Below, piece after piece: positions 1 through 64,000 of a stretch of DNA of 64,000 nt. A program made the translations under genes and the position numbers. This DNA comes from Firmicutes bacterium HGW-Firmicutes-1 (GTDB taxonomy: Bacteria; Bacillota; Clostridia; Lachnospirales; Vallitaleaceae): the NCBI GenBank assembly GCA_002841625.1, contig PHAG01000012.1, forward strand, positions 1-64,000. The letters are read 5' to 3'. Below the pieces are notes generated by a model. It did no database searches. It saw nothing but the letters and a program-made list of their open reading frames with translations, and had not been told where the DNA came from. How positions within the stretch are numbered: the first letter of the stretch is position 1; every line of letters begins with the position of its first letter.

Positions 1-1
1 T

Positions 2-322
2 CCATTGGTTTCCCACCTATATTCACCTTATGATCCTGCAGTTATACGTCTGATTAAAAAGATTATCGATGCAGGACATGAAGAGGGTATTTGGGTAGGC
101 ATGTGTGGTGAAGCAGCATCTGATCAAAAAGCAATTCCTCTTTGGTTAGGAATGGGACTCGATGAATTTAGTATGAGTGCCTCTGCCATATTAGAATCGA
201 AATGGTTGATTCAAAATATTAGTAAGAAAGATGCGGAAACATTGTGTGAACGTATCATGTTACTTAACACCGCAGCTGATATTGAGGAAGCATTAAGAAA
301 AAATATAGACCCTATGAAGTAA
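2..322 (+). CDS. ptsI: Phosphoenolpyruvate-protein phosphotransferase (PTS enzyme I), C-terminal fragment
   Basis: Only the last ~106 residues are in the window; the gene begins upstream. Enzyme I takes phosphate from PEP and passes it to HPr in the cytoplasmic sugar phosphotransferase system. The visible part is the end of the PEP-binding TIM barrel: [19 protein letters not shown], then [11 protein letters not shown] with the conserved active-site Cys of enzyme I, then [19 protein letters not shown]. The C-terminus ends at a normal distance after these motifs, so the gene looks intact here. An inverted repeat follows the stop. Confidence 0.93.
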
Positions 323-353
323 GTACCTACATTTTCGATAGACTCCCTTTGTA

Positions 354-393
354 TAATCCCTACAGAATCCTCCCCAGATTTTCTAGGGATTAT
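354..393. terminator. Inverted repeat after ptsI
   Basis: TATAATCCCTA is repeated in inverted orientation as TAGGGATTATA with a 21-base loop between. It sits between the ptsI stop and the next ribosome binding site. There is no proper T-run, so termination is only probable. Confidence 0.4.
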
Positions 394-426
394 ATATTTA
401 AATTTAAACAAAAAGGAGCAAAACAG

Positions 427-1518
427 ATGAATTTATTTAAAATAACAAATAAGAAAGAATGGGACAATCTAAATAAGCTTATTGAAAGCACATGGGACGA
501 AGAGAACAAAGATATCATAACAAGTATATGGCCAAATCATATCAATGCGTCAAATTCAAGAGGAATAGGAAAGGTTGAGAGAAGTTTGTTTATAATGTTT
601 TCTAATATGAAATCATTTGTGCAAAATATAAAATTGGTAAGTAAAGAAATCCTGGAACTCATTAAACACCTATCTAGTGCTGATGAAGAGAATAGATCCA
701 TTCTTGACGAGGAAAAAAATATGCTTGATAAAATGCGGTATGAAGTCGAAAATCAAGTTGAACACATATCTCAAGCCAATCTTTTAGCAGATGAAATGTC
801 GACTTCTCTTATAGAAACAGATACATTTGTACAAACAATGTCTAAAAGTGCGGAGCTTGCCTTTACAACTGCAGCTGAAGGACAAGACTCTATTCAAAAC
901 TCTATGACGCAGATGCACTGTATAAAAGAAGGTGCGAATAGTTTAGAGGAGGTTATTCAATCTCTTAAAAAACAATCCGTTGAAATTGGAAACATGAACG
1001 CGTTAATTACTCAAATTTCAGAACAGACCAATCTACTTGCGCTTAATGCAGCGATAGAAGCTGCAAGAGCGGGTGAACATGGAAGAGGGTTTGCTGTTGT
1101 AGCAGATGAAATTAGAAAATTAGCTTCTCAGACACAAGATTCTGCACACAATATTCAGTTTTTGACACAGAATATTCAAAGTGAAATAACTGTTGCAAGT
1201 GAATTGATTAAAGACGAACATGAGAAAGTAGATATCGGTATTGTGTCTTTTGAAGAGTCTGAGAAAGCCTTCGATATGATTGGTGAATATATCAATGAAG
1301 TGGTTATGAATATATTAGAAGTAATGAATTCGGTGGGTAAGACTCAAATTTCCAGCAAAAGTGTAGTTGAAAAATTAGAAGAAGTTGGAGAATCAATGCA
1401 TGTAGCTGTTGATTATACAGATGGGATGCTTAATGCCATTTCTAATCAAGTTCAAATATCTAAGGAGTCAAATGGTTTTATCGAACAATTAAGAAATATG
1501 AGTGGCTCTCTAGAATGA
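427..1518 (+). CDS. Soluble methyl-accepting chemotaxis-type signalling protein
   Basis: A 363-residue protein with the MCP signalling hairpin tip ([20 protein letters not shown] followed by [15 protein letters not shown]) at about residues 197-235. This is the part that docks CheA and CheW. There is no hydrophobic membrane segment and no periplasmic domain, so it should be a cytoplasmic receptor. The N-terminal ~100 residues form no sensor domain I recognise; long heptad stretches predict coiled coil. The ATG at 427 is chosen because AAAGGAG lies just upstream; a longer TTG-started frame from 349 would run through the preceding inverted repeat. No other chemotaxis gene is nearby. Confidence 0.85.
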
Positions 1519-1567
1519 AGGATAAATGATCAACTATCCTCCTATTAAAATAATGTAAAATCAAAAG

Positions 1568-1600
1568 GCTTCAGAATGGTATCATTCAGGAGTTTTTTTG
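1568..1600 (+). terminator. Terminator after the MCP gene
   Basis: The hairpin GAATG-GTAT-CATTC, extended by imperfect pairs, is followed by seven T residues. It separates the MCP gene from the ArsR promoter. Confidence 0.6.
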
Positions 1601-1609
1601 AATTTATCA

Positions 1610-1639
1610 TTGACAAGTGCATACAAATGCACATATAAT
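1610..1639 (+). promoter_or_regulatory. Promoter with operator in the -35/-10 spacer (ArsR-type)
   Basis: TTGACA (1610-1615) and TATAAT (1634-1639) are 18 bases apart. The spacer holds the perfect inverted repeat GTGCAT-ACAA-ATGCAC (1617-1632), an expected place for a repressor to block RNA polymerase. The transcription start predicted from the -10 falls at about the ATG of the regulator (1646), and no Shine-Dalgarno sequence precedes that ATG, so the mRNA may be leaderless. A similar repeat precedes the next gene. Confidence 0.75.
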
Positions 1640-1645
1640 ATTTTT

Positions 1646-2011
1646 ATGAAGAAAATATTTAATTGCACAAAAAAAGTCAACGAACAAAATATTGATGACC
1701 TACTTAATGGAGATTTTTTCAAGATACTTAGTGAGCCAACAAGACTGAGTATTATAAAATATCTTATTATAAAGGGATCATCAGATGTAGGCACGATTGC
1801 TGAAAATTTTTCTCAAGATCGATCTGTTATTTCGAGGCACTTAAAAATGATGCAACAATCAGGGATACTTATTGTTGAAAAGTCCTCAAGGAATAAAGTA
1901 TATACATTTGATGGATTTAATTTTCTTGAAAAGATGGAAGCATCAACAGCTAAGATACGAGAGCTTTTGGAAACGCATTGTATTTTACCAGAAAGTAAGC
2001 CTACAAATTAA
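1646..2011 (+). CDS. ArsR-family winged-helix transcriptional repressor
   Basis: A 121-residue protein with the ArsR winged-helix core: FFKILSEPTRLSIIKYL opens the fold, and the recognition helix reads DRSVISRHLKMMQQSG, followed by a wing (IVEKSSRNKVYTF). The family binds DNA as a dimer and lets go on metal binding or redox change. The classic CVCD metal motif is absent from the alpha-3 helix. Cys6 and Cys110 are the only Cys residues, so the ligand is unknown. The palindrome in its own promoter and the related one upstream of the adjacent EFR1 gene indicate autoregulation and control of the EFR1 gene. Confidence 0.85.
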   Translation: MKKIFNCTKKVNEQNIDDLLNGDFFKILSEPTRLSIIKYLIIKGSSDVGTIAENFSQDRSVISRHLKMMQQSGILIVEKSSRNKVYTFDGFNFLEKMEASTAKIRELLETHCILPESKPTN

Positions 2012-2030
2012 TTATTATTTTGACGGATAT

Positions 2031-2054
2031 GTGCATTTGTGTGCAAGTATGCAC
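2031..2054 (+). promoter_or_regulatory. Second ArsR-type operator, upstream of the EFR1 gene
   Basis: GTGCAT (2031-2036) is followed by the inverted repeat GTGCA-AGTA-TGCAC (2041-2054). The arms match the palindrome in the ArsR promoter, and TTGACG lies at 2020-2025. This supports one regulator acting on both genes. Confidence 0.6.
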
Positions 2055-2067
2055 GAAAGGAAATTCT

Positions 2068-2856
2068 ATGACAACAGAAATTTTTTATTTTTCGGGATCT
2101 GGTAATTCTCTTTTTATAGCAAAATATCTAGGAGAAAGATTAGGAAATAGCAAGCTTACTTCGATAGCTAGTTTGAATAATAAAACAGAAATCAATTGTG
2201 AAGCTCAGACTATTGGAATTGTTTTTCCAGTCTATTTTATATCTATACCAGAGTATGTAAGTGATTTTTTGAAAAGGTTGAAAGTGGGTAAAGAGGCTTA
2301 TGTTTTTGTTATTGCAAATGCAGGGGAAACGGTAGGAAATACGTTAATACATACAAAAAAAATATTAGCTAATAAAAGTATCACGATGTCAGCAGCATTT
2401 AAAGTCTATTTACCGGATAATAGCATCTTCTTTGCAACGGTAAAAAGCAAACATGAGTTGATGATGCTAGAATGCGAAAATCAATTGAAGGAGATCATTA
2501 AAAAAATTGTAAATAAAGAACTTATTGTTCCAGATAAAGAACCAATATATTATGCAAAGGCAACAGCGAATGTTGTTAAATTTTATTGTGAATATATCCT
2601 TGGGTTTGATGATTTTATAGTCGATGCCAAGGCCTGTATTGGTTGTGGATTGTGTGAGAGGGTATGTCCAGTGCAAAATATTAAATTAAAGGAAGGAATA
2701 CCTAAATGGGAGGATCATTGTACCATGTGTTTCGCTTGCCTTCATTGGTGCCCAAAGCAAGCAATTGAACTCAAAAAGCAAAAGGTTCATCAAGATTTTC
2801 AATATACCAATCCCAAAATACAAGTTCAAGAAATGATTGAGAGGAATAATGATTAA
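2068..2856 (+). CDS. EFR1-type flavodoxin/ferredoxin fusion protein
   Basis: A 262-residue cytoplasmic electron-transfer protein. Residues 1-150 form a flavodoxin-like domain beginning EIFYFSGSGNSLFIAKYLG, the FMN phosphate-binding loop. Residues ~195-240 carry two 4Fe-4S ferredoxin motifs: CIGCGLCERVCP and CTMCFACLHWCP, each with four Cys. This domain order is typical of the clostridial EFR1 family, whose electron acceptors are mostly unknown. Start at 2068 is chosen for the GAAAGG upstream. The ArsR gene ends 56 bases before it, and a matching operator precedes it. The partner substrate cannot be read from the sequence. Confidence 0.85.
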   Translation: MTTEIFYFSGSGNSLFIAKYLGERLGNSKLTSIASLNNKTEINCEAQTIGIVFPVYFISIPEYVSDFLKRLKVGKEAYVFVIANAGETVGNTLIHTKKILANKSITMSAAFKVYLPDNSIFFATVKSKHELMMLECENQLKEIIKKIVNKELIVPDKEPIYYAKATANVVKFYCEYILGFDDFIVDAKACIGCGLCERVCPVQNIKLKEGIPKWEDHCTMCFACLHWCPKQAIELKKQKVHQDFQYTNPKIQVQEMIERNND

Positions 2857-2891
2857 TACTATGATCAATTATTATAGTAATAGGGGATTCA

Positions 2892-3740
2892 TTAACCAAT
2901 ATACATATTTTCATCAGAAATAAAATCAGCTACTTCAGAAATGATCTCTGATAATATTGTTTCATCTAAATTCAAAAGTTCCATGGCTGAATTGGAAAAA
3001 TTATAGGCCAAACCATCTGAACCTATGTGTAGCCCCATCATCATAACCAAGCCATCTGCAACATGTGTTATTGCCACTAATTTTAAATTCAATTGAGCTT
3101 TTTCAGGTTGATGATGATAAGCGATTGCCTCAACTAAATCCTCAGGTAATTTCCATTTTTCTGCAATCCTAGCTCCAACTTGACAATGATTAAAACCTAG
3201 TATTTCTTCCTCTACTTCAAGGAATGGTTTATTACCTTCATTTATTTGATCCATGATATTTTGGAATTGGTCATTTAAGTAATGATCCAAAATAACCTTA
3301 CCTATATCTTTTAACAAGCCCGCGGTATATGCTTGATCTGGTTGTGGGAATTTGATCTTTTTTGATATTACTCTAGCCGTAATTGCACATATTTGTGACT
3401 GTTTCCATAAAGCTTCTCGTTCTAAGGCATAACCTATTAGTTCTTTAGAGAGAACTGAACCTACCGAAGAGGCTAAGACCATACTTCGTATAGCTTGAAA
3501 GCCCAATAAGGTGGTTGCTTGTGAAACAGTTTTAATTTGTCTTGATACGCCAAAATAAGCCGAGTTTGCTAATTTTAGAACCTTGGTTGTAAAGCCTTGG
3601 TCTTTCAAAATTTCATTTTCTATATCACGAATATTTGTTTTTGGATCGTCGACCAGCTTTAGAATCTTGCTTACAGTCTGCGGAAAAATTGGAATTTCAT
3701 CAATACGACTTACCAATTCGTTAAGGGTTATTGTGCCCAC
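2892..3740 (-). CDS. HDOD domain protein
   Basis: A 282-residue protein made almost entirely of an HDOD domain, a catalytically inactive HD-phosphohydrolase relative used in bacterial signalling. The N-terminus reads ISRIDEIPIFPQTVSKIL-like, with LANSAYFG and QAIRSMVLASSV further on, the usual HDOD landmarks. The metal-binding HD pair is not obvious. It starts at GTG 3740, ten bases after AGGAGG. It stands alone on the minus strand and converges on the EFR1 gene. The partner protein is unknown. Confidence 0.85.
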   Translation of the reverse strand: MGTITLNELVSRIDEIPIFPQTVSKILKLVDDPKTNIRDIENEILKDQGFTTKVLKLANSAYFGVSRQIKTVSQATTLLGFQAIRSMVLASSVGSVLSKELIGYALEREALWKQSQICAITARVISKKIKFPQPDQAYTAGLLKDIGKVILDHYLNDQFQNIMDQINEGNKPFLEVEEEILGFNHCQVGARIAEKWKLPEDLVEAIAYHHQPEKAQLNLKLVAITHVADGLVMMMGLHIGSDGLAYNFSNSAMELLNLDETILSEIISEVADFISDENMYIG

Positions 3741-3858
3741 TATATTTAAACCTCCTTAAACAACGAAATAATACTATAATTATAACTTCGGGATATTAAA
3801 TGAATATACTCTTTACAAGTTTATAATACCATATTATATTACTATAATCTATATATTT

Positions 3859-4022
3859 ATCTAAAGGGTATCTAAAGGGGACAGGTACTTTTGACCTGTT
3901 TTGTCTTTTCTTTGTTCTGTGTGTTTTATCCTATATCTAAAGGGGATATCTAAAGGGTATCTAAAGGGGACAGGTACTTTTGACCTGTTTTGTTTTTTCT
4001 TTGTTTTGTGTATTTTATCCTA
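3859..4022. repeat. Two direct copies of a ~75-bp repeat
   Basis: Copy 1 (3859-3933) and copy 2 (3947-4022) are nearly identical. Both contain TATCTAAAGGG twice, GGGGACAGGTACTTTTG, and TGACCTGTTTTGT, and end in TTTTATCCTA. The gap between them also holds a partial unit. The rest of the gene-free stretch 3741-4244 holds no gene I recognise. Confidence 0.8.
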
Positions 4023-4101
4023 GAATTTTTGTTCTTAGTATTACACCTTGTCTTATACCTTGAATTCATTGCACTTTGATATTTGCTTTCAAAGTGTAAG
4101 A

Positions 4102-4118
4102 CAAAAGTGCCTGACCCC
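4102..4118. repeat. Inverted copy of the GGGGACAGGTACTTTTG motif
   Basis: CAAAAGTGCCTGACCCC is the near-reverse complement of the 17-mer at 3877-3893 and 3966-3982. It is followed by CCATTGTCCCC twice. Related copies occur at 45604-45620 and 48482-48498, so this is a dispersed family. Confidence 0.7.
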
Positions 4119-4244
4119 ATTGTCCCCCCATTGTCCCCATGTCTTAGCCAGCACTCATAGTTCAGATTGACGATTTTATATTGGAATGGTATAATTGTGC
4201 TGTCTATTGTAAAGAAATATTCGAGAAAGAAAGTGAGTTTAAAT

Positions 4245-6398
4245 ATGGTTTTAAAAATAAAGAATGTAGTATATAAAAGCGTTAAAACGAAGTTATCTTA
4301 TATAGAAACAAAAATGAAGCAACTTGATAAATATCCAATATTACAATTGCTGACATTTTCAATAGTGTTAATTTTTGCATTAGAGATGTTGAGTCGGCGC
4401 TCAATTTTTAAAGGATTGGGATTTGTAATAGCTAATCCACTCATGTTTATATTCAATGTGTTGATCGTTTTATTAACATTATCCTTGACAATGATGTTCT
4501 CGAGAAAAAGTTTTTTACTTGTATTAATTTTGACCATATGGTTTGGACTTGGTATGATAAATTTTGTCTTATTGGGATTCAGAACTACACCACTAACGGC
4601 AATTGATTTTTATATATTAAAATCAGTATTTGGGATTATACATATATATCTTAATCCTTTTCAAATTATTTTGATTTTATTAATTGGTGTTGTTGTTATA
4701 GTAGCAATGATCTACTTATGGAAAAAAATGCCAAAGAATAAGGTTCAAGTTAGAATGCCATTGATTTATTTATGTGTTGTAGCTGTTTCGATGTTTATGG
4801 TGTCTAACATTTCCTTTAAAGTGAGCGCACTATCAAGTAACTTTGGTAATCTTGCAGAGGCTTATTCAGAATATGGTTTTGCATATTGTTTTTCTACGAG
4901 CCTATTTGATCGTGGAATAAATGAACCAGACGAGTATTCAGAAGAAAATATAGAGGCTGTTTTTAAAATTATTGAAAGCGAGTCGAATAAAACAACAAAC
5001 AATTTAGAAGGCGGAAATATTGCTGGAGCTCGCCCCAACATTGTTATGGTTCAATTAGAATCTTTTTTTGATGTAAATCTTTTGCTCGACTTTTCTTTTT
5101 CAGAAAATCCGATACCCAATTTTACCCAATTGAAAAAGACGTATTCGTCTGGTTATCTTACGGTTCCTTCAATTGGTGCGGGCACTGCAAATACAGAATT
5201 TGAAATTATAACCGGCATGAATATTGAACACTTTGGTGCTGGTGAATATCCTTATAAAACTATTTTACAATCTACTACATGCGAAAGTATTTGTTTTAAT
5301 TTAGACGAGCTCGGGTATCATAGCCATGCAATTCATAATAACACAGGAACTTTTTACGATCGAAATGCAGTCTTTCAAAAACTGGGTTTTGACAGTTATA
5401 GTTCTATTGAGTATATGAACAATGTTGAGTACAATCCTCTTGGATGGGCTAAAGATAATGTTTTAACAACTGAAATTCTTAAAGCACTTAATGCCAAAGA
5501 GACTCAAGATTTTATTTATGCAATATCGGTGCAACCTCATGGGAAATATCCAGATACGATTGTTGATGAAAATCAAAAGATAAAAGTGATACTAGACCCG
5601 AGTAAGAGACAACTTGAGGAAAATGGTTCGAAAAAAAACAATCCGGAAAGCAATTCGCTAGAAGATTACACAGAAGATACTGATTCAGAGAAGAGTGATA
5701 TAGAGGAAATTGACATTGACGAAAGCTATATGATTGGATTTGATTATTTCGTGAATCAACTTGCTGAAACTGATAAATTTATTGGAGAGTTGATCGACGA
5801 GTTGTCTGTTTACGATGAGCCGACGGTAGTCGTCTTTTATGGGGACCATTTACCAGCCATGTCTTTTGAGAATGGTCATTTAGTAAACAATAATAAATTT
5901 CAAACCGAATATATCCTATGGAGTAATTTTCCAATGGAACAAACCAATCGCGATTTAAACGCCTATCAACTAAATGCATATGTGATGGAACGACTAGGTT
6001 ATGATGAAGGAATTTTAACCAAATTTCACCAGACATATGAAGGTGAACCAGATTATCAAGAAGAGCTTGAGATTTTGCAATATGATATGCTATATGGAGA
6101 TCGAAATGTATTTCAAGGAGAGAATCCCTATATAGAGAAAACAATTCAAATGGGTGTTTTTGAAGTTGTGGTAACGAATGTCTTAGAAAAAGGTGAAGTA
6201 ATATTTATAGAAGGTGAGAATTTTACGCCATGGAGTGTTGTTTATATTGAGGAGGAACCAATGGAAACTCTGTATATCGATGAAAATACTTTGATTGTAC
6301 CTTATGAAATATTTACGGATCAAGGTATTTATGTGGCACAAGTGAGCGATAATAATAAAATTCTCAGCCAAAGCAAAGAATGGAAGTCAATCAATTAA
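4245..6398 (+). CDS. LtaS-like membrane sulfatase/phosphoglycerol transferase family protein
   Basis: A ~717-residue protein. Residues 1-200 contain about five hydrophobic membrane segments. From ~residue 265 an extracellular alkaline-phosphatase-superfamily domain begins: NIVMVQLESFFD (metal ligand Glu), then SIGAGTANTEFEIITG with the likely catalytic Thr, then YHSHAIHNN, and VVVFYGDHLPA near the end of the catalytic core. Lipoteichoic-acid synthases of this family move phosphoglycerol from phosphatidylglycerol. Two oddities: an acidic, low-complexity insert (ENGSKKNN...DTDSEKSDIEEIDID) before the last catalytic strand, and a C-terminal beta-rich domain (~640-717) absent from standard LtaS. 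ATG 4245 is preferred over earlier non-ATG starts, but the start is uncertain. Confidence 0.8.
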   Translation: MVLKIKNVVYKSVKTKLSYIETKMKQLDKYPILQLLTFSIVLIFALEMLSRRSIFKGLGFVIANPLMFIFNVLIVLLTLSLTMMFSRKSFLLVLILTIWFGLGMINFVLLGFRTTPLTAIDFYILKSVFGIIHIYLNPFQIILILLIGVVVIVAMIYLWKKMPKNKVQVRMPLIYLCVVAVSMFMVSNISFKVSALSSNFGNLAEAYSEYGFAYCFSTSLFDRGINEPDEYSEENIEAVFKIIESESNKTTNNLEGGNIAGARPNIVMVQLESFFDVNLLLDFSFSENPIPNFTQLKKTYSSGYLTVPSIGAGTANTEFEIITGMNIEHFGAGEYPYKTILQSTTCESICFNLDELGYHSHAIHNNTGTFYDRNAVFQKLGFDSYSSIEYMNNVEYNPLGWAKDNVLTTEILKALNAKETQDFIYAISVQPHGKYPDTIVDENQKIKVILDPSKRQLEENGSKKNNPESNSLEDYTEDTDSEKSDIEEIDIDESYMIGFDYFVNQLAETDKFIGELIDELSVYDEPTVVVFYGDHLPAMSFENGHLVNNNKFQTEYILWSNFPMEQTNRDLNAYQLNAYVMERLGYDEGILTKFHQTYEGEPDYQEELEILQYDMLYGDRNVFQGENPYIEKTIQMGVFEVVVTNVLEKGEVIFIEGENFTPWSVVYIEEEPMETLYIDENTLIVPYEIFTDQGIYVAQVSDNNKILSQSKEWKSIN

Positions 6399-6435
6399 AT
6401 TTTGCAGAGAAGAAATAGTGAAATAAAGGATAAAA

Positions 6436-6470
6436 AAACATTCAGGGGTTTGATTTTCTGAATGTTTTTT
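6436..6470 (+). terminator. Terminator after the LtaS-like gene
   Basis: The 10-bp stem AAACATTCAG / CTGAATGTTT with a 12-base loop is followed by more T residues. Confidence 0.8.
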
Positions 6471-6577
6471 ACTAGGCACGTGACTCGATCTAAATATTAA
6501 CAGCATATAATTTTTCCGTAGCAAGCCTTGCATAATAATGGAAAAAGCAAAGAGGTTTGATTAACATTTCTAAAGTC

Positions 6578-6605
6578 AAAGAAGCTATAATATCAGCTTC
6601 TTTTT
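6578..6605 (+). terminator. Hairpin with T-run upstream of selO
   Basis: AAAGAAGCT pairs with AGCTTCTTT around TATAATATC-type loop bases, and TTTTT follows. It lies ~80 bases before the selO start. It could be an attenuator of selO or a second terminator; the sequence cannot decide. Confidence 0.5.
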
Positions 6606-6682
6606 AGGTTAAATTTACTTGAAATAATAAATTGGCAGAAGTAGACACTATAAAGAGTTAGAAGAAGCAAAGGAGATATAGA

Positions 6683-8158
6683 ATGAAAGATAGAAAAGAA
6701 ATAATAGAAATAGGATGGAACTTAGACAACAGTTATGCTCGATTGCCAAAATCTTTTTTTACAAGTCTGAAACCAAGTCCTGTACGCTTGCCGAAGTTGA
6801 TCATTCTCAATTCTGAGTTGGCAATATATCTTGGATTAAACGACCAAGGATTACAAAGTAATGATGGTGTAGCAGTACTTGCAGGCAACCAAGTTCCACA
6901 AAGCGCTTTGCCGCTTGCCCAAGCTTATGCAGGTCATCAATTTGGATATTTTACGATGTTAGGGGATGGAAGAGCAATGTTAATTGGTGAACAACTATCA
7001 CCTTTAGGTCAACGATTTGATATTCAGCTCAAGGGTTCAGGTAGAACACCATACTCACGTCGGGGTGATGGTCGAGCCGCACTTGGACCGATGCTGCGTG
7101 AATATATTATCAGTGAAGCAATGCATGCGCTAGGTATTGCTACTACCCGTAGTTTGGCGGTAGTGACAACGGGTGAGTCAATCATTCGCGAAACAGAGCA
7201 ACCTGGTGCTATCCTAACTCGGGTGGCTGCTAGCCATCTACGCGTCGGTACCTTTGAATACGTTTCAAAGTGGGGTACTATTCAAGATCTTCGTACCCTA
7301 GCAGATTATACAGTACAAAGACATTTTCCTGATGTTGATATTGATATAAATAAATATCTGATTTTACTTCAAGAAGTAATCAAACGACAGGCCGTACTGA
7401 TTGCTAAGTGGCAACTAGTTGGATTTATTCACGGGGTTATGAACACCGACAATATGGCACTTAGTGGAGAAACCATTGATTATGGTCCTTGTGCTTTCAT
7501 GGATACCTATGACCCAGAAACAGTATTCAGTTCCATTGATATTCAAGGCCGCTATGCCTATGGAAATCAGCCATATATTGCCGGATGGAATCTCACACGA
7601 TTTGCTGAAACGCTATTACCGTTGCTACATGATAACCAGGAACAGGCTGTTAAGCTGGCTCAAGATGCAATTTCAGATTTCACTAAATTGTATCACAGTA
7701 ATTGGCTTGCAGGTATGAGAGCAAAACTAGGCTTATTTAATGAAGAACCACAGGACGAAGCGCTTATTGAAGACCTACTTAGTATGATGAAGAAGTATCG
7801 TGTAGACTATACGAATACCTTCCTTGCATTAACATTTGATAAGCCTGAGGATACGCTTCTGTATGGCACCACGGACTTTGTGCAGTGGAAGGAACAATGG
7901 CAAGCTAGACTAGGTAGGCAGCAAGAGCTCAAAGATACCTCCTATCAGCTGATGCGAAACAATAATCCTGGTTTAATACCTCGGAATCACCAGGTAGAAG
8001 CGGCATTAGAAGTAGCAGTAAAACAAGGAGATTATAGCGTGATGGAACGTCTTCTTGATGCTCTTTCAAATCCCTATGCCCACGATATTAAACACGCTTA
8101 TTATTCCACGCCCCAAACGACAACAACTTGTCCTTATCGAACCTTTTGCGGTACCTGA
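6683..8158 (+). CDS. selO: SelO (YdiU) family protein adenylyltransferase
   Basis: A 491-residue, full-length SelO pseudokinase, which transfers AMP from ATP to Ser/Thr/Tyr of target proteins. Visible family blocks are [17 protein letters not shown], then [19 protein letters not shown] with the reordered ATP-phosphate contacts, then [19 protein letters not shown], the catalytic-loop [20 protein letters not shown] (metal ligands Asn and Asp), and the C-terminal YRTFCGT. The C-terminal selenocysteine position of animal SelO corresponds to an ordinary Cys here. The start has GGAGATATAG upstream. Its role in this organism is probably redox stress, inferred from the family. Confidence 0.93.
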
Positions 8159-8211
8159 TGTTTTTTATTAAAGGAACAATAATCCACTAGTATAGCAGGA
8201 GGAAATTTAGC

Positions 8212-10158
8212 ATGTCTGTAACAATGAAAACACTTTTTGATTATGATAAAAAAGAAGAATTTCCAGTTAAATTGGCCGAATGGATTGGCCAAGTATTTTA
8301 TGATATCCTTCCAGAGCACGGATATGAAGTCCGTGAGGAACAAATATTTACTGCTTTTCAACTTGCAGATGCAGTTTGTAAAAGAAATGTTCACTTAGCA
8401 GAAGCCGGACCCGGTACAGGCAAAACTTTCGCCTACCTACTTACAGCAATTGCATATGCTCGCTTCAGCGGGAAACCTGTAGTGATTGCATGTGCAACTA
8501 CAGCACTCCAAGAACAACTTTCAGGCCCTAAGGGTGATATTTTGACCCTTGCTCATATACTTGGACTAGAGATAGATGCACGAATGGCAAAGGATCCACG
8601 TCAGTATATCTGCGATGCGAGAGTAAATGAATCTGAAAGCTTGCTTTTTGACAAATCAAATACAATGTCAAACGAGATTCATCAATGGTTAGCGAAAACG
8701 AATCGTGGTGAACGCTCTGAAATGCCACTTGTACCAGATCGTGTTTGGAAGCAGATTGGGTGGGATGAATATATGTCCTGTGATATGTGTTCTAGCCGTG
8801 GGTATTGTAAACTCGTTAAGGCAAGAGAACATTATCGACCTGCTAGAGATTTAATTATTGCTGATCATGGAATCTTCTTTGATGACCTATGGACACGAGA
8901 TGAACGAATTGCTGATGGTAAATTACCTATCCTTCCCAGTTATGCAGCGGTCATTTTTGATGAGGGGCATAAAGTAATACTTCCAGCAGCCATGCATGCA
9001 GGAGAACAAATTATTAAGGAGGATATAGATACGATTACGGTATCTATAGAACATATCCAGGGTGCTAGGGAATCACTGATATCGATTACAGATGCTTTGG
9101 AACAAGCTTCTTCTGATTTTTTTAGTAAGCTTCATCAATGTGTGATCCCAGATGAAAGTTCGAATCGATTAGCACTTAAGGTAGATGATACATTACTTAA
9201 AGTAGCGAATACTTTTCATAAAGCGTTAGATCATCTGTTACTCGAATTTCAAATTGAGCAAGAACTATATATAGAATCTCTACCTGCTTATTTACTACAA
9301 ACATATGAAGCTCAAATTGAAAGGGCTACGATAGCATTAAGTAGATTCTATAGGAATCAAAGTAGGGATGTTATCGCTTGGTTAGATCAGCAGGATGGCA
9401 GCTTTTGGGTAGTTCCAAAAAACATTGGTAAAATGTTAGACAATTATTTGTTTCAGAAGGGATTACCCGTAGTGTTTACGTCTGCAACCTTAAGCAATGA
9501 AGGTGATTTTGGTTACTTTACACGTGCTCTTGGGTTAAATAAACCATCCTGTTCTACAGTTGGAAGTTCTTTTGATATGAAAAACCAAGTTATTGTTTAT
9601 TTAACCGAGAACTTGTCAAATACGAATAACGACGATAAGTTTTCCCTTGGCATGAAAAAATTAATATCTTTATTAGAAAAAAATGAGGGGCGTGCGCTAG
9701 TACTTACCAACTCCTTAGAGGAAGTTCGGAAAATCAGAATGGGATTTAAAGATTATCAACTACCTTTTGAGGTTTTATGGGAGGACAAAGGAGAGCGGGG
9801 ATATCTTGTCCGAAAATTCCGAGAGGAAGTGTCTTCTGTATTGATTGGTGCTAATTTTTGGGAAGGTATCGATGTACCTGGAGAGGCGTTAAACCTTCTA
9901 ATTGTTTGGCAACTTCCTTTTCCATCACAAGATCCTTTAATTGAACAACAACGTAAGGTGGCAAAGGAAGAGGGATTGGACCCAATGAAGACAGTAGATT
10001 ATCCTGAAATGGGGCTTAAATTAAAACAAGGATGTGGTAGATTAATTCGAACGAAGGATGACCAAGGGGCGATAGCTATTATAGAGCCGGTTATAGGAAC
10101 CCCTTGGGAGGAAGTCGTCATGGGTGCCCTACCACCTGGTGCTATAATAAAGAATTGA
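8212..10158 (+). CDS. DinG/XPD-type ATP-dependent DNA helicase with Fe-S cluster
   Basis: A 648-residue superfamily 2 helicase. Walker A is AEAGPGTGKTFAYL (~residue 64), and the DEAH-box variant is IFDEGHK. Between them are four Cys (CDAR at ~132, then CDMCSSRGYC) placed as in the XPD/DinG 4Fe-4S domain. Late motifs include VFTSATLS, LIGANFWEGIDVPGEAL and QGCGRLIRTKDDQGAI. The family unwinds DNA 5' to 3' and resolves R-loops or damaged structures. The start follows GGAGGAAATTTAGC. It follows selO by 53 bases on the same strand. Confidence 0.9.
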   Translation: MSVTMKTLFDYDKKEEFPVKLAEWIGQVFYDILPEHGYEVREEQIFTAFQLADAVCKRNVHLAEAGPGTGKTFAYLLTAIAYARFSGKPVVIACATTALQEQLSGPKGDILTLAHILGLEIDARMAKDPRQYICDARVNESESLLFDKSNTMSNEIHQWLAKTNRGERSEMPLVPDRVWKQIGWDEYMSCDMCSSRGYCKLVKAREHYRPARDLIIADHGIFFDDLWTRDERIADGKLPILPSYAAVIFDEGHKVILPAAMHAGEQIIKEDIDTITVSIEHIQGARESLISITDALEQASSDFFSKLHQCVIPDESSNRLALKVDDTLLKVANTFHKALDHLLLEFQIEQELYIESLPAYLLQTYEAQIERATIALSRFYRNQSRDVIAWLDQQDGSFWVVPKNIGKMLDNYLFQKGLPVVFTSATLSNEGDFGYFTRALGLNKPSCSTVGSSFDMKNQVIVYLTENLSNTNNDDKFSLGMKKLISLLEKNEGRALVLTNSLEEVRKIRMGFKDYQLPFEVLWEDKGERGYLVRKFREEVSSVLIGANFWEGIDVPGEALNLLIVWQLPFPSQDPLIEQQRKVAKEEGLDPMKTVDYPEMGLKLKQGCGRLIRTKDDQGAIAIIEPVIGTPWEEVVMGALPPGAIIKN

Positions 10159-10203
10159 CAAGGGTGAGATACGTGTTATAATAAAATTATTACACACGTA
10201 GTA
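10155..10203 (+). promoter_or_regulatory. blaI promoter with BlaI/MecI-type operator
   Basis: TTGACA (10155-10160, overlapping the preceding stop codon) and TATAAT (10177-10182) are 16 bases apart. The imperfect palindrome TATTAC-ACAC-GTAGTA (10188-10203) lies just after the -10. The TACTAC/GTAGTA arms are those bound by BlaI/MecI repressors and recur before both PBP genes. Confidence 0.8.
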
Positions 10204-10218
10204 ATTGGGAGGTTTTTT

Positions 10219-10614
10219 ATGAATACGATGCCAACTATTTCAGAAGCTGAATACCAGGTCATGAAAATTATATGGGCAAATGCACCCATTAGTACCAATG
10301 AAGTGATCGAAAAGCTAGTGGACACCAGTACATGGAGTCCTAAAACGATACAAACACTGCTCTCTAGATTGGTAAAAAAAAGAGTGTTGGATTATAAGAA
10401 GGATAGTAGGATATTTGTCTATACGCCTTTGGTGAAAGAAGAAGAATACTTAGTTCAGGAAAGCAATACTTTTCTGAATAAATTTTATGATGGAACGCTA
10501 AGCTCTATGGTAGTTAATTTTATTGAACAAGATAAATTAACGAAAGATAATATTGATGAACTGAAAAGAATTTTAGATGATAGCCTAGCGAAGGCAGGAA
10601 AGAAGTATGATTGA
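10219..10614 (+). CDS. blaI: BlaI/MecI-family transcriptional repressor
   Basis: A 131-residue repressor of the BlaI/MecI/CopY family. PTISEAEYQVMKIIWANAPIS is the diagnostic N-terminal winged helix, WSPKTIQTLLSRLVKKRVL is the recognition helix and following turn, and the C-terminal half is the dimer domain. In the family, the sensor BlaR1 triggers cleavage of the repressor when a beta-lactam binds. The usual Asn-Phe-type cleavage site is not exact here; VVNFIEQDK is a candidate. blaR1 overlaps its stop by eight bases, so the two are translationally coupled. The start follows GGGAGG. Confidence 0.93.
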   Translation: MNTMPTISEAEYQVMKIIWANAPISTNEVIEKLVDTSTWSPKTIQTLLSRLVKKRVLDYKKDSRIFVYTPLVKEEEYLVQESNTFLNKFYDGTLSSMVVNFIEQDKLTKDNIDELKRILDDSLAKAGKKYD

Positions 10615-12400
10615 TTTCTTATTTACACGCTTTATAATAAGTTCCCTTATTTCCTCCTCTCTAATTCTGTTTATTTTACTAATCAAAAGGGTATTTCAAA
10701 AGCATATTTCCATAAGGTGGCAATATAATATAGGGTTTTTATTTCTCATTATGTTGACGATCCCATTTATACCAAACCGATTATTCAATTCTGGGAATTT
10801 ATATGATTTGGTATTCAATAAGATCAATATGAATAACAACATAACATCAGGAATTTTCCCGTTGAATAGTAAAGGAAATATATTATATAGTACTGATTGG
10901 TTGCAAGACTTTACCCTGTCGGTTAACCAATCTACTCCAGAATATTTAAACATATTGTTTATTGGAATATGGGGTATAGGGATACTCATTTTTACTATCT
11001 TTATTATAGTTAGCAATCGTAATATAAGACTTATTAAAAAATCTGTTCAGCCAGTAGAAAACAAAGATATTGAAGTACTATTTGAAAAGTGTAAAAATGA
11101 TCTTAATGTCGTTAAAAACCTTATATTAGGTGAATCTTCTTTAGTACAAACACCTATGGCAATTGGTTTTTTTCATCCGTACATTATATTGCCCAAACGA
11201 ATTATGAAACAGCTATCAACAAACGATATAAATTATATAATTCTTCACGAATTAAACCACTATAAAAATAAAGACATATTAATCAATTATATGATGTGTC
11301 TTTTCCAAATACTGTATTGGTTCAACCCACTTGTATATTTGGCTTTTAAAGAGATGCGTATAGATAGAGAAATTGCGTGTGACATGTCAGTATTAAAAAT
11401 GCTTCATGAAGACAATTATATCGATTATGGAAGAACAATTATAAATTTTGCGGAAAAATTATCACAAGGAGCTTATTTAACCGTAGCGGTAGATATGGGT
11501 GATTCTAAGAAACAAATTAAAAAAAGAATTGAAAAAATTGCTTCATTTAAAACAGAAACAAAGCTATTAAGAATGAAAAGTATTGGTATTTTTACACTTA
11601 TAGGTTTTCTTATTTTTAGTCAACTTCCTGCTATTTCAGCAGTAATTTATGATGACAATAAATATGATTTTCAAGAAAATCAGTTGGTATACGAAGATTT
11701 AAGTTCTTATTTCAATGGTTTTGATGGGAGTTTTGTGCTTTATGATTTAGAAACTGACGAATATTGTATCTATAATAAGAATAAAAGTATAACCAGGGTG
11801 TCCCCTAACTCAACTTATAAAATATTTAGTGCATTAATTGCACTGGAGTTAAATATAATACAGGATGGAAATTCAAATCTAAATTGGAATGGTACAAAAT
11901 ATCCTTATGAAGCTTGGAATCAACATCAAGACCTAGCTTCAGCAATGAAAAATTCTGTTAGTTGGTATTTTCAAGATCTTGATCAGTTAATTGGAAAGAA
12001 AAAACTGCAAACTTATTTTAAACAAATTGGTTATGGGAATTATAATCTTTCAGGTGGGATATCGGAATATTGGATGGAATCTTCATTACGTATATCACCT
12101 ATTGAACAAGTGCAACTTATGAAAGATTTTTACAACAATGATATGATAGTTAAACAGGAAAATATTAACACAGTAAAGACTGTATTACAGCTATCTAAAA
12201 AGGATGGAGCTATCCTCTCAGGAAAAACAGGAACAGGTGTTGTGGAAGGCAAAGGAATAAATGGTTGGTTTATTGGATATGTGGAGAAGAATGGAAATAC
12301 TTTCATTTTTGCAACCAATATACAAGGTGATGATGGCGCGAGTGGAAGCGTGGCTGCTAACATTACACTGTCTATTTTAGATGATAAAAACATTTATTAA
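10607..12400 (+). CDS. blaR1: BlaR1-type beta-lactam sensor-transducer with M56 peptidase domain
   Basis: A 597-residue membrane sensor. Residues 1-320 have several membrane helices and a zinc metallopeptidase M56 core (ILHELNHYKNKD, an HExxH motif, and the later FKEMRIDREIACD). Residues ~350-597 form an extracellular class-D-like penicillin sensor: SPNSTYKIF supplies the acylated Ser and Lys, and SGKTGTGV is the KTG motif. Beta-lactam acylation outside activates the cytoplasmic protease, leading to loss of BlaI. It overlaps blaI by eight bases, and a strong terminator follows. Confidence 0.93.
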   Translation: MIDFLFTRFIISSLISSSLILFILLIKRVFQKHISIRWQYNIGFLFLIMLTIPFIPNRLFNSGNLYDLVFNKINMNNNITSGIFPLNSKGNILYSTDWLQDFTLSVNQSTPEYLNILFIGIWGIGILIFTIFIIVSNRNIRLIKKSVQPVENKDIEVLFEKCKNDLNVVKNLILGESSLVQTPMAIGFFHPYIILPKRIMKQLSTNDINYIILHELNHYKNKDILINYMMCLFQILYWFNPLVYLAFKEMRIDREIACDMSVLKMLHEDNYIDYGRTIINFAEKLSQGAYLTVAVDMGDSKKQIKKRIEKIASFKTETKLLRMKSIGIFTLIGFLIFSQLPAISAVIYDDNKYDFQENQLVYEDLSSYFNGFDGSFVLYDLETDEYCIYNKNKSITRVSPNSTYKIFSALIALELNIIQDGNSNLNWNGTKYPYEAWNQHQDLASAMKNSVSWYFQDLDQLIGKKKLQTYFKQIGYGNYNLSGGISEYWMESSLRISPIEQVQLMKDFYNNDMIVKQENINTVKTVLQLSKKDGAILSGKTGTGVVEGKGINGWFIGYVEKNGNTFIFATNIQGDDGASGSVAANITLSILDDKNIY

Positions 12401-12441
12401 TGCATTGCAATTGAATCATTACTTCGTTGTGTGTTGTAAAT

Positions 12442-12476
12442 AAGGCAAGCGCCGCTAGTTGACGCTTGCCTTTATT
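12442..12476 (+). terminator. Terminator after blaR1
   Basis: The GC-rich 10-bp stem AAGGCAAGCG / CGCTTGCCTT with an 11-base loop is followed by TATT. It ends the blaI-blaR1 unit before the next BlaI-controlled promoter. Confidence 0.9.
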
Positions 12477-12501
12477 AATAACCAATTCTATGAAAAAGCT
12501 C

Positions 12502-12530
12502 TTGACTTTAAAATACTACAAGTGTAATAT
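12502..12530 (+). promoter_or_regulatory. PBP promoter with BlaI-type operator
   Basis: TTGACT (12502-12507) and TAATAT (12525-12530) are 17 bases apart. The palindrome TACTACAAGTGTAATA (12514-12529) fills the spacer and overlaps the -10, so bound BlaI would block the promoter. Confidence 0.8.
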
Positions 12531-12565
12531 TATATTCATTACAAATGAAGATCTAGGGGGAAAAT

Positions 12566-14617
12566 ATGTATCATAAAAAAATGAAATCAAAAGTGGTCAG
12601 GATAACATGTATTGGATTAAGTATTTTAACATTAGCGTTTGTTAGTATTCTTATTTATTCGTTCTATGGTAGCAAAAAAACGATTCAACCTGATGCGCTT
12701 CTCCACCAATACATGGCCAATATTAATGACGGCAAATACGAAGAAATGTATACTTTATTGAGTGAGCAGAGTCAAGCTATTGTATCGCAAGAAGATTTTA
12801 TCTTAAAAAACCAAAAAATATATGAAGGAATAGAGGGGAAAAATTTAACCATTAAGATTACTAAAATAGATGAGCTAGGCAAAACTCAAATACTTGTTAG
12901 TTATGATACTTATATGGATACTTTAGCAGGTGATATTTCTTTTTCTAATGAAGCATATTTTACAAAGAATGATAATAAAGAATACCGTTTGTTATGGCAA
13001 CCTCAATTAATTTTTCCGATGTTAAACCCAGATGATAAAGTAAGAGTGAATACGTTGAAGGCAGAACGAGGTGATATATTAGATAGAAATGGAGAGGTAA
13101 TTGTCGGCAAAGGGATTGCATCTTCTATTGGTTTAGTGCCAGGTAAAATGAGTGATAGTAAGGAGCTTGATATTGCAAGAGTTTCTGAACTTTTAGATAT
13201 ACCAGTTGACCATATAAATAAAGCACTGAATGCTACTTACGTGAAAGACGATACATTTGTTCCACTCAAAAAGATTCCTAAAGATCAACAAGAATTAGAA
13301 GAAGCCCTTTTGGAAGTCCCAGGAATAAAAATTTCGGACATAGCAGTCAGAGTTTACCCTTTCGGAGAAAAAACATCCCATTTAACCGGTTATATACAAA
13401 ATATCAATGCAGAAGAATTGAAAAAACTGAAAGAGCAAAATTATAATGCCAATAGTATAATAGGAAAATCAGGACTGGAAAAAATTTTCGAAGACCGCAT
13501 TCGAGCCATTGATGGATATGAAATTATTGTAGTTGATAGTAGTGGTGAGAAAAAAGAAACGTTGGCAAAAATGAGTCCAAAGGATGGAGAAACCCTTAAA
13601 CTTACCATTGATGCCCAGATACAAAGTGTTTTATATGACCAATTTCGTGAAGATAAAAGTTGTTCTGTGGCTATAAATCCAAAAACAGGCGAGGTATTAG
13701 CTCTTGTTAGTACCCCTACCTTTGATTCCAATGATTTTGTGCTTGGAATGTCAACAGATAAATGGAATGTGTTAAATGCAGATACCAATAAACCTTTGTT
13801 CAATCGCTTTAAAGTTGCTTTATGTCCTGGCTCTTGTTTTAAACCAATTATTGGCGCAATTGGATTGACCACAGAAGTAATCAAGCCCTCTGATAATTAT
13901 GAATCAAGTGGTCTCAGTTGGCAAAAGGATGGGAGCTGGGGAGAATATAAAGTAACGACCTTAAAAGAATATGGTGACCAGGTGAACCTGCAAAATGCTT
14001 TGGTATATTCAGATAATATTTATTTTGCAAAAGCAGCCTTAAACATAGGAGGAGATTTGTTAGCAGAACAATTAACAAATATTGGTTTTCAAGAGACAAT
14101 ACCTTTTGAACTTGGAATGTATCCATCAAGTTTTTCAAATACAGGCACCTTCGATACGGAAATTCAGTTGGCAGACAGCGGTTACGGTCAAGCACAAATA
14201 CTTATAAATCCCCTTCATATGGCTTCTATATATTCTGCTTTCGTCAACGATGGAAACATGATAAAACCATATCTAATTTATAAAGAGAGTACAGTTCCTG
14301 AATATTGGAAAGAACAGGTTTTTACAAAGGAAGCAGCCCAAATTGTACGTAATGATTTAATACAAGTGATAGAGAATGGAACAGGGAGTGATGCTAAAAT
14401 AGACAGCCTCACATTGGCGGGTAAAACGGGTACTGCAGAAATCAAACAATCCAAAGATGATCATGAAGGCACTGAGCTAGGCTGGTTTAGCCTTTTTACT
14501 GTAGATGAACATACCGAGAATCCTATTCTTGTAATTACTATGGTGGAAGATGTAAAAGAACGTGGGGGAAGCCATTATGTTATACAAAAAGTAAAGACTG
14601 TTTTTGAAAAACGATAA
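12566..14617 (+). CDS. PBP2a-like class B penicillin-binding protein (MecA_N/dimer/transpeptidase)
   Basis: A 683-residue bitopic protein: one N-terminal membrane anchor (~12-32), an NTF2-like MecA_N domain (~42-145), the PBP dimer domain (ERGDILDRNGEVI at ~168), and a transpeptidase domain. The active-site Ser and Lys are in CPGSCFKP, the second motif is YSDN, and the third is AGKTGTAE. It crosslinks peptidoglycan outside the membrane. Domain order matches MecA/PBP2a and B. subtilis PbpC-like enzymes, many of which bind beta-lactams poorly. Control by BlaI supports an inducible, drug-tolerant transpeptidase; actual affinity cannot be read. Confidence 0.9.
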   Translation: MYHKKMKSKVVRITCIGLSILTLAFVSILIYSFYGSKKTIQPDALLHQYMANINDGKYEEMYTLLSEQSQAIVSQEDFILKNQKIYEGIEGKNLTIKITKIDELGKTQILVSYDTYMDTLAGDISFSNEAYFTKNDNKEYRLLWQPQLIFPMLNPDDKVRVNTLKAERGDILDRNGEVIVGKGIASSIGLVPGKMSDSKELDIARVSELLDIPVDHINKALNATYVKDDTFVPLKKIPKDQQELEEALLEVPGIKISDIAVRVYPFGEKTSHLTGYIQNINAEELKKLKEQNYNANSIIGKSGLEKIFEDRIRAIDGYEIIVVDSSGEKKETLAKMSPKDGETLKLTIDAQIQSVLYDQFREDKSCSVAINPKTGEVLALVSTPTFDSNDFVLGMSTDKWNVLNADTNKPLFNRFKVALCPGSCFKPIIGAIGLTTEVIKPSDNYESSGLSWQKDGSWGEYKVTTLKEYGDQVNLQNALVYSDNIYFAKAALNIGGDLLAEQLTNIGFQETIPFELGMYPSSFSNTGTFDTEIQLADSGYGQAQILINPLHMASIYSAFVNDGNMIKPYLIYKESTVPEYWKEQVFTKEAAQIVRNDLIQVIENGTGSDAKIDSLTLAGKTGTAEIKQSKDDHEGTELGWFSLFTVDEHTENPILVITMVEDVKERGGSHYVIQKVKTVFEKR

Positions 14618-14652
14618 GTTCCTTTGGATGGTAGTATAATTCGAAAAAATGC

Positions 14653-14703
14653 TTGACTTTCTTAACCTACAACTGTAGTATTTAAATTACTACAGTTGTA
14701 ATA
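14653..14703 (+). promoter_or_regulatory. Promoter of the second PBP gene with two BlaI-type operators
   Basis: TTGACT (14653-14658) and TAGTAT (14676-14681) are 17 bases apart. A perfect CTACA-AC-TGTAG palindrome (14667-14678) covers the spacer, and a second, TACTACA-GT-TGTAATA (14688-14703), covers the predicted start of transcription. The double operator suggests the tightest repression of the set. Confidence 0.85.
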
Positions 14704-14723
14704 ATTAAAAGGCAGGCATACAA

Positions 14724-17228
14724 ATGAACAGAGAATTATATCTTAAAGTTATAAAAATAGTAAAGAATCGTTTATTTATATTGTTTTTAGGTATTGTATT
14801 TTGTTTTTGGATACTAGCACAGAGGCTATTTGATTTACAAATTGTTAATGGAGAACAATATGCTTCTAATATACAAGCTACTATAGTCCGCACCATATCT
14901 ATTCCATCTTTACGAGGCAATATTTATGACAGATATGGACGTCCCTTAGCTGTAAATGAACCAGCCTTTAATGTTATATTTGATACTAATATTGTGAATG
15001 CTGATTTAAATGGAGTTATTTATCAATTATTAAATACATTAGAAAAAAACAATGAATCTTTTATTGATGATTTACCAATTACCAAAGATGAGCCATTTGC
15101 TTTTACATTTCATAGCCCTTCTTCAGAAAAGTGTTGGAAAGTTGATATGGGATTGCAAAAGGAGCAGTTAGATTATACGGCTTCAGAAACAATAGAATAC
15201 CTAAGAAAGTTTTTCAAAATACCTGAAAATCTGACTAACATTGATGCCAGAAATATGATTTCTATAAGGTCTGCAATTTATATGCAAAGATATCGTCAAT
15301 ATAATACGATTACAGTAGCTAGAGATGTGAATCAGGAGGTTGTTGTAGAAATGGAAGAGCGAAACAATAAATATACTGGTATTTATATAGATGTCGTGCC
15401 ACTTAGATCCTATCCTGAAGGAGAAAGCTTTTCACATATATTAGGATATATTAGCCCTATTAATGAAGAGGAACTAAAAGAATATGAAGACTATGGATAT
15501 ACGAAGACGGACTTAATTGGAAAGATAGGTATTGAAAAAGCGTATGAGCTTACCTTGAACGGGCAAAAAGGGGAAGAAGTCGTAGACGTAACCGCTACTG
15601 GTAAAGTGATGAATAGAGTTGAAACGGTTTCTTCAACAAATGGAGAAAATGTTTTTCTAACATTGGATAGTAAACTCCAACAGGAAACAGCCAATATTTT
15701 AATTGAAAACTTAAAAGATGTTCTCATTAAAAAACTTGATTCAGGTGAAATAACAATAAAACAGTTATTTACATCAATGGTAGAAAGCAATAATATTTCT
15801 ATTAAAAAAGTTATGAACGCTGATGATGAATTCACGCAAAGTATTTTAAAGACGTTGATATTAAAGGATAATCCTAAATTTAATATAAACAAATCTAAGG
15901 ATTTGGAAAAAGCAAAGGAAATTATAATAAATGCAATAGAAGAAGACGCAGTAACAACTTTACAATTTATATTATGCTTGGTTGAACAGAAAATAATATC
16001 TTGTGATGAAGAGACGTTGATGAAATTGCATAATGGTACAGCGTCGTCGTACATGATTATAAAAGAAAAAATATCAACTAATGAAATCTCTCCTAGAGCA
16101 ACGAATCTAGACCCATGTACCGGCTCTGTATCTGTAGTTGATGTTAATTCAGGAGATGTATTAGCACTTGTATCATATCCTACTTATGACAACAATATGT
16201 TGGTAAATACATTTAATAACGAATATTATGAACAATTATTAAATGATCCAACAACCCCATTAATAAACAGACCACTTATGGAAAGAAAGGCACCGGGTTC
16301 TACATTGAAAATGTTATCAGCCATCGCGGGGCTTGAATCTGGAGTGATTAACCCTTCAACAAAAATACAAGATTTAGGAATTTTTAAAAGCGCTGGACTA
16401 CCCTATGCAAAATGCCTGATTTATTCTAGATATGGATTAACACATGGTGCAGTTGATGTTTCGAAAGCAATTGAAGTCTCCTGCAATTATTTTTTTTATG
16501 AAACAGCATATAGAATGGGAAATGCAAAAAAGGGGACAACACTTAATGGTATTACTACGTTTAATGATTATATAAAAAAGTTTGGACTTGATGATTATTC
16601 AGGGGTAGAAATTGAAGAATATAAACCCAAAATGGCTTCGCCTAAAGCAAAAGAAAATGCAATTAAAGCAATAGATAATAATGCAACGGCAAGCCAAATG
16701 GGCTGGATGGATGGAGACTCCATAAGGAATGCAATTGGACAATCTTTTAATAGTTATACTGTTATCCATATGGCAAAATACATTGCAACCTTGGCCAATG
16801 GGGGAACAAGATACAAATTAAATTTAGTAAAAGGTACAAAGGCAGCGAATGATATTGAAATGAATAAAGTCCTCCCAATCGTAGAGGAAGAACTCAATTT
16901 TGCACCTGAAAACTTAGAAGCAGTTTTTGAAGGTATGTTAGGTGTAACAAGCGGAAGTCAAGGCACACTTAGGAATGTGTTTGCTGATTTTCCCATTCAA
17001 GTAGCAGCAAAAACAGGAACTGCAGAGGAATCTGATAAAAGACCTTCACATACTTGGTTTACAGGTTTTGCACCTTATGAAAATCCTCAAATTGCTATTG
17101 TTGTAATGATACCTTTTGGAGAGTCATCAACAAACATTGCACCCCAAATAGCAAAAGAAATATTTGCAGAGTATTTTGGACTTAACAAAGAACAGGAGAG
17201 CCCTATTTATGAAAACTCGATCAACTGA
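14724..17228 (+). CDS. Class B penicillin-binding protein (PBP2-like) with a large helical insert
   Basis: An 834-residue transpeptidase. One membrane helix (~10-35) is followed by the dimer domain (PSLRGNIYDRYGRPLAV, DVVPLRSYPEGESFSHILGY) and a transpeptidase domain with KAPGSTLKML (active Ser and Lys), SCNYFFYE (SxN) and AAKTGTAEE. Between the dimer and catalytic domains, residues ~330-460 are a Lys/Glu/Ile-rich helical segment that standard PBP2 proteins lack or have shorter. It should crosslink peptidoglycan at the elongation machinery. Two BlaI operators precede it, so it is part of the beta-lactam response. Its last 20 bases overlap the lipoprotein gene. Confidence 0.88.
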   Translation: MNRELYLKVIKIVKNRLFILFLGIVFCFWILAQRLFDLQIVNGEQYASNIQATIVRTISIPSLRGNIYDRYGRPLAVNEPAFNVIFDTNIVNADLNGVIYQLLNTLEKNNESFIDDLPITKDEPFAFTFHSPSSEKCWKVDMGLQKEQLDYTASETIEYLRKFFKIPENLTNIDARNMISIRSAIYMQRYRQYNTITVARDVNQEVVVEMEERNNKYTGIYIDVVPLRSYPEGESFSHILGYISPINEEELKEYEDYGYTKTDLIGKIGIEKAYELTLNGQKGEEVVDVTATGKVMNRVETVSSTNGENVFLTLDSKLQQETANILIENLKDVLIKKLDSGEITIKQLFTSMVESNNISIKKVMNADDEFTQSILKTLILKDNPKFNINKSKDLEKAKEIIINAIEEDAVTTLQFILCLVEQKIISCDEETLMKLHNGTASSYMIIKEKISTNEISPRATNLDPCTGSVSVVDVNSGDVLALVSYPTYDNNMLVNTFNNEYYEQLLNDPTTPLINRPLMERKAPGSTLKMLSAIAGLESGVINPSTKIQDLGIFKSAGLPYAKCLIYSRYGLTHGAVDVSKAIEVSCNYFFYETAYRMGNAKKGTTLNGITTFNDYIKKFGLDDYSGVEIEEYKPKMASPKAKENAIKAIDNNATASQMGWMDGDSIRNAIGQSFNSYTVIHMAKYIATLANGGTRYKLNLVKGTKAANDIEMNKVLPIVEEELNFAPENLEAVFEGMLGVTSGSQGTLRNVFADFPIQVAAKTGTAEESDKRPSHTWFTGFAPYENPQIAIVVMIPFGESSTNIAPQIAKEIFAEYFGLNKEQESPIYENSIN

Positions 17229-18195
17229 TTTTATATTTATTATTTCTATTGTTTTCCTACTTACAGGTTGCGATGATATGACAAGTTCTTTTGCTGATAA
17301 GGAGTATTCATTAACTGAAAATCAAACGTTAGTTCAAGATGGATCAAATGATTTATTTGAATGCTATCCAAATCTTGATGAAAGCTTAAAAAACAAAATA
17401 AGTGAACTACGTATACTTTGGTCAAAATTCAATGACGAAAAGAGTGACGACATCGATCCTACAGAAGATTTTCATAATTCTGAATATATAACAAAATTTA
17501 AAAATCTTTTAGGACTAAGAGAAAGCCTTGAGATATCACAACGTACCCTAGCATTGCTTCTGGAACAACATGGTTTAGAATCAATCGATAAAAAAATTGT
17601 TGTAGGAAAAAAAGAATATAACATTCGAGTAATAGGCTACAACGTAGATTTTGATGTGAAAGCTATTACGGACATTGTTGATGTGAGAGATAAGTGGATT
17701 TTTGTTCAGTGCTGGAATAAAGAGGAGTATTATTTTACAACATTATCAGACGGAGATATAAATATAGTTCATGATTTTATACCTTTAGAGATTAATCATA
17801 AGCTTCACATTATACTGAGAGGATATTCTTTTGCAGGTTATCCGCATACTCCTTTTTTATGGGCATGGCATTTGGAAGAAGACGGTTTTTATCCAAGTGA
17901 TTTATTGAACTTTAATTCAGTAGAAACGGATGAGTATTGTATTTACGATAATATAGATTTAGCAAATGGCTACGGAAAAAGAAAATGGACATTTTATACA
18001 AATGGTTCATATTTATTAGCAGAAAAAAGATCTTCTACTAAGGGAAGTGAATCGTGGCCTTCCGACTATTTGAATATACGTTGTGAAATAGATGAGGAAA
18101 ATAGAATATTTTCATTTGTTAGTACAGACGGGGAGGATAAAGGAGAATCAACCATAAAGCTTAAACTGGTTAATAATCTGTTTGTTATTGAATAG
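17209..18195 (+). CDS. Predicted lipoprotein of unknown function
   Basis: A 328-residue protein with a lipoprotein signal: charged start, hydrophobic stretch, then LLTGC with the lipidated Cys at ~residue 21. I recognise no domain in the rest, which is mixed alpha/beta with many aromatic residues. ATG 17209 has AGGAG upstream and overlaps the PBP stop by 20 bases, so it is co-translated with the BlaI-controlled PBP. Context suggests a cell-wall or antibiotic-response accessory on the outer membrane face. Confidence 0.75.
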   Translation: MKTRSTDFIFIISIVFLLTGCDDMTSSFADKEYSLTENQTLVQDGSNDLFECYPNLDESLKNKISELRILWSKFNDEKSDDIDPTEDFHNSEYITKFKNLLGLRESLEISQRTLALLLEQHGLESIDKKIVVGKKEYNIRVIGYNVDFDVKAITDIVDVRDKWIFVQCWNKEEYYFTTLSDGDINIVHDFIPLEINHKLHIILRGYSFAGYPHTPFLWAWHLEEDGFYPSDLLNFNSVETDEYCIYDNIDLANGYGKRKWTFYTNGSYLLAEKRSSTKGSESWPSDYLNIRCEIDEENRIFSFVSTDGEDKGESTIKLKLVNNLFVIE

Positions 18196-18200
18196 TATTC

Positions 18201-18220
18201 TTAAGAAAAGTTTAAGAAAA
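18201..18220. promoter_or_regulatory. Direct repeat TTAAGAAAA, possible OmpR-type regulator site
   Basis: TTAAGAAAA occurs at 18201-18209 and 18212-18220, one helical turn (11 bases) apart, upstream of the D,D-carboxypeptidase gene. Tandem half-sites at this spacing are typical for OmpR/PhoB-type regulators. TATAAT lies ~30 bases downstream. No such regulator gene is in the window. Confidence 0.4.
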
Positions 18221-18291
18221 ACCATCAGTTTAATTTTATTATTGTATATTATAATCGAAAGGTACAACAATGAAACTGAGGGAGAATACTT

Positions 18292-19281
18292 ATGAAGAAA
18301 AGGATATTGATATTATTCCTGATTATGATGGTGCTAACATTAGGCAATTATACACTTGAAGATCAAATAGGTGGTAAAGAAAAGACTGATAATCATGTAT
18401 ATTCAACCAGTACCTCTGAAGTAGCAGACGAATTAACTGCGAATCATCCTGCTAACAAACAGATAAACAGTAATTTTGATGAGGATTTAATCTGTGAAAG
18501 TGCTATTTTAATTGATGAGAGTTCGGGAGAAGTATTATTTGAAAAAGAAGCATTAAAAAAAATGTATCCAGCAAGTACAACAAAAATCTTAACAGCACTT
18601 TTGTTTATGAATATGGGTAACAATAGTGATTTGATTGTTGTAGGTGATGAAATAAATAGAGTAGCAGTAGATGCTAGTAAAGCAGGTCTTAATCATGATG
18701 AACAGATATCGTACAAGGATTTATTAAGTGCTCTAATGATCCCGTCTGGGAATGATGCTGCCTATGTAATTGCTAAGTATATAGGTGCCCAACAAGTAGG
18801 AGAAATAGACTCTAATGTTGCTTTAGAGAGTTTTATTACACTGATGAATACATATGGTGAGGATTTGGGGTTAAAAAACTCTCATTTTGAGAATCCTGAT
18901 GGTTATCATAATGATAAACATTATTCTTGTTCCTATGATCTAGCAATAATTACTAAGGAAGCAATGAAATATGATTTGTTTCGGAAAATTGTAAATACCT
19001 CATATTACGATATGTTAGAGACAAATCAACTCAATAAAACCGAAGGGGGAACTAGAAGTTGGATCAATACGAATCAATTGCTATTTGAAGGGACTGATTA
19101 TTATTTTGAATTTGCAACAGGTGTAAAGACAGGTTTTACAGACCAAGCCGGGTATTGTTTGGTATCATCAGCAACTTATGACGGTAGAAGTGTTATTGCA
19201 GTAGTGTTAAATAGTACTGAAAATGGTCGTTATGAGGACGGTATTAAGCTATTGAGGTATGGGTTGGATTCTACGAATTAA
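18292..19281 (+). CDS. D-alanyl-D-alanine carboxypeptidase (S11 family)
   Basis: A 329-residue secreted or anchored low-molecular-weight PBP that trims the terminal D-Ala of peptidoglycan stems. The N-terminal hydrophobic segment is a signal or anchor, followed by a ~50-residue linker. Catalytic motifs are YPASTTKILTALL (SxxK), PSGNDAAYV (SxN) and GVKTGFTDQAGY (KTG). The C-terminal PBP5-type domain that normally follows the catalytic domain is absent, giving a DacF/VanY-like minimal enzyme. It follows the BlaI-controlled genes but has its own promoter region. Confidence 0.88.
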   Translation: MKKRILILFLIMMVLTLGNYTLEDQIGGKEKTDNHVYSTSTSEVADELTANHPANKQINSNFDEDLICESAILIDESSGEVLFEKEALKKMYPASTTKILTALLFMNMGNNSDLIVVGDEINRVAVDASKAGLNHDEQISYKDLLSALMIPSGNDAAYVIAKYIGAQQVGEIDSNVALESFITLMNTYGEDLGLKNSHFENPDGYHNDKHYSCSYDLAIITKEAMKYDLFRKIVNTSYYDMLETNQLNKTEGGTRSWINTNQLLFEGTDYYFEFATGVKTGFTDQAGYCLVSSATYDGRSVIAVVLNSTENGRYEDGIKLLRYGLDSTN

Positions 19282-19304
19282 TATTTTGAATGTGTTTCAT
19301 TAAC

Positions 19305-19349
19305 AATTTATAGTTCTGATAATTCTTTAATCACCAATAACTATAAATT
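19305..19349. repeat. Perfect 11-bp inverted repeat downstream of the carboxypeptidase gene
   Basis: AATTTATAGTT (19305-19315) is inverted at AACTATAAATT (19339-19349) with a 23-base loop. There is no T-run after it. It could stabilise the mRNA 3' end. Confidence 0.5.
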
Positions 19350-19407
19350 CGTTAAAATATTGTATCTTCATTATTGATGAAAATGTATTGAATATGTGAT
19401 AGCGAGA

Positions 19408-19444
19408 GAAAGGCTTATAAGTTAAATTTATAGGTCTTTCTTTT
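19408..19444 (+). terminator. Terminator of the carboxypeptidase gene
   Basis: GAAAGGCTTATAA pairs along its length (two G-U) with TTTATAGGTCTTTC, and TTTT follows. Confidence 0.75.
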
Positions 19445-19734
19445 GCTATGGTTGCCACCAAAAAGGCAGTAGATGACTTTGCTTTTCAAAAATTTACTCA
19501 TGAAAATGTAGAGCAGACATAAAAAGAAATAAAGTAAAGTAAAAGTAAATACATTAAAAATATGGAAAAACAGCAACATAAATGGTATAATATACTAGTG
19601 ATTTTTAATAGACTAATTGTTTCGACATTTTAATATACTAAAAAATTAAGGTTAAATTTGTGAGCAAGATATGGAATAGCTGGAACCAGCTCCGAAGAGG
19701 GGTATAACAAAAAGAAAAGAATTGGAGGAGTAAC
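19445..19734. other. Gene-free stretch with a short coding remnant
   Basis: A 24-codon frame starting at 19449 (MVATKKAVDDFAFQKFTHEN...) has no ribosome binding site and looks like the end of a lost gene. Apart from the AT-rich leader before the SLH gene I see nothing else. Confidence 0.4.
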
Positions 19735-21246
19735 ATGATGAAAAAAATATTAACAGCATTTTTAATTATGACATTAGTTATCGGAACAATGCTTATGCCT
19801 GCAGTGGCAGAAACAACAACCCCTACAACGATTAGTCCACCACAGTACTTTGGCGCATACCCATATATTGGAGAGCACTTTACATTTACAATCAGTGCAC
19901 CTGATGATATGAGGGCATATATAGAAGCTGGAACCATGCCAGGTTATACAGATACCCAAATAGATTATAAAATGGGAAATGGTGATTGGCATTACACTAG
20001 TGATTGGGATACTGCAGGAAGAAGTCTTAAAAATACCTTTAGATTTTCATTTATTAAGGACAAAACATATATTGCTCATGGCAGGGATAGTTTAATCGTA
20101 CTATTTCCGGATGATACTGCTAGTCTACAATCCTTGAAAGATAAAGGTTGGGACTGGAATTATTTTAAAACGAATCCAATTTCCTTTAGAGCCAGGTTTG
20201 TTTCATCTTTTGACAATGGGGTAACTTTCGTCTATTCAGATTGGTCAAATACCTTTGTTCTTTCAGATAAGGTTGACTATAACCCTATAGAGCTTATGAA
20301 GCATGCACCAACGCTAACCACAGCGGCCGTAGAAAAGAATTCTGGCGGTATGCCATTCTTAAATATTAAGATTGGTAGGTTGCCTGGAGAAGTGCAATCT
20401 TTGAATTCTATGACGGGAGAAAGCGTATGGACAGAAATCTGGATGAGAAAGTTAGGAGATAAGGAGTTTAAAAAAATAAATAGCTCATTTTTCTCAAACG
20501 AGTATTTATTGATCGGTGTAATGGATTACTTTGATAAAACGTTGGCAAATTATGATTCTGAGAGTTATGAAGTGAAAATCAGATTTAGTCTTGACATGAG
20601 AAAACTACCGTTTGAAAATAATTCAAATACCATTTATAGTCCGTACTCGAATATAATTTCCCATAATATGCCTGCTTGGAGTGAGGCATCTGCGTGGGCA
20701 ACAGATGAGCTTAAAAAAGCCGAGGACAAAGGATTGATTCCCGATATATTAAAGGGAGAGGACTTAACTAAACCAATTAACAGAGAAGAGTTTGCAGAGC
20801 TAGCTGTTTTGCTTTATGAAAAAACAACGAGTAAAGCAAGTATTCCGCTTACTCCAAATCCATTTACTGATACAAATAACCCTCAGATTTTGAAGGCAGC
20901 TAAATTAGAGATTACTTTCGGTACCTCATCAACAACATTTACGCCAGCTAAGCTAATTAATCGTGAAGAATGTAGTGCTATGCTGTTTAGGACAATGAAT
21001 GCAATTACACCAGATGGTGATTATAATATTGACGGAATAAAAGATTTTCCAGACCAAAAGGATATTTCAGAATGGGCTATTGTTGCAACAAAATATATGT
21101 CTAAGTTAGGTATCATTGAAGGTGATTCCCAAGGTAAATTTATGCCTAAGGCAACGACAACAGCACAACAAGCTTCAGCCTACGGTATGGCAACAAGAGA
21201 ACAAGCAATTATAATGTCAGGCAGGACGTTTGATGCAATTAAGTAA
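19735..21246 (+). CDS. Secreted protein with C-terminal SLH domains
   Basis: A 503-residue protein with a signal peptide (KKILTAFLIMTLVIGTML, cleavage near AVAET). Residues ~30-315 are a beta-rich region of unknown function, containing two fibronectin-like halves. From ~320 there are three SLH-type repeats: WATDELKKAEDKGLIPD with INREEFAELAVLLYE, a shorter second unit with LINREECSAML, and WAIVATKYMSKLGIIEGD with a final TREQAIIM. SLH triplets anchor proteins to pyruvylated wall polymer. The second repeat is shortened. It starts after GGAGGAGTAAC and has no operon partner. Confidence 0.85.
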   Translation: MMKKILTAFLIMTLVIGTMLMPAVAETTTPTTISPPQYFGAYPYIGEHFTFTISAPDDMRAYIEAGTMPGYTDTQIDYKMGNGDWHYTSDWDTAGRSLKNTFRFSFIKDKTYIAHGRDSLIVLFPDDTASLQSLKDKGWDWNYFKTNPISFRARFVSSFDNGVTFVYSDWSNTFVLSDKVDYNPIELMKHAPTLTTAAVEKNSGGMPFLNIKIGRLPGEVQSLNSMTGESVWTEIWMRKLGDKEFKKINSSFFSNEYLLIGVMDYFDKTLANYDSESYEVKIRFSLDMRKLPFENNSNTIYSPYSNIISHNMPAWSEASAWATDELKKAEDKGLIPDILKGEDLTKPINREEFAELAVLLYEKTTSKASIPLTPNPFTDTNNPQILKAAKLEITFGTSSTTFTPAKLINREECSAMLFRTMNAITPDGDYNIDGIKDFPDQKDISEWAIVATKYMSKLGIIEGDSQGKFMPKATTTAQQASAYGMATREQAIIMSGRTFDAIK

Positions 21247-21436
21247 ACAGGTATAGGGTTTTTTATCCTCGAAAGTGGGGGATCGGTTATTTTACCACTC
21301 CAGTTGATTATCTTACCTAACTTAAGATGATAAAAAATCGTTTGGTTATACCACTGCAAAAAATCTGTATATAGAAGAGAATGAATGGGTTAAGAATGTG
21401 AATGGTACTATAAGGTCGAAATTTTTAACTATAACA

Positions 21437-21468
21437 CAAAAACCGTGTTCTTAAGAATACGGTTTTTG
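21437..21468. terminator. Bidirectional hairpin between the SLH gene and the tRNA-Gly copy
   Basis: CAAAAACCGT and ACGGTTTTTG form a 10-bp stem around TTCTTAAGAA. T-rich flanks in both directions suit termination of the SLH gene and of the minus-strand tRNA gene. Confidence 0.75.
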
Positions 21469-21474
21469 TTATGA

Positions 21475-21546
21475 AGCACAAGAAGAGACTCAAACTCGCG
21501 ACCCTCTCCTTGGCAAGGAGATGCTCTACCACTGAGCCACTTGCGA
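21475..21546 (-). tRNA. Decayed tRNA-Gly (GCC)
   Basis: Minus strand: 72 nt with D arm, anticodon arm (stem TCTCC/GGAGA, loop TTGCCAA, anticodon GCC) and T arm. Compared with the intact copy at 48367-48438, it has an acceptor mismatch at position 1:72, a T-stem mismatch and a changed T loop (TTTGAGT for TTCGAGT). It may still fold, but it looks like a degenerating duplicate. No CCA is encoded. Confidence 0.7.
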
Positions 21547-21997
21547 ATATCTTCCGAAGAAGTTATACAGATATATCTATTGGATGCAGTTGAGGGCTTC
21601 TATATGTCAATTTTGGGGAAATGGAATTGCCCAACTTTTCTTGATGAGTTTTAAAAAAAATATTATTTAGAGTTACAGATAAAAATATTACTATTTTATA
21701 GTCCAGCTAAGAATTGTCAATAAGAAATAGTGCAAAGTTTGAAATACTCATTCCTTGATAAAAAGGTAAATTTTAATAGACTTTTTGACATTTCGTCAAA
21801 TGGCTGGTGCGTTTGAAGCAATTATGAAGTTTGGAAAACAACCTTACGAAGGAGTGAGATAGTATTCAGAAAAGAAATTTTATAGAAGAATAGATCTACA
21901 CGTCGAAAAGTCAACAGTAAGTAATAATGTAATTTGCCAACATCTTTAACCACTTAACAAACATTGATCGCTATAACGAAAAAAAATTGATTAAATA
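21547..21997. other. Gene-free AT-rich stretch before the agr promoter
   Basis: About 450 bases with no reading frame that has a ribosome binding site. It lies between the decayed tRNA-Gly and the agr promoter, at the left edge of the biosynthetic island. I see no integrase remnant. Confidence 0.4.
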
Positions 21998-22026
21998 TTG
22001 CATAAATATGAAATATAGTATATAAT
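21998..22026 (+). promoter_or_regulatory. Predicted promoter of agrA-agrC
   Basis: TTGCAT (21998-22003) and TATAAT (22021-22026) are exactly 17 bases apart. Transcription would start near 22033, leaving a leader of ~190 bases before agrA. Confidence 0.6.
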
Positions 22027-22032
22027 TTTATT

Positions 22033-22225
22033 ATAGTGTATAAAGAGATGACTTAGGGAGAGGGTTAGTGACAATTTAAGACTTTTTGATAATTAAGGGA
22101 ATATAATGTTCCCTTAATTTAAAAGATGCCCTCATCTTAGCAGCAGATACATTTGTTAAACAAATAACAAGTGGTTTTTTGTTGATATTACTGAGGGTAT
22201 TATTGTTTTAAAGGGGGATATAAAG
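22033..22225 (+). promoter_or_regulatory. Structured leader of agrA
   Basis: The leader has a perfect 11-bp hairpin, AATTAAGGGAA / TTCCCTTAATT (22091-22119), then a larger fold in which ATGCCCTCA (22127-22135) can pair with TGAGGGTAT (22192-22200) just before the ribosome binding site GGGGGATA. No T-run follows the first hairpin, so it is not a simple terminator. It does not match a riboswitch class I know. Confidence 0.4.
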
Positions 22226-22957
22226 ATGAAATTCTACTTCGCTTTATGTGATGATGAAAAAGAACATTTGTTAATTTTACATGAAAAAATTGCGAATATT
22301 ATGGAAGAAAATGATTATGAAGTTATTGTTAACGGGTATGAATCAGGACAAGAACTTATTAATTGCATAAAAAACCGGATTAACAAGTATCACATTATAT
22401 TTCTAGACATACAAATGACGGAAACAAATGGCATAGAAACTGGTAAAAGAATTAGGGAGCTTAATAAAAATATAATCATTATTTACATTACGGGGTTTAT
22501 GGATTATTCGATAAATGCATTTGAGATAAGAGCATTCGATTATATACTTAAACCAATTAATACAAATAAATTAAAAAAAGCAATATTAGATGCTATTGTT
22601 CGCATTGAATTATTTGAGAATCAGCAAAGGAATATAGAACAATTTCTTACATTAAGTTATAACAAAGAGATTCTTAATATAAGACTAGAAGATATTATTT
22701 ACATAGAGAAGATTAAAAATAAGAGCATTATTATATGTGGTGAAGAAAAATATGAAGTGTATGATAGCTTATGTAATATTAAAAAGAAATTAAATGAAAA
22801 CATATTTATTCAACCACATCAAGGATATATAATTAATAAGAATAAAATAAACCACTATAAAAACCAGCAGCTTACACTTACCTCCAAATATATAGTACCA
22901 GTGAGTAAAAACAATATAAATACTATAAGAAAAGCTTTTTTTGAAAGTTTAAGGTGA
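22226..22957 (+). CDS. agrA: AgrA-like response regulator (REC-LytTR)
   Basis: A 243-residue regulator. The receiver domain (1-125) has the acidic pair in LCDDEKEH, the phospho-acceptor Asp in IIFLDIQM and Lys in DYILKPI. The LytTR DNA-binding domain (140-243) includes LEDIIYIEKIKNKSIII and FIQPHQGYIINKNKI. Proteins of this type activate promoters with paired short direct repeats after phosphorylation by AgrC. It is followed three to six bases later by the kinase gene, and AgrB/AgrD lie ~3 kb downstream, so it should be the regulator of this locus. Confidence 0.9.
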   Translation: MKFYFALCDDEKEHLLILHEKIANIMEENDYEVIVNGYESGQELINCIKNRINKYHIIFLDIQMTETNGIETGKRIRELNKNIIIIYITGFMDYSINAFEIRAFDYILKPINTNKLKKAILDAIVRIELFENQQRNIEQFLTLSYNKEILNIRLEDIIYIEKIKNKSIIICGEEKYEVYDSLCNIKKKLNENIFIQPHQGYIINKNKINHYKNQQLTLTSKYIVPVSKNNINTIRKAFFESLR

Positions 22958-22963
22958 TGTTTG

Positions 22964-24274
22964 ATGGATATGATTTGGGAGTTTATTAATTTTACAGTAA
23001 ATATAGTAGAAACAGTAATTATTTTTAAATATGTGGAGACGTTTTTTGTAAAAAAGTATACTGAAAATAAAAATTGGATATGGATTACTATAATAAGCAT
23101 TTTATCATATTCGATATGCAATATTAGTGAAAACTTTTTATGGAAGTTTATGCTATACATTATTATACTGTTATTTGTTGTTATCTTATTTGAAGGAAAC
23201 ATTGGCAAGAAATTGGTAGTATGGCTTAGTTTGTTAATTGGTGTAATTGCTATTGAAAATATTGCTGTACTTATATTAATGGTACTTTTTAATCAACCAG
23301 TAATAGTTTTTATAGATAATACTATCTTTCGTCTGGTTGCTATTTTAATTTCAAAAATCTCTCTATATTTCTTAATCTTAGGGTATGTAAATCGAAAAGA
23401 GCATAGATTATTAGAAGTAAAAAATAAGTCGTTTGTCGTGACCTTAGTAGCTTTGTTTTTTGTGAATATAATAGTAATTATGGTATTGGTGTTAATGGTT
23501 TATAAGAAAGTTAATACTCAAGATAATTTAATGAATATAATGGTGTTCAGTTGTGCAATGATTTGCATATTAGCAATTTGCATTTATGAAAGTATGCTGA
23601 AACAAAATAATGAGCAAATGGATATTCGGTTACTTAGCCAACAAAAAGATTTGCAATATAAATATGTTAATGCTATCGAAACTTCGATAGATGAAATGAA
23701 ACGTATAAAGCATGATTTTTCTAATCATATGATGTGCATCATGGGGTATCTTGAGACTAATAAATACAGTGATCTAAAGAAATATTTAACAAAGCTATTT
23801 AATCCTATAGAAAATACTGATGAGATTATTGTTACTGGTCATCCTGTTATTTCTTCTATGATATACTCAAAGATCATAGAAGCTAAGAAAGGAAATATTA
23901 AGATAAAATTGGCAACTAGTTTTGAGTCATTAATAAATATTGAAGATATAGATTTATGCATTCTTATTGGAAACATATTAGACAACGCTATTGAGGCATG
24001 CATGCATGTTGAAGAAGATAAAAGAGAAATCATGCTATGTATTCAAACAAAATGCGATTGGTTCTTAATTGATTGTATAAATAGAACGAAGAATCAAATT
24101 TTTGTAAGAAAAGGAAGCATTATAAAGACAAGCAAAGAAGATAAGGTAAACCATGGAATAGGTTTGAGAAATGTTGAGTCAATAGTCAAAAAACATAAAG
24201 GGGAAATAGCTATTGATATAATTGAAGGAAATTATATTATTAAAGTAACTATGATTAATGATTACGTCAATTGA
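22964..24274 (+). CDS. agrC: AgrC-like GHKL sensor histidine kinase
   Basis: A 436-residue membrane kinase. Residues 1-215 hold about six or seven membrane segments forming the peptide sensor. The cytoplasmic part has the H-box MKRIKHDFSNHMMCIMGYLE, the N-box GNILDNAIEAC, and the G-box NHGIGLRNVESIVKKHKGEI of the GHKL/AgrC type. It senses an extracellular autoinducer peptide and phosphorylates AgrA. The start at 22964 follows AAGGTGATG and lies seven bases after the agrA stop. A T-rich terminator follows. Confidence 0.9.
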   Translation: MDMIWEFINFTVNIVETVIIFKYVETFFVKKYTENKNWIWITIISILSYSICNISENFLWKFMLYIIILLFVVILFEGNIGKKLVVWLSLLIGVIAIENIAVLILMVLFNQPVIVFIDNTIFRLVAILISKISLYFLILGYVNRKEHRLLEVKNKSFVVTLVALFFVNIIVIMVLVLMVYKKVNTQDNLMNIMVFSCAMICILAICIYESMLKQNNEQMDIRLLSQQKDLQYKYVNAIETSIDEMKRIKHDFSNHMMCIMGYLETNKYSDLKKYLTKLFNPIENTDEIIVTGHPVISSMIYSKIIEAKKGNIKIKLATSFESLINIEDIDLCILIGNILDNAIEACMHVEEDKREIMLCIQTKCDWFLIDCINRTKNQIFVRKGSIIKTSKEDKVNHGIGLRNVESIVKKHKGEIAIDIIEGNYIIKVTMINDYVN

Positions 24275-24316
24275 AACTTTTGTCATAAATCAGCTAATCA
24301 TCATGAGTTGAAGTCC

Positions 24317-24350
24317 AATCACCACATGGTGATTGTTTTTTTTTGTTTTT
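24317..24350 (+). terminator. Terminator after agrC
   Basis: The stem AATCACCA-CA-TGGTGATT is followed by a long T-run. It separates agrAC from the genes that follow, so those need their own promoter, plausibly the AgrA target. Confidence 0.9.
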
Positions 24351-24450
24351 TTTAATAAAATGCATTTAGAGTAAATAAAAGAAGGGACTAGTAGTAACTT
24401 CAGTTATGTAATATAAATTAGCCATTTTATAAAATAGGAGGTGAAATAGT

Positions 24451-25593
24451 TTGAATATTAACTTATCTGTTCCAATGGTTTATGAAGAAGATTATGTTAA
24501 GAAGATAATAGAGCTAAACAAGAACAGAAAAAAAATTACTACAAAAATATATGAAGTATATGGTTCGCTGAAAGAAGATATTATTGGCAATTTGAGACCT
24601 GCTGAAACACTAAAAGATGTCAGCAAAGAAAAAATGAAAGAACTAATTGATGTTTTGCACAGTAATAATATCAAGTTTAATTATACTATGAATGCTACGG
24701 TTTCTGATGGGCGTGAATATAGTTCTGGGGGAAGAAAGGAAATACTTAAGTTTATTGATTCGTTAATTAGAATAGGAATTGATAGCTTTACAATTACATC
24801 TCCATATTTAATTAGATTGATAAAAGAACATTTTAAAGATGCGAATATTACAGCATCAATATGTAATGAAATTGATACTGTGCAAAAGGCGAAACAGTTT
24901 GAAGATATTGGTGTTAGCTGTATTGTTTTAAATAGAGATATTAATAGAGATTTTAAAATGCTTAAATCAATTAAAGAAAAGAATAATTGTGACATAAAAG
25001 TATTATGTACAACACCATGTATATATAGATGTATGGATGTTTACTATCATTCAAATTTATCATCAACTATGTCAAACGAATTGAAAAAAGCAATGAAGAT
25101 TTCTACTAAAGAGTTTTCACATACATCTGTTAATTGTTTGTATAAAAAAATAAATAATTTATATGAAAATATCAAATCGCCATGGATAAGACCAGAAGAT
25201 ATGAAATACTATGCTGAAATCGGAATAAACTATTTCAAAATTGATGGAAGAGATAAAACAGCTGAATATAATCTTGATGTTATAAAATCATATCTGGATG
25301 AATGTTTCGAAGGTAACCTGCTATATTTGATGAATGATGGGTATCCAAAAGATATGATCCAAATTGCAAATAAGTTAGATGTTGCTTATTTAAAAATGGG
25401 AATCAATAATAGTTCTTTAAATTCTTTTTTACAACCATTTGTTAATGGAAGCATGAATTGCAGAGATGGATGTGATATTTGTAAATATTGTGAAAAAATT
25501 GCGGAAAAAGAAGTTAAAGTAAATGAAGAATGGAGAGATATATTTTTGCAATATTTAAAGTGCGAAAATAGAAGGAGATTAGAAGCTAATTAA
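24451..25593 (+). CDS. U32-type (UbiU/UbiV-like) Fe-S protein
   Basis: A 380-residue protein of the U32 'peptidase' superfamily, a TIM barrel with a Cys-ligated 4Fe-4S cluster. It includes GIDSFTITSPYLIRLIKEHF and DIGVSCIVLNRDINRD, then Cys at CTTPCIYRCMD, and a C-terminal CRDGCDICKYC cluster. Known relatives (UbiU/V, RlhA, TrhP) hydroxylate ubiquinone precursors or RNA without oxygen. A hydroxylation of a cluster intermediate or of the cluster tRNA is possible but inferred. It starts at TTG 24451, seven bases after AGGAGGTG. It is the first gene after the agrC terminator. Confidence 0.7.
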   Translation: MNINLSVPMVYEEDYVKKIIELNKNRKKITTKIYEVYGSLKEDIIGNLRPAETLKDVSKEKMKELIDVLHSNNIKFNYTMNATVSDGREYSSGGRKEILKFIDSLIRIGIDSFTITSPYLIRLIKEHFKDANITASICNEIDTVQKAKQFEDIGVSCIVLNRDINRDFKMLKSIKEKNNCDIKVLCTTPCIYRCMDVYYHSNLSSTMSNELKKAMKISTKEFSHTSVNCLYKKINNLYENIKSPWIRPEDMKYYAEIGINYFKIDGRDKTAEYNLDVIKSYLDECFEGNLLYLMNDGYPKDMIQIANKLDVAYLKMGINNSSLNSFLQPFVNGSMNCRDGCDICKYCEKIAEKEVKVNEEWRDIFLQYLKCENRRRLEAN

Positions 25594-25729
25594 TATATCT
25601 CAAATTCACATCTAAGAAAAACAATGCTATCTTTGTTAAACGGATAAACTACATAAGATATACAAGATATAACGGCTATTAAAAAAACATGTATTGTATT
25701 GTTACTTAATTTAAATGAGGGGTAGGAAT

Positions 25730-25939
25730 ATGAAATTTACATTTGAAAGAACATTGAATGATGTATTGAATGATGATGATGCAAAGAAAATATTAGTTAA
25801 TCATTTAGGAGGATTAGTTGATGATCCAATAGTAGAAATGGTAAGAAGTAGAACATTGAAAGAAGTTGTAATGATGGCGGGGAGCTTGATTCCAGAGGAT
25901 ATAATCAAGTTAATTGAAAAAGAGTTAAACGATTTATAG
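25730..25939 (+). CDS. Small acidic helical protein of unknown function
   Basis: 69 residues, predicted wholly helical, with LNDVLNDDDAKKILVNHLGG in the first half and LIPEDIIKLIEKELNDL at the end. There is no Cys, signal peptide or membrane segment, and no carrier-type DSL motif. From memory the spacing resembles a short helical module at the ends of some secreted enzymes; this is untested. ATG 25730 is preferred because GAGGGG stands six bases upstream; an ATG at 25715 overlaps that site. It lies between the U32 gene and agrB. It could be a scaffold, a carrier or a second precursor. Confidence 0.6.
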   Translation: MKFTFERTLNDVLNDDDAKKILVNHLGGLVDDPIVEMVRSRTLKEVVMMAGSLIPEDIIKLIEKELNDL

Positions 25940-26062
25940 TAAAAAAATTAGTTCCAAAATGATATATGTTATTTTGCTTGTTACTATATTACAATTGTCT
26001 AATGGAAATGTACTGTTTTGCTTTATTCTATAGGATTCTAAGAAAATGAGAGAAGGACAATA

Positions 26063-26644
26063 ATGATTTCAAATATTTCAAGTAAATTAGCTATAGTTAT
26101 GTATAAAAATAACAACAAACAAATTGCTGATATAGAGGTTTACAAATACGGTCTAGAGTTGATGATATCTTCTATAGTAAATATGTTAGTAATGATTGGA
26201 TTATCATTAGCATTAAGTTGTTTTAAAGAAGCTATATTATATATTTTGTTTTTTGCAATTCTAAGAATTTCAGCTGGTGGATATCATGCATCTACTCATT
26301 TTAAATGCTTACTTTTGTACTCATTAATTATGTTTCCAATAATTCGTTTTATAGAAATTTTAAAAGTTGGATTAAATAGTCATTTTGTATTACTAGTGTG
26401 TTGTGTATCGATTTTTTGTGTATTTAGATATGCTCCTGTTGATTCGGAAAATAAGCCTTTGAATAAGAAAGAATATTATTTATTTAAGAAGAGTAGCAGA
26501 AATACCGTTTTAATTCAATCAACGATATTAATTCTATTAGTATTGTTAATAAATGACATATTTATTTACATATTGAGTTGTTCCGCAGGAATGTTTGTTG
26601 AATCCATTACCTTATTACCAATATTAAATCGAAGAAGGAGTTGA
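26063..26644 (+). CDS. agrB: AgrB, autoinducer-peptide processing membrane protease
   Basis: A 193-residue integral membrane Cys protease with about five membrane helices. The signature ISAGGYHASTHFKC carries catalytic His75 and Cys82, seven residues apart as in S. aureus AgrB (77 and 84). AgrB cuts the C-terminal tail off AgrD and closes the thiolactone ring. The stop overlaps the ribosome binding site of the small agrD gene, three bases downstream. Confidence 0.95.
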   Translation: MISNISSKLAIVMYKNNNKQIADIEVYKYGLELMISSIVNMLVMIGLSLALSCFKEAILYILFFAILRISAGGYHASTHFKCLLLYSLIMFPIIRFIEILKVGLNSHFVLLVCCVSIFCVFRYAPVDSENKPLNKKEYYLFKKSSRNTVLIQSTILILLVLLINDIFIYILSCSAGMFVESITLLPILNRRRS

Positions 26645-26646
26645 AA

Positions 26647-26799
26647 ATGAATATGAGATTAAAGAAATACAATGTAAAAATTTGGGCTCAATTAAGTTTG
26701 ATTGTAGTAACTATAGCGGATATGAGCTTATCGACCTGTTGTTTATGGTTATTAAACCAGCCTATATTACCAGAACAGCTAAAGAATAATAGATTGTAG
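26647..26799 (+). CDS. agrD: AgrD, autoinducer-peptide precursor (50 aa)
   Basis: A 50-residue peptide directly after agrB, with GAAGGAG upstream. An amphipathic N-terminal leader (residues 1-27) is followed by the signal region STCCLWLL and an acidic/polar tail NQPILPEQL. Counting from the second Cys (Cys32), Pro at +10 and Leu at +13 match S. aureus AgrD, so Cys32 should form a five-residue thiolactone ring Cys-Leu-Trp-Leu-Leu with an exocyclic tail of unknown length. The Cys-Cys pair is unusual. The gene is short and easily missed. Confidence 0.88.
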   Translation: MNMRLKKYNVKIWAQLSLIVVTIADMSLSTCCLWLLNQPILPEQLKNNRL

Positions 26800-26859
26800 G
26801 ATTCAAAAGAAAAGTTGATAAAAGAGAAGGATTAATGTATTTACAAGGGAGAAATTAAT

Positions 26860-28029
26860 ATGATAAAAGAAAGACTAGAGTTTATTCCTTTAACAAAGCT
26901 TGAATATTTAGATGATTTGGTATATCAAAATAACGATTATTTTAATTATGATATTGAAGTAATACAAAAACTGCAGTTTGGCTTTATTAAGCAGGCATAC
27001 ACACATCATTATAAAGTCAATAAAGATTTTAGAAATTATTCAAATAGGAGGGGTGTTAAACCAGACGACATAAAAAAACATGAGGATTTAATTAAAATAC
27101 CATTAATACCAAGCAGTATTTTTAAACTTAAAATAGTTAAAAGCTGCAATGAAAATGAAATTATAAAGGTTTGTACAAGCTCTGGAACAAAAGGATCCAT
27201 TAGTAAGGTTTATAGGGATGAGGTCACGTTAAATAGATTTTTAGGTGCAATGCAGACTGTCATTGATAATACTTTAGGCTTGGATGATGTCTTTTGTATT
27301 AATTTAGGCCCTTCAACAGAAGAAGCTGGTGATTTGTGGTTTTCCTATGTATTAAGTTTAATGGATATGGTATTTCCGATGGAGAATTTCATAGTTGACG
27401 GTAATTTTTATCCTCAAAAGGTTGTGGATCAAGTATGTGATGTCGTAGACAGATTTGAAAATATTGTCATCATAGGAGCTCCTATTATGTTTATTGAATT
27501 AATGAAGCATATGGAAGATCATGATATTAAAATCGATAAGTGTAAGTCAATTATGTTTATTACTGCTGGAGGTTGGAAACGTGCCTCGGGGCAAGCGATT
27601 TCTAAGAAAGAATTTTGTGAGCAATTAAAAAAATATTTTATTGGTATGAGTGAAGAGAATTCTAGAGACATATTTAATATGGTTGAGCTAAATACAATTT
27701 TTTGTGAATGTAATAAAAAGATTAAGCATTCTCCGCCATGGGTAAAAATATATATTATCGATCCTTTTACGTTAGAGCTTGTAAAGGATGGAGAAGTTGG
27801 TTTGATAGCTTATTTAGATCCGACAGCAGTAAGTTTTCCTTGTTTTATATTGACAGATGATGTTGGTAAGATTTCATTAAATGGACAATGTGAATGTGGT
27901 CGAACTGGACAAGGTCTTGAAATTATAAGGAGAGTAGAAAGTAAAGAATCCAGGGGTTGTGCTTTGAAAATTGATAAAAGATATTCCACTGAATATTATA
28001 AAGGAGGAGCTAATGGTACGAAGTTTTAA
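26860..28029 (+). CDS. luxE: LuxE-like acyl-protein synthetase
   Basis: 389 residues, close in length to Vibrio LuxE (~375). LuxE activates a fatty acid as acyl-AMP and holds it on a Cys before LuxC reduces it to aldehyde. Matching blocks are IPLIPSSIFKLKIVKS, CTSSGTKGSISKVYRD (ATP-binding), MFITAGGWKR, FNMVELNTIFCEC, and a C-terminal ESRGCALK whose Cys367 fits the acyl-accepting Cys364 of V. harveyi LuxE (LRGCSD). The start follows AAGGGAG. It overlaps luxD by 17 bases. No luciferase genes are in the window. Confidence 0.9.
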   Translation: MIKERLEFIPLTKLEYLDDLVYQNNDYFNYDIEVIQKLQFGFIKQAYTHHYKVNKDFRNYSNRRGVKPDDIKKHEDLIKIPLIPSSIFKLKIVKSCNENEIIKVCTSSGTKGSISKVYRDEVTLNRFLGAMQTVIDNTLGLDDVFCINLGPSTEEAGDLWFSYVLSLMDMVFPMENFIVDGNFYPQKVVDQVCDVVDRFENIVIIGAPIMFIELMKHMEDHDIKIDKCKSIMFITAGGWKRASGQAISKKEFCEQLKKYFIGMSEENSRDIFNMVELNTIFCECNKKIKHSPPWVKIYIIDPFTLELVKDGEVGLIAYLDPTAVSFPCFILTDDVGKISLNGQCECGRTGQGLEIIRRVESKESRGCALKIDKRYSTEYYKGGANGTKF

Positions 28030-28927
28030 TGAAAGAATTATTAATATAAAAACGAAAAATGGTGACGTCATACATAGCGTTTATAATTATTTCAAAGAGA
28101 ATACACCACTTATTATAATACCACCTCAATTTGAAAAAACTATCAGAACAAATTTAACCTTAATGATTTATTTAATAAATAACGGATTTAATGTACTGAG
28201 ATATGATAATAGATACCATAATGGAAACAGTACAGGAGATATAGAGGACTATAATTTGAAAACAGCATTAGAAGATCTAGAAATAGTTATTCAATATGTT
28301 AAATCTGATTCTAGTATTTATAATAATAATGGTATAGGACTTTTAGGTGTGAGTATAACAAGCCGTATCATATACAGATATCTGAGTGATAGTGTTAAGG
28401 ATATTGATGTTTTTTTAACATTAGTTGGTGTTGTAAATATGCAGTATACGCTGAATTCAATAATCGGCTTTGATATTGTTGATGAGGTGATTAAAGAGCC
28501 GAAAAAAATATGGGGAACTAGAAAAGTTATAAAGTATCCCGTCAATTGGGATAATTTCATAAAAATTCTAATTAACGAAAATATGCACAATTTGGAAACC
28601 GCTAATGAAGATATTCAAAAGATTAAAACACCGATTTATATTATTGCATCTGAAGATGATAAATGGGTTGATATTGAAGAATACGAAAAAGCATTTATTA
28701 CAAATAAAGAAATACTTAAAGGCGTTTACAAGCTTCCAGGTGCAGGACATGAATTATATAAAAATCCTGAGGCTGCAAAATTTGCGGCAGAACAGATTGT
28801 AAAAGTGTTTCAAGAATTTTGGGGCATTGAATCTGAACAACATATTATAAAACCAACAATAACAGACATTATAGCACACAATAAAAAGGAACGTGTTAGG
28901 GAGAAACAATATGAAAACGTAGGTTGA
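28013..28927 (+). CDS. luxD: LuxD-like acyl transferase/thioesterase (alpha/beta hydrolase)
   Basis: 304 residues, the length of Vibrio LuxD. LuxD takes an acyl group from acyl-ACP and releases fatty acid for LuxE. The region VLRYDNRYHNGNSTGDI and then GVVNMQYTLNSIIGFD are specific to LuxD (V. harveyi: GVVNLRYSLERALGFD). The nucleophile Ser114 in GVSITSR falls at the same residue number as in V. harveyi, and GAGHE gives the His. ATG 28013 is chosen because AAAGGAGGAG precedes it; it overlaps luxE, so the pair is coupled. Confidence 0.9.
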   Translation: MVRSFNERIINIKTKNGDVIHSVYNYFKENTPLIIIPPQFEKTIRTNLTLMIYLINNGFNVLRYDNRYHNGNSTGDIEDYNLKTALEDLEIVIQYVKSDSSIYNNNGIGLLGVSITSRIIYRYLSDSVKDIDVFLTLVGVVNMQYTLNSIIGFDIVDEVIKEPKKIWGTRKVIKYPVNWDNFIKILINENMHNLETANEDIQKIKTPIYIIASEDDKWVDIEEYEKAFITNKEILKGVYKLPGAGHELYKNPEAAKFAAEQIVKVFQEFWGIESEQHIIKPTITDIIAHNKKERVREKQYENVG

Positions 28928-28966
28928 TAAAGTCAACTTTTACAATTTATGAGGAGGAAATTAAAG

Positions 28967-30025
28967 ATGGTTATTGCATTAAAAGAAGAAACAAATCTGA
29001 TTACACCCAAAAAGAGTTGGAATGATCTAAAATTTCATTATTTATCAGTCATTGAAGATCCCTGGTATAAATCTGTAATGGATTTGCAGCATTTAATATC
29101 TTACTATACCTATATGTTTTATGAACAAAGAAATTTGAAAACTTTACATTTACCAATTACAACAAGCTCAATATCTAGTCCTATGGGATTAGGTAGCGAT
29201 TCAACGCCTGTAAAAGTAAATATATGTGATGTTGATACATATCTTGCAGATTCTATGCAATTTATGCTTGAGTATGGATGTAGAATTTATGAAGAAGGCT
29301 GCTTTTATATCATGCCTTCTTTTAGAGGAGAAGTAGCAGACGAAAGACATTTATGCCAGTTCTATCATAGTGAAGCAGAAATAATAGGTGGCCTTGATGA
29401 TGTAATAGCTTTAATAGAGGATTACGTTAAGTATTTATGTGAGAAACTTATAGAAAGCTATGAAGAAAAGTTATTAAAAGTAGCTGGAACTGTAGAGCAT
29501 ATAAGAGAAATATTAGCGGTAGTTGATGGATTTCCACGCATTACCTTACAAGAAGCAATAAAATTACTTGACAAAAAATATTCTAACTCTCTAAAACCGC
29601 TATATATCAAACACCCTGAAGGATTTACTATATTAACGAACTATGGTGAGAAAAAACTGATAGAGTTATTTGGAGGGATTGTATGGGTTACTCACTTTGA
29701 GCATTTGTCATTACCTTTCTACCAAGCATTCTCGGATAAAGAACAAAAATATGCATTAAATGCAGATTTATTATTTGGTATAGGAGAAGTCATTGGGGCA
29801 GGAGAAAGACATAAAGATTACGAAAAAGTGAAAAAAGCATTAAAAATTCACCAAGTAGAGGAACAGGAATATGAATGGTATTGTAATATGAAAAAGAAGT
29901 ATCCTATGCAAACTGCTGGTTTTGGGATGGGTGTTGAAAGATTTATATTATGGATATTACAACATGATGATATAAGAGATTGCCAAGTCCTTCCAAGATT
30001 TAATGGTATTAATTGTTTGCCATAA
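28967..30025 (+). CDS. AsnRS-related class II synthetase core without anticodon-binding domain
   Basis: 352 residues, beginning directly in a class II aminoacyl-tRNA synthetase catalytic core of the Asn/Asp type. TSSISSPMGLGSDSTPV precedes a flipping-loop-like region, motif 2 is PSFRGEVADERHLCQFYHSE (conserved FRxE), and motif 3 is GFGMGVERFILWILQHDDIRD with the conserved ER. The ~110-residue OB-fold that binds the anticodon in true AsnRS/AspRS is missing. Archaeal AS-AR, an asparagine synthetase derived from AsnRS, has the same architecture. So it probably activates Asp/Asn or a related acid without tRNA, perhaps to form an amide. ATG 28967 follows GAGGAGG. Confidence 0.8.
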   Translation: MVIALKEETNLITPKKSWNDLKFHYLSVIEDPWYKSVMDLQHLISYYTYMFYEQRNLKTLHLPITTSSISSPMGLGSDSTPVKVNICDVDTYLADSMQFMLEYGCRIYEEGCFYIMPSFRGEVADERHLCQFYHSEAEIIGGLDDVIALIEDYVKYLCEKLIESYEEKLLKVAGTVEHIREILAVVDGFPRITLQEAIKLLDKKYSNSLKPLYIKHPEGFTILTNYGEKKLIELFGGIVWVTHFEHLSLPFYQAFSDKEQKYALNADLLFGIGEVIGAGERHKDYEKVKKALKIHQVEEQEYEWYCNMKKKYPMQTAGFGMGVERFILWILQHDDIRDCQVLPRFNGINCLP

Positions 30026-30056
30026 ATTAGAAATAGTCATAATTTATATAATCTTA

Positions 30057-30117
30057 ATTGGTGAATAGTAGCATAAAAATGATTATGAAACAGGAAAATC
30101 ACTTACTATTCACCAAT
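30057..30117. repeat. Perfect 14-bp inverted repeat upstream of the tRNA
   Basis: ATTGGTGAATAGTA (30057-30070) is inverted at TACTATTCACCAAT (30104-30117), with a 33-base loop. It lies between the synthetase stop and the tRNA 5' end, with no T-run on the plus strand. It could be a processing or stability hairpin, or a regulator site. Confidence 0.7.
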
Positions 30118-30136
30118 GAAAAGATATTGTTTGTTT

Positions 30137-30208
30137 TGCGGTGTAGCTCAATTGAAGAGCACTTGGTTCATTCCCAGGAAGATATTGGTTCAAATCCAGT
30201 CACCGTAA
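30137..30208 (+). tRNA. Divergent tRNA with CAU (Met) anticodon
   Basis: 72 nt folding as a cloverleaf. Acceptor TGCGGTG/CACCGTA pairs 7 of 7 with one G-U; D stem GCTC/GAGC; anticodon stem CTTGG/CCAGG with loop TTCATTC (anticodon CAU); five-base variable region; T stem ATTGG/CCAGT with canonical loop TTCAAAT; discriminator A. It resembles elongator tRNA-Met. Departures: the D loop (AATTGAA) lacks the G18-G19 pair, position 37 is T instead of a purine, the first pair is T-A, and no CCA is encoded. It is embedded in a locus with two MetRS paralogues. Confidence 0.75.
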
Positions 30209-30251
30209 CTCGTACGGTATAATATTAACGGTAAACAAGGTGGGTATTTAT

Positions 30252-32438
30252 ATGAAAAACATAAATTGTGTTGATATTATAGAGATAGATTCTGAAGTAT
30301 TATTACCATTTGCTTATTATTTAGCAGGGATGTATAAAAATCTAACATTTAATTCAGCGGTACCTTCCTTAAATACACAGCATACAAAATTGATAAAAGA
30401 AAGCCTGGATTTTTTAGGAATAGAGTATCAAACGGTAATGTTACAAGACAAAATAGAGCCAGTTGAATGGGATAAATTGTGTAATAAAATGTGTGATTCT
30501 ATACTCCATAATTTGATTGAAGTATATAAAGAACTTTATCCAAATCAGTTATTAGACTTAGAGGTAACTAAAGTAAAACATGAGGATTTAAAGGATCAAC
30601 CTATAATTGTGGGAATTACCGAGCAGGGTTTAGAACAAGCACTAAAAGGGGGTATTTTATTAGGAAGAACTGTAGTATATATTAATAAATTAAATGCCAT
30701 AGCGGACTTTTTTGAAATATCAAAAATGGCTTCCTCAACTATATTATGTTTTGATGAAGAATTTGAAGTTCAGCAAATGAAGTTCATCTTGGATCAGAAG
30801 ACAAAAGCAAAAAATTTAGTCCCTATAGGCTTTATGTATCCTTTTGGTCAATTGAATAGAGAAAATGTAATAACTAAAGCATTTATTTTTAATACCTATA
30901 GAAAAAAAGCAAAACTATTTAACTTTTACTATCCCTTAGAAAAGCAAAATGCATCCTTTAAGTCTGAAAAGTTTAATTTTTTTATTGGTAACACTCAGGA
31001 AGAAATAAAGGATTATATATTAAAGGAAGCCGAGTTTACGTTTGCAACACCACATTCAAACGGTGTAGATATGTCTATTGGTAACGTTGTATTGTGTGCT
31101 AAGAAAGACTATATAAAGGAGGAAGAAGATGAAATAAACAGGGTGATGCCATGCTTTTATTCTGATAGTTGTAATAGACTATCTCAAAATCGTTATTATA
31201 TAGGTGCAAGTGAGATAAAAAGTAAAATACTTTTTTTATATACCTGTTGGGGGATTGTTTTGAAAAATGGTATATATGATGTGCGAACAACACTTGCTTA
31301 TCAATTTGCTAAGTCAGTCTATTCACCCATTCTTATAACAACGTATGCTATGTCCTTACTTGACAGATATGCAGGACCTTATATTGTGGATTTGTATTGT
31401 ATGGGGAAAAAAATAGGAGAAGCGATTGAATCATACAATAATAAGCATTATGAAAAATATATGGATTTGAATAACGTAGTTGTTTTATTTGGAGATCCAG
31501 AATTTAAACTTGAGATAAGCTCTGTAATTAATTTCAATGCGATTTTAACTGAAACGAAAAAATTAAGTGACTTTTTTCGCGAAGAAAACACAGGAAAACT
31601 TTGTTTTCATTTATTTGATAAAAATTTCTTTAATAACTTGGATTTTACAGATTATGTATTAAATGGGACTGCTTCATTGGGAATGAAGTATATACAGGAA
31701 GATATTGATGTGTTGAGAGAAAAAGTGAGAAATCTAAGAATGAATGCATCGCTGTTAAATAACCGTATGATGCAATCTAAACAATTTGTATACGATTATG
31801 ATAAAAGTATTAAACAATTGAGTGTAGCCTATAAAGGTTTTCAAGTAGCATGGTATGAATTTTATAAAACCATGGTTAATAATTTGGGTGGATATATTAG
31901 ATTTCAAGTGGATAGATATTTTTCGATGCCTGAGGAAGACAAAGAAGGTTTGCATAGGGAATGTCCATATTGTAAAACTTGTGTAAAAATAGAGAAAAAA
32001 GAACTGCAACCACACGGTTTGAAACGAAGACTAATAGAGTGTTTTAATTGTGCAACTATATTCGATGGGCTCGATTCGTTTTTATGGGGTGAAATAAAAT
32101 GTGAGGAGGAATGGCGGCAAGGCAGTATGGTTAAAGTTTCTGTAGAGGCTTATACAAAAATGAGTGGTGAATATTGTTATTTAATAGGGCTTATCGTTGA
32201 ACCGTTTGATAAAAAGAAAGGATTAAATATGCCTGCAACTTTTAAAAAGGGAAAGATTGACTTGGGAAAAATGGACTTAAATATATGCTTAGATGAGCTT
32301 TACATATACGATTATATAGATTTAGGTTGTTATCATTTAAATTGTATTATACTAGTAAATGAAAAAATTGTTTTTTTGAGACGACCTATATATATTACAA
32401 GGGGGAATAAAGAAGATGATGAAAAGTCAATATTGTAG
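30252..32438 (+). CDS. Large protein with clan-CD-like (caspase fold) peptidase signatures and a zinc ribbon
   Basis: 728 residues, no family recognised with certainty. The middle part shows the clan CD pattern of C25/CHAT-type Cys peptidases: His268 in ATPHSNGVD, then a hydrophobic strand ending in Cys332 (KILFLYTCWG), then YQFAKSVYSPILITTYA and VVLFGDPEFKL, which resembles the end of C25 domains. Residues ~570-610 form a zinc ribbon (CPYC and CFNC pairs). A coiled segment lies between. If the reading is right, it could cut the leader from a peptide precursor. ATG 30252 follows AAGGTGGG; its end overlaps the YcaO gene by 23 bases. Confidence 0.5.
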   Translation: MKNINCVDIIEIDSEVLLPFAYYLAGMYKNLTFNSAVPSLNTQHTKLIKESLDFLGIEYQTVMLQDKIEPVEWDKLCNKMCDSILHNLIEVYKELYPNQLLDLEVTKVKHEDLKDQPIIVGITEQGLEQALKGGILLGRTVVYINKLNAIADFFEISKMASSTILCFDEEFEVQQMKFILDQKTKAKNLVPIGFMYPFGQLNRENVITKAFIFNTYRKKAKLFNFYYPLEKQNASFKSEKFNFFIGNTQEEIKDYILKEAEFTFATPHSNGVDMSIGNVVLCAKKDYIKEEEDEINRVMPCFYSDSCNRLSQNRYYIGASEIKSKILFLYTCWGIVLKNGIYDVRTTLAYQFAKSVYSPILITTYAMSLLDRYAGPYIVDLYCMGKKIGEAIESYNNKHYEKYMDLNNVVVLFGDPEFKLEISSVINFNAILTETKKLSDFFREENTGKLCFHLFDKNFFNNLDFTDYVLNGTASLGMKYIQEDIDVLREKVRNLRMNASLLNNRMMQSKQFVYDYDKSIKQLSVAYKGFQVAWYEFYKTMVNNLGGYIRFQVDRYFSMPEEDKEGLHRECPYCKTCVKIEKKELQPHGLKRRLIECFNCATIFDGLDSFLWGEIKCEEEWRQGSMVKVSVEAYTKMSGEYCYLIGLIVEPFDKKKGLNMPATFKKGKIDLGKMDLNICLDELYIYDYIDLGCYHLNCIILVNEKIVFLRRPIYITRGNKEDDEKSIL

Positions 32439-34677
32439 CTTAGCTAAAATAATATATGAAGCAGAAATGGGTAAAGTCTGTGTTATAGAAAAAATGGGTC
32501 ATACAAAGAATGAAGTTTATAAAGTTATAGGTGAGGATAATGAAAAATACTTGATTAAGTTATTTCTCAATGAAGGAGATTTAGATATAAAAAACTGTGA
32601 GCTTATTATGTATGAGGTGTTAGGAAGCGTAGGGTATTTGAAGAAATGCTTTAAAAAGGATTTTAACTCAAAGACATATAATATAAGTTATGTTATAACA
32701 GAATACTTGGAGGGAAGAACTCTATTAGAGGTTATTGAAAAGGAGCATTACTCAGAGGAACAATTAAAGAAATATGTTAAACAAATTTATGAATATATTC
32801 AATTTTGTAGGGATATAGAGACAAAAGGCGTTGGTAATATAAATGAGAAGTTGATTGGTGAAGATAATAATTGGTTTAACTTCATGATTAAGTTCCTAGA
32901 TAACTGTTATGAAAGAACAAAAGGATTAAAACCCTGTGATAATGCCACAACTCTTATAGATATAAATTGTTTCTTGAGAAAATATTTAATTCAAAACAAG
33001 GTGTATTTTGAAAATATTATTCCTTCATTGATACCGATTGATTTAAATTTATCTAATTTTTTAATTAAGGATAATGATGAAGTAGTCGTTTTAGATGTAG
33101 ATGCTTTTTGGTCAGGAGATTGCTTTTTGGCAATGGGAGAGTTTATTGGACATATTTATGGAACTCATATTTTTAACTATTTTATTGAGTTATGGTCTGA
33201 TGTATACAAGAAAAACGCAAGATATCTGCATTTTTATGCGCTTTTGAGCAATTATTCTGTGTTGACCTTCTTGTCTAATAATGACATACATAATTTGCAT
33301 AATTATAAGCCATGGGGGAATAAATGTACCTTTTTTGATTTGATTCATTCTCATAGGTACATAGTTGATAATGAAGCTATAAATATCTTGAATATACTAA
33401 AAAACAATCCTTATTTAAATAATGATTGGGGAAAGAAAGTTGAAATGGCTTGTGATAGAGAGGTAGAAATAAAGGAAACTTTATCAAACATAGAACGAAT
33501 ATCAAGTAAAGCTGGGATTACAAGAGTTCCAGAAATAACAGGATTGGATTCTACGGGCATTTTCGCATACCAGTGCATTCGACCAGATGCTGAAAAAAAC
33601 GATGGAACCTTTACTGTATTTTCAGGAAAAGGGACTAGCGAAGAGCAGTGTAAGGTATCTGCTATCGTTGAAGGAATTGAACGATTTTGTGCAGAGAAAA
33701 GAAACTATCACAATGAAATTAAAGTAGCAACTTACGAAGAGATGATAAAAGAGCATAAGGTGATTCATCCTAAAGAGTTTAATTGTCCTAATTCTGTTAA
33801 TTTTTCTGAACAGGAAGTTTTAGAGTGGATACCAGCCCAGGATATTATTTCTGGTAAATGTTATTATATAACTGCAAATGTTGGATTTTATCCATATACA
33901 CCTAATTATGGAAGAATGCTATTTAGATATTTTACAACAGGCTTAGCCGGAGGAAATACTTATAGTGAAGCAATATCCCATGGTATTGCAGAAGCAATAG
34001 AAAGGGATGCGGCTGCCTTGAATTTGTTATTAAGAAATTATCCAGTTCTTATTAAGGATACTGTTACCAGCAAAAATGCGAGGGTAATTATTGAAAAAAT
34101 ACAGAACTCAAAATCGAGTTTAAATCTGATTATAAGATATATTACAACAATAGACATTAATGTCCCTGTTTTTTCAGTCATAATTGAAGATAAAGATATA
34201 GAAGATCCTTTGTTTATTAGTGGAGGCTATGGTGCACATCCCAATAAAGAAATTGCGTTAATAAATGCTTTAAACGAAGCAGCACTTTCAAGAGTAAGTA
34301 CAATCAGCGGTTCAAGAGAGGATCTTGAAAAGTTTAGAAAGGCTAAAGAAAATAAAGATTATGCTACCTTTAAACAAAAATATAATTATTGGTTCTCTAC
34401 TCAAGAACAAATTTCTTACGATGAAATTGAAGATTATAAATCTATTTTTTTAATGGAAGACATTGGATATATGTGTGATTGCTTAAAAAATGCGGGGTTG
34501 GAGAAAGTATTAATGGTAGATTTGTCGAACCCAGATATTCGTTTCCCTGTCGTTAAAATGCTTATCCCGGGAATTGAAAGATACTCATATGAAAGAGTTT
34601 GTATTGGTACTAGAGCAAAAATGTATTATAACTTAGTACATAATAAAAATACAAATAATAGTATTGTAAAGGCTTAA
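32416..34677 (+). CDS. ycaO: Aminoglycoside-phosphotransferase-like domain fused to YcaO
   Basis: 753 residues. Residues ~1-300 look like an APH/choline-kinase fold: a Lys strand (KYLIKLFL), then IPIDLNLSNFLIKDNDEVVVLDVDAF as catalytic and metal loops (the usual HGD is IDL here, so activity is doubtful). Residues ~355-753 are YcaO: GITRVPEITGLDSTGI, SGKGTSEEQCKVSAIVEGIERF and SEAISHGIAEAIERDAA supply the ATP-binding acidic residues. The C-terminus lacks the Pro-rich PxPxP end of azoline-forming YcaO proteins, as expected for TfuA-dependent, thioamide-forming ones. YcaO phosphorylates a backbone amide for attack by sulfide. A kinase-YcaO fusion is unusual. Confidence 0.85.
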   Translation: MMKSQYCSLAKIIYEAEMGKVCVIEKMGHTKNEVYKVIGEDNEKYLIKLFLNEGDLDIKNCELIMYEVLGSVGYLKKCFKKDFNSKTYNISYVITEYLEGRTLLEVIEKEHYSEEQLKKYVKQIYEYIQFCRDIETKGVGNINEKLIGEDNNWFNFMIKFLDNCYERTKGLKPCDNATTLIDINCFLRKYLIQNKVYFENIIPSLIPIDLNLSNFLIKDNDEVVVLDVDAFWSGDCFLAMGEFIGHIYGTHIFNYFIELWSDVYKKNARYLHFYALLSNYSVLTFLSNNDIHNLHNYKPWGNKCTFFDLIHSHRYIVDNEAINILNILKNNPYLNNDWGKKVEMACDREVEIKETLSNIERISSKAGITRVPEITGLDSTGIFAYQCIRPDAEKNDGTFTVFSGKGTSEEQCKVSAIVEGIERFCAEKRNYHNEIKVATYEEMIKEHKVIHPKEFNCPNSVNFSEQEVLEWIPAQDIISGKCYYITANVGFYPYTPNYGRMLFRYFTTGLAGGNTYSEAISHGIAEAIERDAAALNLLLRNYPVLIKDTVTSKNARVIIEKIQNSKSSLNLIIRYITTIDINVPVFSVIIEDKDIEDPLFISGGYGAHPNKEIALINALNEAALSRVSTISGSREDLEKFRKAKENKDYATFKQKYNYWFSTQEQISYDEIEDYKSIFLMEDIGYMCDCLKNAGLEKVLMVDLSNPDIRFPVVKMLIPGIERYSYERVCIGTRAKMYYNLVHNKNTNNSIVKA

Positions 34678-34708
34678 AACAAATGATGTGAAAGGGGGTG
34701 TTGACAAG

Positions 34709-34846
34709 GTGAGTATTGAGAATAAAGAGGATAAATCAACAAAAGAAGATAATAAGGAGAATATTGAATACTTTGAACTTAATGAGGGATTAGACGAAAT
34801 TTTTGACGAATTTGAAGTAGGGCCAGAAACCGCATTGATGTGGTGA
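34709..34846 (+). CDS. Candidate precursor peptide (45 aa)
   Basis: A GTG-started 45-residue frame, eight bases after AAAGGGGGTG, directly downstream of the YcaO gene and 27 bases before the methyltransferase. It is highly acidic. Residues 1-18 are a Lys/Glu/Asp/Asn-rich start, then IEYFELNEGLDEIFDEFE looks like a helical leader recognised by a modification enzyme, and the short C-terminus is VGPETALMW. There is no Cys or signal peptide. Position, size and composition fit a ribosomal peptide precursor with a core in the last ~9 residues. No homologue was recognised, so its function is inferred from context. Confidence 0.65.
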   Translation: MSIENKEDKSTKEDNKENIEYFELNEGLDEIFDEFEVGPETALMW

Positions 34847-34873
34847 AAATAATTATCTTAAGGAGAATTAATT

Positions 34874-35731
34874 ATGATTTTACAAGAGTATTTAGCAGAG
34901 GATATTAAAAAAATGGATTACAATCAGTTAATAGGCTTGGTAAAGGAAACCAATAGACCACCTGGGGGTTTTAACAGTATAAAATTGTTGGCATTAAGTG
35001 CATTTTTAACACCCAATAGCAGGGTGCTTGAAATAGGAACAAGTACGGGGATAACCTCAATTGAATTAGCCAAACTTGTAGGCTGTAAAATTAAGGCGAT
35101 TGATATCAATCCAGTTAGTATTGAAGAAGCAAAGAAAAGAGCCAAGGCCGAAGGTGTTGATAACTTAATAGAATTTGAAGTTCAAGATGCAACAAATACA
35201 ACCTTTCCTGACAACTTCTTTGATATGGTTTTCTGTGGGAATGTAACCTCTCTCATTGAACAGAGAGAAAAGGCTTTTGCTGAATATATTCGTGTGCTTA
35301 AGAAAAATGGTTTTATAGCGGCCATTCCTATGTATTACATAAAAAAACCATCTAAAGAATTAATTGAAGACGTATCAGCTGCAATACAAGTTAATATTAT
35401 CCCCTGGGATAGAAAGTATTGGTTTGAATTCTTTAAGGACGAAAAAATAGAATTATGTTGGTATGAAAATTATCAATTTGATACTATTAAGACTGAAGAT
35501 GTTCATGCTTTTTCGGATGAAATATTAAAAAGAGACCATCTAAAGTGTTTGAAATTGGAGGCTTATGAAGTGCTTAAGAAAAAATATAGAGAGTTTATGA
35601 TGCTATTTAGGGATAATTTAAGTCATATGGGTTACAGTTTAATGTTAATCAGAAAAACACAATATGAAGTGGATAATGAACTTTTCACATCAAGCATCAT
35701 TACTGATGATAATCAAGTATATGGTTATTAA
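34874..35731 (+). CDS. SAM-dependent class I methyltransferase
   Basis: 285 residues. SAM-binding motif I is VLEIGTSTGITSIELAK, motif II/acidic ribose contact is KIKAIDINP, and DNFFDMVFCGNVTSL plus YIRVLKKNGFIAAIP complete the Rossmann methyltransferase core (residues ~40-165). The C-terminal ~110 residues are variable and should give substrate choice. AAGGAG precedes the ATG. Its place between the candidate precursor and the DHH gene suggests tailoring of the product; the atom methylated is unknown. Confidence 0.85.
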   Translation: MILQEYLAEDIKKMDYNQLIGLVKETNRPPGGFNSIKLLALSAFLTPNSRVLEIGTSTGITSIELAKLVGCKIKAIDINPVSIEEAKKRAKAEGVDNLIEFEVQDATNTTFPDNFFDMVFCGNVTSLIEQREKAFAEYIRVLKKNGFIAAIPMYYIKKPSKELIEDVSAAIQVNIIPWDRKYWFEFFKDEKIELCWYENYQFDTIKTEDVHAFSDEILKRDHLKCLKLEAYEVLKKKYREFMMLFRDNLSHMGYSLMLIRKTQYEVDNELFTSSIITDDNQVYGY

Positions 35732-35749
35732 TTAATAGGGAGGTATATG

Positions 35750-36739
35750 ATGCGTGAGGTATGTATTATATCCCATTCTGGAGATCCAGATGGCATTTTT
35801 TCACAGGCACTTTTGTTAAAGCATACAAGAAACGCAGTTTCTCGTATTCATAGTTTTATGATTGAAAATGATGAAATCATCCAACTCCTAAAGCGTGATG
35901 AAATAAGAAATTGTAGTGAATTGTATATTGCAGATTTGCCGCTAAATGAAGCGGCTATAACTGATAGTGAATTATTAGAATTATTGTCAGATAAAGATTT
36001 ATATTATTATGATCACCATTATTTGAGCAACAGTAGAGACAATCTTTTGAAGAATATTTGCAAAGTTTACTTGAGAGAAGAGGCAGTTTGTGCAGCTAAA
36101 ATTATCTCTCGAGTTCTTTTTCCATTAGAGCCATATCCCGAATTTGTATCTGAAATAGCACAAGCTTGTGATTTTAATATTATAAATGACAGGTTTTGGG
36201 TAGGCCAGAAATTAAGAAGAATAATAAGCGTAATATCAATTGATGAAAGAGATGAACTTGTAGATGATATTATTCGAGGAACATGGTTTGACGGAATGAA
36301 TCTTCATGAAAAATATGTGGCTAAAGAAAGTGAAGCTAATAAGTTGGAAAAGGCTGCGATTATGTTTATGAATGAAATGACAGAATTATTTGAGATTAAA
36401 GATTACAAATTTGCGATTTCATATGCATCACAAATTTTATACATGAAGCCTGGTCTAAGCAATTTAGCAGTATGCAATCCTCAATGTGATGCGGTCATTG
36501 TTTTATATGAGGGAAAGTCTGATGTATTATTAACAGCTGCATTAGGAATAAATGCAAATGCAATACCCATTTTGGAATATTGTGTTTATAAAGGAGGTGG
36601 AGGTAGAAATAACGCAGGAGGATATAAGTTAGAAAAAGAAAAAATAATAAGTCGTGAAAACTATCTAGAAATCAAGAACCATATTATAAAGGATTTTACA
36701 GAGTATTTAAAAACAATTGAATTTGAATATAATTATTAA
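35750..36739 (+). CDS. DHH/DHHA1 family phosphoesterase
   Basis: 329 residues with the DHH metal-dependent phosphoesterase signature: SHSGDPDGIFSQ (DxD motif, with Ser/Gly altered from HxDxDG), ADLP, YYDHH (the DHH motif), and a DHHA1 substrate domain ending in GGGGRNNAGGYKL. Family members cleave nanoRNA, pAp or cyclic dinucleotides with Mn. The altered first motif (HSGDPDG) keeps both Asp. In this locus it may clear AMP-type by-products or hydrolyse a nucleotide intermediate, an inference. The start at 35750 gives better spacing to GGGAGG than the ATG at 35747. Confidence 0.82.
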   Translation: MREVCIISHSGDPDGIFSQALLLKHTRNAVSRIHSFMIENDEIIQLLKRDEIRNCSELYIADLPLNEAAITDSELLELLSDKDLYYYDHHYLSNSRDNLLKNICKVYLREEAVCAAKIISRVLFPLEPYPEFVSEIAQACDFNIINDRFWVGQKLRRIISVISIDERDELVDDIIRGTWFDGMNLHEKYVAKESEANKLEKAAIMFMNEMTELFEIKDYKFAISYASQILYMKPGLSNLAVCNPQCDAVIVLYEGKSDVLLTAALGINANAIPILEYCVYKGGGGRNNAGGYKLEKEKIISRENYLEIKNHIIKDFTEYLKTIEFEYNY

Positions 36740-36813
36740 TTATAACCGTATTTAAAGTAAGTTTATGATTGTACATAAGAGGTTTCTAATGATATAAATT
36801 ATAGGAGAAGAAA

Positions 36814-38298
36814 ATGGAAAAATCAATACATCTACCAGTTATTGTAGGCGGTAAAAAAGTATATCCAAATGAGGATAGAGAGAACTATATTATTTCATAT
36901 GATTCGGGTGTTAAAGTTGTAATTCCTACAATTACAAATGAGGAAATTCAACAATTACAAGAATCAAATAAATATATATTACATGATTTAAATATTCAAG
37001 AAATCATATCTTTTTTTGTGAAAGTTGGAAAATTTTGGAGAGTAAATAATTTAAACAATCCTTTATATGAAGAGGCACTTGTAAATTTATGTTTAATCAA
37101 TGGCTACGATAAAAAGATGGCAATAAGAGAGTTAAACATTATTGGGTCAGCTTGTTCACAGTTATCGGGAATGTATGACTTGATTGATCTTGAACTTGGA
37201 AATAGATTCTATTTAGAAGAATGGGTTCCACGAGGAGATGTCTTAGTTCATGTTCAGCCAGTAGGAAACGTATTAAATATTATGGTTGGGAATGTACCTG
37301 TTTCAGGGATAATGTCATTACTTAGAAGCAGCCTTACAAAAAACCAAACAATTGCAAAAATACCTAAAAGAGATCCTATTACGGTAATGTATTTTGTCAT
37401 GTCTATGATAGAGTTATTCCCAGACCATCCTATCACAAGATCAATGAATGTATTGTATTGGCCTGGTGGTAATGAAATCGAATCCACAATTATAGATATG
37501 GCAAATGCTGTATGTGTTTGGGGAAGCGAACAAGCAGTGAAAAGTATACGTTCAAAGGTTAAAAATGGTGTAAATGTAGTTGAATTTGGTCCAAAGATGA
37601 GTTATGCATTAGTGGGGAAAGAATCTGTTAACTGCGAAAAAGTTGCAATAGACCTTGCACACGATATTTCAATATACAATCAAGAAGCTTGTTTTTCACC
37701 ACAAATTGCATTCGTTGAAGGAAATTACAAGTTGTTTATTGAGCATCTAAAAATGGGTTTAAAGTTATATAGCAAATTATTTCCAAAAGGAACAATTATT
37801 GCTGATGCCAATGCACATGTATCTCGGACAAGGTTAGAAGCGTTATATAATGGCAACGAAGTATATTATGATGACCAGAAGGAATGGACTATTATTACCA
37901 TTAACAGCTTAGATGAGATTAACGAACACCCTCTTAATCGAGTTATTTTCGTTAAACCTATAAAGAATATCACGGACTGTCTTGAATATATTGATGAAAC
38001 TGTTCAAACTATTGCAATTTCTCCATGGGACAGAAATGTAGAAATAAGAGAAATTGCAACCTTAAAAGGTGCAGCAAAAGTTACTGAAATAGGATTAGTA
38101 GAAGCAATGAGAAATGGATCAACACATGATAACGTATACCCAATGCAGCATTTAGTAAGATGGGTATGTGTTGAAAGAGGTTGTGATTACTGGGGTAAAT
38201 ACATTGAGGATGGGCCTTTAGACACTACTAAATGGATTATGATGAATGAAAAGGAATTAGAAAACATTGATGCTTACTTAGAAAATGATGTAATCTGA
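36814..38298 (+). CDS. luxC: LuxC-like acyl-CoA/acyl-protein reductase
   Basis: 494 residues, the length of Vibrio LuxC. It is an aldehyde-dehydrogenase-superfamily enzyme that reduces the acyl group presented by LuxE to a fatty aldehyde with NADPH. Clear LuxC blocks: LPVIVGGKKV at the start, YDLIDLELGNRFYLEEWVPRG, AGNVP-type VGNVPVSGIMSLLRSSLTKNQ, MNVLYWPGGNEIE, VEFGPKMSYALVG, and IYNQEACFSPQ whose Cys293 fits the catalytic Cys of LuxC. It lies apart from luxE/luxD with RiPP-type genes between, all on one strand. AGGAGAAG precedes the ATG. Confidence 0.92.
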   Translation: MEKSIHLPVIVGGKKVYPNEDRENYIISYDSGVKVVIPTITNEEIQQLQESNKYILHDLNIQEIISFFVKVGKFWRVNNLNNPLYEEALVNLCLINGYDKKMAIRELNIIGSACSQLSGMYDLIDLELGNRFYLEEWVPRGDVLVHVQPVGNVLNIMVGNVPVSGIMSLLRSSLTKNQTIAKIPKRDPITVMYFVMSMIELFPDHPITRSMNVLYWPGGNEIESTIIDMANAVCVWGSEQAVKSIRSKVKNGVNVVEFGPKMSYALVGKESVNCEKVAIDLAHDISIYNQEACFSPQIAFVEGNYKLFIEHLKMGLKLYSKLFPKGTIIADANAHVSRTRLEALYNGNEVYYDDQKEWTIITINSLDEINEHPLNRVIFVKPIKNITDCLEYIDETVQTIAISPWDRNVEIREIATLKGAAKVTEIGLVEAMRNGSTHDNVYPMQHLVRWVCVERGCDYWGKYIEDGPLDTTKWIMMNEKELENIDAYLENDVI

Positions 38299-38313
38299 AT
38301 TGAGGTGGAAATT

Positions 38314-39110
38314 GTGAGAGAAAGCAATGATATTATTGAAGTCAAAAACTTATGATTTTCCTATAAAATGAACGAAGATTACAAGGCGCTTGACAAACTG
38401 AAATTTTCTATAAAAAAGGCGAAATTACTGTGATTATGGGAGCAAGTGATGCTGGTAAATCTACGCTGCTTTGTTGCTTCAATGGTTTAATACCCAATTT
38501 TACAAAAGGGCATTATCAAGAGGTTTTTGTGTGTTGTAAAAATCTAAAGGAAGAGAGGGTTGGGACGCTTACAAAGGGCATTGGTTTAGTATTTCAAGAT
38601 ATTGAGTTACAGCTTTTTTCAACAAATACGCTACTGAAATTAGCCTTTTGTCCGGAAACCTTTGTGGTTTCTAAGGAGGAAATAGAAGATAGAATTCATA
38701 GTGTTTGTAAAAATATTAACTTAGAGGGTTTTGATAATAGAGAACCGGCGCATTCAGCTTGATGATTAAAATCTATGGCAAAGAATAAATTTGTATTGTT
38801 ACAGTATTAAGTGCCATTACTTGTGACGTTATAGTTGGTTGGGGGCAAGAAATATTTAAAATATTACCGTTTGCACCTATTACTTCAATTATAGTTAATG
38901 ATATTATACCACTACTTGCTAAGCATTATTATTGGTACTTTATACAAGAATAATTGGGTAGATATTATGGAAATGACGCCGGTTAAGAACAAATTAACTG
39001 TTTTGGTACTTTATTAATGGTTGTTGGGATTATAAGAGCAGTTACACTTGGTTTTGTAATTGGATTAACAAAATATGATAAGGTTATGTTTGTCAGGGTA
39101 TAGGAAAGGG
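38314..39110 (+). pseudogene. Decayed ECF/CbiO-type ABC transporter
   Basis: A GTG start with GAGGTGG upstream opens an ATPase (ESNDIIEVKNL) that stops after 13 codons at TGA 38353. It then needs a readthrough and a frameshift to continue into Walker A (IMGASDAGKSTLL) and the Q-loop VFQDIELQLFS typical of EcfA/CbiO. The frame ends at 38762 before any LSGGQ signature or Walker B. From ~38800 to 39110, short broken frames encode hydrophobic segments (VVGIIRAVTLGFVIGL), probably a membrane component. Several independent disruptions mean the transporter is lost. 39111-39225 holds nothing recognised. Confidence 0.8.
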
Positions 39111-39225
39111 TATAAACGGATCATCAAATATAATTATATTAGTAGGTTCATGAGTAATACTAATGTTAATAGGTGTTCATTTGCAAGGGAAATCATGGAA
39201 GTACGAGTGAAAAAGGAGAGTATAT

Positions 39226-39426
39226 ATGCGAGTAAATGTGAATGGAAAAATAACTAATGTTAGTAAAAATGAAAAACTTTTAGATTTGTTGGAACAAATT
39301 GAATTAAATCCAAAGTCAGTAGTAATAGTATATAATGGAGAAACATTACCCAGAGATGAGTGGGATGCAGCTCATTTAAAAGAAGAGGATACAATAGAAA
39401 TTATAAAGTTTATAGTTGGAGGTTGA
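39226..39426 (+). CDS. ThiS-like sulfur-carrier protein
   Basis: 66 residues of ubiquitin-like beta-grasp type: MRVNVNGKITNVSKNEKLLD, VVIVYNGETLPRDEWD, EEDTIEIIKFIVGG. The C-terminal Gly-Gly is the site that an E1-like enzyme adenylates and converts to a thiocarboxylate, a deliverable sulfur. It lies five bases before the ThiF-like gene. There is no thiG, thiH or other thiamine gene nearby, so it is more likely to serve the YcaO/TfuA pair than thiamine. AAAGGAGAG precedes the ATG. Confidence 0.88.
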   Translation: MRVNVNGKITNVSKNEKLLDLLEQIELNPKSVVIVYNGETLPRDEWDAAHLKEEDTIEIIKFIVGG

Positions 39427-39431
39427 TATCT

Positions 39432-40229
39432 ATGTCCACCGATATATATAATCTGATAAATGAGAAAGAAGTGCAAAGGTATTCAAGACAAATTATGCTT
39501 AAGGGTGTAGGCATAGAAGGACAAAAAAAGTTAAAGAATGCAAAGGTATTAGTTGTAGGCACTGGAGGACTTGGATCTCCAATTTTATATTATCTAGCGG
39601 CTGTAGGTGTTGGAACTCTTGGGATAGTAGATTTTGACATAGTTAATCGTACCAACCTACAGAGACAAATACTTCATTATGAAAAAGATCTTTCAAGATA
39701 TAAAGTAGACTCTGCAGAGGAGAAATTGTTAGAGCTTAATAATAATATTAAAATTATTAAACATAAGCAAAAAATTGATGAATTTAATATTGAAAAAATT
39801 ATAATTGATTATGATATTGTTGTTGATGCAGTTGATAATTTGAAATCTAGATATATTATTAACGATTTCTGCCATTTTTTGAATAAGCCACTGGTTGAAG
39901 GTGCTGTATCAGGTTTTGAGGGCATATTGTTAACAATTTTGCCCTCCTTTAAAACCTGTTGTTATAGATGTTTATTTCCAGAACAAGAAGAAGAGGCTGT
40001 TACATACGGAAGTGAAAACGGTATATTAGGGGCAGTTGCTGGCGGTCTTGGAAGTCTTATGGCATTAGAGGTTATAAAGCTAATATTAGGTATAGGAACA
40101 CCTTTAACAAACAAAGTATTTGTTTATGATGGTTTAAATTTAAAATTTAGAGAAATAGAAATCGCTCATAAAAAAGATTGCATATTATGTGGTGAAGCAC
40201 CACAATTAAAACGAGAGTTTTATTACTGA
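39432..40229 (+). CDS. ThiF/MoeB-like E1 adenylyltransferase
   Basis: 265 residues. The nucleotide-binding loop GTGGLGSPILYYLAAVGVG, then DFDIVNRTNLQRQILH with the Arg/Gln residues of E1 enzymes, and zinc Cys pairs in CYRC and CILC. It should adenylate the C-terminal Gly of the adjacent ThiS-like protein. At the position of the ThiF persulfide Cys there is Ser (TYGSENG), so it is MoeB-like and sulfur must come in via another protein. A distant relative, MccB, builds microcin C on a peptide, worth keeping in mind given the MccF-like gene downstream. ATG 39432 follows GGAGG. Confidence 0.88.
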   Translation: MSTDIYNLINEKEVQRYSRQIMLKGVGIEGQKKLKNAKVLVVGTGGLGSPILYYLAAVGVGTLGIVDFDIVNRTNLQRQILHYEKDLSRYKVDSAEEKLLELNNNIKIIKHKQKIDEFNIEKIIIDYDIVVDAVDNLKSRYIINDFCHFLNKPLVEGAVSGFEGILLTILPSFKTCCYRCLFPEQEEEAVTYGSENGILGAVAGGLGSLMALEVIKLILGIGTPLTNKVFVYDGLNLKFREIEIAHKKDCILCGEAPQLKREFYY

Positions 40230-40271
40230 ATATAATAAGGCACAATTATCTTTGACTATAGTGGAGGCATT

Positions 40272-41750
40272 ATGAAAAAAATAATTACTACTGCTGCCTA
40301 TCCATTCATTCCAGCAGAGCTTAACATGGCACATATGGCAAGTACATATATTCCAGCGGATGTGTATCATAGATTTATGAAATTGCTTGGGTATAATAGT
40401 GTTTTTGTTTCGGCTACGGATGTTCATGGTGTAGCCGTCAAAAATATATTGAAAAATAATGATATGGATTTAGAAGAAATAATTTGCACTTTTCACGAAA
40501 AATATAAAAAGTTATTTTCCTGTTTAAACGTAAAATTCGACACTTACAGCAGAACAGATACCAGGGATGTTGAAGAACTTGTTCGTCAATCTCTTATAAA
40601 GATTAAAGAAAAGGGTTATATTATTAAGAAAGAAAGTAGCAATTACTATTGTAAGCAATGTTCGGAATATCTTCCCAAGAGATTTCGTATTAAGACTCAA
40701 GAATTTACCCAAACAAATAAGATGAAGTTAAGTGGTAATCAAGAGGACATGTGCTGTTTTTTTTGTGGTAATACAGAAATTGCAGAACAAAAAATTGATC
40801 ATTGGTTTCTTGACATTCCTAAAGGCAAAGAGATTATTAGTGAGATAGTTACAAAACAAACTAATAAAAACGTAAAAACATATTTAGAATCTGTAATCAA
40901 TTTAGGTCTAAAGGAATGGGATTTTACAAGAGAGGACTATATAGGGATTAGGATTCCATTTGAAGAAAAAGAACAATATATTTATTTATGGTATGAGTCT
41001 TTGATTGCATATATGACACTCTTTGATAGAGAGGAAGATGTAGAACTTAGGCACTTTATGGGTAAAAATATTATTTACTATCATGGCATTATTTGGCCAT
41101 TACTTTTAAGGGAAGGTTTAAATATTAAAAATATGGATATGCATATTTGTGCAAAGGGATTTATGAATATTACAAAATCAGACTCAGTACTAATAGATAT
41201 TGAAAAAGCTGTTCAAAAATTTGATAAAGATTATTTAAGGTTTTATATTATATATAGAACCCAGGACACAATTGATGATTTTAGTTTTACAGAAAATCAT
41301 TTTAAGCAGATCATAAATAAAGTTTTGTGCCGTCAGCTAGGCGGATTCCTTAATAGGTGTAGAAGTATTTTAATGAAAAATAAAGTAGAAAATGTTCCGA
41401 AATGGAATAAAGAAGACGAGTTATTAACGGACAGTAAGCCTTTATTAGAAGTGGCTATTTTAAATATGAATGTTAATAATGCATTAATGCTTGTAATTGA
41501 GTATATTAAAAAATGCGGAAAATATATTCAATTACATACTATATACAAATCACCTTCTAAGGAACAACTTGGTTTATTATGTCACATGATGGCATCAGTA
41601 ATTATTTTGCTCAAACCTTTTATTCCGGATGTAATAAATAATTACAATATATTTAATAACATAGAATTAAAATCCTTGGATCAATTAGAATTTTTAGAAG
41701 GGGAAAAAGTAATATATAATAATTTGATATGGGAGATGCTTGATGAATAA
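40272..41750 (+). CDS. Degenerate methionyl-tRNA-synthetase-like protein
   Basis: 492 residues, collinear with MetRS but with altered key motifs. The HIGH box is NMAH (in LNMAHMAS) and the KMSKS loop is NITKS. Methionine-pocket residues stay: Asp in SATDVHG, Trp in YIYLWYES, His in NIIYYHGIIWP. The zinc knuckle (CKQC, CCFFC) is kept. In the anticodon domain, the Trp of the LPWQL block (which reads the CAU anticodon in MetRS) is replaced: GKYIQLHT. It probably binds methionine or an analogue without normal tRNA-Met charging. It ends overlapping the MccF-like gene by eight bases. Confidence 0.82.
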   Translation: MKKIITTAAYPFIPAELNMAHMASTYIPADVYHRFMKLLGYNSVFVSATDVHGVAVKNILKNNDMDLEEIICTFHEKYKKLFSCLNVKFDTYSRTDTRDVEELVRQSLIKIKEKGYIIKKESSNYYCKQCSEYLPKRFRIKTQEFTQTNKMKLSGNQEDMCCFFCGNTEIAEQKIDHWFLDIPKGKEIISEIVTKQTNKNVKTYLESVINLGLKEWDFTREDYIGIRIPFEEKEQYIYLWYESLIAYMTLFDREEDVELRHFMGKNIIYYHGIIWPLLLREGLNIKNMDMHICAKGFMNITKSDSVLIDIEKAVQKFDKDYLRFYIIYRTQDTIDDFSFTENHFKQIINKVLCRQLGGFLNRCRSILMKNKVENVPKWNKEDELLTDSKPLLEVAILNMNVNNALMLVIEYIKKCGKYIQLHTIYKSPSKEQLGLLCHMMASVIILLKPFIPDVINNYNIFNNIELKSLDQLEFLEGEKVIYNNLIWEMLDE

Positions 41751-42732
41751 ACGTATAAGAAAAGGTGATACAGTTTATGTATGTGCACCTTCAAATTCCA
41801 TGAGTGATATTAGTGATGAAATGATAAAAATAGGGGTAGAACGATTTAATACATTAGGGTATAATGTAAAAATAGGAAAAAATGCGAATAAAGAAGGGGT
41901 AATGGGAATTGCTTCTTTAGAAGATAGACTTGAAGATTTTGAAGCAGCATTTAACGATGAAAGAATTTCATTGATTATGCCCATTTTTGGAGGGTACAAT
42001 TCTAATGAGTTGTTAAAACACTTAGATTATGGGAAAATAAATCGTTCTGGCAAGACTATCATTGGTTATAGTGATATTACAGCTTTACTGAATGCTATTA
42101 ATATGAAAACGGGTAATAAAATGCTCCATGGTATCTCATTTTCATCTTTTTGTGATCCTAATATTTTTGATGAAGTCGTAAATATTTTTTTGAAAATAAT
42201 TGAGGGAGAAAAAAATATTATTTTAGAGTCTCCAGAATATTGTGCCGAGGATTTATGGTTTTTGAAAAAAAAGTATGGACCTAGAGAAAAATATAAAAAT
42301 ACTGGTTGGCGGATTGTGAAAGAAGGAGAAGCGGAGGGGGAATTAGTAGGAGGTAACATTGATACTTTACTTACTTTGTTGGGTACAGAATTTTTCCCTA
42401 ATATGGACAACAAAATATTATTAATTGAAGCTGAATTTAATCAAAATCCTAAAAAATTTATGCAAATGTTAACACAGCTCATGCAAATGGGATGTTTATC
42501 AATTATAAAAGGTCTAGTAGTAGGAGCTTTTTCACGGACAAACTTATTATATGAGCCCAATGTATTGGACGAAATGTTAATAAGGTATACAAAAGGATAT
42601 AATTACCCTATTATTTCTAACACTCATTTTTCACATATAGATCCAATTTATACGATTCCAATTGGTGGTAGAGTCCATATCGATTGCATTGAGAAGCCGT
42701 CTATATGTATTAAAGATTCTTTGTATGATTGA
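41743..42732 (+). CDS. MccF-like S66 peptidase (LD-carboxypeptidase family)
   Basis: 329 residues of the S66 Ser peptidase family. The nucleophile is Ser110 in GKTIIGYSDITAL, with a late Glu (LLIEAEF) and His (SNTHFSHIDP). The long middle loop (GWRIVKEGEAEGELVGGN) is the MccF type rather than the LdcA type. MccF protects microcin C producers by cutting the amide bond of the processed aminoacyl-nucleotide toxin, which blocks an aminoacyl-tRNA synthetase. Between two MetRS paralogues, a self-immunity job is a natural inference; murein recycling is the alternative. ATG 41743 overlaps the previous stop. Confidence 0.85.
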   Translation: MNKRIRKGDTVYVCAPSNSMSDISDEMIKIGVERFNTLGYNVKIGKNANKEGVMGIASLEDRLEDFEAAFNDERISLIMPIFGGYNSNELLKHLDYGKINRSGKTIIGYSDITALLNAINMKTGNKMLHGISFSSFCDPNIFDEVVNIFLKIIEGEKNIILESPEYCAEDLWFLKKKYGPREKYKNTGWRIVKEGEAEGELVGGNIDTLLTLLGTEFFPNMDNKILLIEAEFNQNPKKFMQMLTQLMQMGCLSIIKGLVVGAFSRTNLLYEPNVLDEMLIRYTKGYNYPIISNTHFSHIDPIYTIPIGGRVHIDCIEKPSICIKDSLYD

Positions 42733-42799
42733 TGATAACTGAAAAATGAGTTTTTAAAAACGAAGTAAGTAAATATAAATAAATGTAAGGAGCTAAACT

Positions 42800-44359
42800 A
42801 TGAATTCAATTTATATCACCACACCTATTTATTATGCTAGTGGAAGCCCACATTTAGGTCATGCCTATACCACGATACTTGTCGATAGCTTTATAAAGTA
42901 TTATAAAATGCTTGGTTATGATACTAAATTTACAACTGGAACTGACGAACATGGGTTGAAAATTGAAAGAATATCAGAAAAAAATAATAAAAAACCTGAA
43001 GAGTTAGTAAATGAATTGGCAAAGAAATTTCAAAACGCATGGGGCAAATTAGAAATTGAATATGATGATTTTATAAGAACAACTGAAGATAGACATAAAA
43101 CGGTAGTAATGGATATGTGGAACAGAATGGAGAAAAATGGAGATATTTATCTTGGTAAATATGAAGGATTGTATTGTGTTGATTGTGAACAATACTATGC
43201 GGAAGGTGAATTGCTAGAAGATAACGTATGTCCTATCCATAACAAAAACGTTGAAGTTATGAGTGAAGATACTTACTTTTTTAAGTTATCTAAGTACCAT
43301 GATACTTTAACAAAATATATTGAAGATAATCCTGATTTTATACAGCCTATTACAAGAAAAAATGAAGTATTAGGTTTTTTAAGATGCAATACATTGCAGG
43401 ACCTTTCAATATCCAGAACTTCCTTTAAATGGGGAATACCTGTACCAAATGATGACAAGCATATTATGTATGTATGGATAGATGCATTAACAAACTATAT
43501 CTCTAGTTTAGGTGGCATAGATTCAGAAGATTTTATACAATATTGGTCAAACACAATTCATTTTATTGGGAAAGACATTCTAAGATTTCATGCCATTTAT
43601 TGGCCGTGTATGCTTCTTTCGGTTGGAATTCCATTGCCTAAAGCGATTATTGTACATGGGTGGTGGACGATTTCAAATAAAAAGATATCAAAGTCAGATC
43701 CAGCTACGAAAATAGATCCTACAGCTTTAGCGGAAGATATTACCTTAGATGGACTTAGATATTTTTTATTAAAGGAATTAACACTAGGAAAAGATGGAAA
43801 TATTGATTGGAATCATTTAATAGCTAGTTTGAATTCAGGACTTGCAAACAATATTGGAAATCTTGTTAATAGAACGGTTAATATGATTAATAAATATCTT
43901 GGAGGGGAAACTCCTATAGTTTTAATGGATACAATAAATGAGTTTGATTTAGAAGTAAAAAATGGTGCCTTTGTGATGGTAGAAAAAGCAATGAGTTATA
44001 TGGATGAATTTAACCCAGCAGGTGCAGTAAATAGCATTATTGAGTACGGTAATATACTTAATGGTTATTTAGATAAAACATTGCCATGGCAGTTAGTAAA
44101 ATACCCTGAACAGAAGGATAGACTTGGTGAAATATTTGCATATTTAATTGAAGGAATTAGATGGATTTCAAATTTGATATATCCATTTACGCCTAAAATT
44201 GCTACAGTCATTAAAGAACAAGTAGATTTTGAAAAAGAATTTAAATGGGTATTAGAGTTTGAACTTAATAAGAAAGTCATTCTAAATGATGGAATTATCG
44301 TATTTAAACGTATTAGCAAGGACGAAGAAAAGGAATTGCTTGAAAAATGGGAGAAGTAA
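42800..44359 (+). CDS. Second, apparently functional methionyl-tRNA synthetase
   Basis: 519 residues. HIGH box is SPHLGHAYTT, the zinc knuckle CVDC...CPIH is in place, the methionine pocket residues are present (YVWIDAL, DILRFHAIYWP), KMSKS is KKISKSDP, and the anticodon domain keeps NLVNRTVN and LPWQLVK with the anticodon-reading Trp. It lacks the ~130-residue C-terminal tRNA-binding extension of many bacterial MetRS. It may be a product-resistant self-protection copy or charge the cluster's own CAU tRNA. TAAGGAG precedes the ATG. The tfuA start overlaps its stop. Confidence 0.85.
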   Translation: MNSIYITTPIYYASGSPHLGHAYTTILVDSFIKYYKMLGYDTKFTTGTDEHGLKIERISEKNNKKPEELVNELAKKFQNAWGKLEIEYDDFIRTTEDRHKTVVMDMWNRMEKNGDIYLGKYEGLYCVDCEQYYAEGELLEDNVCPIHNKNVEVMSEDTYFFKLSKYHDTLTKYIEDNPDFIQPITRKNEVLGFLRCNTLQDLSISRTSFKWGIPVPNDDKHIMYVWIDALTNYISSLGGIDSEDFIQYWSNTIHFIGKDILRFHAIYWPCMLLSVGIPLPKAIIVHGWWTISNKKISKSDPATKIDPTALAEDITLDGLRYFLLKELTLGKDGNIDWNHLIASLNSGLANNIGNLVNRTVNMINKYLGGETPIVLMDTINEFDLEVKNGAFVMVEKAMSYMDEFNPAGAVNSIIEYGNILNGYLDKTLPWQLVKYPEQKDRLGEIFAYLIEGIRWISNLIYPFTPKIATVIKEQVDFEKEFKWVLEFELNKKVILNDGIIVFKRISKDEEKELLEKWEK

Positions 44360-45057
44360 AAAAAATAAATAAAATTGTTTTAGATAAGAATATTTCACCA
44401 ACTATTTTTATTGGGTCTTCTATGTCTCAAAAAGAGGTCAAAGCTATAATGAAAATTGAAGCTGATATAAAACCTCCAATAAGAAGAGGTGATTTAAAAC
44501 AAATCAATCCACATACACAACTGGTTGCCATTGTTGATGGCATTTTTTACTCTAATCTTGCTATATCACCAAGAGAGATACTGGATCTTTTAGAAAGAGG
44601 TATAACTGTTATTGGTAGCTCTAGCATGGGTGCATTGAGGGCAGTAGAGCTTGATAGATATGGAATGGAGGGTATTGGGAGAATTTATAATATGTATAAA
44701 AATAATATTATACAATCTGATGCTGAGGTTGCCTTGACATTTTCGCCTAAAGATTATAAACCAATAACTGAGCCATTAGTTAATATTAGATATGCGATAA
44801 AGGAAGCGGAAGAGCATCAGATTGTTAGTGTATCAGAAGTAAATACCATCGTAGAATGTGCGAAGCGTATTTACTTTAGTGACTTGTCATACAATAACTT
44901 ATTCAAGACACTGAAGGGTTTAATTAGAGAAGAAACGATTGAAAAACTTAATAGATTTATAAATGAAAACAAACAGAGGCTTGATCTGAAAAGAAACGAT
45001 GCTATTGAACTCATAAACTATATTGATGATATGTATGAAAGATATGGTAAATGCTAA
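44347..45057 (+). CDS. tfuA: TfuA-like protein
   Basis: 236 residues. The TfuA core is plain: FIGSSMSQKEV, RRGDLKQINPHTQLVAIVDG, LLERGITVIGSSSMGALRAVEL, YGMEGIGRIYNMYK and ITEPLVNIRYAI. TfuA partners YcaO in thioamide formation (methyl-coenzyme M reductase thioglycine, thioviridamide-type peptides), probably by handling the sulfur donor. It overlaps the MetRS stop by 13 bases, about 10 kb from the YcaO gene but on the same strand. It is the last gene of the locus. Confidence 0.92.
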   Translation: MGEVKKINKIVLDKNISPTIFIGSSMSQKEVKAIMKIEADIKPPIRRGDLKQINPHTQLVAIVDGIFYSNLAISPREILDLLERGITVIGSSSMGALRAVELDRYGMEGIGRIYNMYKNNIIQSDAEVALTFSPKDYKPITEPLVNIRYAIKEAEEHQIVSVSEVNTIVECAKRIYFSDLSYNNLFKTLKGLIREETIEKLNRFINENKQRLDLKRNDAIELINYIDDMYERYGKC

Positions 45058-45484
45058 TTAGTCTATACGACTAGATGGTTGATCGATACGTATCAGCAAG
45101 TTTAAAAATTATGGTTGAAGTACATCCCTTTCCGAAACTTGCTCTTTCTGTCAGCAAACAGCTACTGAATCTTACGGAATTCGAAGGATTATTAGGATTT
45201 CTAACAAATATAAGCGGAAAGGAATAGATTAGTTGAAAAGCTACTATTCTATCAAAGCAAATATAGAGATCTTAAAAGAATTATGGCATGAGAACTATGT
45301 TGAGATTCTAGATTTAAATGAATCAGTACCATTCTAATTACATATACGGGGAAATGCCTAGACTGTGTTTCACTATACTAAAGATATGAGGTGGTAAACA
45401 ATTTGGTAAAGAAATTCATTGACATTCGCTATTATATGTTACTTCTTGGAGATTTACAATAATTAAATATACCGGAAACACCAA
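45058..45484. other. Gene-free right flank of the island
   Basis: About 430 bases with no convincing gene. A 19-codon frame starting near 45404 has AGGTGG upstream, but encodes nothing recognised. Broken frames near 45115-45240 may be remnants. Confidence 0.4.
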
Positions 45485-45526
45485 AAAGGCATTCGGAATT
45501 TTACATTCTGAATGCCTTTCTTTTTA
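45485..45526. terminator. Hairpin flanking the tRNA-Gly remnant
   Basis: AAAGGCATTC pairs with GAATGCCTTT, and T-runs occur on both sides. A near-identical hairpin stands next to the intact tRNA-Gly at 48321-48362, so it is part of the same duplicated segment. Confidence 0.75.
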
Positions 45527-45529
45527 CTA

Positions 45530-45574
45530 AGCACGAGACGAGACTCGAACTCGCGACCCTCTCCTTGGCAAGGA
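45530..45574 (-). pseudogene. Truncated tRNA-Gly (3' half)
   Basis: This copies the acceptor 3' strand, T arm, variable region and anticodon of tRNA-Gly(GCC) at 48367-48438, then breaks off after GGCAAGGA. After the break, the sequence rejoins the downstream flank of the intact copy (AGTTAATTATTATT), so ~50 bases are missing. It cannot form a tRNA. Confidence 0.85.
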
Positions 45575-45603
45575 AGCAGTTAATTATTATTTGTCCTGTA
45601 AGA

Positions 45604-45620
45604 CAAAAGTACCTGTCCCC
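45604..45620. repeat. Dispersed 17-mer CAAAAGTACCTGTCCCC
   Basis: The exact reverse complement of the motif in the 3.9-kb repeats, here in the flank of the tRNA-Gly remnant. Confidence 0.75.
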
Positions 45621-45819
45621 ATTGACTGAGCTATTTATTATATGAAATAATTAATTAATTAAATTATTTAACATTACAAATCTATTACATTTTAAATATA
45701 AGATTGTTATTATAAAATATTAAGTATATACTAAGGGCGAGCTTCCATCGACGAACTTTAGGAAAGTGAAAATAGAAATAAAAAATGTTAATTTTTAACC
45801 AATTAATGGAGGTAAATTT

Positions 45820-47457
45820 ATGAGAAATAAAAAATTAAATAGGATTTTGACTATGACGTTATCAGCAACATTGATGATTGGCTTGTTTAGTTCAAACATA
45901 AATATGGTTCATGCTAGTTTGTCCGCAGACAAAGTGAGTATAGAACTGGAAATAGGCAATGATAACGAGAAAAACAATTTAATATCTTACAAAGCAGATT
46001 CAGAAGGAAATATATCTGGTCCAGAAGATTTTACGATGGAAAATAATGATATTTATATACTGGACTCAACAGATAATAAAGTAATTAAATCTACTAACAA
46101 TCAAGTTTCAAATATAATAAATCTGCATAAGAAGGCTATAAAAATTGCAAGTAATAATAATAATTTGTATACTCTAAATAATGACTTTAGTATTACTAAG
46201 TATGATGAACTTGGCAATGATTCAACAATAGAGCTTGATAAAAATATTGTTGACGAAGCGATTGTAGATTTTCAGGCAATCGACAACTATCTATATATTA
46301 CTACAACAGAAGGGAATAGTGGAAAAACTTATAAAATAAATCTGGATGCAGATAATGAAGGAATTTATAAGAGCAGTGAAAGCTTTGAGGGAAGAATTTT
46401 TGATAAAAATACTATTTATAGAAATGAATTAATACCTGAAGAAGGGAACAGCATAGGACATAGTTGTGAAATGACAATTCAAGACATTCAAACTGGTTCA
46501 GAATTTAGTATATTGCTAACCTCAAAGCATTGGGTAATGGGGGCTCAATACTTAGGTATTGATGAAAAAGGAAATTATAGGATTAAGTTAATTGAGATGG
46601 AAACAAAAAAAGATTATACTACAGAAGTAGAAGAAACTATAAGAACAATAAACCCCAATGGACAATTAGTAGGAATTAAAGCTGAAGTTAAACAAAAAAA
46701 ATCTATTCCGAATCAAACTAAAGTTTTTGAAAACGAGATGTATGGAATTAATAATTTGGAAAAATCCGTGCAAATTGCTAAGGTAACTTCTCCAAATGAA
46801 AGTAGTTTAGAACAATTTAAATCTAAATTGGATAATGATACAGAAATATTGGATGAAAATCAAGATTCAGAATTACTAATTGAAAATACAGCAACTACAG
46901 CCGTATCAACAATTAGTAGAAGTACGATTATGTCTAGTGCTAAAACTTATCACACATCTTTTGCTTGGACTTGTAGTAGCTCAAATTTAGCTGCAATGAC
47001 AAGTTGGATTAAACCACGTTATGTAGGTTCGGCTGGCAGTTATAGTTGTATGCCATATTGTTGGGGAGGATTTGCTTCTAGAAACCAGTTTATTACAGCT
47101 ATGAATAATAGTGGTAGAGTTGGGAATATTAATTGTCCATATACGGGATATGTTAGTAATACATATGGACTTGACTGTTCAGGTTTTGTGTCAAGAGCTT
47201 GGGGGTTAACAACTAAATATTCAACTAGGAGTATTACAGATGTAACGACAAACATTAATACATCAGCTTTACAACAAGGTGACGCACTTAATTTGAGCGG
47301 AAAACATATAGTGTTATTTGAAAAATTAGATTCAAGTGGTAATTATGTGCTTTACGAAGCGACGCAAATGAATAGTTACGACAGGGTGGCACATACTATA
47401 CGTTCTGCTACTAGCTTGTCCACTTATACGCCAATAAAGTATAATTATGTTTATTAA
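45820..47457 (+). CDS. Secreted protein with C-terminal NlpC/P60-like Cys peptidase domain
   Basis: 545 residues with a signal peptide (NRILTMTLSATLMIGLFSSN, cleavage near VHASL). Residues ~50-330 have repeated beta-strand segments, propeller-like (MENNDIYILDSTDN, NNNNLYTLNNDF, IDNYLYITTTEG). The C-terminus has the NlpC/P60 pattern: YGLDCSGFVSRAWG supplies the catalytic Cys, QQGDALNLSGKHIVLFEK the His. It should cut peptidoglycan stem peptides or a related amide outside the cell. GGAGG precedes the ATG. The lipoprotein gene follows 22 bases later. Confidence 0.8.
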   Translation: MRNKKLNRILTMTLSATLMIGLFSSNINMVHASLSADKVSIELEIGNDNEKNNLISYKADSEGNISGPEDFTMENNDIYILDSTDNKVIKSTNNQVSNIINLHKKAIKIASNNNNLYTLNNDFSITKYDELGNDSTIELDKNIVDEAIVDFQAIDNYLYITTTEGNSGKTYKINLDADNEGIYKSSESFEGRIFDKNTIYRNELIPEEGNSIGHSCEMTIQDIQTGSEFSILLTSKHWVMGAQYLGIDEKGNYRIKLIEMETKKDYTTEVEETIRTINPNGQLVGIKAEVKQKKSIPNQTKVFENEMYGINNLEKSVQIAKVTSPNESSLEQFKSKLDNDTEILDENQDSELLIENTATTAVSTISRSTIMSSAKTYHTSFAWTCSSSNLAAMTSWIKPRYVGSAGSYSCMPYCWGGFASRNQFITAMNNSGRVGNINCPYTGYVSNTYGLDCSGFVSRAWGLTTKYSTRSITDVTTNINTSALQQGDALNLSGKHIVLFEKLDSSGNYVLYEATQMNSYDRVAHTIRSATSLSTYTPIKYNYVY

Positions 47458-47479
47458 TTTTACATAAAGGAGCTTTTAA

Positions 47480-48073
47480 ATGAAAAAAATTTTTATTATA
47501 TTTTTAGCAATTTTTTTAGTTGGTTGTAGTCCAGCTGATAAAGAAACTGCTACTAAGAAAGATACTAACACAAATATTGCTAATTATACGTTTTCAACTT
47601 ACAATATTAAGCTTGGAATAGCTACGAAAGATCTAGTTCTCAAAGATCCGTATTTCATAACAATTGACGGACAAAATAATTATGTATATAAAAAACAGAA
47701 TTCTGAGTGTAAATTACAAAAAAATGATTTGCTTCTTGTTATTGAAGAAGAGGAGGAATATTATAGGGTAGAAGTGGCATTTGGCGATGTACCGAGAAGT
47801 AGGGGCTATGTGGATAAAGATGAGATTAGTTTCAATGAGGCGCTTTTTGAAGATGCGAATCAGGTGCGAATTGAACAAGCAATGACTTATGATAGTAAAA
47901 ATGGCAAAGAGATTGACCTGAAAAGTGGTACGGGTAGTGTTGAGGAAAGGGAGGGAGAATGGATTTTGCTTCAATTACCAGGAGGTGGAAGCGCTTTTTG
48001 GATTAAAACTTCATCTCTAAATTTTAACCTTGATGCAGAAGCAGAGTTGTTGGATATATCTATTGTAGACTAA
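47480..48073 (+). CDS. Predicted lipoprotein
   Basis: 197 residues. The lipoprotein signal is FIIFLAIFLVGC with the lipidated Cys at ~16. The rest has no domain I can name with certainty; paired beta segments (YRVEVAFGDVPRSRGYVDKDE, GEWILLQLPGGGSAFWIKTSSL) look SH3-like, which would fit wall binding. It is probably in one operon with the NlpC/P60 gene. AAAGGAG precedes the ATG. Confidence 0.7.
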   Translation: MKKIFIIFLAIFLVGCSPADKETATKKDTNTNIANYTFSTYNIKLGIATKDLVLKDPYFITIDGQNNYVYKKQNSECKLQKNDLLLVIEEEEEYYRVEVAFGDVPRSRGYVDKDEISFNEALFEDANQVRIEQAMTYDSKNGKEIDLKSGTGSVEEREGEWILLQLPGGGSAFWIKTSSLNFNLDAEAELLDISIVD

Positions 48074-48320
48074 GATTAAATTAGCTGCTGGTGTATATGC
48101 GTAGACGAAAAGTCAGATTATCTCCAATGTTGTCTAGGTGTTTTTCGGGAGATACAGAGAATAATTTTAGAGTGAAGACTTCTTTAATAAAAGCACCAAT
48201 ATATTCAGTGATAAGAATGATAAAGAAAGACGTACAGAATTGCAAATAGAATACATTTGGAAGAATAATCCATGCCTTTACAAGTGATATAAAAGTGAAT
48301 TAAATAACTTTATGACATCA

Positions 48321-48362
48321 AAAAGCATTCGGAATTTTAACCTTCTGAATGCTTTTCTTTTT
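48321..48362 (-). terminator. Terminator of the tRNA-Gly gene
   Basis: AAAAGCATTC pairs with GAATGCTTTT, with T-runs on the minus-strand 3' side, immediately after the tRNA 3' end. Confidence 0.75.
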
Positions 48363-48366
48363 GCTA

Positions 48367-48438
48367 AGCACGAGACGAGACTCGAACTCGCGACCCTCTC
48401 CTTGGCAAGGAGATGCTCTACCACTGAGCCACTCATGC
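48367..48438 (-). tRNA. tRNA-Gly (GCC)
   Basis: 72 nt. Acceptor GCATGAG/CTCGTGC, D stem GCTC/GAGC, anticodon stem TCTCC/GGAGA with loop TTGCCAA (GCC), T stem GCGAG/CTCGT with loop TTCGAGT, discriminator T. All stems pair. It is the intact relative of the copies at 21475 and 45530. No CCA is encoded. Confidence 0.92.
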
Positions 48439-48481
48439 ATATCTTATTATGAAGAAGTTAATTATTATTGGTCCTATAAGA

Positions 48482-48498
48482 CGAAAGTGCCTGTCCCC
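48482..48498. repeat. Dispersed 17-mer, variant copy
   Basis: CGAAAGTGCCTGTCCCC, two mismatches from the 45.6-kb copy, between tRNA-Gly and tRNA-Leu. Confidence 0.65.
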
Positions 48499-48520
48499 TT
48501 TGGGCCGCCTTTTGGACCGA

Positions 48521-48605
48521 TGCAGTTGAGGGGACTTGAACCCCTACCCAAGTAATATGGACTAGATCCTTAGTCTAGCGCGTATGCCAATTCCGCCACA
48601 ACTGC
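48521..48605 (-). tRNA. tRNA-Leu (AAG)
   Basis: 85 nt class II tRNA. Acceptor GCAGTTG/CAACTGC, long variable arm, anticodon stem CTAGA/TCTAG with loop CTAAGGA, read as anticodon AAG with U33 before it. T arm GGGG-TTCAAGT-CCCC. Discriminator A. No CCA is encoded. Confidence 0.9.
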
Positions 48606-48640
48606 GCATGAAATACTTGTTAGATGCTTCGTGTGAGATA

Positions 48641-48714
48641 TGAGCCACCCGGGACTCGAACCCGGGACACCTAGATTAAAAGTCTAGTGCTCTAGCCAGC
48701 TGAGCTAGTAGCCC
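48641..48714 (-). tRNA. tRNA-Lys (TTT)
   Basis: 74 nt. Acceptor GGGCTAC/GTGGCTC (two G-U), D stem GCTC/GAGC, anticodon stem CTAGA/TCTAG with loop CTTTTAA (anticodon TTT), T stem CCGGG/CCCGG with loop TTCGAGT. Discriminator A. Confidence 0.95.
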
Positions 48715-48842
48715 GAAGTTGAAAAATTATCTCAACAGCAAGGATGATTTTACTACAAAACAACATCGATGTCAATACCATTCTGCAATTTTCATAAATA
48801 ATACCATTTCAATTTTCAAAATAATAAACTTATAAATGAAAG

Positions 48843-50033
48843 TTAATCTAAACAAAGGTCTGAGTAGTGCATAGCATTATTTTTGCCATTACGTTTGACA
48901 TGATAAAGTGCCCTGTCAGCGGACTCAAGTATATATAAAATACGTTTTTCATCGTCAGGTACCATAGTGGTCACACCACCACTAATAGTGACGTATGGAC
49001 GCTTATCATTGTCTTTGTGAAGAATGTTTAAGCTTTCGATTTTTTCACATACTTGTTTGGCAAAATGAATAGCTTCTTCTTTTTCGAGTACAGGCAAAAT
49101 GATAATGAATTCTTCGCCACCATATCTCCCCATTGAACAATAATGATTTTTAGAAAACTCAAGGCACAAATCCTCGATTGCAGTAGCAACTTCAACAAGA
49201 CAAGCGTCGCCTTTAACATGTCCATAACAATCATTATACTTTTTGAAATTATCGATATCAATAATAATTATAGATAGGTTTTGAGAATTAAGCTTACAAT
49301 ATTTCCAATTGCTTTTTAGAATGTCTTCAATTCTTCTTCTGTTATTGACTCCAGTCAAGGCGTCGGAGTAGGAATAGACGGAAAGTTCCCGATTGTATTC
49401 CTTTAGTACCATGTTTTTTTCTTTGAACTTACTAAACAGTTGAAATTCAGTTAATTTATTTAAATATACCGCATAGGATATTATACTTGATACAAAGATC
49501 ATTAATAGAGTACTGCAAAAGCTGGTGGCATCAAATTCAAAAAAGAACATCATAAATATTGAATAAAGAATTGTTACGATTAAATGTTGGATGAATATAA
49601 TTGCAGGTGTAACAAATATAAGAGTAGCTATGAGCATAATAAAGGAAAAGAGTATAAATATATTTTTCTCCAATAGAGATATACTAATGGCAACAGATAA
49701 AATCATGATGTTTTGAATGGGAATGATTACTAAGAAGTTTCTTTTCGTTTGAAGTGACAAAGAAGTTTTTAAATGTTTTAAAATATAAAAAAACACCAGT
49801 ATAAACAACATCATTAAAAAACTCATAGTTGCAGAAACGAGATAGTGGGATTCGTTTGTTTTTTTATACAAGATAGTATAGTAGGTAGAAAATAATGATG
49901 AAATCAAAAAAATCGATCCAAATAAATAGAACAATCTTACGATGTCGGCGCTAAAAATATAAGCATAGTACTTATTTTCTAGCTCATCATCAATTTTGGG
50001 TATATTCAAGAATGAAAACACTTTTTTTAGCAT
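48843..50033 (-). CDS. Membrane GGDEF diguanylate cyclase
   Basis: 396 residues. About six or seven membrane helices (residues ~30-210) precede a C-terminal GGDEF domain (LTGVNNRRRIEDIL, IIIDIDNFKKYND, GRYGGEEFIIILP, ADRALYHVKRNGKN). GGEEF is an active variant, so it should make c-di-GMP from GTP. No recognisable sensor domain besides the membrane part. The ATG at 50033 follows GGGGGATA better than the ATG 42 bases upstream. Confidence 0.9.
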   Translation of the reverse strand: MLKKVFSFLNIPKIDDELENKYYAYIFSADIVRLFYLFGSIFLISSLFSTYYTILYKKTNESHYLVSATMSFLMMLFILVFFYILKHLKTSLSLQTKRNFLVIIPIQNIMILSVAISISLLEKNIFILFSFIMLIATLIFVTPAIIFIQHLIVTILYSIFMMFFFEFDATSFCSTLLMIFVSSIISYAVYLNKLTEFQLFSKFKEKNMVLKEYNRELSVYSYSDALTGVNNRRRIEDILKSNWKYCKLNSQNLSIIIIDIDNFKKYNDCYGHVKGDACLVEVATAIEDLCLEFSKNHYCSMGRYGGEEFIIILPVLEKEEAIHFAKQVCEKIESLNILHKDNDKRPYVTISGGVTTMVPDDEKRILYILESADRALYHVKRNGKNNAMHYSDLCLD

Positions 50034-50133
50034 TGCGATGTATCCCCCGATAGCATTGTATCTTATATTCAACATTTTATATTATAAACTTGTAAAAAGC
50101 AATTTTATTTTGCGTAAATAGTTTAATGTTCTA

Positions 50134-50172
50134 AAAATAGCTAGGACCAATATTCTAATCACTAGCTATTTT
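50134..50172 (-). terminator. Terminator of lysA
   Basis: The perfect 11-bp stem AAAATAGCTAG / CTAGCTATTTT with a T-run on the minus strand. Confidence 0.85.
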
Positions 50173-50191
50173 GTACTGTTTTCTTAAATTT

Positions 50192-51448
50192 TTATAAAAT
50201 AAAATTATTTACCAGTGATTCAAAAGTATCTCTTTTTCTAATTAAGGTAGACTCACCGTTTGTTGTAACCAATACTTCAGCAGGACGTAGTCTATTATTA
50301 TAATTAGATGCCATACAATAACCATATGCTCCAGCGTCTAAAATACCCAGCAAATCATTTTCGTATATTTCTGGAAGCATTCTTTCTTTAGCAATAATAT
50401 CTCCAGATTCACAAATATTTCCAACAATTGTTACGAATTCACTTTTAGTTGATGGTTTGCCTGCTATTCGATAAATTTCTATATCATGGTGACTATCATA
50501 CATAATTGGTCTATTTAATACGTTAAAACCTAAGTCTGTACCAATATATTTTATATCATAATTTGTTTTAATAGAGTGAACGGTACCAATAAGCAAACCA
50601 CATTCAGCAACAATATATCTGCCTGGTTCAATTTTGAACAAGAGTTCTTTCCCATAATCTTTAGCAAAGGCATACAATACGCCATCTAACTTTTTACCTA
50701 ACGCCTTTAAATCTAAACGAGGCTGATGATCAAGTTTTTTGTAAGGAATCCCAAAACCACCACCTAAATCAATAAAATCTAAATCTTTAAAATTCATAGC
50801 AATACGAAGAAGTGAATTGATACCTTCAATGTATTTGTCGCCTTCCATAAATAAGGAACCAATATGCTGGTTAATCCCTGTTAGATGAAGATTGTATTTT
50901 TCAAGTATCTCTTTTACCTCTTTAATTTTCGTAGGCTCTACACCAAATTTCGTTTTTTTGCCACCAGTTACAACCTTTTCATGATGACCGGCACCAACGC
51001 CTGGGTTAAATCTAACACATACTTTTCCACCTTGATTTATTTTTCCTAGCATTTCTAATTGAGAAAGAGAATCTACACTTATTGTTATGTTGCGATTAAG
51101 TGCATATTGCATTTCTTCAGCAGATACATTATTGCTAATAAATAATATTTGTTCAGACTTAAAGCCTGCCATTTCTTCAAGATAGATCTCGCCAGGAGAC
51201 ATTGCATCAACATTAAGATCTTCATCCTTTGCGATTTTCAAGAGGGATAGATTTCCATTCGCTTTTACGGAATAGTTTACTGAAAAGTTAGGATATGTTA
51301 CAAGACCTTTTAATTCCTTGCATCGAGCTCTTAGTATGTCTTCATTATAAACATATAGAGGACTACCATATTTTTTGATTAATTCATGGGGTGTAGTATT
51401 GGCAAAAAAATTGGTATTTGTAGAAACTAGATTATGCGTATTTAACAT
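50192..51448 (-). CDS. lysA: Diaminopimelate decarboxylase
   Basis: 418 residues, a fold-III PLP enzyme making L-lysine from meso-diaminopimelate. The PLP Lys is in NFSVNYSVKANGNLSLL, the Gly-rich phosphate site is FIDLGGGFGIPY, and KIEPGRYIVAECG and GNICESGDIIAKERMLP (active-site Cys) follow. AAAGGAG stands upstream of the ATG. It lies 15 bases after the TrmB gene, so the two form an operon ended by the hairpin at 50134. Confidence 0.93.
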   Translation of the reverse strand: MLNTHNLVSTNTNFFANTTPHELIKKYGSPLYVYNEDILRARCKELKGLVTYPNFSVNYSVKANGNLSLLKIAKDEDLNVDAMSPGEIYLEEMAGFKSEQILFISNNVSAEEMQYALNRNITISVDSLSQLEMLGKINQGGKVCVRFNPGVGAGHHEKVVTGGKKTKFGVEPTKIKEVKEILEKYNLHLTGINQHIGSLFMEGDKYIEGINSLLRIAMNFKDLDFIDLGGGFGIPYKKLDHQPRLDLKALGKKLDGVLYAFAKDYGKELLFKIEPGRYIVAECGLLIGTVHSIKTNYDIKYIGTDLGFNVLNRPIMYDSHHDIEIYRIAGKPSTKSEFVTIVGNICESGDIIAKERMLPEIYENDLLGILDAGAYGYCMASNYNNRLRPAEVLVTTNGESTLIRKRDTFESLVNNFIL

Positions 51449-51463
51449 TTTGCTATCTCCTTT

Positions 51464-52141
51464 TTAACGGTTGTTTTTATGATCTATTACTGCAATTTCA
51501 TTGATAAAGGATTCTCTGATTAAGCTTAATAGGGTTGAATTCTTTGAATATAAGCATTGTTTAAAATTACCGGCTATAACCTCTTTGGTATCTGCGATAA
51601 GCTTAATTGAGTCATTTGGCTCAGTAGGGTAGTATATATGTTCAGCGGCATCTGTTAAATCAGATGGAGAAAGAATTACTACTTTTAGGTTATTGGCTAT
51701 AGCGGCTTTTAAATCATGTTCTAACAGATGGATCACTTCCTTATCACAGGAAATATATATTCTTTTTTCTGCGGACTCAATAATATTTTTAAACTTACTT
51801 ACTATATGATGTTCACCGGTAATAGTAATGTAAGGCTCCTGATTTGATGATGTAAACGTGAGGTTTTCTCTGATGACGTTTATATTAGTTTGAAAGTCTC
51901 GTTCAGCATTTTTGATAAGTTCTTCTTTTGGTACCGCTATGTATTTCGAGGAAGCACCTTCAATTAGATATGCATATCCTTTGTCGACTAAGCTTGATAG
52001 GGCAGCATAAGCGTTAGACCTCGAAATACCAGAAAGCTTAGCAGCTTCATATCCGGTAAGCTCACTATTTTTGCATAAATGAATATATATAATAGCTTCT
52101 TGTTGCGTAAAACCTATTTTTTTTAAAGAGTTTAATAACAT
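51464..52141 (-). CDS. TrmB-family transcriptional regulator
   Basis: 225 residues. The N-terminal winged helix (FTQQEAIIYIHLCKNSELTGYE, then SGISRSNAYAALSSLVDKGYA) is TrmB type. The C-terminal half resembles the phospholipase-D-like ligand domain (YISCDKEVIHLLEHDL). It is the first gene of an operon with lysA and could respond to lysine or a pathway intermediate; that is inference. Its promoter lies at 52176-52204. Confidence 0.85.
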   Translation of the reverse strand: MLLNSLKKIGFTQQEAIIYIHLCKNSELTGYEAAKLSGISRSNAYAALSSLVDKGYAYLIEGASSKYIAVPKEELIKNAERDFQTNINVIRENLTFTSSNQEPYITITGEHHIVSKFKNIIESAEKRIYISCDKEVIHLLEHDLKAAIANNLKVVILSPSDLTDAAEHIYYPTEPNDSIKLIADTKEVIAGNFKQCLYSKNSTLLSLIRESFINEIAVIDHKNNR

Positions 52142-52175
52142 CGATTCACTTCCTTAGTATTTCTTTATAGAACCA

Positions 52176-52204
52176 CTATATACTAGCGATGTTGTAAAGT
52201 CAAG
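52176..52204 (-). promoter_or_regulatory. Promoter of the TrmB-lysA operon
   Basis: On the minus strand TTGACT (52204-52199) and TATAGT (52181-52176) are 17 bases apart, ~35 bases before the TrmB start. Confidence 0.75.
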
Positions 52205-52356
52205 AATAACATAGAAAAAATTGCTCATGCAGAATTGCTTATGCAGTAATTTCTTACGAAATAAAATCTAAGACATATGGCTATTAATTTTCATTTACAT
52301 TATTTCATTTTACTTGGTGAAGGCCATGTCATGAAAGTTTATTAGTAAACAAAAAA

Positions 52357-52407
52357 GTCCCTTAAAAAGGGACAATGTATAAGAATAAAAAAAACCCAAT
52401 TGGGTTT
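52357..52407 (-). terminator. Tandem terminators after the HPr-like gene
   Basis: The palindrome AAACCCAATTGGGTTT (52392-52407) with a T-run, then GTCCCTT/AAGGGAC (52357-52373) with a T-run, both reading on the minus strand. Confidence 0.8.
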
Positions 52408-52639
52408 AGCCTTGAATTAAATATTGAATTAATTGTTTCATATCATCAGGATCAGATGCAATGATTTCAATCTCTGGAATAGTTCCATCAGAAAAAATTT
52501 GTGCTAGTGAAAAATATTGTGATAATTTTGACTTAAGATTTAAACAATCGCCGTCAGATGTAATCAACTCAACTTTTCCATTACACTTATCAATTACTTC
52601 GAAAAATCTTACGATATCAGTAATGTTTTTAATTTTCAT
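52406..52639 (-). CDS. HPr-like small protein
   Basis: 77 residues with the length and fold pattern of the HPr-like family: a first strand/helix (ITDIVRFFEVIDKCNGKVEL), then LNLKSKLSQYFSLAQIF like the HPr second helix, then EIEIIASDPDDMKQLIQYL. The phosphorylated active-site His of true HPr is not present, so it is probably not a PTS carrier. GGAGG precedes the ATG. A palindrome upstream of its start suggests its own repressor site. Confidence 0.65.
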   Translation of the reverse strand: MKIKNITDIVRFFEVIDKCNGKVELITSDGDCLNLKSKLSQYFSLAQIFSDGTIPEIEIIASDPDDMKQLIQYLIQG

Positions 52640-52663
52640 GTGTTGTACCTCCTTATAAATTAG

Positions 52664-52680
52664 TAAACCTAATTGGTTTA
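52664..52680 (-). promoter_or_regulatory. Palindrome upstream of the HPr-like gene
   Basis: TAAACCTAATTGGTTTA is palindromic except at one pair. It lies between a TATAAT-like -10 (minus strand, ~52690) and the ribosome binding site, a usual repressor position. Confidence 0.5.
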
Positions 52681-52828
52681 TTGATATTATTATAACACTT
52701 ATAAATTAAAACAGATATGGGAAATCCTTACAAAGTTTCCTTTAGTTAATTGAAAATTTAGAATATTATGCACTAATTTGTGAAAACTATGGTTGTATTT
52801 ATCATCTTTAAGAAAGGAAGAGCATAAT

Positions 52829-52981
52829 ATGGCAAAAGCAGGGATGAGGAGGCCAGATCCAGAAGAGCCTCATGGAACAGAAAGTAATGAAAAACAAAGT
52901 TTTACTAAAAACGCTCAAAGACCCGTACCACAGATACAAGGAAGAGCAAGGAATGGACATGAAAAAGCCAATCCAGAGTAG
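52829..52981 (+). CDS. Small conserved Lys/Pro-rich protein (50 aa)
   Basis: 50 residues beginning MAKAGMRRPDPEEPHGTESN and ending in RARNGHEKANPE. AAAGGAAGAG precedes the ATG. Similar short proteins with MRRPDP and HGTESN are common in Clostridia with no assigned function. It is soluble, charged and without Cys. Confidence 0.65.
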   Translation: MAKAGMRRPDPEEPHGTESNEKQSFTKNAQRPVPQIQGRARNGHEKANPE

Positions 52982-52992
52982 GTAATTAAAAG

Positions 52993-53139
52993 AAATCATG
53001 AAACGAGAATTATGAAACGAGCATCAACAAAAGAGTATCAACAAACGAAAATCAATAAACGAAAATAACAAACGAAAATGATTAAACGAAAATCATCAAA
53101 CAAAAATAATCAACCAAATCATCAAACGAAAATCAACAT
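52993..53139. repeat. Degenerate short tandem repeats
   Basis: About eight units of an AAACGAAAATCATC-like sequence (15-18 bases each) with drifting spacing. No frame with a start signal runs through it. The following bases to 53308 hold no recognised gene. Confidence 0.7.
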
Positions 53140-53308
53140 AATAAAACTTGACCAAAATAAAAAATTGAGCTCTAAATTAAGTTACAAATCAAATGATAGC
53201 AATCAACATTTGATCTGTATTTCAAAATTTAGGCTCATTTATTATTAAGAATGAGGTTCTGATTAAGCATTTAAGGTGCTTCCGCAGATAGTTAGCTAAG
53301 GTGTAACA

Positions 53309-55066
53309 CTACATTTTCTCAGGAACTTCTATACCTAAAATATTTAAGCATATGTTCATAACAGTAATAATTAATTGGCATAAAGCCATCCAAGATTTTT
53401 GTTGATTCACATCTTCTTGATTTAAAATGTGATGTGTATGATAAAAAGCGTTTACCAATGTAGATAAATCATATACATATTCACAAACAATGCTAGGAGC
53501 TCTATCTTTTGCAGCCAGATTCAGTACTTCTGGTAATTCGTTCAACTTTAAGAAAATATTTCTTTCTACTTCACTAGCAGGTAAAGCAATATTACTTGGA
53601 GTAATATTTAGGTCCTGTAGTTTTTTAATAATATTGTTTAAGCGTACATAACTATATAATAAATAAGGCCCTGTTTTTCCTTCAAAGGAAGAAAATTTCT
53701 CTAAATCAAAAACATAGTCCTTTGTTCTAAAGTTACTAAGATCAGCAAATTTTAAAGTTGCAAGTCCGATTTGCTTTGAAATGGTATTTACATCGAGGTC
53801 TTCTTTGTCTCTGACTTTTTCTCTTGCATTGGCTTCAACCATATCAATTAACTCGGATAGTTTAATCGTACCGCCATCTCTTGTTTTAAAAGGCTTTCCG
53901 TCCTTGCCATTCATGGTACCAAAGCCAATGTGCTCAAGACTTGTTTTTTCTGGAACAATGCCATTTTGGTAAGCGCATAAAAATACTTGCTTAAAGTGAG
54001 TGCTTTGTCGATTATCTACCACATATAAAATAATATCAGGATTAAAGTCTTCCATTCTTTGGTAAAGCGTTGCTAAATCCGTTGTTGTATATAAAATGGA
54101 ACCATCCGTTTTGTATAATAAAAGGGGAGGAAGTGCTTGTTCATCTTCTGTAGTTAGAATATCAACCACCAAAGCACCTTCGCTTTCATATACGACTTCC
54201 TTATTTTCTAAATGATTTACAACCTTACTTACAAAAGGATTGCTATGACTTTCTCCATACCATAAATCAAAGTCAACATTTAAGCGTTTATAATTAATTT
54301 TGATATCATTCAGAGAAACATCAACGATATGTTGCCATAAAGCTAAATAGCCCTTGCTTCCATTTTGAAGCTTAAAGGTTGCTTCCTTCGCAGATGCTAG
54401 TACATTTTCATCTTCTTTGCTAAGCTTGCTAATGTAAGGATATATTTGTGCTAAGTCATCTAAAGAAAATGGAGGTTCTGTAGGGTATTCACCTAAAAAA
54501 GCATCATCAAAGTAGGGAAGACCTGCATATCTTCGCTCACATTCCGATATAATCATACCCATTTGTAAACCCCAGTCACCAAGGTGAGTATCTGCAATTA
54601 CGTCATGGCCTAAAAATCTCATTAATCTTTTCAGGGATTCGCCTATAATTGCTGATCGTAAGTGTCCAACGTGTAAGGGTTTGGCAATGTTAGGACCACC
54701 ATAATCCATGATGATTTTTAAGGGATTATTTACAATCTCACAGCCTACTCTTGGATCACTAGCGAGGTGATTCATATGATTGGCAAGATAACTATCTTTT
54801 AAAGTAATATTTATAAAACCAGGCTTTACAGTTTCAATAAATTCAATTATTTCATCTATACCCTCAAAGGATTTTAATTCAGCAATTACTTCATCACTAA
54901 TTATAAAAGGTGCTTTCTTGTATTCCTTAGAAGCACTCATCGCACCATTACATTGAAATTGGCAGAGGTCCGGCCTTTGTGATCGAACAACACCACCGTA
55001 TTTTTCATCATAGCCTAAACGCGTAAAGGCTTGTTTAATAAAGTTGGATAGGACATCAGTTAACAT
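53309..55066 (-). CDS. argS: Arginyl-tRNA synthetase
   Basis: 585 residues, full length. The class I HIGH box is KPLHVGHLRSAIIGE, HLGDWGLQMG and the ArgRS-type GTMNGKDGKPFKTRDGG follow, and the C-terminal DALR anticodon domain starts at PYLLYSYVRLNNI. It attaches Arg to tRNA-Arg. It stands alone on the minus strand. I looked for a T-box leader (GGTGGNACCGCG) upstream and did not find one. Confidence 0.95.
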   Translation of the reverse strand: MLTDVLSNFIKQAFTRLGYDEKYGGVVRSQRPDLCQFQCNGAMSASKEYKKAPFIISDEVIAELKSFEGIDEIIEFIETVKPGFINITLKDSYLANHMNHLASDPRVGCEIVNNPLKIIMDYGGPNIAKPLHVGHLRSAIIGESLKRLMRFLGHDVIADTHLGDWGLQMGMIISECERRYAGLPYFDDAFLGEYPTEPPFSLDDLAQIYPYISKLSKEDENVLASAKEATFKLQNGSKGYLALWQHIVDVSLNDIKINYKRLNVDFDLWYGESHSNPFVSKVVNHLENKEVVYESEGALVVDILTTEDEQALPPLLLYKTDGSILYTTTDLATLYQRMEDFNPDIILYVVDNRQSTHFKQVFLCAYQNGIVPEKTSLEHIGFGTMNGKDGKPFKTRDGGTIKLSELIDMVEANAREKVRDKEDLDVNTISKQIGLATLKFADLSNFRTKDYVFDLEKFSSFEGKTGPYLLYSYVRLNNIIKKLQDLNITPSNIALPASEVERNIFLKLNELPEVLNLAAKDRAPSIVCEYVYDLSTLVNAFYHTHHILNQEDVNQQKSWMALCQLIITVMNICLNILGIEVPEKM

Positions 55067-55269
55067 ATTTCTACTCCTTTAGAATCTAAAAAATTCCACT
55101 ACTTTCCTACTGGATAAAAAGGTAGTTGCCCTTTTCATGTATAATATATATACCAGAAATATTGTTTTCTGACAAATATATTTCACATGAAAGTTCAACT
55201 AATGTCTTTTTGTGGTATAATCATTATATAATAGAATAAAACAATAGTAAAGATAAGCTTGAATCTAGG

Positions 55270-55366
55270 CAAGAAAATCGGCTGCGCCGCGTTAAATAAC
55301 TTTGTTATTTATACGTAGATTTAAAACTTGCGTTACCTATCTGCCGCTTTTCCAATTGCTTATGCA
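55270..55366. repeat. Left arm of an inverted repeat pair around degV
   Basis: About 97 bases matching, in reverse, 56393-56489. Shared landmarks are AAGAAAATC, GCTGCGCCGCGTTAAATAAC, TTTGTTATTTATACG, GTTACCTATCTGCCGCTTTT and ATTGCTTAT. It contains an internal AAATAAC/GTTATTT hairpin. It looks like a small non-coding mobile element. Confidence 0.8.
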
Positions 55367-55457
55367 GAAGTTTTATTATGAATAAAAAAGCCTAGACATG
55401 CAGTAAGACTTATTATAAACTTAATACATGTGCGATTACTAATAGGAGGAAATACTA

Positions 55458-56342
55458 GTGGAATTAAAAATACTGACAGATTCTAGTTGTGATTTGCCAC
55501 TCAAATATGTAGAAGAAAACGCTCATATCCTTCAATTAATAGGTATGCCAATACATATTGATAACGAAGAATATATAGATGATTTAGGAAAAACACTAAC
55601 TCATGATTTCTTTTATAAAAAACTAAGTGAGGGCGTATTTCCAACTACTTCTCAAATTAATTTGCTTGTGTTTTTAGAGCATTATAAGAAATGCTACGAA
55701 AAGGGTGAAGCCTTGATTTATTTAGGTTTATCTTCAGGACTTAGTGGGACTATGAATAATGCAGTATTGGCAAAAAATATGTTTCTAGAAGAACATGATG
55801 ATGCTGATATTACAATTGTTGATACGATTGCCGCCTCAGGTGGATTAGGAGCGTTGGTTGCTCATGTAGTTGAATTAGCCAAAGAAGGGAAGTCGAAGGG
55901 CGAAATACTTACATGGATAGATGATCATATTTTGAAAATCAATCACTGGTTTGCTATAGATGATTTGGAGCATTTGAAAAATGGTGGTAGAATACCAGCA
56001 GCGATTGCATTGGTTGGTACTGCTCTTAAAGTAAAACCAATCCTAACAATAGCTCATAATGGTAAGATAAAATCATATGCTTCGGTTAGAGGAAGACATA
56101 AGTCAATTAAATACTTATATGATAAATTCACTGAAAATATTGAGGAAGTAGAACATAAACACGTTTTTATATGTCATGCACATTGCATTGAGGATGCGCA
56201 AAAACTTGAGGAATTGATACTTAAAGAGTATAAACCAAAAGAATTATACATAACTGAATTATCTGCTACGATAGGCACTCATGTGGGCCTTGGTATGTTA
56301 GCAGTGGCATTTGTAGGTAAGAATATTAGAGAAGATAAATAA
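55458..56342 (+). CDS. DegV-family fatty-acid-binding protein
   Basis: 294 residues. DegV/FakB proteins hold a fatty acid for phosphorylation by FakA, feeding exogenous fatty acids into phospholipid. Landmarks are LTDSSCDLPLKYVEE, PTTSQINLLVF, LGLSSGLSGTMNNA (acyl-carboxylate contacts), DTIAASGGLG and NGGRIPAA. AGGAGG precedes the start (GTG 55458). A terminator follows, and the gene is bracketed by an inverted repeat pair. Confidence 0.9.
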   Translation: MELKILTDSSCDLPLKYVEENAHILQLIGMPIHIDNEEYIDDLGKTLTHDFFYKKLSEGVFPTTSQINLLVFLEHYKKCYEKGEALIYLGLSSGLSGTMNNAVLAKNMFLEEHDDADITIVDTIAASGGLGALVAHVVELAKEGKSKGEILTWIDDHILKINHWFAIDDLEHLKNGGRIPAAIALVGTALKVKPILTIAHNGKIKSYASVRGRHKSIKYLYDKFTENIEEVEHKHVFICHAHCIEDAQKLEELILKEYKPKELYITELSATIGTHVGLGMLAVAFVGKNIREDK

Positions 56343-56348
56343 AAAATA

Positions 56349-56374
56349 AAAAAACTGCGAAAGCAGTTTTTTTT
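56349..56374 (+). terminator. Terminator after degV
   Basis: AAAACTGC-GAAA-GCAGTTTT with a stable GAAA loop and a following T-run. Confidence 0.9.
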
Positions 56375-56392
56375 ATTCATTAAGAAGGTTCC

Positions 56393-56489
56393 GCATAAGC
56401 AATTTGAAAAGCGGCAGATAGGTAACGAGAGTATTCATTCGACGTATAAATAACAAAGTTATTTAACGCGGCGCAGCTGATTTTCTTGT
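56393..56489. repeat. Right arm of the inverted repeat pair around degV
   Basis: See the left arm at 55270-55366. The two copies differ mainly in ~15 bases in the middle. Confidence 0.8.
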
Positions 56490-56528
56490 GATTGTTCAGT
56501 TTAATTTAATTGGCTAAATCACTTCATA

Positions 56529-56669
56529 TTATGATATTAAATATGAAATTAAAGAAGCTTTTGTGATAGAATCATCCACTTTTGATGAAGCTGTATCATC
56601 CTCAGTATCTTTCGAAGTTTTAAATTCAGATGTTACAATTTCAAGCGACATATTAAAATCCTTTTCCAT
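56529..56669 (-). CDS. Small peptide gene (46 aa) with its own promoter
   Basis: ATG at 56669 with AAAGGGAG upstream, encoding 46 residues starting MEKDFNMSLEIVTSEF and ending KASLISYLIS. It is rich in Ser, Thr, Asp and Lys, has no Cys, and no signal peptide. A well-spaced promoter lies ~60 bases upstream on the same strand. The plus-strand frame across this region has no ribosome binding site. Function unknown. A secreted or modified peptide is possible, but no processing genes are adjacent. Confidence 0.6.
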   Translation of the reverse strand: MEKDFNMSLEIVTSEFKTSKDTEDDTASSKVDDSITKASLISYLIS

Positions 56670-56727
56670 AGTTAATCTCCCTTTTTTGATTCCCCAATCA
56701 ATTAAAGCAAGAGTTTATTTGTTTATT

Positions 56728-56756
56728 ATTATAACATATTTCCACGGAGTAGTCAA
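56728..56756 (-). promoter_or_regulatory. Promoter of the 46-aa peptide gene
   Basis: Minus strand TTGACT (56756-56751) and TATAAT (56733-56728), exactly 17 bases apart. The stretch from 56757 to 57007 otherwise holds nothing recognised. Confidence 0.75.
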
Positions 56757-57007
56757 AAAAAAAGTTAATTTTATCTGAATTTTCTTTTTATGAAATAATA
56801 AGACGTTTGTTCTTGCGTTAATTCAGGTAATTTTTTTTAATTATCATACAAATCACATTAGACTTTATATAACCGTCTTCAATAGTATATGAAGGCCTTG
56901 CTCAATATATACAAAAGAATTGTATAAAATTACTATTGAACTGCTGATAAAATAAAAATATAATAAACTAAAGATTTTTAAAACTACATATGAAGGAGTT
57001 TTCCGAG

Positions 57008-57682
57008 ATGACCTTACATAACGATTGGGATCAAATCATTGGGCAGGAATTTAACAAAGAATACTATATAAAAATACAAGAATTTTTAATACAACAATAT
57101 AAGACTAAGATTGTTTATCCAGATATGCAGCAAATATTTACAGCATTAAAACTAACTCCGTTTGCTGATGTACGAGTTGTAATTCTGGGGCAGGATCCTT
57201 ACCATGGCCCAAACCAAGCGCATGGTTTAAGCTTTTCTGTTGCACCAGGAGTTGATTTGCCACCCTCCTTAAAAAATATATACAAAGAGTTATCTAACGA
57301 TCTGAATTGTGATATACCAAGCCATGGTTGCTTAGAAGGATGGGCTAAGCAAGGAGTTTTACTGTTAAATGCGGTGCTTACTGTAGAAGCGGCTCAAGCA
57401 TCATCCCATAGCAATATTGGGTGGCAATATTTCACGGATGAAATAATGATTAAGCTAAATGAAAGAGAAGAGCCAGTGGTATTTATATTGTGGGGAAATT
57501 ATGCGCGTTCAAAAAAAGCACTTATTACTGAAAAAAAGCATTTCATATTAGAATCAGTTCATCCAAGTCCTTTATCAGCTTATCGAGGGTTTTTTGGAAG
57601 CAAACCCTTTTCTAAAACCAATGACTACTTACATTCTATTGGTAGGAAACAAATTGACTGGAAAATATATCCCTTGGAGTAG
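57008..57682 (+). CDS. ung: Uracil-DNA glycosylase
   Basis: 224 residues of family 1 UDG, which removes uracil from DNA. The catalytic water-activating loop is GQDPYHGPNQAHGLSFSV, the uracil-binding Asn block is LLNAVLTVEA, and the HPSPLSAYRGFFG loop inserts into the DNA. Start 57008 follows GAAGGAG; the ATG at 56990 overlaps that site. Confidence 0.95.
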   Translation: MTLHNDWDQIIGQEFNKEYYIKIQEFLIQQYKTKIVYPDMQQIFTALKLTPFADVRVVILGQDPYHGPNQAHGLSFSVAPGVDLPPSLKNIYKELSNDLNCDIPSHGCLEGWAKQGVLLLNAVLTVEAAQASSHSNIGWQYFTDEIMIKLNEREEPVVFILWGNYARSKKALITEKKHFILESVHPSPLSAYRGFFGSKPFSKTNDYLHSIGRKQIDWKIYPLE

Positions 57683-57687
57683 AAAAA

Positions 57688-57735
57688 AACACGGTAGATT
57701 CATATCCCTTGATATAATTCAACCGTGTTATTCTT
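57688..57735 (+). terminator. Terminator of ung
   Basis: AACACGGT pairs with ACCGTGTT, loop 26 bases, then TATTCTTTT. Confidence 0.6.
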
Positions 57736-57778
57736 TTATCTTATGTAAGGTTGTACTAATTAGACTTAACAGAATAGT

Positions 57779-58027
57779 TTAGTAGTTTCTGAATGGACTG
57801 TAAAGATTTAAGCCGACACCATAACCATAGCCAGGATAACCGTAACCACTTCCATAACCATAGCCACCATAGCCGCCATAGCCGTAACCACTTCCATATC
57901 CACCAAGACCATAGCCACCAAGACCATAGCCACCAAGACCATAGCCACCATAACCATAGCCATAGTTAAATAGACTAGCTAAGTTTGAGCCGTAAGGAGT
58001 ACTTCTAAATGGGCATCTTCTATACAT
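57779..58027 (-). CDS. Gly/Tyr-rich repeat protein, coat-like
   Basis: 82 residues. After a short N-terminus (MYRRCPFRSTPYGSN) most of the protein is GYGGYGLGGYG-type repeats: three GGYGLGGYG units followed by GSGYGYGGYG. Proteins like this are common in spore coats of Clostridia, where Tyr may be crosslinked. AGGAGG precedes the ATG. The nucleotide repeat (CATAGCCACCAAGAC) shows recent unit duplication, so length may vary between strains. Confidence 0.75.
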   Translation of the reverse strand: MYRRCPFRSTPYGSNLASLFNYGYGYGGYGLGGYGLGGYGLGGYGSGYGYGGYGGYGYGSGYGYPGYGYGVGLNLYSPFRNY

Positions 58028-58113
58028 AATATCCCTCCTTTGATAGAGCCTTACATCTTATTTTATTCATTTGGGATATTTTGTGTGACAAGTATTCAGT
58101 GGTCTTATACATC

Positions 58114-58377
58114 TTAACAAGTACAAATAGAACCTTCCTCAAGTTGGAAGACTTTTGTTATTGTTATTGTAGGGGATAGAGTTATTATTAAGAATAGTGA
58201 TTTAACAACAGAACGGGTCCCTTCTCTAAAGGTTAATTGAAAAGGGATATTTCCTTTAACAAGTATATTCATTATACTATGTACTTGATTTAAGTTAATG
58301 GTACATAGCTCATCATATTCTTTAAAGAGGTATTTAGATAACAAGCCAATTATATCTTTGCATTTTTCTTCATTCAT
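58114..58377 (-). CDS. Hypothetical protein (87 aa)
   Basis: 87 residues, not recognised. It has an acidic helical first half (MNEEKCKDIIGLLSKYLFKE) and a beta-like second half ending in GSICTC. CAGGA stands ~11 bases upstream of the ATG. Next to the coat-like gene on the same strand, so a sporulation role is possible. Confidence 0.5.
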   Translation of the reverse strand: MNEEKCKDIIGLLSKYLFKEYDELCTINLNQVHSIMNILVKGNIPFQLTFREGTRSVVKSLFLIITLSPTITITKVFQLEEGSICTC

Positions 58378-58449
58378 ATAGGTATCCTGAAATATGTGAT
58401 ATATAATTTATTATATTCAGCAAGGTTCCCTTTGGAAGCTTGTTATATA

Positions 58450-58824
58450 TTATGTTATTGCCATCGCTAAGTAAAATAAAATACCAGTTGCAGATATAAT
58501 TAGTGTAATAACGAGAGAGATACTTAAACGATCAGCTTTTCGTTTTAAACGCATAGTATTTACTAATATTGATACGAAAGAAATAATAAAAAGCAAAATA
58601 CAAACTATAAATGACCAGAATAATAAGTTTTGATCCCAAAAGGTCCTAACAGTAACATCGAAGAAGTGATCAAAAAAAGTAGCCTGTTGAGGTTTGGCTT
58701 TATCAGTAAGCATAATGAAAACACCTAAAATAATCCAAACGATCAAACGAGCAATTTTTACCCACTTAACAAGTAGGTCGGGACCTGTTCTTTTTTCTGG
58801 CTTTAAATGTTCAACATGTAACAT
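58450..58824 (-). CDS. Small integral membrane protein
   Basis: 124 residues with three hydrophobic membrane segments (~residues 26-42, ~70-90 and ~105-123). Not assigned to a family. The ATG at 58824 follows GGAGG at seven bases; a longer frame from 58845 does not. Stands alone, divergent from the galactose regulator. Confidence 0.65.
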   Translation of the reverse strand: MLHVEHLKPEKRTGPDLLVKWVKIARLIVWIILGVFIMLTDKAKPQQATFFDHFFDVTVRTFWDQNLLFWSFIVCILLFIISFVSILVNTMRLKRKADRLSISLVITLIISATGILFYLAMAIT

Positions 58825-58928
58825 ATATAAACCTCCAATACCCATTATTCTACTAACATTATACCATAATTTTCAATATATTTAAAGACAAGGTTAAAAA
58901 ATAAAAAACCAATATGACTTTTATAATA

Positions 58929-58982
58929 TTGACTTTGCAAAATAGAGTTGCTATAATATTTTTATAGAAAACCTTTTCTATA
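58929..58982 (+). promoter_or_regulatory. Promoter and LacI-type operator of the gal cluster
   Basis: TTGACT (58929-58934) and TATAAT (58952-58957) are 17 bases apart. TATAGAAAACCTTTTCTATA (58963-58982), a near-perfect palindrome, sits at the predicted transcription start, a fit for autorepression by the LacI-type regulator. Confidence 0.8.
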
Positions 58983-58991
58983 AGGAGGTTG

Positions 58992-60008
58992 ATGGTTATT
59001 CATAAAAAAACAACAATCATTGATGTTGCAAGATTGTCAGGTTTTTCAATCTCAACAGTCTCGCGTGTTCTCAATGGTAACTACCCAGTAAAGCGGTCTA
59101 CAAAAGAAAAAATTCAAGAAACGATAGATGAATTGAAGTTTTCTCCCAATATTCTTGCCAGAGGATTAATAGGAGCAAAAACCTCTACCATTGGTATTAT
59201 TGTACCATCATTAGAAAACCTTTTCTTTTCTGAATTAATTAGAGGAATTGACGACATTCTAAGGGATAACGATTATACTGCTTTTATTTGTTCGACAAAT
59301 GAAGATGATATTCTTGAAAAGAAGCATATTTCTAATCTTGTTGATCGTAAGGTTGATGGCATTATTTCAATTTCTCCGGACACAAGATGTATGGGGAGCG
59401 AATATGAGGTTATTGCGAAATCCATGCCAGTAATTATTGTAAATGGAGAACATGAGGGTTTAAACTATCATTGTGTTTCGAGTGATCAAGGAGCAGGAAC
59501 AATCAATGCATTAGAATATTTAATTTCTGAAGGACATAAGAACATAGCATTTCTTCGAGGTCATGACATTTTTGCATATAACATAAAAGAAGACCTTTTT
59601 CGAGATTTACTCCTAGAAAAAGGTTTAAAGCTTGAGGAAGCACTCGTTGCGAGAATCAGTGCGGGTAACTCTATATCAACAGTAGATGAAAGTATGTTGG
59701 CAATGCTTAAAATTTTTAATGAAAGAAGAGATTTTACTGCATTATTCGCATGTAATGATTTGATGGCAGTCGGAGCGTTGAATGCGGCACTTCAACTTAA
59801 TATTAAAGTGCCTCAAGAACTTAGAATTATTGGGTTTGACAACACTTTGATTTGCGACATAACCCAACCAACGCTGTCTAGTGTAGATCAAGGAATGAAA
59901 TTATTAGGAGTGACATCTGCACAGAAGATGATGGCATTAATAAATGGGGATGCATCGACGATAAGCAATAATATTATAAAAACAAAATTAGTCTTAAGGA
60001 AGACTTAA
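58992..60008 (+). CDS. galR: LacI/GalR-family transcriptional regulator
   Basis: 338 residues. The N-terminal helix-turn-helix TIIDVARLSGFSISTVSRVLNG with the hinge helix (SPNILARGL) is typical, followed by a periplasmic-binding-protein-like effector domain (TIGIIVPSLENLFFSELIRG, FACNDLMAVGAL, IIGFDNTLICDI). It should sense galactose or a phosphorylated derivative and control the operon; the palindrome at its own start supports autoregulation. GGAGG precedes ATG 58992. The gene symbol is by context. Confidence 0.88.
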   Translation: MVIHKKTTIIDVARLSGFSISTVSRVLNGNYPVKRSTKEKIQETIDELKFSPNILARGLIGAKTSTIGIIVPSLENLFFSELIRGIDDILRDNDYTAFICSTNEDDILEKKHISNLVDRKVDGIISISPDTRCMGSEYEVIAKSMPVIIVNGEHEGLNYHCVSSDQGAGTINALEYLISEGHKNIAFLRGHDIFAYNIKEDLFRDLLLEKGLKLEEALVARISAGNSISTVDESMLAMLKIFNERRDFTALFACNDLMAVGALNAALQLNIKVPQELRIIGFDNTLICDITQPTLSSVDQGMKLLGVTSAQKMMALINGDASTISNNIIKTKLVLRKT

Positions 60009-60023
60009 TATATGGAGGTAATG

Positions 60024-61184
60024 ATGAAGCAAAAATTAGAGGCAGAATTTATTCGAAGATATGGAACGAGTGAAGAAAAGATTCATTTCTATTTTTCGCC
60101 AGGAAGAGTGAATTTAATTGGCGAACATATTGACTATAATGGTGGATTTGTGTTCCCCTGCGCACTCGATATGGGAACCTATTTAGCAATCCGAAAGCGA
60201 GCTGACAAAGAAGTTCATTTTGCGACCATCAACTTTTCATTATCTACCCATATTGAGTTAACAGAAACCATAGAGAACAATGTAAATGATGGGTGGTCTA
60301 ATTATCCAAAAGGTATCATCAAAGCTTTTCTTGATACGAACATTGCACTTTCAGGAATGGATTTATTGTACTTTGGTAATATACCAAATAGCTCGGGACT
60401 TTCTTCTTCTGCTTCAATAGAAGTGGTCACGGCCTTTGCACTTAATGAGTTATTTCAAGGTGGTTTGAGCTTGTTAAGCTTAGTGCAGATGGCTCAGGCA
60501 ATTGAATGTGATTTTATAGGTGTAAAGTGTGGTATTATGGATCAATTTGCCGTAGCTTTTGGAAAAGAAAGCAGTGCAATATTATTGAATTGTGATTCCC
60601 TAGACTATGAATATGCACCTCTTAATTTGTATGATCACAAAATCGTAATTTGCAATACGAATAAGAAACGTGGTTTAAGTGATTCTAAGTACAATGAAAG
60701 AACGCAAGAATGTGCAAGTGCATTAAAGTCCTTGCAAGTAAAGTTGGAAATCAAGCATTTGTGTGATATTACACCCGTAGTTTTCGAAGAATATAAATCA
60801 TTGATTCATCAACCGATACCATTAATTCGTGCGACACATGCGATTTATGAAAATGATAGAGTAATAAAAGCTGTTGAGGCACTACATGAAAACAACCTAG
60901 AAGTTTTTGGTCAATTAATGATTGATTCTCATGAGTCCTTAAGGGATTTATATGAAGTTTCCTGCTTTGAGTTAGATGTAATGGTTGAGGAAGCATTGAA
61001 GATAACTGGTACGTTGGGAGCAAGAATGACGGGAGCTGGTTTTGGTGGGTGCACAGTTAATATAGTAAGGAATGATTCAATTGAAGAATTCATTCGAGAG
61101 GTTTCAGCGAATTATCTACTAAGAACTGGTTTAAATGCAGATATTTACATAGCATGTGTTGGTGATGGCGTTAAAATAATATAA
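60024..61184 (+). CDS. galK: Galactokinase
   Basis: 386 residues of the GHMP kinase family. The galactokinase signature SPGRVNLIGEHIDYNGGFV binds the sugar, NSSGLSSSASIEV is the ATP phosphate loop, and ARMTGAGFGGCTVNIV is the C-terminal motif. It makes galactose-1-phosphate. Start 60024 gives a better distance to GGAGG than the ATGs at 60012 and 60021. First enzyme gene after the regulator, 15 bases on. Confidence 0.95.
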   Translation: MKQKLEAEFIRRYGTSEEKIHFYFSPGRVNLIGEHIDYNGGFVFPCALDMGTYLAIRKRADKEVHFATINFSLSTHIELTETIENNVNDGWSNYPKGIIKAFLDTNIALSGMDLLYFGNIPNSSGLSSSASIEVVTAFALNELFQGGLSLLSLVQMAQAIECDFIGVKCGIMDQFAVAFGKESSAILLNCDSLDYEYAPLNLYDHKIVICNTNKKRGLSDSKYNERTQECASALKSLQVKLEIKHLCDITPVVFEEYKSLIHQPIPLIRATHAIYENDRVIKAVEALHENNLEVFGQLMIDSHESLRDLYEVSCFELDVMVEEALKITGTLGARMTGAGFGGCTVNIVRNDSIEEFIREVSANYLLRTGLNADIYIACVGDGVKII

Positions 61185-61198
61185 GGAGGCAAATTCAA

Positions 61199-62182
61199 AT
61201 GGCTATATTAGTATGTGGTGGTGCAGGATATATTGGCAGTCATACGGTTGCCCTTTTAAAAGAACAAGGTAGAGAAGTTATTGTAATAGATAGTCTTTAT
61301 AAAGGTCATAAAGACGCAATCGTTTCAGGGGTAAAATTTTATCAAGGAGATCTACGTGATAAGGTTTTTCTTACAGAAGTTTTTTCTGAAAATGATATTG
61401 ACGCAATTATTGACTTTGCAGCTGATTCACTTGTCGGTGAAAGTGTAAATGAGCCTTTGAAATATTACAACAATAACGTATATGGAACACTATGCTTACT
61501 TGAAGTAATGAAGGTATTTGGCGTGAAGTATATCGTTTTTTCATCTACAGCGGCAACTTTTGGAGAGCCAAAATCTTGTCCAATACTTGAAAATGCAGAT
61601 ACGGTGCCTACAAATCCTTATGGTGAAACGAAGTTAACAGTAGAAAAGATGCTATATTGGTGTTCAAAAGCCTATGATTTTCATTATACAGTTTTGCGAT
61701 ATTTTAATGCCGCAGGTGCACATATGAATGGACAGATAGGGGAAGATCACAATCCTGAGAGCCATTTAATACCGCTGATCCTACAAGTTGCCCTTGGAAA
61801 AAGAAAACAAATTGAGATATTTGGAGACGATTATCCTACGATAGATGGTTCTTGTGTAAGGGACTACATACATGTCACTGACTTATCTGAAGCTCATATT
61901 TTAGCACTTGATAAAATGATGATTACAGGTGAGTCATCGACCTACAATTTAGGGAATGGATTAGGATTTTCTGTAAAAGAAGTGCTTGAAGTTGCACGAA
62001 AAGTAACGGGACATCCAATACCATCCGTTATATCAGAAAGACGAGCAGGCGATCCAGCAATACTAATTGCTTCATCTGAAAAAGCAACAAATGAGTTGAA
62101 CTGGCATCCAAAGTATAATACGCTAGAAAAGATAATTGAAACTGCGTGGAGTTTTCATAATAACCATCCAAACGGTTATTAG
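61199..62182 (+). CDS. galE: UDP-glucose 4-epimerase
   Basis: 327 residues. NAD-binding GGAGYIGSHTVALL, the catalytic Ser/Tyr/Lys set (FSSTAATFG, NPYGETKLTVE) and DGSCVRDYIHVTDL for UDP-sugar. It interconverts UDP-galactose and UDP-glucose. AAGGAGG precedes the ATG, 14 bases after galK. Confidence 0.95.
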   Translation: MAILVCGGAGYIGSHTVALLKEQGREVIVIDSLYKGHKDAIVSGVKFYQGDLRDKVFLTEVFSENDIDAIIDFAADSLVGESVNEPLKYYNNNVYGTLCLLEVMKVFGVKYIVFSSTAATFGEPKSCPILENADTVPTNPYGETKLTVEKMLYWCSKAYDFHYTVLRYFNAAGAHMNGQIGEDHNPESHLIPLILQVALGKRKQIEIFGDDYPTIDGSCVRDYIHVTDLSEAHILALDKMMITGESSTYNLGNGLGFSVKEVLEVARKVTGHPIPSVISERRAGDPAILIASSEKATNELNWHPKYNTLEKIIETAWSFHNNHPNGY

Positions 62183-62195
62183 GAAAGGTGAATAT

Positions 62196-63734
62196 ATGAT
62201 GAATACACAATTAATAGCAGCAGAATACATCGAAAAATTGCTTAGATATGGTATAGAAAATGAACTTATATATCAGTTAGATATCCCTCAGATTAGAAAC
62301 CAATTGATGGATTTACTAAATGTTATTGAACCTTACCAAGATGCGGAAACAGTGATAACTGAAGAATTGAAGGATATACTGCTTGTACTACTGGATTATG
62401 CTGTTTCAATTCATCTCATTCGGGGGACAATAACAGAAAGAGATTTGTTGGATTCTAAAATTATGGCGCAGCTATTACCTAGGCAGTCTGAAATAAGTCG
62501 TATATATGAAGATCTTCAAACATCAAAAGGGAAGATTTCTGCAACAGATTATTTTTATCGTCTATGCCAAAGTTCTAATTATATTAGAATGGATAGGATT
62601 ATAAAAAATTTACATTGGATAACCTCAACGGAGTATGGGGATATGGAAATAACGGTTAATCTGTCAAAGCCAGAGAAAGATCCAACTGAAATTGCTGCCC
62701 AAAAAGATGCTCCTATGTTGGATTATCCAAGATGCTTATTGTGCTTAGAAAATGTGGGCTATGCTGGAAGGCTGAATCATCCTGGTAGAAGCAATCATCG
62801 GGTCCTACCGATTACTTTGGATAAGGAAACTTGGTATTTTCAATATTCACCCTATGTTTATTATAACGAGCATGCCATAATATTTAGCGAGCTTCATCGT
62901 CCAATGTCTATTTCTAGAAAGACCTTTGTAAGAGTTTTGGATTTTGTTGAACAATTACCGCACTATTTTATTGGATCAAATGCAGATCTACCCATAGTTG
63001 GAGGGTCCATATTAAGCCATGATCATTTCCAAGGTGGACATCATGTTTTTCCAATGGAGAAAGCAGGAGTAATCAAAGAGTTTTCAAATCCTAGGTATAG
63101 AAACACTAAAATCAAAATGATTAAATGGCCATTGTCAGTGATTCGATTAACTTCAAATAATAAAAATGAGTTAATTGATTTAGCTACTAGTATACTAGAT
63201 GCATGGCGTCAATACAATGATACGGAAAATAGCATTTTATCCCACACAGGTGAGGTGCCTCACAATACGATAACTCCTATTGCGAGAATCAATGTTCTAA
63301 AAGAATGGGAATTGGATTTAACCTTAAGAAACAATCGAACAAATGAAACTTGCCCAGACGGAATATTTCACCCTCATCAACATTTACATCATATTAAGAA
63401 AGAAAATATTGGTTTAATAGAAGTTATGGGGCTTGCTGTTTTACCTCCTCGGTTAGAACAGGAGATGGTGCAGATAGAAGATGTCTTAACAGGTAGATTG
63501 AATATAGAAGAAGCTGTAAAAATAGATTCGCTGCAGAAACACGCGTTATGGATGCGAGATCTAGTAGAAAGATACGGAACAAACCAAACAGAAGAAATTG
63601 CTAAGAAGCTTTTGAGAGAAGAAGTAGGAAAAAAATTCACCCAGGTACTTGAATGTTCAGGTGTGTTTAAGCAAGATCAGCAAGGACTTGAAGCCTTTGA
63701 GAAATTCATAAATTTATGTGTTGAACTAAAATAA
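62196..63734 (+). CDS. galT: Galactose-1-phosphate uridylyltransferase (GalT2 type)
   Basis: 512 residues, the long Firmicutes class that differs from E. coli GalT (~350 residues). It has YPRCLLCLENVGYAGRLNHP, then ILSHDHFQGGHHVFPM with the His residues of the uridylylated nucleophile region. It swaps UMP between UDP-glucose and galactose-1-phosphate. ATG 62196, 13 bases after the galE stop, follows AGGAAAGGTG; the longer frame from 62136 lies inside galE. Confidence 0.93.
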   Translation: MMNTQLIAAEYIEKLLRYGIENELIYQLDIPQIRNQLMDLLNVIEPYQDAETVITEELKDILLVLLDYAVSIHLIRGTITERDLLDSKIMAQLLPRQSEISRIYEDLQTSKGKISATDYFYRLCQSSNYIRMDRIIKNLHWITSTEYGDMEITVNLSKPEKDPTEIAAQKDAPMLDYPRCLLCLENVGYAGRLNHPGRSNHRVLPITLDKETWYFQYSPYVYYNEHAIIFSELHRPMSISRKTFVRVLDFVEQLPHYFIGSNADLPIVGGSILSHDHFQGGHHVFPMEKAGVIKEFSNPRYRNTKIKMIKWPLSVIRLTSNNKNELIDLATSILDAWRQYNDTENSILSHTGEVPHNTITPIARINVLKEWELDLTLRNNRTNETCPDGIFHPHQHLHHIKKENIGLIEVMGLAVLPPRLEQEMVQIEDVLTGRLNIEEAVKIDSLQKHALWMRDLVERYGTNQTEEIAKKLLREEVGKKFTQVLECSGVFKQDQQGLEAFEKFINLCVELK

Positions 63735-63806
63735 AGAGTGTAACGAGTGGATTTGTTGTTATTTGTATATGGGTTTTAGTTAAATCGGTTCAAAGGAGAA
63801 AATGAT

Positions 63807-64000
63807 ATGTATCGATTAATGCTAGTAGATGATGAATATGCAGTAAGAAGACATGTAATAGATAAGATTAATTGGCAACAATATGATTTTGAGATTGTAT
63901 GTCAAGCTGAAAATGGCAAAGAGGCCTATGAGTTATTTGAACAATATTTGCCAGATGTTGTTATTACTGATATTAAAATGCCATTTATGGATGGTCTAGA
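63807..64000 (+). CDS. Response regulator (YesN-type), N-terminal fragment
   Basis: About 64 residues before the window ends. MYRLMLVDDEYAVRRHV has the acidic pocket and PDVVITDIKMPFMDGL the phospho-acceptor Asp. The opening is typical of YesN-like receiver plus AraC-type regulators near sugar-transport genes; the rest lies outside. AAAGGAG precedes the ATG at 63807. Confidence 0.85.
   Translation, partial: MYRLMLVDDEYAVRRHVIDKINWQQYDFEIVCQAENGKEAYELFEQYLPDVVITDIKMPFMDGL

What the first reader, a model, noticed from the sequence alone, without database searches (positions are those of the whole stretch)
28967..30025. AsnRS core without anticodon domain (AS-AR-like) in a peptide locus
Motifs 2 and 3 are intact, and the OB-fold is missing. 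In archaea such a protein makes free asparagine. In this locus it may amidate or activate an acid group of the product or its precursor, for example Asp/Glu side chains of the acidic peptide.
Basis: partly seen in the sequence, partly recalled or inferred. Interest (0 to 1): 0.7.

Follow-up and report, generated by a model that had tools for sequence, protein, structure and literature searches.

The report
AgnA-type synthetase in a MetRS-inhibitor cluster
The truncated asparaginyl-tRNA synthetase is an intact relative of the enzyme that helps build the antibiotic agrocin 84, and it sits in a mobile gene cluster that appears to make a peptide-linked mimic of activated methionine, complete with its own methionine tRNA, spare methionyl-tRNA synthetases and microcin-type immunity genes.

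Summary
ORF 28949-30025 is an intact class II aaRS core (motifs 2 and 3 complete) without an OB fold, and the window's contig has no separate OB-fold gene. The AS-AR label fails: the protein scores 83 bits against a 368-bit cut-off, keeps AsnRS-type pocket residues instead of AspRS/AS-AR ones, and lies in a separate clade with AgnA of agrocin 84 (100/100). Of 89 loci with this enzyme, 69 hold an MccF-like S66 peptidase, 63 an MccD-like/SAM transferase and at least 44 an extra aaRS homologue, so it is a module for aminoacyl-nucleotide inhibitors. Here the extra aaRSs are two MetRS paralogues; the genome has a normal MetRS elsewhere. Most of the gene set recurs in Paenibacillus, Legionella, Vibrio and Photobacterium with an acidic precursor ending GPETAL plus two or three residues, YcaO-TfuA-ThiS-ThiF genes and an unnamed 732-aa protein. 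Two of the clusters carry an odd tRNA-Met (U37-C38). Best model: the AgnA-like enzyme makes the P-N nucleotide, a degenerate MetRS adds Met from the dedicated tRNA, and the product inhibits MetRS. Homology and context are shown; the chemistry is inferred. AgnA is known; this RiPP/tRNA-Met hybrid was not found in the literature searched.

The parts
28949..30025 (+). AgnA-type OB-less AsnRS core (the finding)
   Evidence: Pfam tRNA-synt_2 1.3e-36; AgnA clade 100/100 and active-site table; AF2 pLDDT 92.3, AsnRS 1x54 Z 37.7 vs AS-AR Z 30
30051..30125 (+). strong hairpin between AgnA and the tRNA
   Evidence: MFE -20.6 kcal/mol, z -5.4
30137..30209 (+). cluster-borne tRNA-Met (CAT), unusual U37-C38
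   Evidence: ARAGORN, Rfam tRNA 55.9 bits; 76% to the L013 cluster tRNA, 57-69% to the genome's own CAT tRNAs
30240..32438 (+). unnamed 732-aa protein; invariant His (PHSNG), Cys (TCWG) and CxxC...CxxC zinc-ribbon-like site; caspase/CHAT-like peptidase guessed
   Evidence: no Pfam family; 4-row alignment; AF2 failed; found only in the five related clusters
32416..34677 (+). kinase-like N domain fused to YcaO (thioamidation type)
   Evidence: YcaO 5.5e-66, methan_mark_1 2.7e-84 and TIGR00702 over cut-off; the N domain is a separate ORF in L065/L069; 'kinase-like' is by eye, no family or PDB match
34709..34846 (+). RiPP precursor MSIENKEDKSTKEDNKENIEYFELNEGLDEIFDEFEVGPETALMW (GTG start after AAAGGGGG)
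   Evidence: GPETAL 8-9 codons before the stop in all 5 clusters and nowhere else in about 4 million six-frame residues
34874..35731 (+). MccD-like SAM-dependent transferase
   Evidence: best PDB hit MccD 5fcd 7.4e-24, next 1.5e-11; homologues in 63/89 AgnA loci
35747..36739 (+). DHH phosphoesterase-like protein
   Evidence: weak Pfam DHH 1.1e-4, under its cut-off; 33% relative in L013
26860..28029 (+). LuxE-like acyl-protein synthetase
   Evidence: Pfam LuxE 1.1e-68; also in L042 and L020
27971..28927 (+). LuxD-like acyltransferase
   Evidence: Pfam Acyl_transf_2 1.5e-26
36814..38298 (+). LuxC-like acyl reductase
   Evidence: Pfam LuxC 5.8e-77; also in L042 and L023
39226..39426 (+). ThiS-like sulfur carrier ending GG
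   Evidence: NCBIfam thiS 63.6 bits over cut-off 37.45
39360..40229 (+). ThiF/MoeB-type E1 enzyme (the N terminus of the ORF overlaps thiS; true start probably after 39426)
   Evidence: Pfam ThiF 7.7e-74; MoeB subfamily 279 bits over cut-off 266
40272..41750 (+). divergent MetRS (HIGH -> HMAS, KMSKS lost): proposed Met-tRNA-dependent transferase
   Evidence: Pfam tRNA-synt_1g; motifs degenerate in 4/4 relatives; 49% homologue in the Paenibacillus cluster
41740..42732 (+). S66 peptidase, MccF-like immunity
   Evidence: Pfam S66 N and C domains; best PDB hits MccF-like 1.6e-56, MccF 104 bits, LdcA 82 bits; 69/89 AgnA loci
42800..44359 (+). second MetRS with canonical HLGH and KISKS: immunity and/or charging of the cluster tRNA
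   Evidence: PRK12267 619 bits over cut-off 598; housekeeping MetRS elsewhere at C10, 45%
44347..45057 (+). TfuA, YcaO partner for thioamides
   Evidence: Pfam TfuA 1e-40
22226..24274 (+). LytTR response regulator and AgrC-like kinase, probable quorum control
   Evidence: Pfam for the regulator; the kinase by sequence and adjacency
26063..26799 (+). AgrB and AgrD-like signal peptide gene (26641-26799)
   Evidence: Pfam AgrB 6.1e-35; AgrD by eye
21450..45574 (.). genomic island bounded by tRNA-Gly repeats (21450-21562; 45478-45574; intact copy 48342-48454)
   Evidence: direct repeats; GC 0.26-0.32 inside, mostly 0.31-0.39 outside

Best explanation
The protein is an AgnA-type synthetase: a class II AsnRS catalytic core that no longer serves translation but builds the nucleotide half of a non-hydrolysable aminoacyl-adenylate mimic. 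In the favoured model it uses ATP and a carboxamide (its AsnRS-type pocket residues are kept) to form a P-N bond on an adenosine nucleotide. The cluster's canonical MetRS charges the cluster's own tRNA-Met. The MetRS paralogue with lost HIGH/KMSKS motifs transfers Met from that tRNA to the P-N nitrogen, as SbzA and AcmF do for sulfonamide and sulfamate nitrogens. The MccD-like enzyme alkylates the phosphate. A ribosomal peptide (...GPETALMW), modified by YcaO-TfuA with sulfur from ThiS/ThiF, is joined as carrier or shield. The product inhibits MetRS in competitors; the spare MetRS and the MccF-like S66 peptidase protect the producer. Shown here: the genes, their homologies, the shared cluster and the conserved precursor. 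Inferred: every chemical step and the target.
For: Clade: all 35 sampled AgnA-type proteins, including agrocin 84 AgnA and the window protein, are monophyletic at 100/100, apart from AsnRS, AspRS and AS-AR. Context: agrocin 84 agnA lies with the LeuRS agnB2 and an MccF-like gene; 51-53% relatives lie with AlaRS or LeuRS copies plus S66 plus SAM transferase. Census of 89 loci: S66 69, transferase 63, both 57, aaRS homologue at least 44. The window has MccD-like and MccF-like genes and two MetRS paralogues while a full-length MetRS lies elsewhere. Five clusters share the set, and MetRS paralogues occur in the Bacillota and Vibrionaceae ones. The tRNA-Met with U37-C38 is shared by two of them. 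Literature: AgnA as a truncated AsnRS, PMC4392301; AgnB2 immunity and the N-acyl phosphoramidate of TM84, PMC5059758; MccB/MccD/MccF roles, PMC12250964; AcmF and SbzA, PMC12945691.
Against: No assay of any enzyme of this clade appeared in the sources I could read; AgnA's own reaction is inferred there too. The precursor's C-terminal residues vary (MW, YW, FWQ, FFI) and contain Met only in the window, so how peptide and warhead are joined is unknown. The tRNA-Met is absent from the three gammaproteobacterial clusters. In the Legionella cluster no MetRS lies in the stretch held. The roles of LuxCDE, DHH and the 732-aa protein are unexplained. The aaRS census used a small hand-made reference set, and a few loci may count chromosomal neighbours.
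Confidence: 0.6

Rival explanations
1. AS-AR-like: it makes free asparagine, or amidates an Asp/Glu side chain of the acidic precursor, from the carboxylate, ATP and ammonia.
For: Same OB-less class II core; structural similarity to AS-AR Z 30; NCBI names relatives 'asparagine synthetase A'; the precursor is rich in Asp/Glu.
Against: Outside the AS-AR clade and with AsnRS-type pocket residues (no Asp-type Lys; E142 where AS-AR has Asp) in 80/80 members; below the NF005052 cut-off; relatives occur beside aaRS-immunity genes in clusters without such a peptide.
Confidence: 0.1
2. MccB-like use: it acts directly on the C terminus of the modified precursor or its fragment and joins it to AMP, so the peptide itself carries the P-N nucleotide; the MetRS genes are only immunity.
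For: MccD-like and MccF-like genes and a ribosomal peptide are all here as in microcin C.
Against: The clade's other members work in clusters without this ribosomal precursor (agrocin 84, NRPS clusters); the C-terminal residues of the five precursors differ and are not Asn; it does not explain the degenerate MetRS and the tRNA.
Confidence: 0.2
3. Amino acid activator for a carrier: it adenylates an amino acid and loads it on the ThiS-like protein or another partner (as aminoacyl carrier protein ligases do), with no P-N bond in the product.
For: Class II cores do this in other families (general knowledge); a small carrier-like protein, ThiS, is encoded in the cluster.
Against: ThiS has its own E1 beside it and belongs with YcaO/TfuA; among the AgnA loci the E1 was found only in the thio-type clusters.
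Confidence: 0.08

Closest known systems
AgnA, agrocin 84 synthetase (pAgK84)
   Same: OB-less AsnRS core, 40% identity over 96%, same clade, next to an MccD-like transferase, MccF-like S66 and a duplicate aaRS
   Different: agrocin 84 has a LeuRS copy and a small-molecule warhead; no such ribosomal precursor, YcaO/TfuA or tRNA gene was found there
Archaeal asparagine synthetase A (AS-AR)
   Same: OB-less class II core, similar fold (Z 30)
   Different: separate clade near AspRS, Asp-type pocket, passes NF005052 which the window protein does not
Microcin C clusters (MccA-F)
   Same: peptide plus nucleotide logic, MccD- and MccF-like genes
   Different: P-N bond made by MccB (ThiF fold) on a C-terminal Asn; target AspRS; here the ThiF protein is MoeB-like with ThiS
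Thioamidated RiPPs (YcaO-TfuA)
   Same: YcaO of the thioamidation type plus TfuA plus precursor
   Different: kinase-like fusion, ThiS carrier, AgnA, MccD/F, MetRS and tRNA were not found in the published surveys I searched
SbzA and AcmF aaRS-like transferases (SB-203208, ascamycin)
   Same: aaRS paralogue with degenerate catalytic motifs beside a functional synthetase
   Different: those use IleRS/AlaRS folds and sulfonamide/sulfamate nitrogens; here a MetRS fold and a cluster-borne tRNA

Membership tests
AgnA-type synthetases | AsnRS catalytic core without anticodon domain | tested here: met
AgnA-type synthetases | falls in the clade of agrocin 84 AgnA | tested here: met
   100/100 support, 35/35 rows
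AgnA-type synthetases | neighbours: MccF-like S66, SAM transferase, extra aaRS | tested here: met
AgnA-type synthetases | forms the phosphoramidate P-N bond | not testable with these tools
   enzymology needed; inferred for AgnA itself
AS-AR (archaeal asparagine synthetase A) | curated model NF005052 above cut-off | tested here: not met
   83.5 vs 368 bits; Streptomyces AS-A 456.9
AS-AR (archaeal asparagine synthetase A) | clade with 3p8t/1nnh and the Asp-type Lys/Asp pocket | tested here: not met
   AS-AR groups with AspRS 89/84; pocket L107/E142 instead of K/D
AsnRS | OB-fold anticodon domain | tested here: not met
Microcin C system | MccD-like and MccF-like genes | tested here: met
Microcin C system | MccB-type adenylyltransferase and precursor ending in Asn | tested here: not met
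   ThiF is MoeB-type beside ThiS; precursor ends MW. The MccB RRE domain was not searched separately
YcaO-TfuA thioamidated RiPP | YcaO and TfuA plus precursor peptide | tested here: met
   TIGR00702 182.9 over cut-off 75.65; Pfam TfuA; precursor conserved in 5 clusters
YcaO-TfuA thioamidated RiPP | thioamide in the product | not testable with these tools
   needs mass spectrometry
aaRS-like aminoacyl-tRNA-dependent transferases (SbzA/AcmF type) | aaRS paralogue with lost catalytic motifs beside a canonical synthetase | tested here: met
   MetRS-div H[MIF]AS and no KMSKS in 4/4; MetRS2 HLGH/KISKS
aaRS-like aminoacyl-tRNA-dependent transferases (SbzA/AcmF type) | transfers an aminoacyl group from tRNA | not testable with these tools
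   needs an assay

The most novel reading that the evidence does not exclude
A natural-product cluster that carries its own non-translational tRNA-Met (U37-C38) with a matched MetRS, and a MetRS-derived transferase that moves Met from that tRNA onto a P-N nucleotide made by an AsnRS-derived enzyme, on or beside a thioamidated ribosomal peptide: a hybrid RiPP and aminoacyl-nucleotide antibiotic aimed at MetRS.
Probability: 0.35. Interest if true: 0.92.

Novelty: new variant of a known kind. Interest (0 to 1): 0.8.

Why it matters
It turns one enzyme of one biocontrol antibiotic (AgnA) into a widespread family (187 confirmed relatives in one genome scan, best 80 analysed) whose neighbouring spare aaRS may predict the target. 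It gives a concrete candidate for a natural MetRS inhibitor. It joins three pathways not seen together in the literature searched: YcaO-TfuA peptides, AgnA/MccD/MccF nucleotide chemistry and a cluster-borne tRNA. It also shows that the 'asparagine synthetase A' name given to many of these proteins is probably wrong.

Tried and rejected
AS-AR function was rejected as above. A separately encoded OB fold was looked for genome-wide and none lies on the contig. Pseudogene was rejected (intact ORF, active-site columns kept). Structure of the 732-aa protein: AlphaFold2 with 4 sequences gave pLDDT 46, unusable, and Pfam gave only weak zinc-ribbon hits, so the caspase/CHAT-like reading rests on motifs seen by eye. 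The N-terminal domain of the YcaO fusion had no PDB relative by sequence. No close YcaO relative on plasmids. More copies of the cluster: none in 294 other genomes of the order (AgnA query), 298 others of the phylum, 39 other genomes of the Paenibacillus genus or 294 others of the Vibrio family with the queries used. Hidden tRNAs in the Legionella, Vibrio and Photobacterium clusters: none above noise. I first equated E108 with the AsnRS discriminator; numbering against T. thermophilus AsnRS places the recalled E225 at E142 and R368 at R287.

Full report
OBSERVATION. The ORF at 28949-30025 (+) is intact (358 aa) and matches the catalytic domain of Asp/Asn/Lys-tRNA synthetases from residue 27 to 350. 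The AlphaFold2 model from 80 sequences has mean pLDDT 92.3 and begins with the catalytic domain. The best solved structures are AsnRSs (1x54, Z 37.7, 2.0 A over 317 residues); AS-AR follows at Z 30. OB-fold anticodon domains occur at eight places in the genome, none on this contig.

WHAT IT IS. A search of plasmid records led to antibiotic loci. The 40% hit is agnA, 'Agrocin84-synthetase', on pAgK84. Relatives at 51-53% on Peribacillus, Exiguobacterium and Xenorhabdus plasmids each lie with an S66 peptidase, a SAM-dependent transferase and a spare AlaRS or LeuRS. A scan of 84,980 genomes found 187 relatives and kept the best 80. In 89 loci (these 80 and nine on plasmids) tblastn found S66 in 69, the transferase in 63, both in 57, and an aaRS homologue in at least 44. 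S66 genes are usually one or a few per genome (general knowledge), so 69 of 89 within about 20-30 kb is far above chance.

NOT AS-AR. In a maximum-likelihood tree of 53 catalytic domains all 35 AgnA-type proteins form one clade (100/100). AS-AR (3p8t, 1nnh and a Streptomyces AS-A) joins AspRS (89/84). At the pocket column where AspRS and AS-AR have Lys, the AgnA clade has Leu; where they have Asp, it has Glu (E142), as in AsnRS. E142 and R287 are invariant in 80 of 80; by numbering they match E225 and R368 of T. thermophilus AsnRS, which I recall as the asparagine-recognising pair (memory, not tested). The window protein scores 83.5 bits against the archaeal AS-A model whose cut-off is 368. 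The AgnA clade differs from AsnRS in the loop around the amino-acid site (TTGSISSPMGLGSDS; ADS for SQS), so the bound substrate is probably not free Asn held in the normal way (inference).

THE CLUSTER. Around the gene lie LuxE, LuxD, LuxC, a YcaO of the thioamidation type with a kinase-like N domain, TfuA, ThiS, a MoeB-type ThiF, an MccD-like transferase (best PDB hit MccD at 7.4e-24, next 1.5e-11), a DHH protein, an MccF-like S66 peptidase, two MetRS paralogues, and a 732-aa protein without a known family. The genome has another, full-length MetRS on contig 10. One MetRS paralogue is canonical (HLGH, KISKS); the other has H[MIF]AS for HIGH and no KMSKS, in the window and in three relatives.

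FOUR RELATED CLUSTERS. Paenibacillus woosongensis (L013/L122), a Legionella MAG (L042), Vibrio ostreicida (L065) and Photobacterium galatheae (L069) share AgnA, the 732-aa protein, YcaO, TfuA, ThiF, a ThiS/MoaD-type carrier, the MccD-like transferase and S66. Paenibacillus even keeps the order MetRS-div, S66, MetRS2, TfuA. Cysteine-desulfurase-like class V aminotransferase genes sit in two of them, which would complete a sulfur relay to YcaO (inference). Each cluster has a small acidic ORF ending in GPETAL plus 2-3 residues: MW, YW, FFI, FWQ, FWQ. The hexapeptide occurs nowhere else in about 4 million six-frame residues of all held loci. The window precursor starts most plausibly at GTG 34709 after AAAGGGGG.

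A tRNA IN THE CLUSTER. ARAGORN and Rfam find a tRNA-Met (CAT) at 30137-30209, between AgnA and the 732-aa protein, and one in the Paenibacillus cluster, also upstream of the 732-aa gene. They are 76% identical to each other and 57-69% to the window genome's own CAT tRNAs, and both read U37-C38 after the anticodon. Of 56 distinct tRNAs held, 53 have a purine at 37; the genome's other CAT tRNAs seen have A37. Both fold as cloverleaves. The CAT anticodon should let MetRS charge them, while U37 should make them poor in translation (inference). The three gammaproteobacterial clusters lack such a gene.

MECHANISM. TM84 (from agrocin 84) has an N-acyl phosphoramidate in place of the acyl phosphate of Leu-AMP, and the spare LeuRS AgnB2 gives immunity (PMC5059758). 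In microcin C the bond is made by MccB, the phosphate is alkylated by MccD/E, and MccF cleaves the toxin (PMC12250964). SbzA and AcmF are aaRS paralogues that move Ile or Ala from tRNA to a sulfonamide or sulfamate nitrogen, AcmF with a partner AlaRS and without ATP-site residues (PMC12945691). The window cluster has counterparts of all these parts: AgnA for the P-N bond, MccD and MccF, a canonical MetRS with its own tRNA, and a degenerate MetRS. The simplest reading is a Met-N-P-nucleotide aimed at MetRS, joined to or delivered by a modified peptide. Confidence: 0.75 that the enzyme serves the making of an aminoacyl-nucleotide inhibitor; 0.6 for the statement as a whole; lower for each single step.

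ISLAND. tRNA-Gly repeats at 21450-21562 and 45478-45574, with an intact copy at 48342, bound the cluster, whose GC (0.26-0.32) lies below most of the rest; with its patchy occurrence this argues for horizontal transfer.

NOVELTY. AgnA as a truncated AsnRS is published (Kim et al. 2006, via PMC4392301). I found no paper describing the family at large, an AgnA-YcaO hybrid or a cluster-borne tRNA-Met; only open-access papers were searched.

Noticed in passing
window 30137-30209; L013 3030-3105: tRNA-Met gene inside the cluster with U37-C38; shared by the window and Paenibacillus clusters.
   Followed up: yes
window 21450-21562, 45478-45574, 48342-48454: tRNA-Gly direct repeats bound the cluster: a genomic island with probable attachment sites.
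   Followed up: partly
window 22226-24274 and 26063-26799: Agr-type quorum sensing set (LytTR regulator, kinase, AgrB, AgrD-like ...STCCLWLLNQPILPEQLK) at the start of the cluster, probably its switch.
   Followed up: no
window 38430-38762: Truncated ECF-type ABC ATPase (110 aa), probably a remnant of a transporter.
   Followed up: no
window 24451-25593 and 25715-25939: U32-family protein and a 74-aa acidic protein without a family, between the regulators and AgrB.
   Followed up: no
L008 12923-22632: Streptomyces NBC_01707 plasmid locus with AgnA, SAM transferase, molybdopterin oxidase, ProRS-like protein, S66 and P450: looks like a phosmidosine-type cluster (8-oxoadenosine prolyl phosphoramidate), by gene content only.
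   Followed up: partly
L022, L037, L058: AgnA-type loci with S66, transferase and (L022, L037) HisZ-like proteins in Patescibacteria (Shapirobacteria, Woesebacteria, BroJett019), unusual for such small genomes.
   Followed up: no
L004, L005: AgnA loci with AlaRS plus a truncated AlaRS-related protein, resembling the AcmD/AcmF pair of ascamycin.
   Followed up: partly
L007 19729-20961: AgnC1 of agrocin 84, annotated hypothetical, is related to L063 14137-15390, which is weakly ProRS-like: agrocin 84 may have a second aaRS-like enzyme.
   Followed up: partly
L010 224-1198 and 13019-14074: One Streptomyces locus carries both a true AS-A (NF005052 over cut-off) and an AgnA-type protein, showing that they are different enzymes.
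   Followed up: yes
window 30051-30125: Very stable hairpin (z -5.4) just upstream of the cluster tRNA; terminator or processing site.
   Followed up: partly

Follow-up and report, generated by a model that had tools for sequence, protein, structure and literature searches.

A 64,000-nt stretch of the genome of Firmicutes bacterium HGW-Firmicutes-1 (assembly GCA_002841625.1, contig PHAG01000012.1, positions 1–64,000; hereafter the window) carries a tRNA gene with a methionine anticodon in the midst of biosynthetic genes. This raises the question of whether the tRNA takes part in protein synthesis or has been diverted from translation to supply an amino acid to a biosynthetic pathway.

The gene, present in a single copy in the genome, is located at 30137–30208 (+) and has the anticodon CAU and A73, whereas CCA is not encoded. 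ARAGORN called a tRNA-Met(CAT) at 30137–30209, and the sequence matches the Rfam family RF00005 over its full length with 55.9 bits (E 2.5e-9; gathering score 29). Its arms read TGCGGTG TA GCTC AATTGAA GAGC A CTTGG TTCATTC CCAGG AAGAT ATTGG TTCAAAT CCAGT CACCGTA A. All four stems are paired, with three G-U wobbles (2-71, 28-42, and 50-64) and with the pairs A49-U65 and U51-A63 in the T-stem, and the full cloverleaf is the minimum-energy fold (-20.9 kcal/mol, z -2.85). Together with the canonical T loop (TTCAAAT), these results bear out the earlier note, which had described a real tRNA with a CAU anticodon and paired stems. Its observation that G18-G19 are missing and that a pyrimidine occupies position 37 also holds, as the D loop (AATTGAA) contains a single G and no GG, and the anticodon loop (TTCATTC) combines U33 and CAU with U37. 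A perfect 13-bp inverted repeat (30058–30070/30104–30116, +) forms a hairpin 20 nt upstream of the tRNA. The hairpin is strong (30058–30116, z -5.4), no second copy of the repeat occurs within the window, and it is a possible processing signal.

A comparison with the other tRNAs of the genome, which the earlier note had recommended, identified the cluster tRNA as the sole outlier among the 51 host tRNAs: only this gene has a pyrimidine at position 37 and a D loop without GG, while the other 50 have both a purine 37 and a GG-containing D loop. The cluster tRNA does not meet the criteria for an elongator tRNA-Met (purine 37, G18-G19, and the loop TTCATAC), given its loops TTCATTC and AATTGAA. 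The host elongator tRNA-Met, by comparison, reads GGCGGAG ... CACGG TTCATAC CCGTG ... GGGGG TTCAAAT CCCTT .... A tRNA-shaped pattern with U37 gave seven matches in 179 genomes of the phylum, of which only the cluster tRNA appeared tRNA-like by eye, whereas the same tRNA-Met pattern with A37 was present in 151 of them; thus, this pattern search with sorting by eye revealed no U37 tRNA-Met in the 178 other genomes of the phylum. The T-stem alone is not diagnostic, since the host initiator tRNA and one host Val tRNA also have A-U pairs at both 49-65 and 51-63.

The stems of the cluster tRNA differ from those of the host elongator tRNA-Met by 14 substitutions, which left 13 of the 21 pairs unchanged and affected two pairs on one side and six pairs on both sides without breaking any. 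When an equal number of stem changes was placed at random, none of 200,000 draws was free of mismatches, although this is a crude neutral model. Because of this compensation, a decaying pseudogene was rejected as an explanation of the cluster tRNA.

Using an alignment of the neighbouring AsnA-like protein as query, 38 loci were found in approximately 85,000 species genomes. Five clusters, those of the window, Paenibacillus woosongensis, Legionella sp., Vibrio ostreicida, and Photobacterium galatheae, share a YcaO protein, TfuA, a putative peptidase here termed X732, the AsnA-like enzyme, and a methyltransferase. The P. woosongensis cluster also contains a tRNA-Met gene (locus L101, 3030–3105; Rfam 54.5 bits), located directly upstream of the genes for MoaD, X732, YcaO, the methyltransferase, a DHH protein, and the AsnA-like enzyme, so that in both tRNA-bearing clusters the tRNA directly precedes the peptidase/YcaO genes. 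This second tRNA has the anticodon CAU and U37, G33 replaces U33, and G18-G19 are absent (AGGAGATAA, with GA in place of GG). Its T-stem AUUGG/CCAAU matches the AUUGG/CCAGU of the window tRNA, in contrast to the T-stem GGGGG/CCC.. in the own tRNA-Met of both hosts. A promoter-like site (11/12) lies upstream, the second hexamer ending 44 nt before the tRNA. X732 is present in only one of 346 Paenibacillaceae. The conservation argument rests on these two Met-type cluster tRNAs only.

No tRNA gene was detected in the scanned stretches of the Vibrio, Photobacterium, and Legionella clusters, and an Rfam search with relaxed thresholds did not reveal a cryptic tRNA there. These three clusters still encode a peptide with the motif GPETAL, YcaO-TfuA, and X732, and two of them a relative of MetRS1, the first of two MetRS paralogues described below; neither the DHH gene nor the lineage of the second, MetRS2, is present in them. 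The tRNA is therefore not obligatory for the core chemistry, and tRNA, MetRS2, and the DHH protein may form an add-on module, or the tRNA-less hosts may use their ordinary tRNA-Met. Outside the five clusters, an odd tRNA directly precedes the AsnA-like gene in the Erysipelotrichaceae MAG RUG14322 (L124: 1872–1950; Rfam 48 bits). It has the anticodon GGA without a long serine arm, G33, C73, an encoded CCA, and the T-stem AUUGG/CCAAU, and may represent a separate, independent kind of cluster tRNA. The tRNA-Phe at locus L100 is ordinary.

U33 is nearly universal in tRNAs, and both a pyrimidine at position 37 and G33 are expected to impair decoding. The cluster tRNAs have thus lost purine 37, the adjacent G18 and G19, and strong T-stem pairs, and the Paenibacillus relative has lost U33 as well, all of them features on which the ribosome and EF-Tu normally depend. 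As U33 is retained in the window tRNA, weak decoding could remain possible. In the cell-wall tRNA-Gly of Staphylococcus aureus, GG is lost at 18-19, and the pairs G49-U65 and G51-C63, which bind EF-Tu strongly, are replaced by A-U pairs (PMC4052509). The window and P. woosongensis tRNAs both meet these sequence criteria (no GG at 18-19 and A-U type pairs at 49-65 and 51-63), from which weak EF-Tu binding is inferred. The main bacterial Met identity elements, the anticodon CAU and A73 (PMC9976931), are kept by the cluster tRNA, while minor elements of the same published set are lost (A37 in both cluster tRNAs and U33 in that of P. woosongensis). Judged from its sequence, the cluster tRNA should be poor in translation yet loadable with methionine.

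The genome contains three MetRS-like genes, including the cluster pair. The earlier note had placed two MetRS paralogues after the tRNA; both exist, albeit 10.1 and 12.6 kb downstream. MetRS2 (42800–44359, +) retains the canonical motifs for catalysis (HLGH and KISKS) and for reading the anticodon (N-x3-R and PW) and has no C-terminal tRNA-binding domain. Its identity is 60% to the copy in the P. woosongensis cluster and 42–43% to host MetRS; the cluster tRNA is co-inherited with a canonical MetRS copy. MetRS1 (40272–41750, +) is a degraded paralogue. In this protein and its three relatives, HIGH is altered, KMSKS is lost with a deletion before it, and the anticodon-reading residues (N..R and W) are missing as well. 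Since the motifs are intact in MetRS2 and lost in MetRS1, MetRS2 is probably the enzyme that charges the cluster tRNA with methionine, an inference made without charging data, and MetRS1 looks repurposed. MetRS2-type copies also occur at three further AsnA-like loci (L109, L121, and L125).

The immediate neighbour of the tRNA (28949–30025, +) had been described as an AsnRS-like gene in the earlier note. It is indeed adjacent, but its product is of the AsnA type, a class II synthetase core that scores best against asparagine synthetase A models and does not meet the criterion of an AsnRS N-terminal domain: the match to the AsnRS model starts only at about residue 130 (about 132), so the protein lacks an anticodon-binding domain. 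Most of the 38 AsnA-like loci have no odd tRNA nearby, and the nearest relative in the same phylum found first (L098/L099) is accompanied by S66, ATP-grasp, and agr-type genes and by no tRNA. Because the enzyme is AsnA-type and recurs mostly without any tRNA, it is probably not the charger of the cluster tRNA. The AsnA-like loci (L100–L137), distributed over Actinomycetota, Pseudomonadota, Bacillota, and others, frequently also encode a methyltransferase and an S66/MccF-type peptidase and look like a widespread uncharacterised cluster family. LuxC/LuxD/LuxE-type genes lie beside the AsnA-like genes at three loci (L106, L108, and L114), in Herpetosiphonaceae (LuxD and LuxE only), a deltaproteobacterium, and Legionella, as an optional acyl-reduction module.

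The cluster is framed by copies or fragments of tRNA-Gly(GCC), three in all: a degenerate copy at the left border (21475–21546, −), the 3' 45 nt of the gene at the right border (45530–45574, −), and the intact gene (48367–48438), to which the latter fragment is 100% identical. This suggests that the island integrated at tRNA-Gly, and the biosynthetic cluster was probably acquired horizontally. The flanking genes are of housekeeping type (ArgRS, DegV, and galactokinase). An agr-type quorum-sensing set (22226–26799, +) comprises AgrA (22226–22957), AgrC (22964–24274), AgrB (26063–26644), and AgrD (26647–26799); a 74-aa ORF of unknown family lies between a U32 peptidase-like gene and AgrB (25715–25939). 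Between the LuxC and ThiS genes, the region 38330–39200 is occupied by non-coding remnants and a disrupted gene for an ECF-type transporter ATPase.

The remaining genes of the island point to a peptide pathway. A previously overlooked short peptide of 45 aa (34709–34846, +), with a GTG start, an AGGGGG-type ribosome-binding site, and the C-terminus ...EVGPETALMW, is inferred to be a precursor or scaffold. The motif GPETAL is invariant in the short peptides of all five clusters, and the peptide is absent from the other loci scanned. X732 (30252–32438, +), with additional C-terminal zinc-ribbon and Ig-like parts, is a putative gingipain/caspase-fold cysteine peptidase. The plain Foldseek ranking was dominated by the Ig-like part, but residues 114–424 aligned to RgpB (Z 18.2, rmsd 3.3, 265 aligned). 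With the invariant residues H268 and C332, the predicted protein meets the fold and His/Cys dyad criteria, although the confidence of the structure model is moderate (pLDDT 64.8) and no activity data exist. As a query, X732 gave no match in 96 relatives, 391 genomes of the class, plasmids, and the genome collection. A YcaO protein fused to a kinase-like domain, the latter recognised by eye (32416–34677, +), and TfuA (44347–45057, +) are both nearest to models for McrA-glycine thioamidation. YcaO matches within the class belonged to unrelated clusters. Further genes encode a SAM methyltransferase (34874–35731, +), a DHH-type phosphoesterase (35747–36739, +), which within the five clusters occurs only in the two tRNA-bearing ones and has no sequence relative in the PDB, and LuxC-type acyl reductase (36814–38298, +), LuxE-type acyl-protein synthetase (26860–28029, +), and LuxD-type acyltransferase/thioesterase (28013–28927, +) enzymes. 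A ThiS/MoaD-type sulfur carrier of 66 aa (39226–39426, +) ends in GG, as do its counterparts in all five clusters. The ThiF/MoeB-type adenylyltransferase (39432–40229, +) matches MoeB/ThiF models and adjoins this carrier, which favours a role in sulfur transfer without excluding an MccB-type adenylylation of the precursor at its C-terminus. An S66 LD-carboxypeptidase/MccF-type peptidase (41743–42732, +) is a candidate immunity protein. The locus is a peptide pathway with a synthetase connection, in which thioamidation is probable. The earlier note had invoked PEARL-type or valanimycin-type pathways; Pfam searches of the island proteins detected neither a LanB-like PEARL (lantibiotic dehydratase) nor a GNAT-fold FemX/VlmA-like transferase, and the island yielded no known aminoacyl-tRNA-dependent transferase (PEARL, FemX/GNAT, or CDPS). 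A pathway with PEARL-like logic would thus use a different enzyme.

We favour, with reasonable though far from complete confidence, the interpretation that the cluster tRNA is a dedicated, non-translational methionine donor of a peptide biosynthetic cluster that was probably acquired by horizontal transfer. The earlier proposal that the tRNA was withdrawn from translation and donates an amino acid is thereby largely upheld by the Paenibacillus tRNA with the same anomalies, the two-sided stem changes, the S. aureus-like changes, the linkage to MetRS2, and the GPETAL peptide. Diversion from translation is well supported by comparative evidence, while the donor role and its chemistry remain inferred, without expression, charging, or product data. 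MetRS2 would charge the tRNA with methionine, and the charged tRNA would escape EF-Tu and the ribosome and enter the pathway. Most simply, a Met-derived residue might be added to the ...GPETAL.. peptide or to a late intermediate, in a reaction that may be catalysed by the AsnA-like ligase or, as the analogy with SbzA suggests, by the degraded MetRS1. ThiF-ThiS would supply YcaO-TfuA for thioamidation of the peptide; release of the product would fall to the gingipain-fold peptidase, and protection of the producer to the MccF-type peptidase together with MetRS2. As a speculative extension, which we consider possible but would not expect to hold in full, the island may make a peptide natural product of a new class. 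A translation-orthogonal pair of tRNA-Met-like molecule and MetRS2 would extend or cap the GPETAL scaffold via a non-PEARL ligase (MetRS1 or AsnA-like). With the contributions of YcaO-TfuA, the ThiF-ThiS relay, and the gingipain-fold peptidase, the result would probably be a Trojan-horse compound directed against MetRS, with immunity of the MccF type.

Several other explanations deserve consideration. If the product poisons MetRS or tRNA-Met, MetRS2 and the cluster tRNA could be a resistant second charging pair that sustains protein synthesis. The company of a canonical extra MetRS and an MccF-type peptidase, the retention of CAU and A73, and the precedent of extra synthetase copies as a known device (SbzA) are compatible with such self-resistance; nevertheless, we regard it as unlikely, as the tRNA deviates exactly at the features needed for decoding and EF-Tu binding (U37, no GG, a weak T-stem, and G33 in the relative) and a resistant MetRS alone would suffice. 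Little weight is likewise given to a regulatory, processing, or decoy RNA that is not charged for biosynthesis and either marks RNase P/Z cleavage between operon segments or serves as bait for a tRNA-targeting agent. Its position inside or at the head of an operon and the strong hairpin just upstream in the window would suit this role, but a processing signal needs neither a conserved CAU and A73 nor linkage to MetRS2, and in P. woosongensis a promoter-like site precedes the tRNA (the hairpin was sought in the window only).

Decay does occur in the island, as evidenced by the broken tRNA-Gly copies at its borders and the broken ECF-transporter gene, so the tRNA might also be a functionless passenger or decaying copy. 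However, 14 stem substitutions have left each of the 21 stem pairs intact and the same anomalies recur at the matching place in a distant relative, which makes this very improbable. We are similarly sceptical of a donor tRNA charged by an enzyme other than MetRS, e.g. with Asn or Asp by the AsnA-like enzyme, whose gene is the immediate neighbour of the tRNA in the window: this enzyme has no anticodon-binding domain, most of its 38 loci lack an odd tRNA, and the cluster tRNA keeps the Met identity elements.

Enzymes for natural products that depend on aminoacyl-tRNA have been described as using the common tRNAs of the cell. If the methionine-donor interpretation is correct, an altered tRNA with its own synthetase would show how a pathway keeps charged tRNA away from the ribosome, and the two would represent an orthogonal tRNA-synthetase pair of natural origin. 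The cluster would also lead to a new peptide family and to an aminoacyl-tRNA-dependent ligase yet to be identified. Concrete handles for testing are provided by the odd tRNA, the pair of MetRS genes, and the GPETAL peptide. In the open-licence literature, we found no description of a cluster tRNA, of MetRS self-resistance with YcaO, or of GPETAL.

The system most similar at the level of the tRNA is the S. aureus tRNA-Gly species reserved for a non-ribosomal step, which shares the loss of GG at 18-19 and the A-U/U-A pairs at 49-65/51-63 (PMC4052509). In contrast to it, the cluster tRNA is Met-type, is also altered in the anticodon loop (U37, and G33 in the relative), and lies within a biosynthetic cluster that also encodes a MetRS copy of its own. 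The PEARL pathways (TglB, AmmB, and BhaB) resemble the island in their short ribosomal scaffold peptide, the supply of aminoacyl-tRNA, and a cluster peptidase (PMC12945691; PMC9016710); the 50-residue scaffold TglA receives Cys from Cys-tRNA (PMC9016710). Unlike these pathways, which have been described with ordinary cellular tRNAs, the island lacks a LanB-like PEARL. The closest precedent for the MetRS genes is SbzA of SB-203208 biosynthesis, an extra IleRS that transfers Ile from Ile-tRNA onto an intermediate of the pathway (PMC12945691). SbzA resembles MetRS1 as a cluster-encoded additional class I synthetase paralogue whose KMSKS is degenerate (PMC12945691), and it uses aminoacyl-tRNA made by a canonical synthetase (PMC12945691), acting both as aminoacyl transferase and as resistance enzyme; the island differs in having MetRS, two paralogues with a dedicated tRNA, and a peptide-based pathway. 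With the microcin C family (ThiF/MccB and the S66 peptidase MccF), the island shares a ThiF-type enzyme, an S66 peptidase, a short precursor peptide, and a synthetase link, but its ThiF is paired with a ThiS/MoaD carrier, and YcaO-TfuA, the AsnA-like enzyme, the gingipain-fold peptidase, and the tRNA are added. Finally, the best scores of YcaO and TfuA against McrA-glycine thioamidation models link the island to YcaO-TfuA thioamidated RiPPs, from which, as from the McrA system, it is set apart by the fusion of a kinase-like domain to YcaO, its own sulfur-carrier system, and the new GPETAL precursor family.

Follow-up and report, generated by a model that had tools for sequence, protein, structure and literature searches.

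A kinase-like domain fused to a TfuA-partnered YcaO protein in a rare Firmicutes gene cluster that includes its own tRNA

Organization of the locus

We analysed a window of 64,000 nucleotides (positions 1 to 64,000 of contig PHAG01000012.1 of Firmicutes bacterium HGW-Firmicutes-1), in which an ORF joining a kinase-like domain to a YcaO domain lies within a long series of genes that all run on the forward strand. In order, these encode an Agr-type regulator, a sensor, AgrB, an AgrD-like peptide, LuxE, a LuxD-like acyltransferase, an AsnA-like synthetase, a tRNA-Met, a protease-like protein, the fusion, a 45-aa peptide, a methyltransferase, a DHH-like protein, LuxC, ThiS, ThiF, a first MetRS-like protein, an S66 peptidase, a second MetRS-like protein and TfuA (Table 1). 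A related locus in Paenibacillus woosongensis contains the counterparts whose identities are listed in the table, and also has a ThiS/Urm1 protein, a tRNA-Met, the fusion and the peptide, with ThiF on the other strand.

Table 1. Features of the cluster and their positions in the window (identities refer to the Paenibacillus woosongensis counterpart)
Feature	Position	Strand	Basis
AsnA-like class II synthetase, without anticodon-binding domain	28949..30025	+	NF005053 2e-80; 61-63% identical
tRNA-Met (CAU), no encoded CCA	30137..30209	+	ARAGORN, Rfam
Putative cysteine protease, caspase/gingipain-like (clan CD), with zinc ribbon; candidate leader peptidase	30249..32438	+	motifs
Kinase-YcaO fusion	32416..34677	+	753 aa, ATG start, uninterrupted ORF
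APH/protein-kinase-like N-terminal domain (aa 1-340)	32416..33435	+	profile-profile match, shuffle controls, conservation peak at catalytic loop
YcaO domain (aa 343-753), TfuA-partnered thioamide type	33442..34677	+	Pfam, TIGR03266, MJ1094, alignment
Putative precursor/carrier peptide, ~45 aa, GTG start, C-terminus EVGPETALMW	34712..34846	+	counterpart in same place
SAM methyltransferase	34874..35731	+	Pfam Methyltransf_25 2e-20; 69% identical
DHH-family phosphoesterase-like protein	35747..36739	+	Pfam DHH 1.1e-4, below cut-off; 33% identical
ThiS-like sulfur carrier	39226..39426	+	TIGR01683 1.5e-17
ThiF/MoeB-like adenylyltransferase	39432..40229	+	Pfam ThiF 5.7e-74
MetRS-like protein 1, degenerate HIGH (NMAH) and KMSKS (NITKS)	40272..41750	+	Pfam tRNA-synt_1g 1.4e-69; alignment
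S66 (LD-carboxypeptidase / MccF family) peptidase	41746..42732	+	Pfam S66 3.6e-30, S66C 4.1e-28; 50% identical
MetRS-like protein 2, intact HLGH and KISKS	42800..44359	+	Pfam tRNA-synt_1g 1.2e-104
TfuA-like protein, sulfur-delivery partner of YcaO	44347..45057	+	Pfam TfuA 1e-40; ~51-52% identical

The protease-like protein (729 aa) had no significant match in Pfam. It carries a His within TPHSNGVDMSIG, a Cys within FLYTCWG and a CxxC...CxxC zinc ribbon, and its Paenibacillus counterpart, about 39-40% identical, conserves the His and Cys motifs, which would be consistent with a caspase/gingipain-like fold. The DPDG, DHH and GGGR.NAGG motifs of the DHH-like protein are likewise kept in Paenibacillus woosongensis. 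The S66 family includes the microcin C immunity protein MccF, and this gene, kept in both clusters, may serve in self-protection.

The small ORF directly after the fusion encodes a peptide whose Paenibacillus counterpart ends in EIGPETALYW and otherwise diverges from it. The ending common to these 43-45-aa peptides, [VI]GPETAL[MY]W, contains a single invariant Thr, and the cluster thereby defines a conserved precursor motif, GPETALxW. A divergent front combined with a fixed end fits either a RiPP core or the end of a carrier peptide.

The window cluster has fatty-acid reductase genes of the LuxE and LuxD-like (26860-28927) and LuxC-like (36814-38298) types, no luciferase genes being seen there; the Paenibacillus woosongensis locus lacks LuxC, LuxD and LuxE and has in their place an AMP-ligase, an ACP, a glycosyltransferase and a radical SAM gene. 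The stretch between LuxC and ThiS (38330-39100), interrupted by stops, looks like what is left of an ABC transporter ATPase/permease. The genes directly upstream (22226-24274 and 26063-26799) form an Agr-type quorum-sensing system, with a LytTR regulator, a GHKL sensor, AgrB and a 52-aa ORF resembling AgrD, and perhaps control the cluster.

An intact fusion with a complete YcaO half

The initial annotation had placed a kinase-like domain fused to YcaO at this ORF and regarded the architecture as non-standard, and both points held. The ORF is single and intact; its ATG follows a purine-rich ribosome-binding site, aagggggaataaaga, and lies 23 bases inside the 3' end of the protease-like gene. 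An origin of the fusion in a frameshift or sequencing error is ruled out, since the Paenibacillus woosongensis relative is the same fusion in one ORF of 740 aa, 49% identical over residues 17-744. The fusion of the two domains is thus real. The YcaO fusions described in the papers that could be searched join YcaO to TfuA or to a cyclodehydratase (PMC8120280), and neither a kinase-YcaO fusion nor a YcaO cluster with a MetRS was found in that literature, an incomplete collection. Thioamidated RiPP clusters are in any case very rare in Firmicutes, with only one TfuA cluster from this phylum in the same survey (PMC8120280).

A domain search, as the initial annotation had suggested, recovered YcaO and left APH without a match in the window copy (see below). 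Pfam YcaO was matched over the whole model (E = 5.5e-66, residues 403-721), and TIGR03266, which describes the YcaO of McrA-glycine thioamidation, was matched with E = 2.7e-84 (residues 348-733) and a score of 283, below its equivalog cut-off of 365. The best solved relative of this half is MJ1094 (1.1e-39, residues 343-734), which shares the TfuA partner but is a stand-alone protein of about 385 aa acting on McrA. From the extents of these three matches, the YcaO half is complete and the first ~340 residues are an addition. E419, E422, E526 and E529 correspond to the conserved ATP/Mg glutamates and are invariant in the YcaO alignment. With this fold, these glutamates and a TfuA gene in the cluster, as also in Paenibacillus woosongensis, the protein falls among the TfuA-partnered YcaO enzymes.

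YcaO, TfuA and a ThiS/ThiF sulfur relay together form the known way to backbone thioamides, and in archaea TfuA frees sulfide from thiocarboxylated ThiS (PMC8153245). A thioamidation step is therefore well supported by the family evidence, and the product of the cluster is predicted to carry a thioamide.

Kinase-superfamily membership of the N-terminal domain

Single-sequence searches with the first ~340 residues gave little. The window copy had no match to Pfam APH (PF01636) and nothing better than 0.64 in the PDB, Pfam Pkinase was reached with E = 0.006, and the Paenibacillus copy matched APH with 0.013 and 15.7 bits, against a gathering cut-off of 23.2. The top match of a PDB profile search, to a VCP-like ATPase (0.014 over 43 residues), was judged to be due to chance. 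Among the NCBIfam models of RiPP kinases the best lead was the class V lanthipeptide kinase LxmK (E = 0.069, 12.2 bits versus a cut-off of 315), an APH-like peptide kinase whose weak match falls at the catalytic loop; unlike the window protein, LxmK is not fused to YcaO, and it needs a lyase partner.

We therefore rely on profile-profile comparison, in which a two-sequence profile of the domain (both species) was aligned by hhalign with alignments of 19 APH proteins and 18 Ser/Thr kinases taken from genomes of relatives of the window organism. Against APH it scored 78 with the first set and 70 with a rebuilt set (202-207 columns, about 97% probability), and against the Ser/Thr kinases 78 (101 columns, about 97% probability). 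The maxima after shuffling of columns, with 100-200 shuffles per comparison, were 25, 19 and 32, respectively, while the reversed profile reached 21 and an unrelated YcaO alignment 14; these controls rule out a chance resemblance. AlphaFold models of the full protein and of the N-terminal domain, built from the two sequences, had low mean pLDDT (33 and 41), and a fold search with such a model gave no significant match, the insignificant ones including the kinases YihE, fructosamine kinase, APH and TTK. The kinase-fold assignment hence rests on sequence profiles. On these, with similarity beyond chance across both lobes, the domain (residues 1-340) is a member of the APH/protein-kinase superfamily, as the initial annotation had supposed for the N-terminal ~300 residues.

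The alignment sets LIPIDLNLSNFL against the LxHGDxHxxNxL catalytic loop of APH and VVLDVDAFWSGD against the metal-site motif VIDxDxxxxGD. The key residues, K48 (beta3 Lys), E62 (helix-C Glu), D209 (catalytic Asp) and N214 (loop Asn) in or before PIDLNLSN (207-214), and D227 (metal-binding Asp) in LDVDAFWSGD (226-235), are identical in the window and Paenibacillus copies. It had been noted that IDL stands in place of the catalytic HGD; His and Gly are indeed replaced, by Pro and Ile, but the catalytic Asp is kept and was placed one register off, so that a kinase made inactive by loss of HGD is rejected in that form. What is missing in both species is the HxD histidine, which most of the compared APH and Ser/Thr kinases have and which is Pro207 here. 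The most conserved stretch of the domain is residues 203-249, 70% identical between the two species versus 38% for the domain as a whole, a difference reached by 3 of 20000 permutations. The conservation of the active-site loops and the retention of the catalytic residues speak for a working kinase rather than an inert scaffold, whereas the unusual loss of the HxD histidine weakens that reading.

A dedicated tRNA and two MetRS-like proteins

The tRNA-Met (CAU) genes of both clusters (positions 7312-7387 in the Paenibacillus locus) have U37, with G19 changed to A, and their anticodon loops end in CAUUC; the Paenibacillus copy has G33 as well. At position 37, no pyrimidine was seen in any other tRNA examined from this genome. 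Since U37 is abnormal and this genome has other tRNA-CAU genes, the cluster tRNA probably has no part in ordinary translation.

Besides the housekeeping MetRS, encoded on another contig, the genome has the two MetRS-like proteins of the cluster. The first is 48% identical to its Paenibacillus counterpart, which has lost KMSKS entirely. The second, 60% identical between the species, appears to be functional and might act as a resistant version of a target.

Proposed function

Taken together, the cluster probably makes a sulfur-containing (thioamide) peptide compound with the help of its own tRNA and tRNA-charging enzymes. For the fusion, the reading that we prefer, with slightly less than even confidence, is that of a maturase with two functions in a new family of thioamide RiPPs. 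Together with TfuA, ThiS and ThiF, the YcaO half would use ATP to activate an amide in the backbone of the 45-aa precursor and exchange its oxygen for sulfur. The N-terminal kinase would most likely phosphorylate the same precursor, with the invariant Thr of GPETALxW as leading candidate, and with both domains in one protein the peptide could stay bound through the two ATP-dependent steps. The combination in a single chain of two predicted activities that use ATP and modify peptides suggests such a linkage of phosphorylation and thioamidation on one substrate.

There is precedent for the combination in the thioamitides (thioviridamide, thiostreptamide S4), whose clusters, like that of the window, are single RiPP clusters with a short precursor, and in which a separate APH-like kinase occurs alongside YcaO and TfuA; there TsaH is the YcaO, TsaI the TfuA, and the kinase TsaC is proposed to phosphorylate core Thr toward dehydration (PMC8153245). 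Phosphorylation by the fusion could be a step of this kind or a marking step. The thioamitide kinase is paired with the HopA1-like TsaD (PMC8153245), whereas no lyase of the HopA1 or LanL type turned up among the scanned cluster proteins, which leaves dehydration of a phospho-Thr without an obvious enzyme. The tRNA, MetRS-like, AsnA-like and protease-like genes are additions of the window cluster relative to the thioamitides. A thioamide-type YcaO in a fusion is also known from Burkholderia thailandensis, its partner being TfuA and not a kinase (PMC8120280).

A serious rival to an active peptide kinase, if a somewhat improbable one, is that the kinase fold is an inactive binding domain that recognises a leader peptide or charged tRNA and replaces the RRE/E1-like partner usual for YcaO enzymes. 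The histidine of HxD is, after all, lost in both species, no RRE-type protein was recognised among the cluster proteins, and the cluster holds a tRNA and MetRS-like proteins, the nearby tRNA gene making the tRNA-binding idea less far-fetched. However, the remaining catalytic residues are kept, conservation within the domain is highest in the active-site loops, and TfuA-type YcaOs lack such a domain in the loci that were examined. We consider it quite unlikely that the domain is a kinase whose acceptor is not the peptide but a small molecule, an amino-acid intermediate or the dedicated tRNA. Many APH members do act on small molecules, and the DHH phosphoesterase-like protein, the LuxC/D/E-like fatty-acid reduction genes and the abnormal tRNA could be read in that sense, but a peptide acceptor fits better with the fusion to a peptide-modifying YcaO and with a gene position immediately ahead of the precursor, and the Paenibacillus woosongensis locus does without LuxC/D/E.

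A further model concerns the whole cluster and can be combined with any reading of the kinase. Met from the dedicated tRNA-Met would be joined to the C-terminus of the 45-aa peptide as a scaffold, thioamidated and otherwise modified there, and then cut free by the protease to give a Met-derived antimetabolite directed at MetRS, with MetRS-like protein 2 and S66 giving self-protection. The conserved peptide end, the U37 tRNA-Met of both clusters, the two MetRS-like proteins in addition to the housekeeping one and the S66 peptidase point this way, as does the likeness to pearlin pathways (TglA/3-thiaglutamate), in which a ribosomal scaffold of about 50 aa is charged from aminoacyl-tRNA (PMC9016710). 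Yet pearlin pathways use LanB-like PEARLs, peptide aminoacyl-tRNA ligases of which none was recognised when the proteins of the two clusters were scanned, and the peptides already end in Met-Trp or Tyr-Trp; we regard the model as possible but doubtful. The same tentative standing applies to a hybrid pathway of a new class, in which the kinase-YcaO fusion would process a ribosomal precursor while the non-translating tRNA-Met and the MetRS-like enzymes supply or carry a residue for a thioamide antimetabolite against methionyl-tRNA synthetase. With a tRNA whose abnormal anticodon loop is conserved, the use of a dedicated non-ribosomal tRNA in the synthesis of a peptide natural product becomes directly testable.

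Distribution

Judged from the genomes sampled, the cluster is rare and common to the window organism and one distant Paenibacillus. The kinase half was not found beyond these two in partial samples of 392 genomes of the order, 391 of the class and 398 of the phylum, nor, apart from Paenibacillus woosongensis itself, in partial samples of 394 genomes of the Paenibacillus family and 398 of that family's class, pattern scans of this kind detecting only some relatives. The Paenibacillus woosongensis relative was detected by an alignment-based search, a scan of genome contigs with the single protein having given no relative. Six weak matches to the N-terminal domain among the 391 class genomes (E-values of 2e-4 to 6e-4, in reading frames of 1044-1182 aa) were judged spurious.

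Viral contigs held no relative of the fusion, and plasmids gave matches to its YcaO half only. Standalone sets of YcaO and TfuA, in some cases with ThiF, are present on plasmids of Pantoea and Paraburkholderia, preceded by an ORF of 50-54 aa. Lying directly upstream of YcaO-TfuA (5756-5908 in L017 and 5726-5890 in L018), these small ORFs are likely precursors of other thioamidated peptides.

Follow-up and report, generated by a model that had tools for sequence, protein, structure and literature searches.

Gene content of the block around the short frame

The window, that is, the whole stretch of 64,000 nucleotides analysed here, carries a gene block in which a frame of 45 codons lies directly behind a gene for a YcaO protein. 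The block begins with genes for LuxE, LuxD and an AgnA-like enzyme, followed by a tRNA gene and by genes for a 732-aa protein, YcaO, the peptide, a methyltransferase, a DHH-family protein and LuxC. Behind a decayed transporter it continues with ThiS, ThiF, a first MetRS (MetRS1), an S66 peptidase, a second MetRS (MetRS2) and TfuA. All genes are on one strand, some of them overlap, and those assigned to thioamidation are interleaved with those of a nucleotide module. The features are as follows.

22226..26799, + strand: agr-type quorum regulators upstream of the block (AgrA at 22226, AgrC at 22961, AgrB at 26063, AgrD at 26641)
26860..28029, + strand: LuxE-like acyl-protein synthetase, with a cysteine (GCAL) close to its C-terminal end (family match, motif)
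27971..28927, + strand: LuxD-like acyltransferase or hydrolase (family match)
28949..30025, + strand: AgnA-like class II enzyme (asparagine synthetase A/AsnRS-like), proposed to form an N-P bond (homology, motifs)
30137..30209, + strand: tRNA(CAU), proposed as a dedicated Met donor that takes no part in decoding (Rfam tRNA model, 55.9 bits against a gathering score of 29)
30240..32438, + strand: 732-aa protein, candidate leader peptidase (by eye a caspase-like His in HSNGVD, Cys in TCWG, and CxxC pairs)
32416..34677, + strand: YcaO with its domain at residues about 348-733 (PF02624, E 5.5e-66) and a kinase-like region at the N-terminus (weak match to Pkinase)
34691..34700, + strand: ribosome-binding site (RBS) of the peptide gene, AAAGGGGGTG (by reading; match 7/7)
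34709..34846, + strand: acidic 45-aa peptide that may be the precursor of a thioamidated peptide (frame, RBS, coding score)
34874..35731, + strand: SAM methyltransferase of the AgnA module (identity to partners in AgnA loci; tblastn)
35747..36739, + strand: DHH-family phosphoesterase-like protein (PF01368, below cut-off)
36814..38298, + strand: LuxC-like acyl reductase, with a cysteine in ACFSP (family match, motif)
39226..39426, + strand: ThiS-like sulfur carrier with a Gly-Gly end (TIGR01683, over cut-off)
39432..40229, + strand: ThiF/MoeB-type E1 with GTGGLGS and two CxxC pairs (family and motif scan)
40272..41750, + strand: MetRS1, divergent, proposed Met-tRNA-dependent transferase (23% identity to the housekeeping MetRS)
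41740..42732, + strand: S66/MccF-like peptidase, proposed self-immunity (family match, tblastn, alignment)
42800..44359, + strand: MetRS2 with canonical HLGH and KKISKS, proposed resistant copy (44% identity to the housekeeping MetRS)
44347..45057, + strand: TfuA-like partner of a thioamidating YcaO (PF07812, 138.7 bits; NF033432, 233.7 bits against a cut-off of 235.2)

AgrB and AgrD were called by HMM, and AgrA and AgrC by reading the translations and by similarity to the AgrA/AgrC-like regulators of L165, which are 32-35% identical to those of the window. L165 (positions 9717-19434), from genome G620 of the same phylum, is an AgnA-like cluster with an S66 peptidase and with what look, on inspection, like a transporter and a radical SAM protein. 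The agr region of the window also holds a gene for a U32 peptidase-family protein (24451-25593). Beside the agr genes, a frame of 69-74 aa at 25730-25939 has an RBS match and a coding score of 0.31; no family match was found for it.

The LuxC-, LuxD- and LuxE-like enzymes could activate or reduce the C-terminus of the 45-aa peptide, and these enzymes as well as the DHH-family protein may act in the pathway proposed below. The interval between LuxC and ThiS (38299-39225) contains what is left of an ECF/ABC transporter ATPase and, apparently, of a membrane protein, both interrupted by frameshifts and stops; these pieces may stem from a transporter that the cluster has lost or from an old insertion. 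The 732-aa protein is a candidate protease by its residues. It matched no family in the scans, and a search of 392 genomes of the order returned only the protein itself. No relative was found in plasmids or, by pattern search, in GTDB contigs, single-protein patterns reaching close relatives only. Its structure model had a mean pLDDT of 31 and was unusable.

The short frame and the thioamidation genes

As originally predicted, the frame starts with GTG at 34709, ends with a TGA stop at 34844-34846, encodes 45 aa and is preceded, 8 bases before the start, by AAAGGGGGTG. An alternative in-frame GTG at 34688 would yield 52 aa, but its RBS is poorer. The peptide is indeed acidic, with 15 D/E residues compared to 4 K; it contains no Cys and ends in Met44 and Trp45. 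YcaO ends at 34677 and the methyltransferase gene starts at 34874, and the 196-base gap between them is mostly taken up by the frame, which leaves 31 bases to YcaO and 27 bases to the methyltransferase gene. Among 5000 dinucleotide shuffles of this gap, an ORF of at least 45 codons occurred in 144, and an ORF together with an RBS match in 37. With 37/5000 per gap and about nine gaps, fewer than 0.1 chance frames with an RBS are expected over the block. The codon log-odds of the peptide gene (0.405 per codon) exceeded those of all 352 segments of 45 codons taken from 39 genes of the window, and none of 105 spurious ORFs scored as high. By synonymous choice alone, the gene was placed at the 54th percentile of the 352 real segments and was equalled by 5.5% of 200 spurious ORFs; amino-acid composition accounts for part of the high score. 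The evidence from RBS, shuffling and coding score supports the view that a real small gene lies directly behind a thioamide-type YcaO, and the 45-codon frame is very probably translated. The claim that no other short frame in the block has such signals did not hold, as the ThiS gene (39226-39426, 66 aa) has an equal RBS match and a score of 0.30.

YcaO itself was best matched among the NCBIfam models by TIGR03266, which describes McrA-glycine thioamidation (283 bits, under the cut-off of 365), and in the PDB by MJ1094 (E 7e-40). TfuA is encoded 9.7 kb downstream of YcaO and not adjacent to it. Both ThiS and ThiF are intact. ThiF, with 265 aa, is too short to hold an N-terminal RRE, and its length and MoeB/ThiF type ruled it out as an MccB. 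Matches to YcaO were obtained in 8 of 398 genomes of the phylum and in 2 of 22 genomes of the family (own genome counted), and 80 GTDB loci were kept. The fetched stretch contained a TfuA match in 68 of these 80 loci, and ThiF occurred in several methanogen loci as well. Because of this co-occurrence, YcaO and TfuA can be grouped with a sulfur supply of the ThiF type into one consistent set, which by sequence similarity appears nearest to that of methanogens; a thioamide on some peptide backbone is its natural expectation.

Precursor is the likeliest role of the 45-aa peptide, which would then be the substrate of YcaO. The part of the original prediction that withstood analysis is the gene beside a thioamide-type YcaO; the block also encodes a TfuA. 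The predicted pattern of a conserved leader and a variable core is unsupported, as the searches returned no relative of either the peptide or the cluster. The peptide had no match in the family scan; its best local score among 18520 small ORFs was 39, and all 20 shuffled versions of it reached 38-47. A similarity to the precursors of Paraburkholderia and Pantoea YcaO loci, suspected by eye, failed the shuffle control. Those loci (L011 and L012, on plasmids) are YcaO-TfuA-ThiF-MFS-cupin clusters with candidate precursors of 50-54 aa upstream of YcaO at about 12000.

The AgnA-type module, the MetRS pair and the operon tRNA

The AgnA-like enzyme is 40% identical to AgnA, the agrocin 84 synthetase of pAgK84, and about 52-54% identical to relatives on plasmids of Peribacillus, Exiguobacterium, Xenorhabdus, Pantoea and Streptomyces. 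It has the class II ATP motifs FRGE and GMGVER. Besides the window, the 388 phylum and 386 class genomes contained a single relative, that of G620 (57% over the aligned part); none occurred in viral contigs. For comparison we used nine AgnA plasmid loci (L154-L162). By tblastn, homologues of the methyltransferase were detected in five of the nine and homologues of the S66 peptidase in six. The methyltransferase is 51% identical to its counterpart in L157, 45% to that of L159, which lies beside agnA, and 54% to that of L160; identities to homologues reach up to 55%. In the S66 peptidase, S111, E230 and H299, which we take to be the catalytic triad, are invariant in all seven sequences compared.

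Five of the nine loci also encode an extra aaRS: AlaRS in L154 and L156, LeuRS in L157, AgnB2 (a LeuRS) in L159, and in L160 a class II enzyme of the His/Gly/Thr/Pro kind; none was found within the 12-15 kb searched on each side in L155, L158, L161 and L162. Agrocin 84 is produced from pAgK84, and its TM84 is a Trojan-horse LeuRS inhibitor. The window resembles the agrocin 84 system in the AgnA-type enzyme, the adjacent methyltransferase, the MccF-like S66 peptidase (29%) and an extra aaRS as self-immunity. It differs in the target, which is LeuRS there and would be MetRS here, and no methylpentanamide genes were recognised in it; a ribosomal peptide, the YcaO set, a degenerate MetRS and a tRNA are added. 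In the agrocin producer, AgnB2 of pAgK84 is described as the LeuRS that resists TM84 (PMC5059758). If the extra aaRS marks the target of the product, as in the case of AgnB2, the product of the window would mimic methionyl-adenylate.

The housekeeping MetRS is encoded on another contig (C10), so that MetRS1 and MetRS2 are two further copies. MetRS2 is likely the resistant target. In MetRS1 both activation motifs are altered, HIGH to NMAH and KMSKS to NITKS, and by analogy the enzyme may be a Met-tRNA-dependent transferase that places Met onto an adenosine phosphoramidate. The analogy is to ascamycin, for which AcmD is described as a product-resistant, tRNA-charging AlaRS and AcmF as a degenerate AlaRS-like protein that takes Ala from Ala-tRNA and places it on a nucleoside sulfamate (PMC12945691), and to SB-203207/8, for which SbzA, with slightly modified HIGH and KMSKS motifs, is reported to use Ile-tRNA as its Ile donor (PMC6331615). 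As in these systems, an aaRS-like transferase with altered motifs would stand beside, or be served by, a normal synthetase, and aminoacyl-tRNA is the proposed donor. The acceptors there are sulfamate and sulfonamide and the amino acids Ala and Ile, in contrast to the phosphoramidate and Met proposed here; a tRNA gene is present in the window but goes unmentioned in the excerpts of the two accounts (PMC12945691, PMC6331615). L154 and L156 each encode a full AlaRS together with a short AlaRS-like protein whose match is weak, arranged as AcmD/AcmF, so a pair of a normal and a degenerate synthetase occurs in the AgnA family too. The two MetRS genes had originally been linked to the Met-Trp end of the peptide; an agrocin-84-type nucleotide module together with tRNA(CAU), which the original prediction does not name, explains them better.

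tRNA(CAU) is located between the AgnA-like gene and the gene of the 732-aa protein. ARAGORN found 49 tRNAs in the submitted stretches of the genome, five of them in the window, and a covariance search gave 51 matches in the genome. Of the 49, tRNA(CAU) is the only one with no GG in its D-loop; it has U37, and no other has a pyrimidine at this position. We compared its 21 stem pairs to those of what is, from its sequence, presumably the elongator tRNA-Met of the same genome: 13 pairs were unchanged, two had one-sided and six two-sided changes, and none was broken. Such a pattern suggests that the fold is under selection and that the gene is not a decaying copy. The tRNA has kept A73, C34 A35 U36 and C3-G70, which are given among the bacterial Met identity elements (PMC9976931). 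The tRNAs(Gly) that serve cell-wall synthesis in S. aureus are described to have similarly lost G18G19 and to bind EF-Tu weakly (PMC4052509). An argument from the EF-Tu-related pairs of the T-stem lost weight in a control, since A-U occurs at both pairs in 6 of the 49 tRNAs and is hence not distinctive. No tRNA gene lies within the cluster in any of ten AgnA-family loci, the tRNA-Ser of L158 being 9 kb off, and the tRNA is thus not part of the general AgnA module. Just upstream of tRNA(CAU), at 30054-30120, we observed an inverted repeat with arms of 17 nt, 94% complementary and 33 nt apart, which has no further copy in the window besides its own two arms and is a candidate for a processing signal or a small mobile element.

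A possible peptide-nucleotide pathway and its alternatives

We tentatively favour the explanation that the frame is a genuine small gene and its peptide part of one hybrid peptide-nucleotide pathway directed against MetRS. The AgnA-like enzyme and the methyltransferase would produce a (methylated) adenosine 5'-phosphoramidate. A dedicated, non-decoding tRNA(CAU) would be charged with Met by MetRS2 or the housekeeping MetRS, and MetRS1 would transfer Met from this tRNA onto the phosphoramidate nitrogen. The resulting methionyl-phosphoramidate nucleotide would imitate methionyl-adenylate in a stable form and poison MetRS; MetRS2 would provide self-immunity as a resistant target, and the S66 peptidase would be a second line. 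YcaO and TfuA would thioamidate the 45-aa peptide with sulfur delivered via ThiS/ThiF. The peptide would be trimmed, perhaps by the 732-aa protein, and attached or presented as a carrier by which the product enters competitors.

Genes, homologies, the state of the motifs and the anatomy of the tRNA are direct observations, and the nucleotide half of this pathway is well supported; we infer the structure of the product and the joining of the peptide to the nucleotide. Relatives of AgnA are accompanied by ATP-grasp proteins (L154 and L156 by annotation, L165 by eye) or condensation domains (L160, L161), and either kind could be used for adding amino acids or peptides. Neither an ATP-grasp nor a condensation domain was recognised in the block of the window, and the ribosomal peptide and its modification set would fill the slot of these proteins; by this analogy, the peptide may be a Trojan-horse carrier. 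No ligase for peptide and nucleotide was recognised in the block. LuxE as this ligase would be a guess, and LuxC suggests reduction instead.

The full form of the proposed product, a peptide-nucleotide antibiotic in which a thioamidated ribosomal carrier is combined with Met from the retired tRNA of the operon to give a MetRS-blocking Met-NH-P(O)-adenosine, is possible but doubtful. If it exists, it would unite thioamidated ribosomal peptides and agrocin-type aminoacyl-phosphoramidates, which have so far been separate in the literature covered; their combination was not found in open-licence literature. Methionine and MetRS would join a series that includes Leu and, judged by the synthetase, Ala, and a biosynthetic operon would possess a non-decoding tRNA of its own. 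A testable rule would follow, namely that a duplicated synthetase beside an AgnA/methyltransferase/S66 module is the target of the product.

The block may also make two independent products, one a thioamidated peptide and the other a methionyl-phosphoramidate nucleotide antibiotic, that are never joined, which we regard as unlikely. Consistent with this, YcaO occurs without AgnA in the fetched stretch of all 80 GTDB loci, and AgnA occurs without YcaO in all nine plasmid loci and in L165. A tblastn search of the YcaO loci (E 1e-4) gave no LuxE, MetRS, AgnA, S66 or 732-aa protein, the loci from phylum and family genomes comprising only about 4 kb. Used as a marker, LuxE matched in 102 of 391 class genomes, the best other match being at about 32%. 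No relative of the whole cluster was detected in the order, class, phylum and family genomes, plasmids, GTDB contigs and viral contigs scanned. A second cluster in which peptide and nucleotide genes travel together was thus not found, which counts against the hybrid pathway. Against two separate products, the genes of both halves do not form adjacent blocks but are interleaved on one strand and partly overlap.

A logic like that of microcin C would instead use the peptide itself as the Met source. Met44 would become the payload after removal of Trp45, AgnA would convert the C-terminal carboxyl into an N-P-linked nucleotide, and peptidases of the target cell would release Met-NH-P-adenosine. 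Met is in the penultimate position and MetRS is encoded in the cluster, and such a logic, with Asn and MccB, is described for microcin C (PMC12250964). The window shares with microcin C the combination of peptide and aminoacyl-phosphoramidate nucleotide as well as MccF-type immunity, but has no MccB, its peptide ends in Trp and not in Asn, and the nucleotide would be formed by an AgnA-type enzyme. We consider this route improbable: it leaves no job for MetRS1 and the tRNA, the removal of Trp45 needs an extra step by an unrecognised agent, and no precursor was recognised beside the AgnA relatives, where five small frames from four loci included none that were alike.

There is a similarly small chance that the frame is no YcaO substrate at all, the peptide being an acidic accessory or regulatory protein or the frame untranslated, with YcaO-TfuA acting on one of the cluster's enzymes or on a housekeeping protein as its thioamidation target. 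YcaO is nearest to the McrA-modifying type, whose substrate is an enzyme, thioamidation of the ribosomal protein uL16 has been published (PMC13063428), and no conservation of core or leader is demonstrable. Against this stand the strong coding and RBS evidence, the position of the gene and the embedding of YcaO in a biosynthetic operon. A PEARL-like scaffold, in which aminoacyl-tRNA supplies residues that extend the peptide at its C-terminus and the end group is removed later, would suit the cluster tRNA, the C-terminal Trp and the MetRS paralogues, and PEARLs are described to take aminoacyl-tRNA including Trp-tRNA (PMC12945691), but it is very improbable, as none of the 20 proteins and frames scanned with Pfam in the block matched a LanB-type dehydratase family and the 732-aa protein matches no family.

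The hybrid pathway that we favour would also differ from the thioamidated RiPPs known so far (thioviridamide-like, thiovarsolins, std). Like these, the window has YcaO, TfuA and a small precursor candidate beside YcaO; in contrast to them, its set is nearest to the methanogen McrA set and comes with ThiS/ThiF and a nucleotide module, and the precursor is unlike those compared. In the nucleotide half, a further close parallel is L160 (positions 11923-20065, on a plasmid of Streptomyces sp. NBC_01707), which encodes an AgnA-like enzyme, a methyltransferase, a molybdopterin oxidase, a class II aaRS and an S66 peptidase. L160 looks like a phosmidosine cluster, an assignment based on what we take to be the structure of phosmidosine. 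Its AgnA-like enzyme and methyltransferase (each 54%) and S66 peptidase (25%) resemble those of the window, while the presence of a class II aaRS and a molybdopterin oxidase points to a product with prolyl and 8-oxo-adenine parts, and condensation domains occur where the window has a ribosomal peptide.
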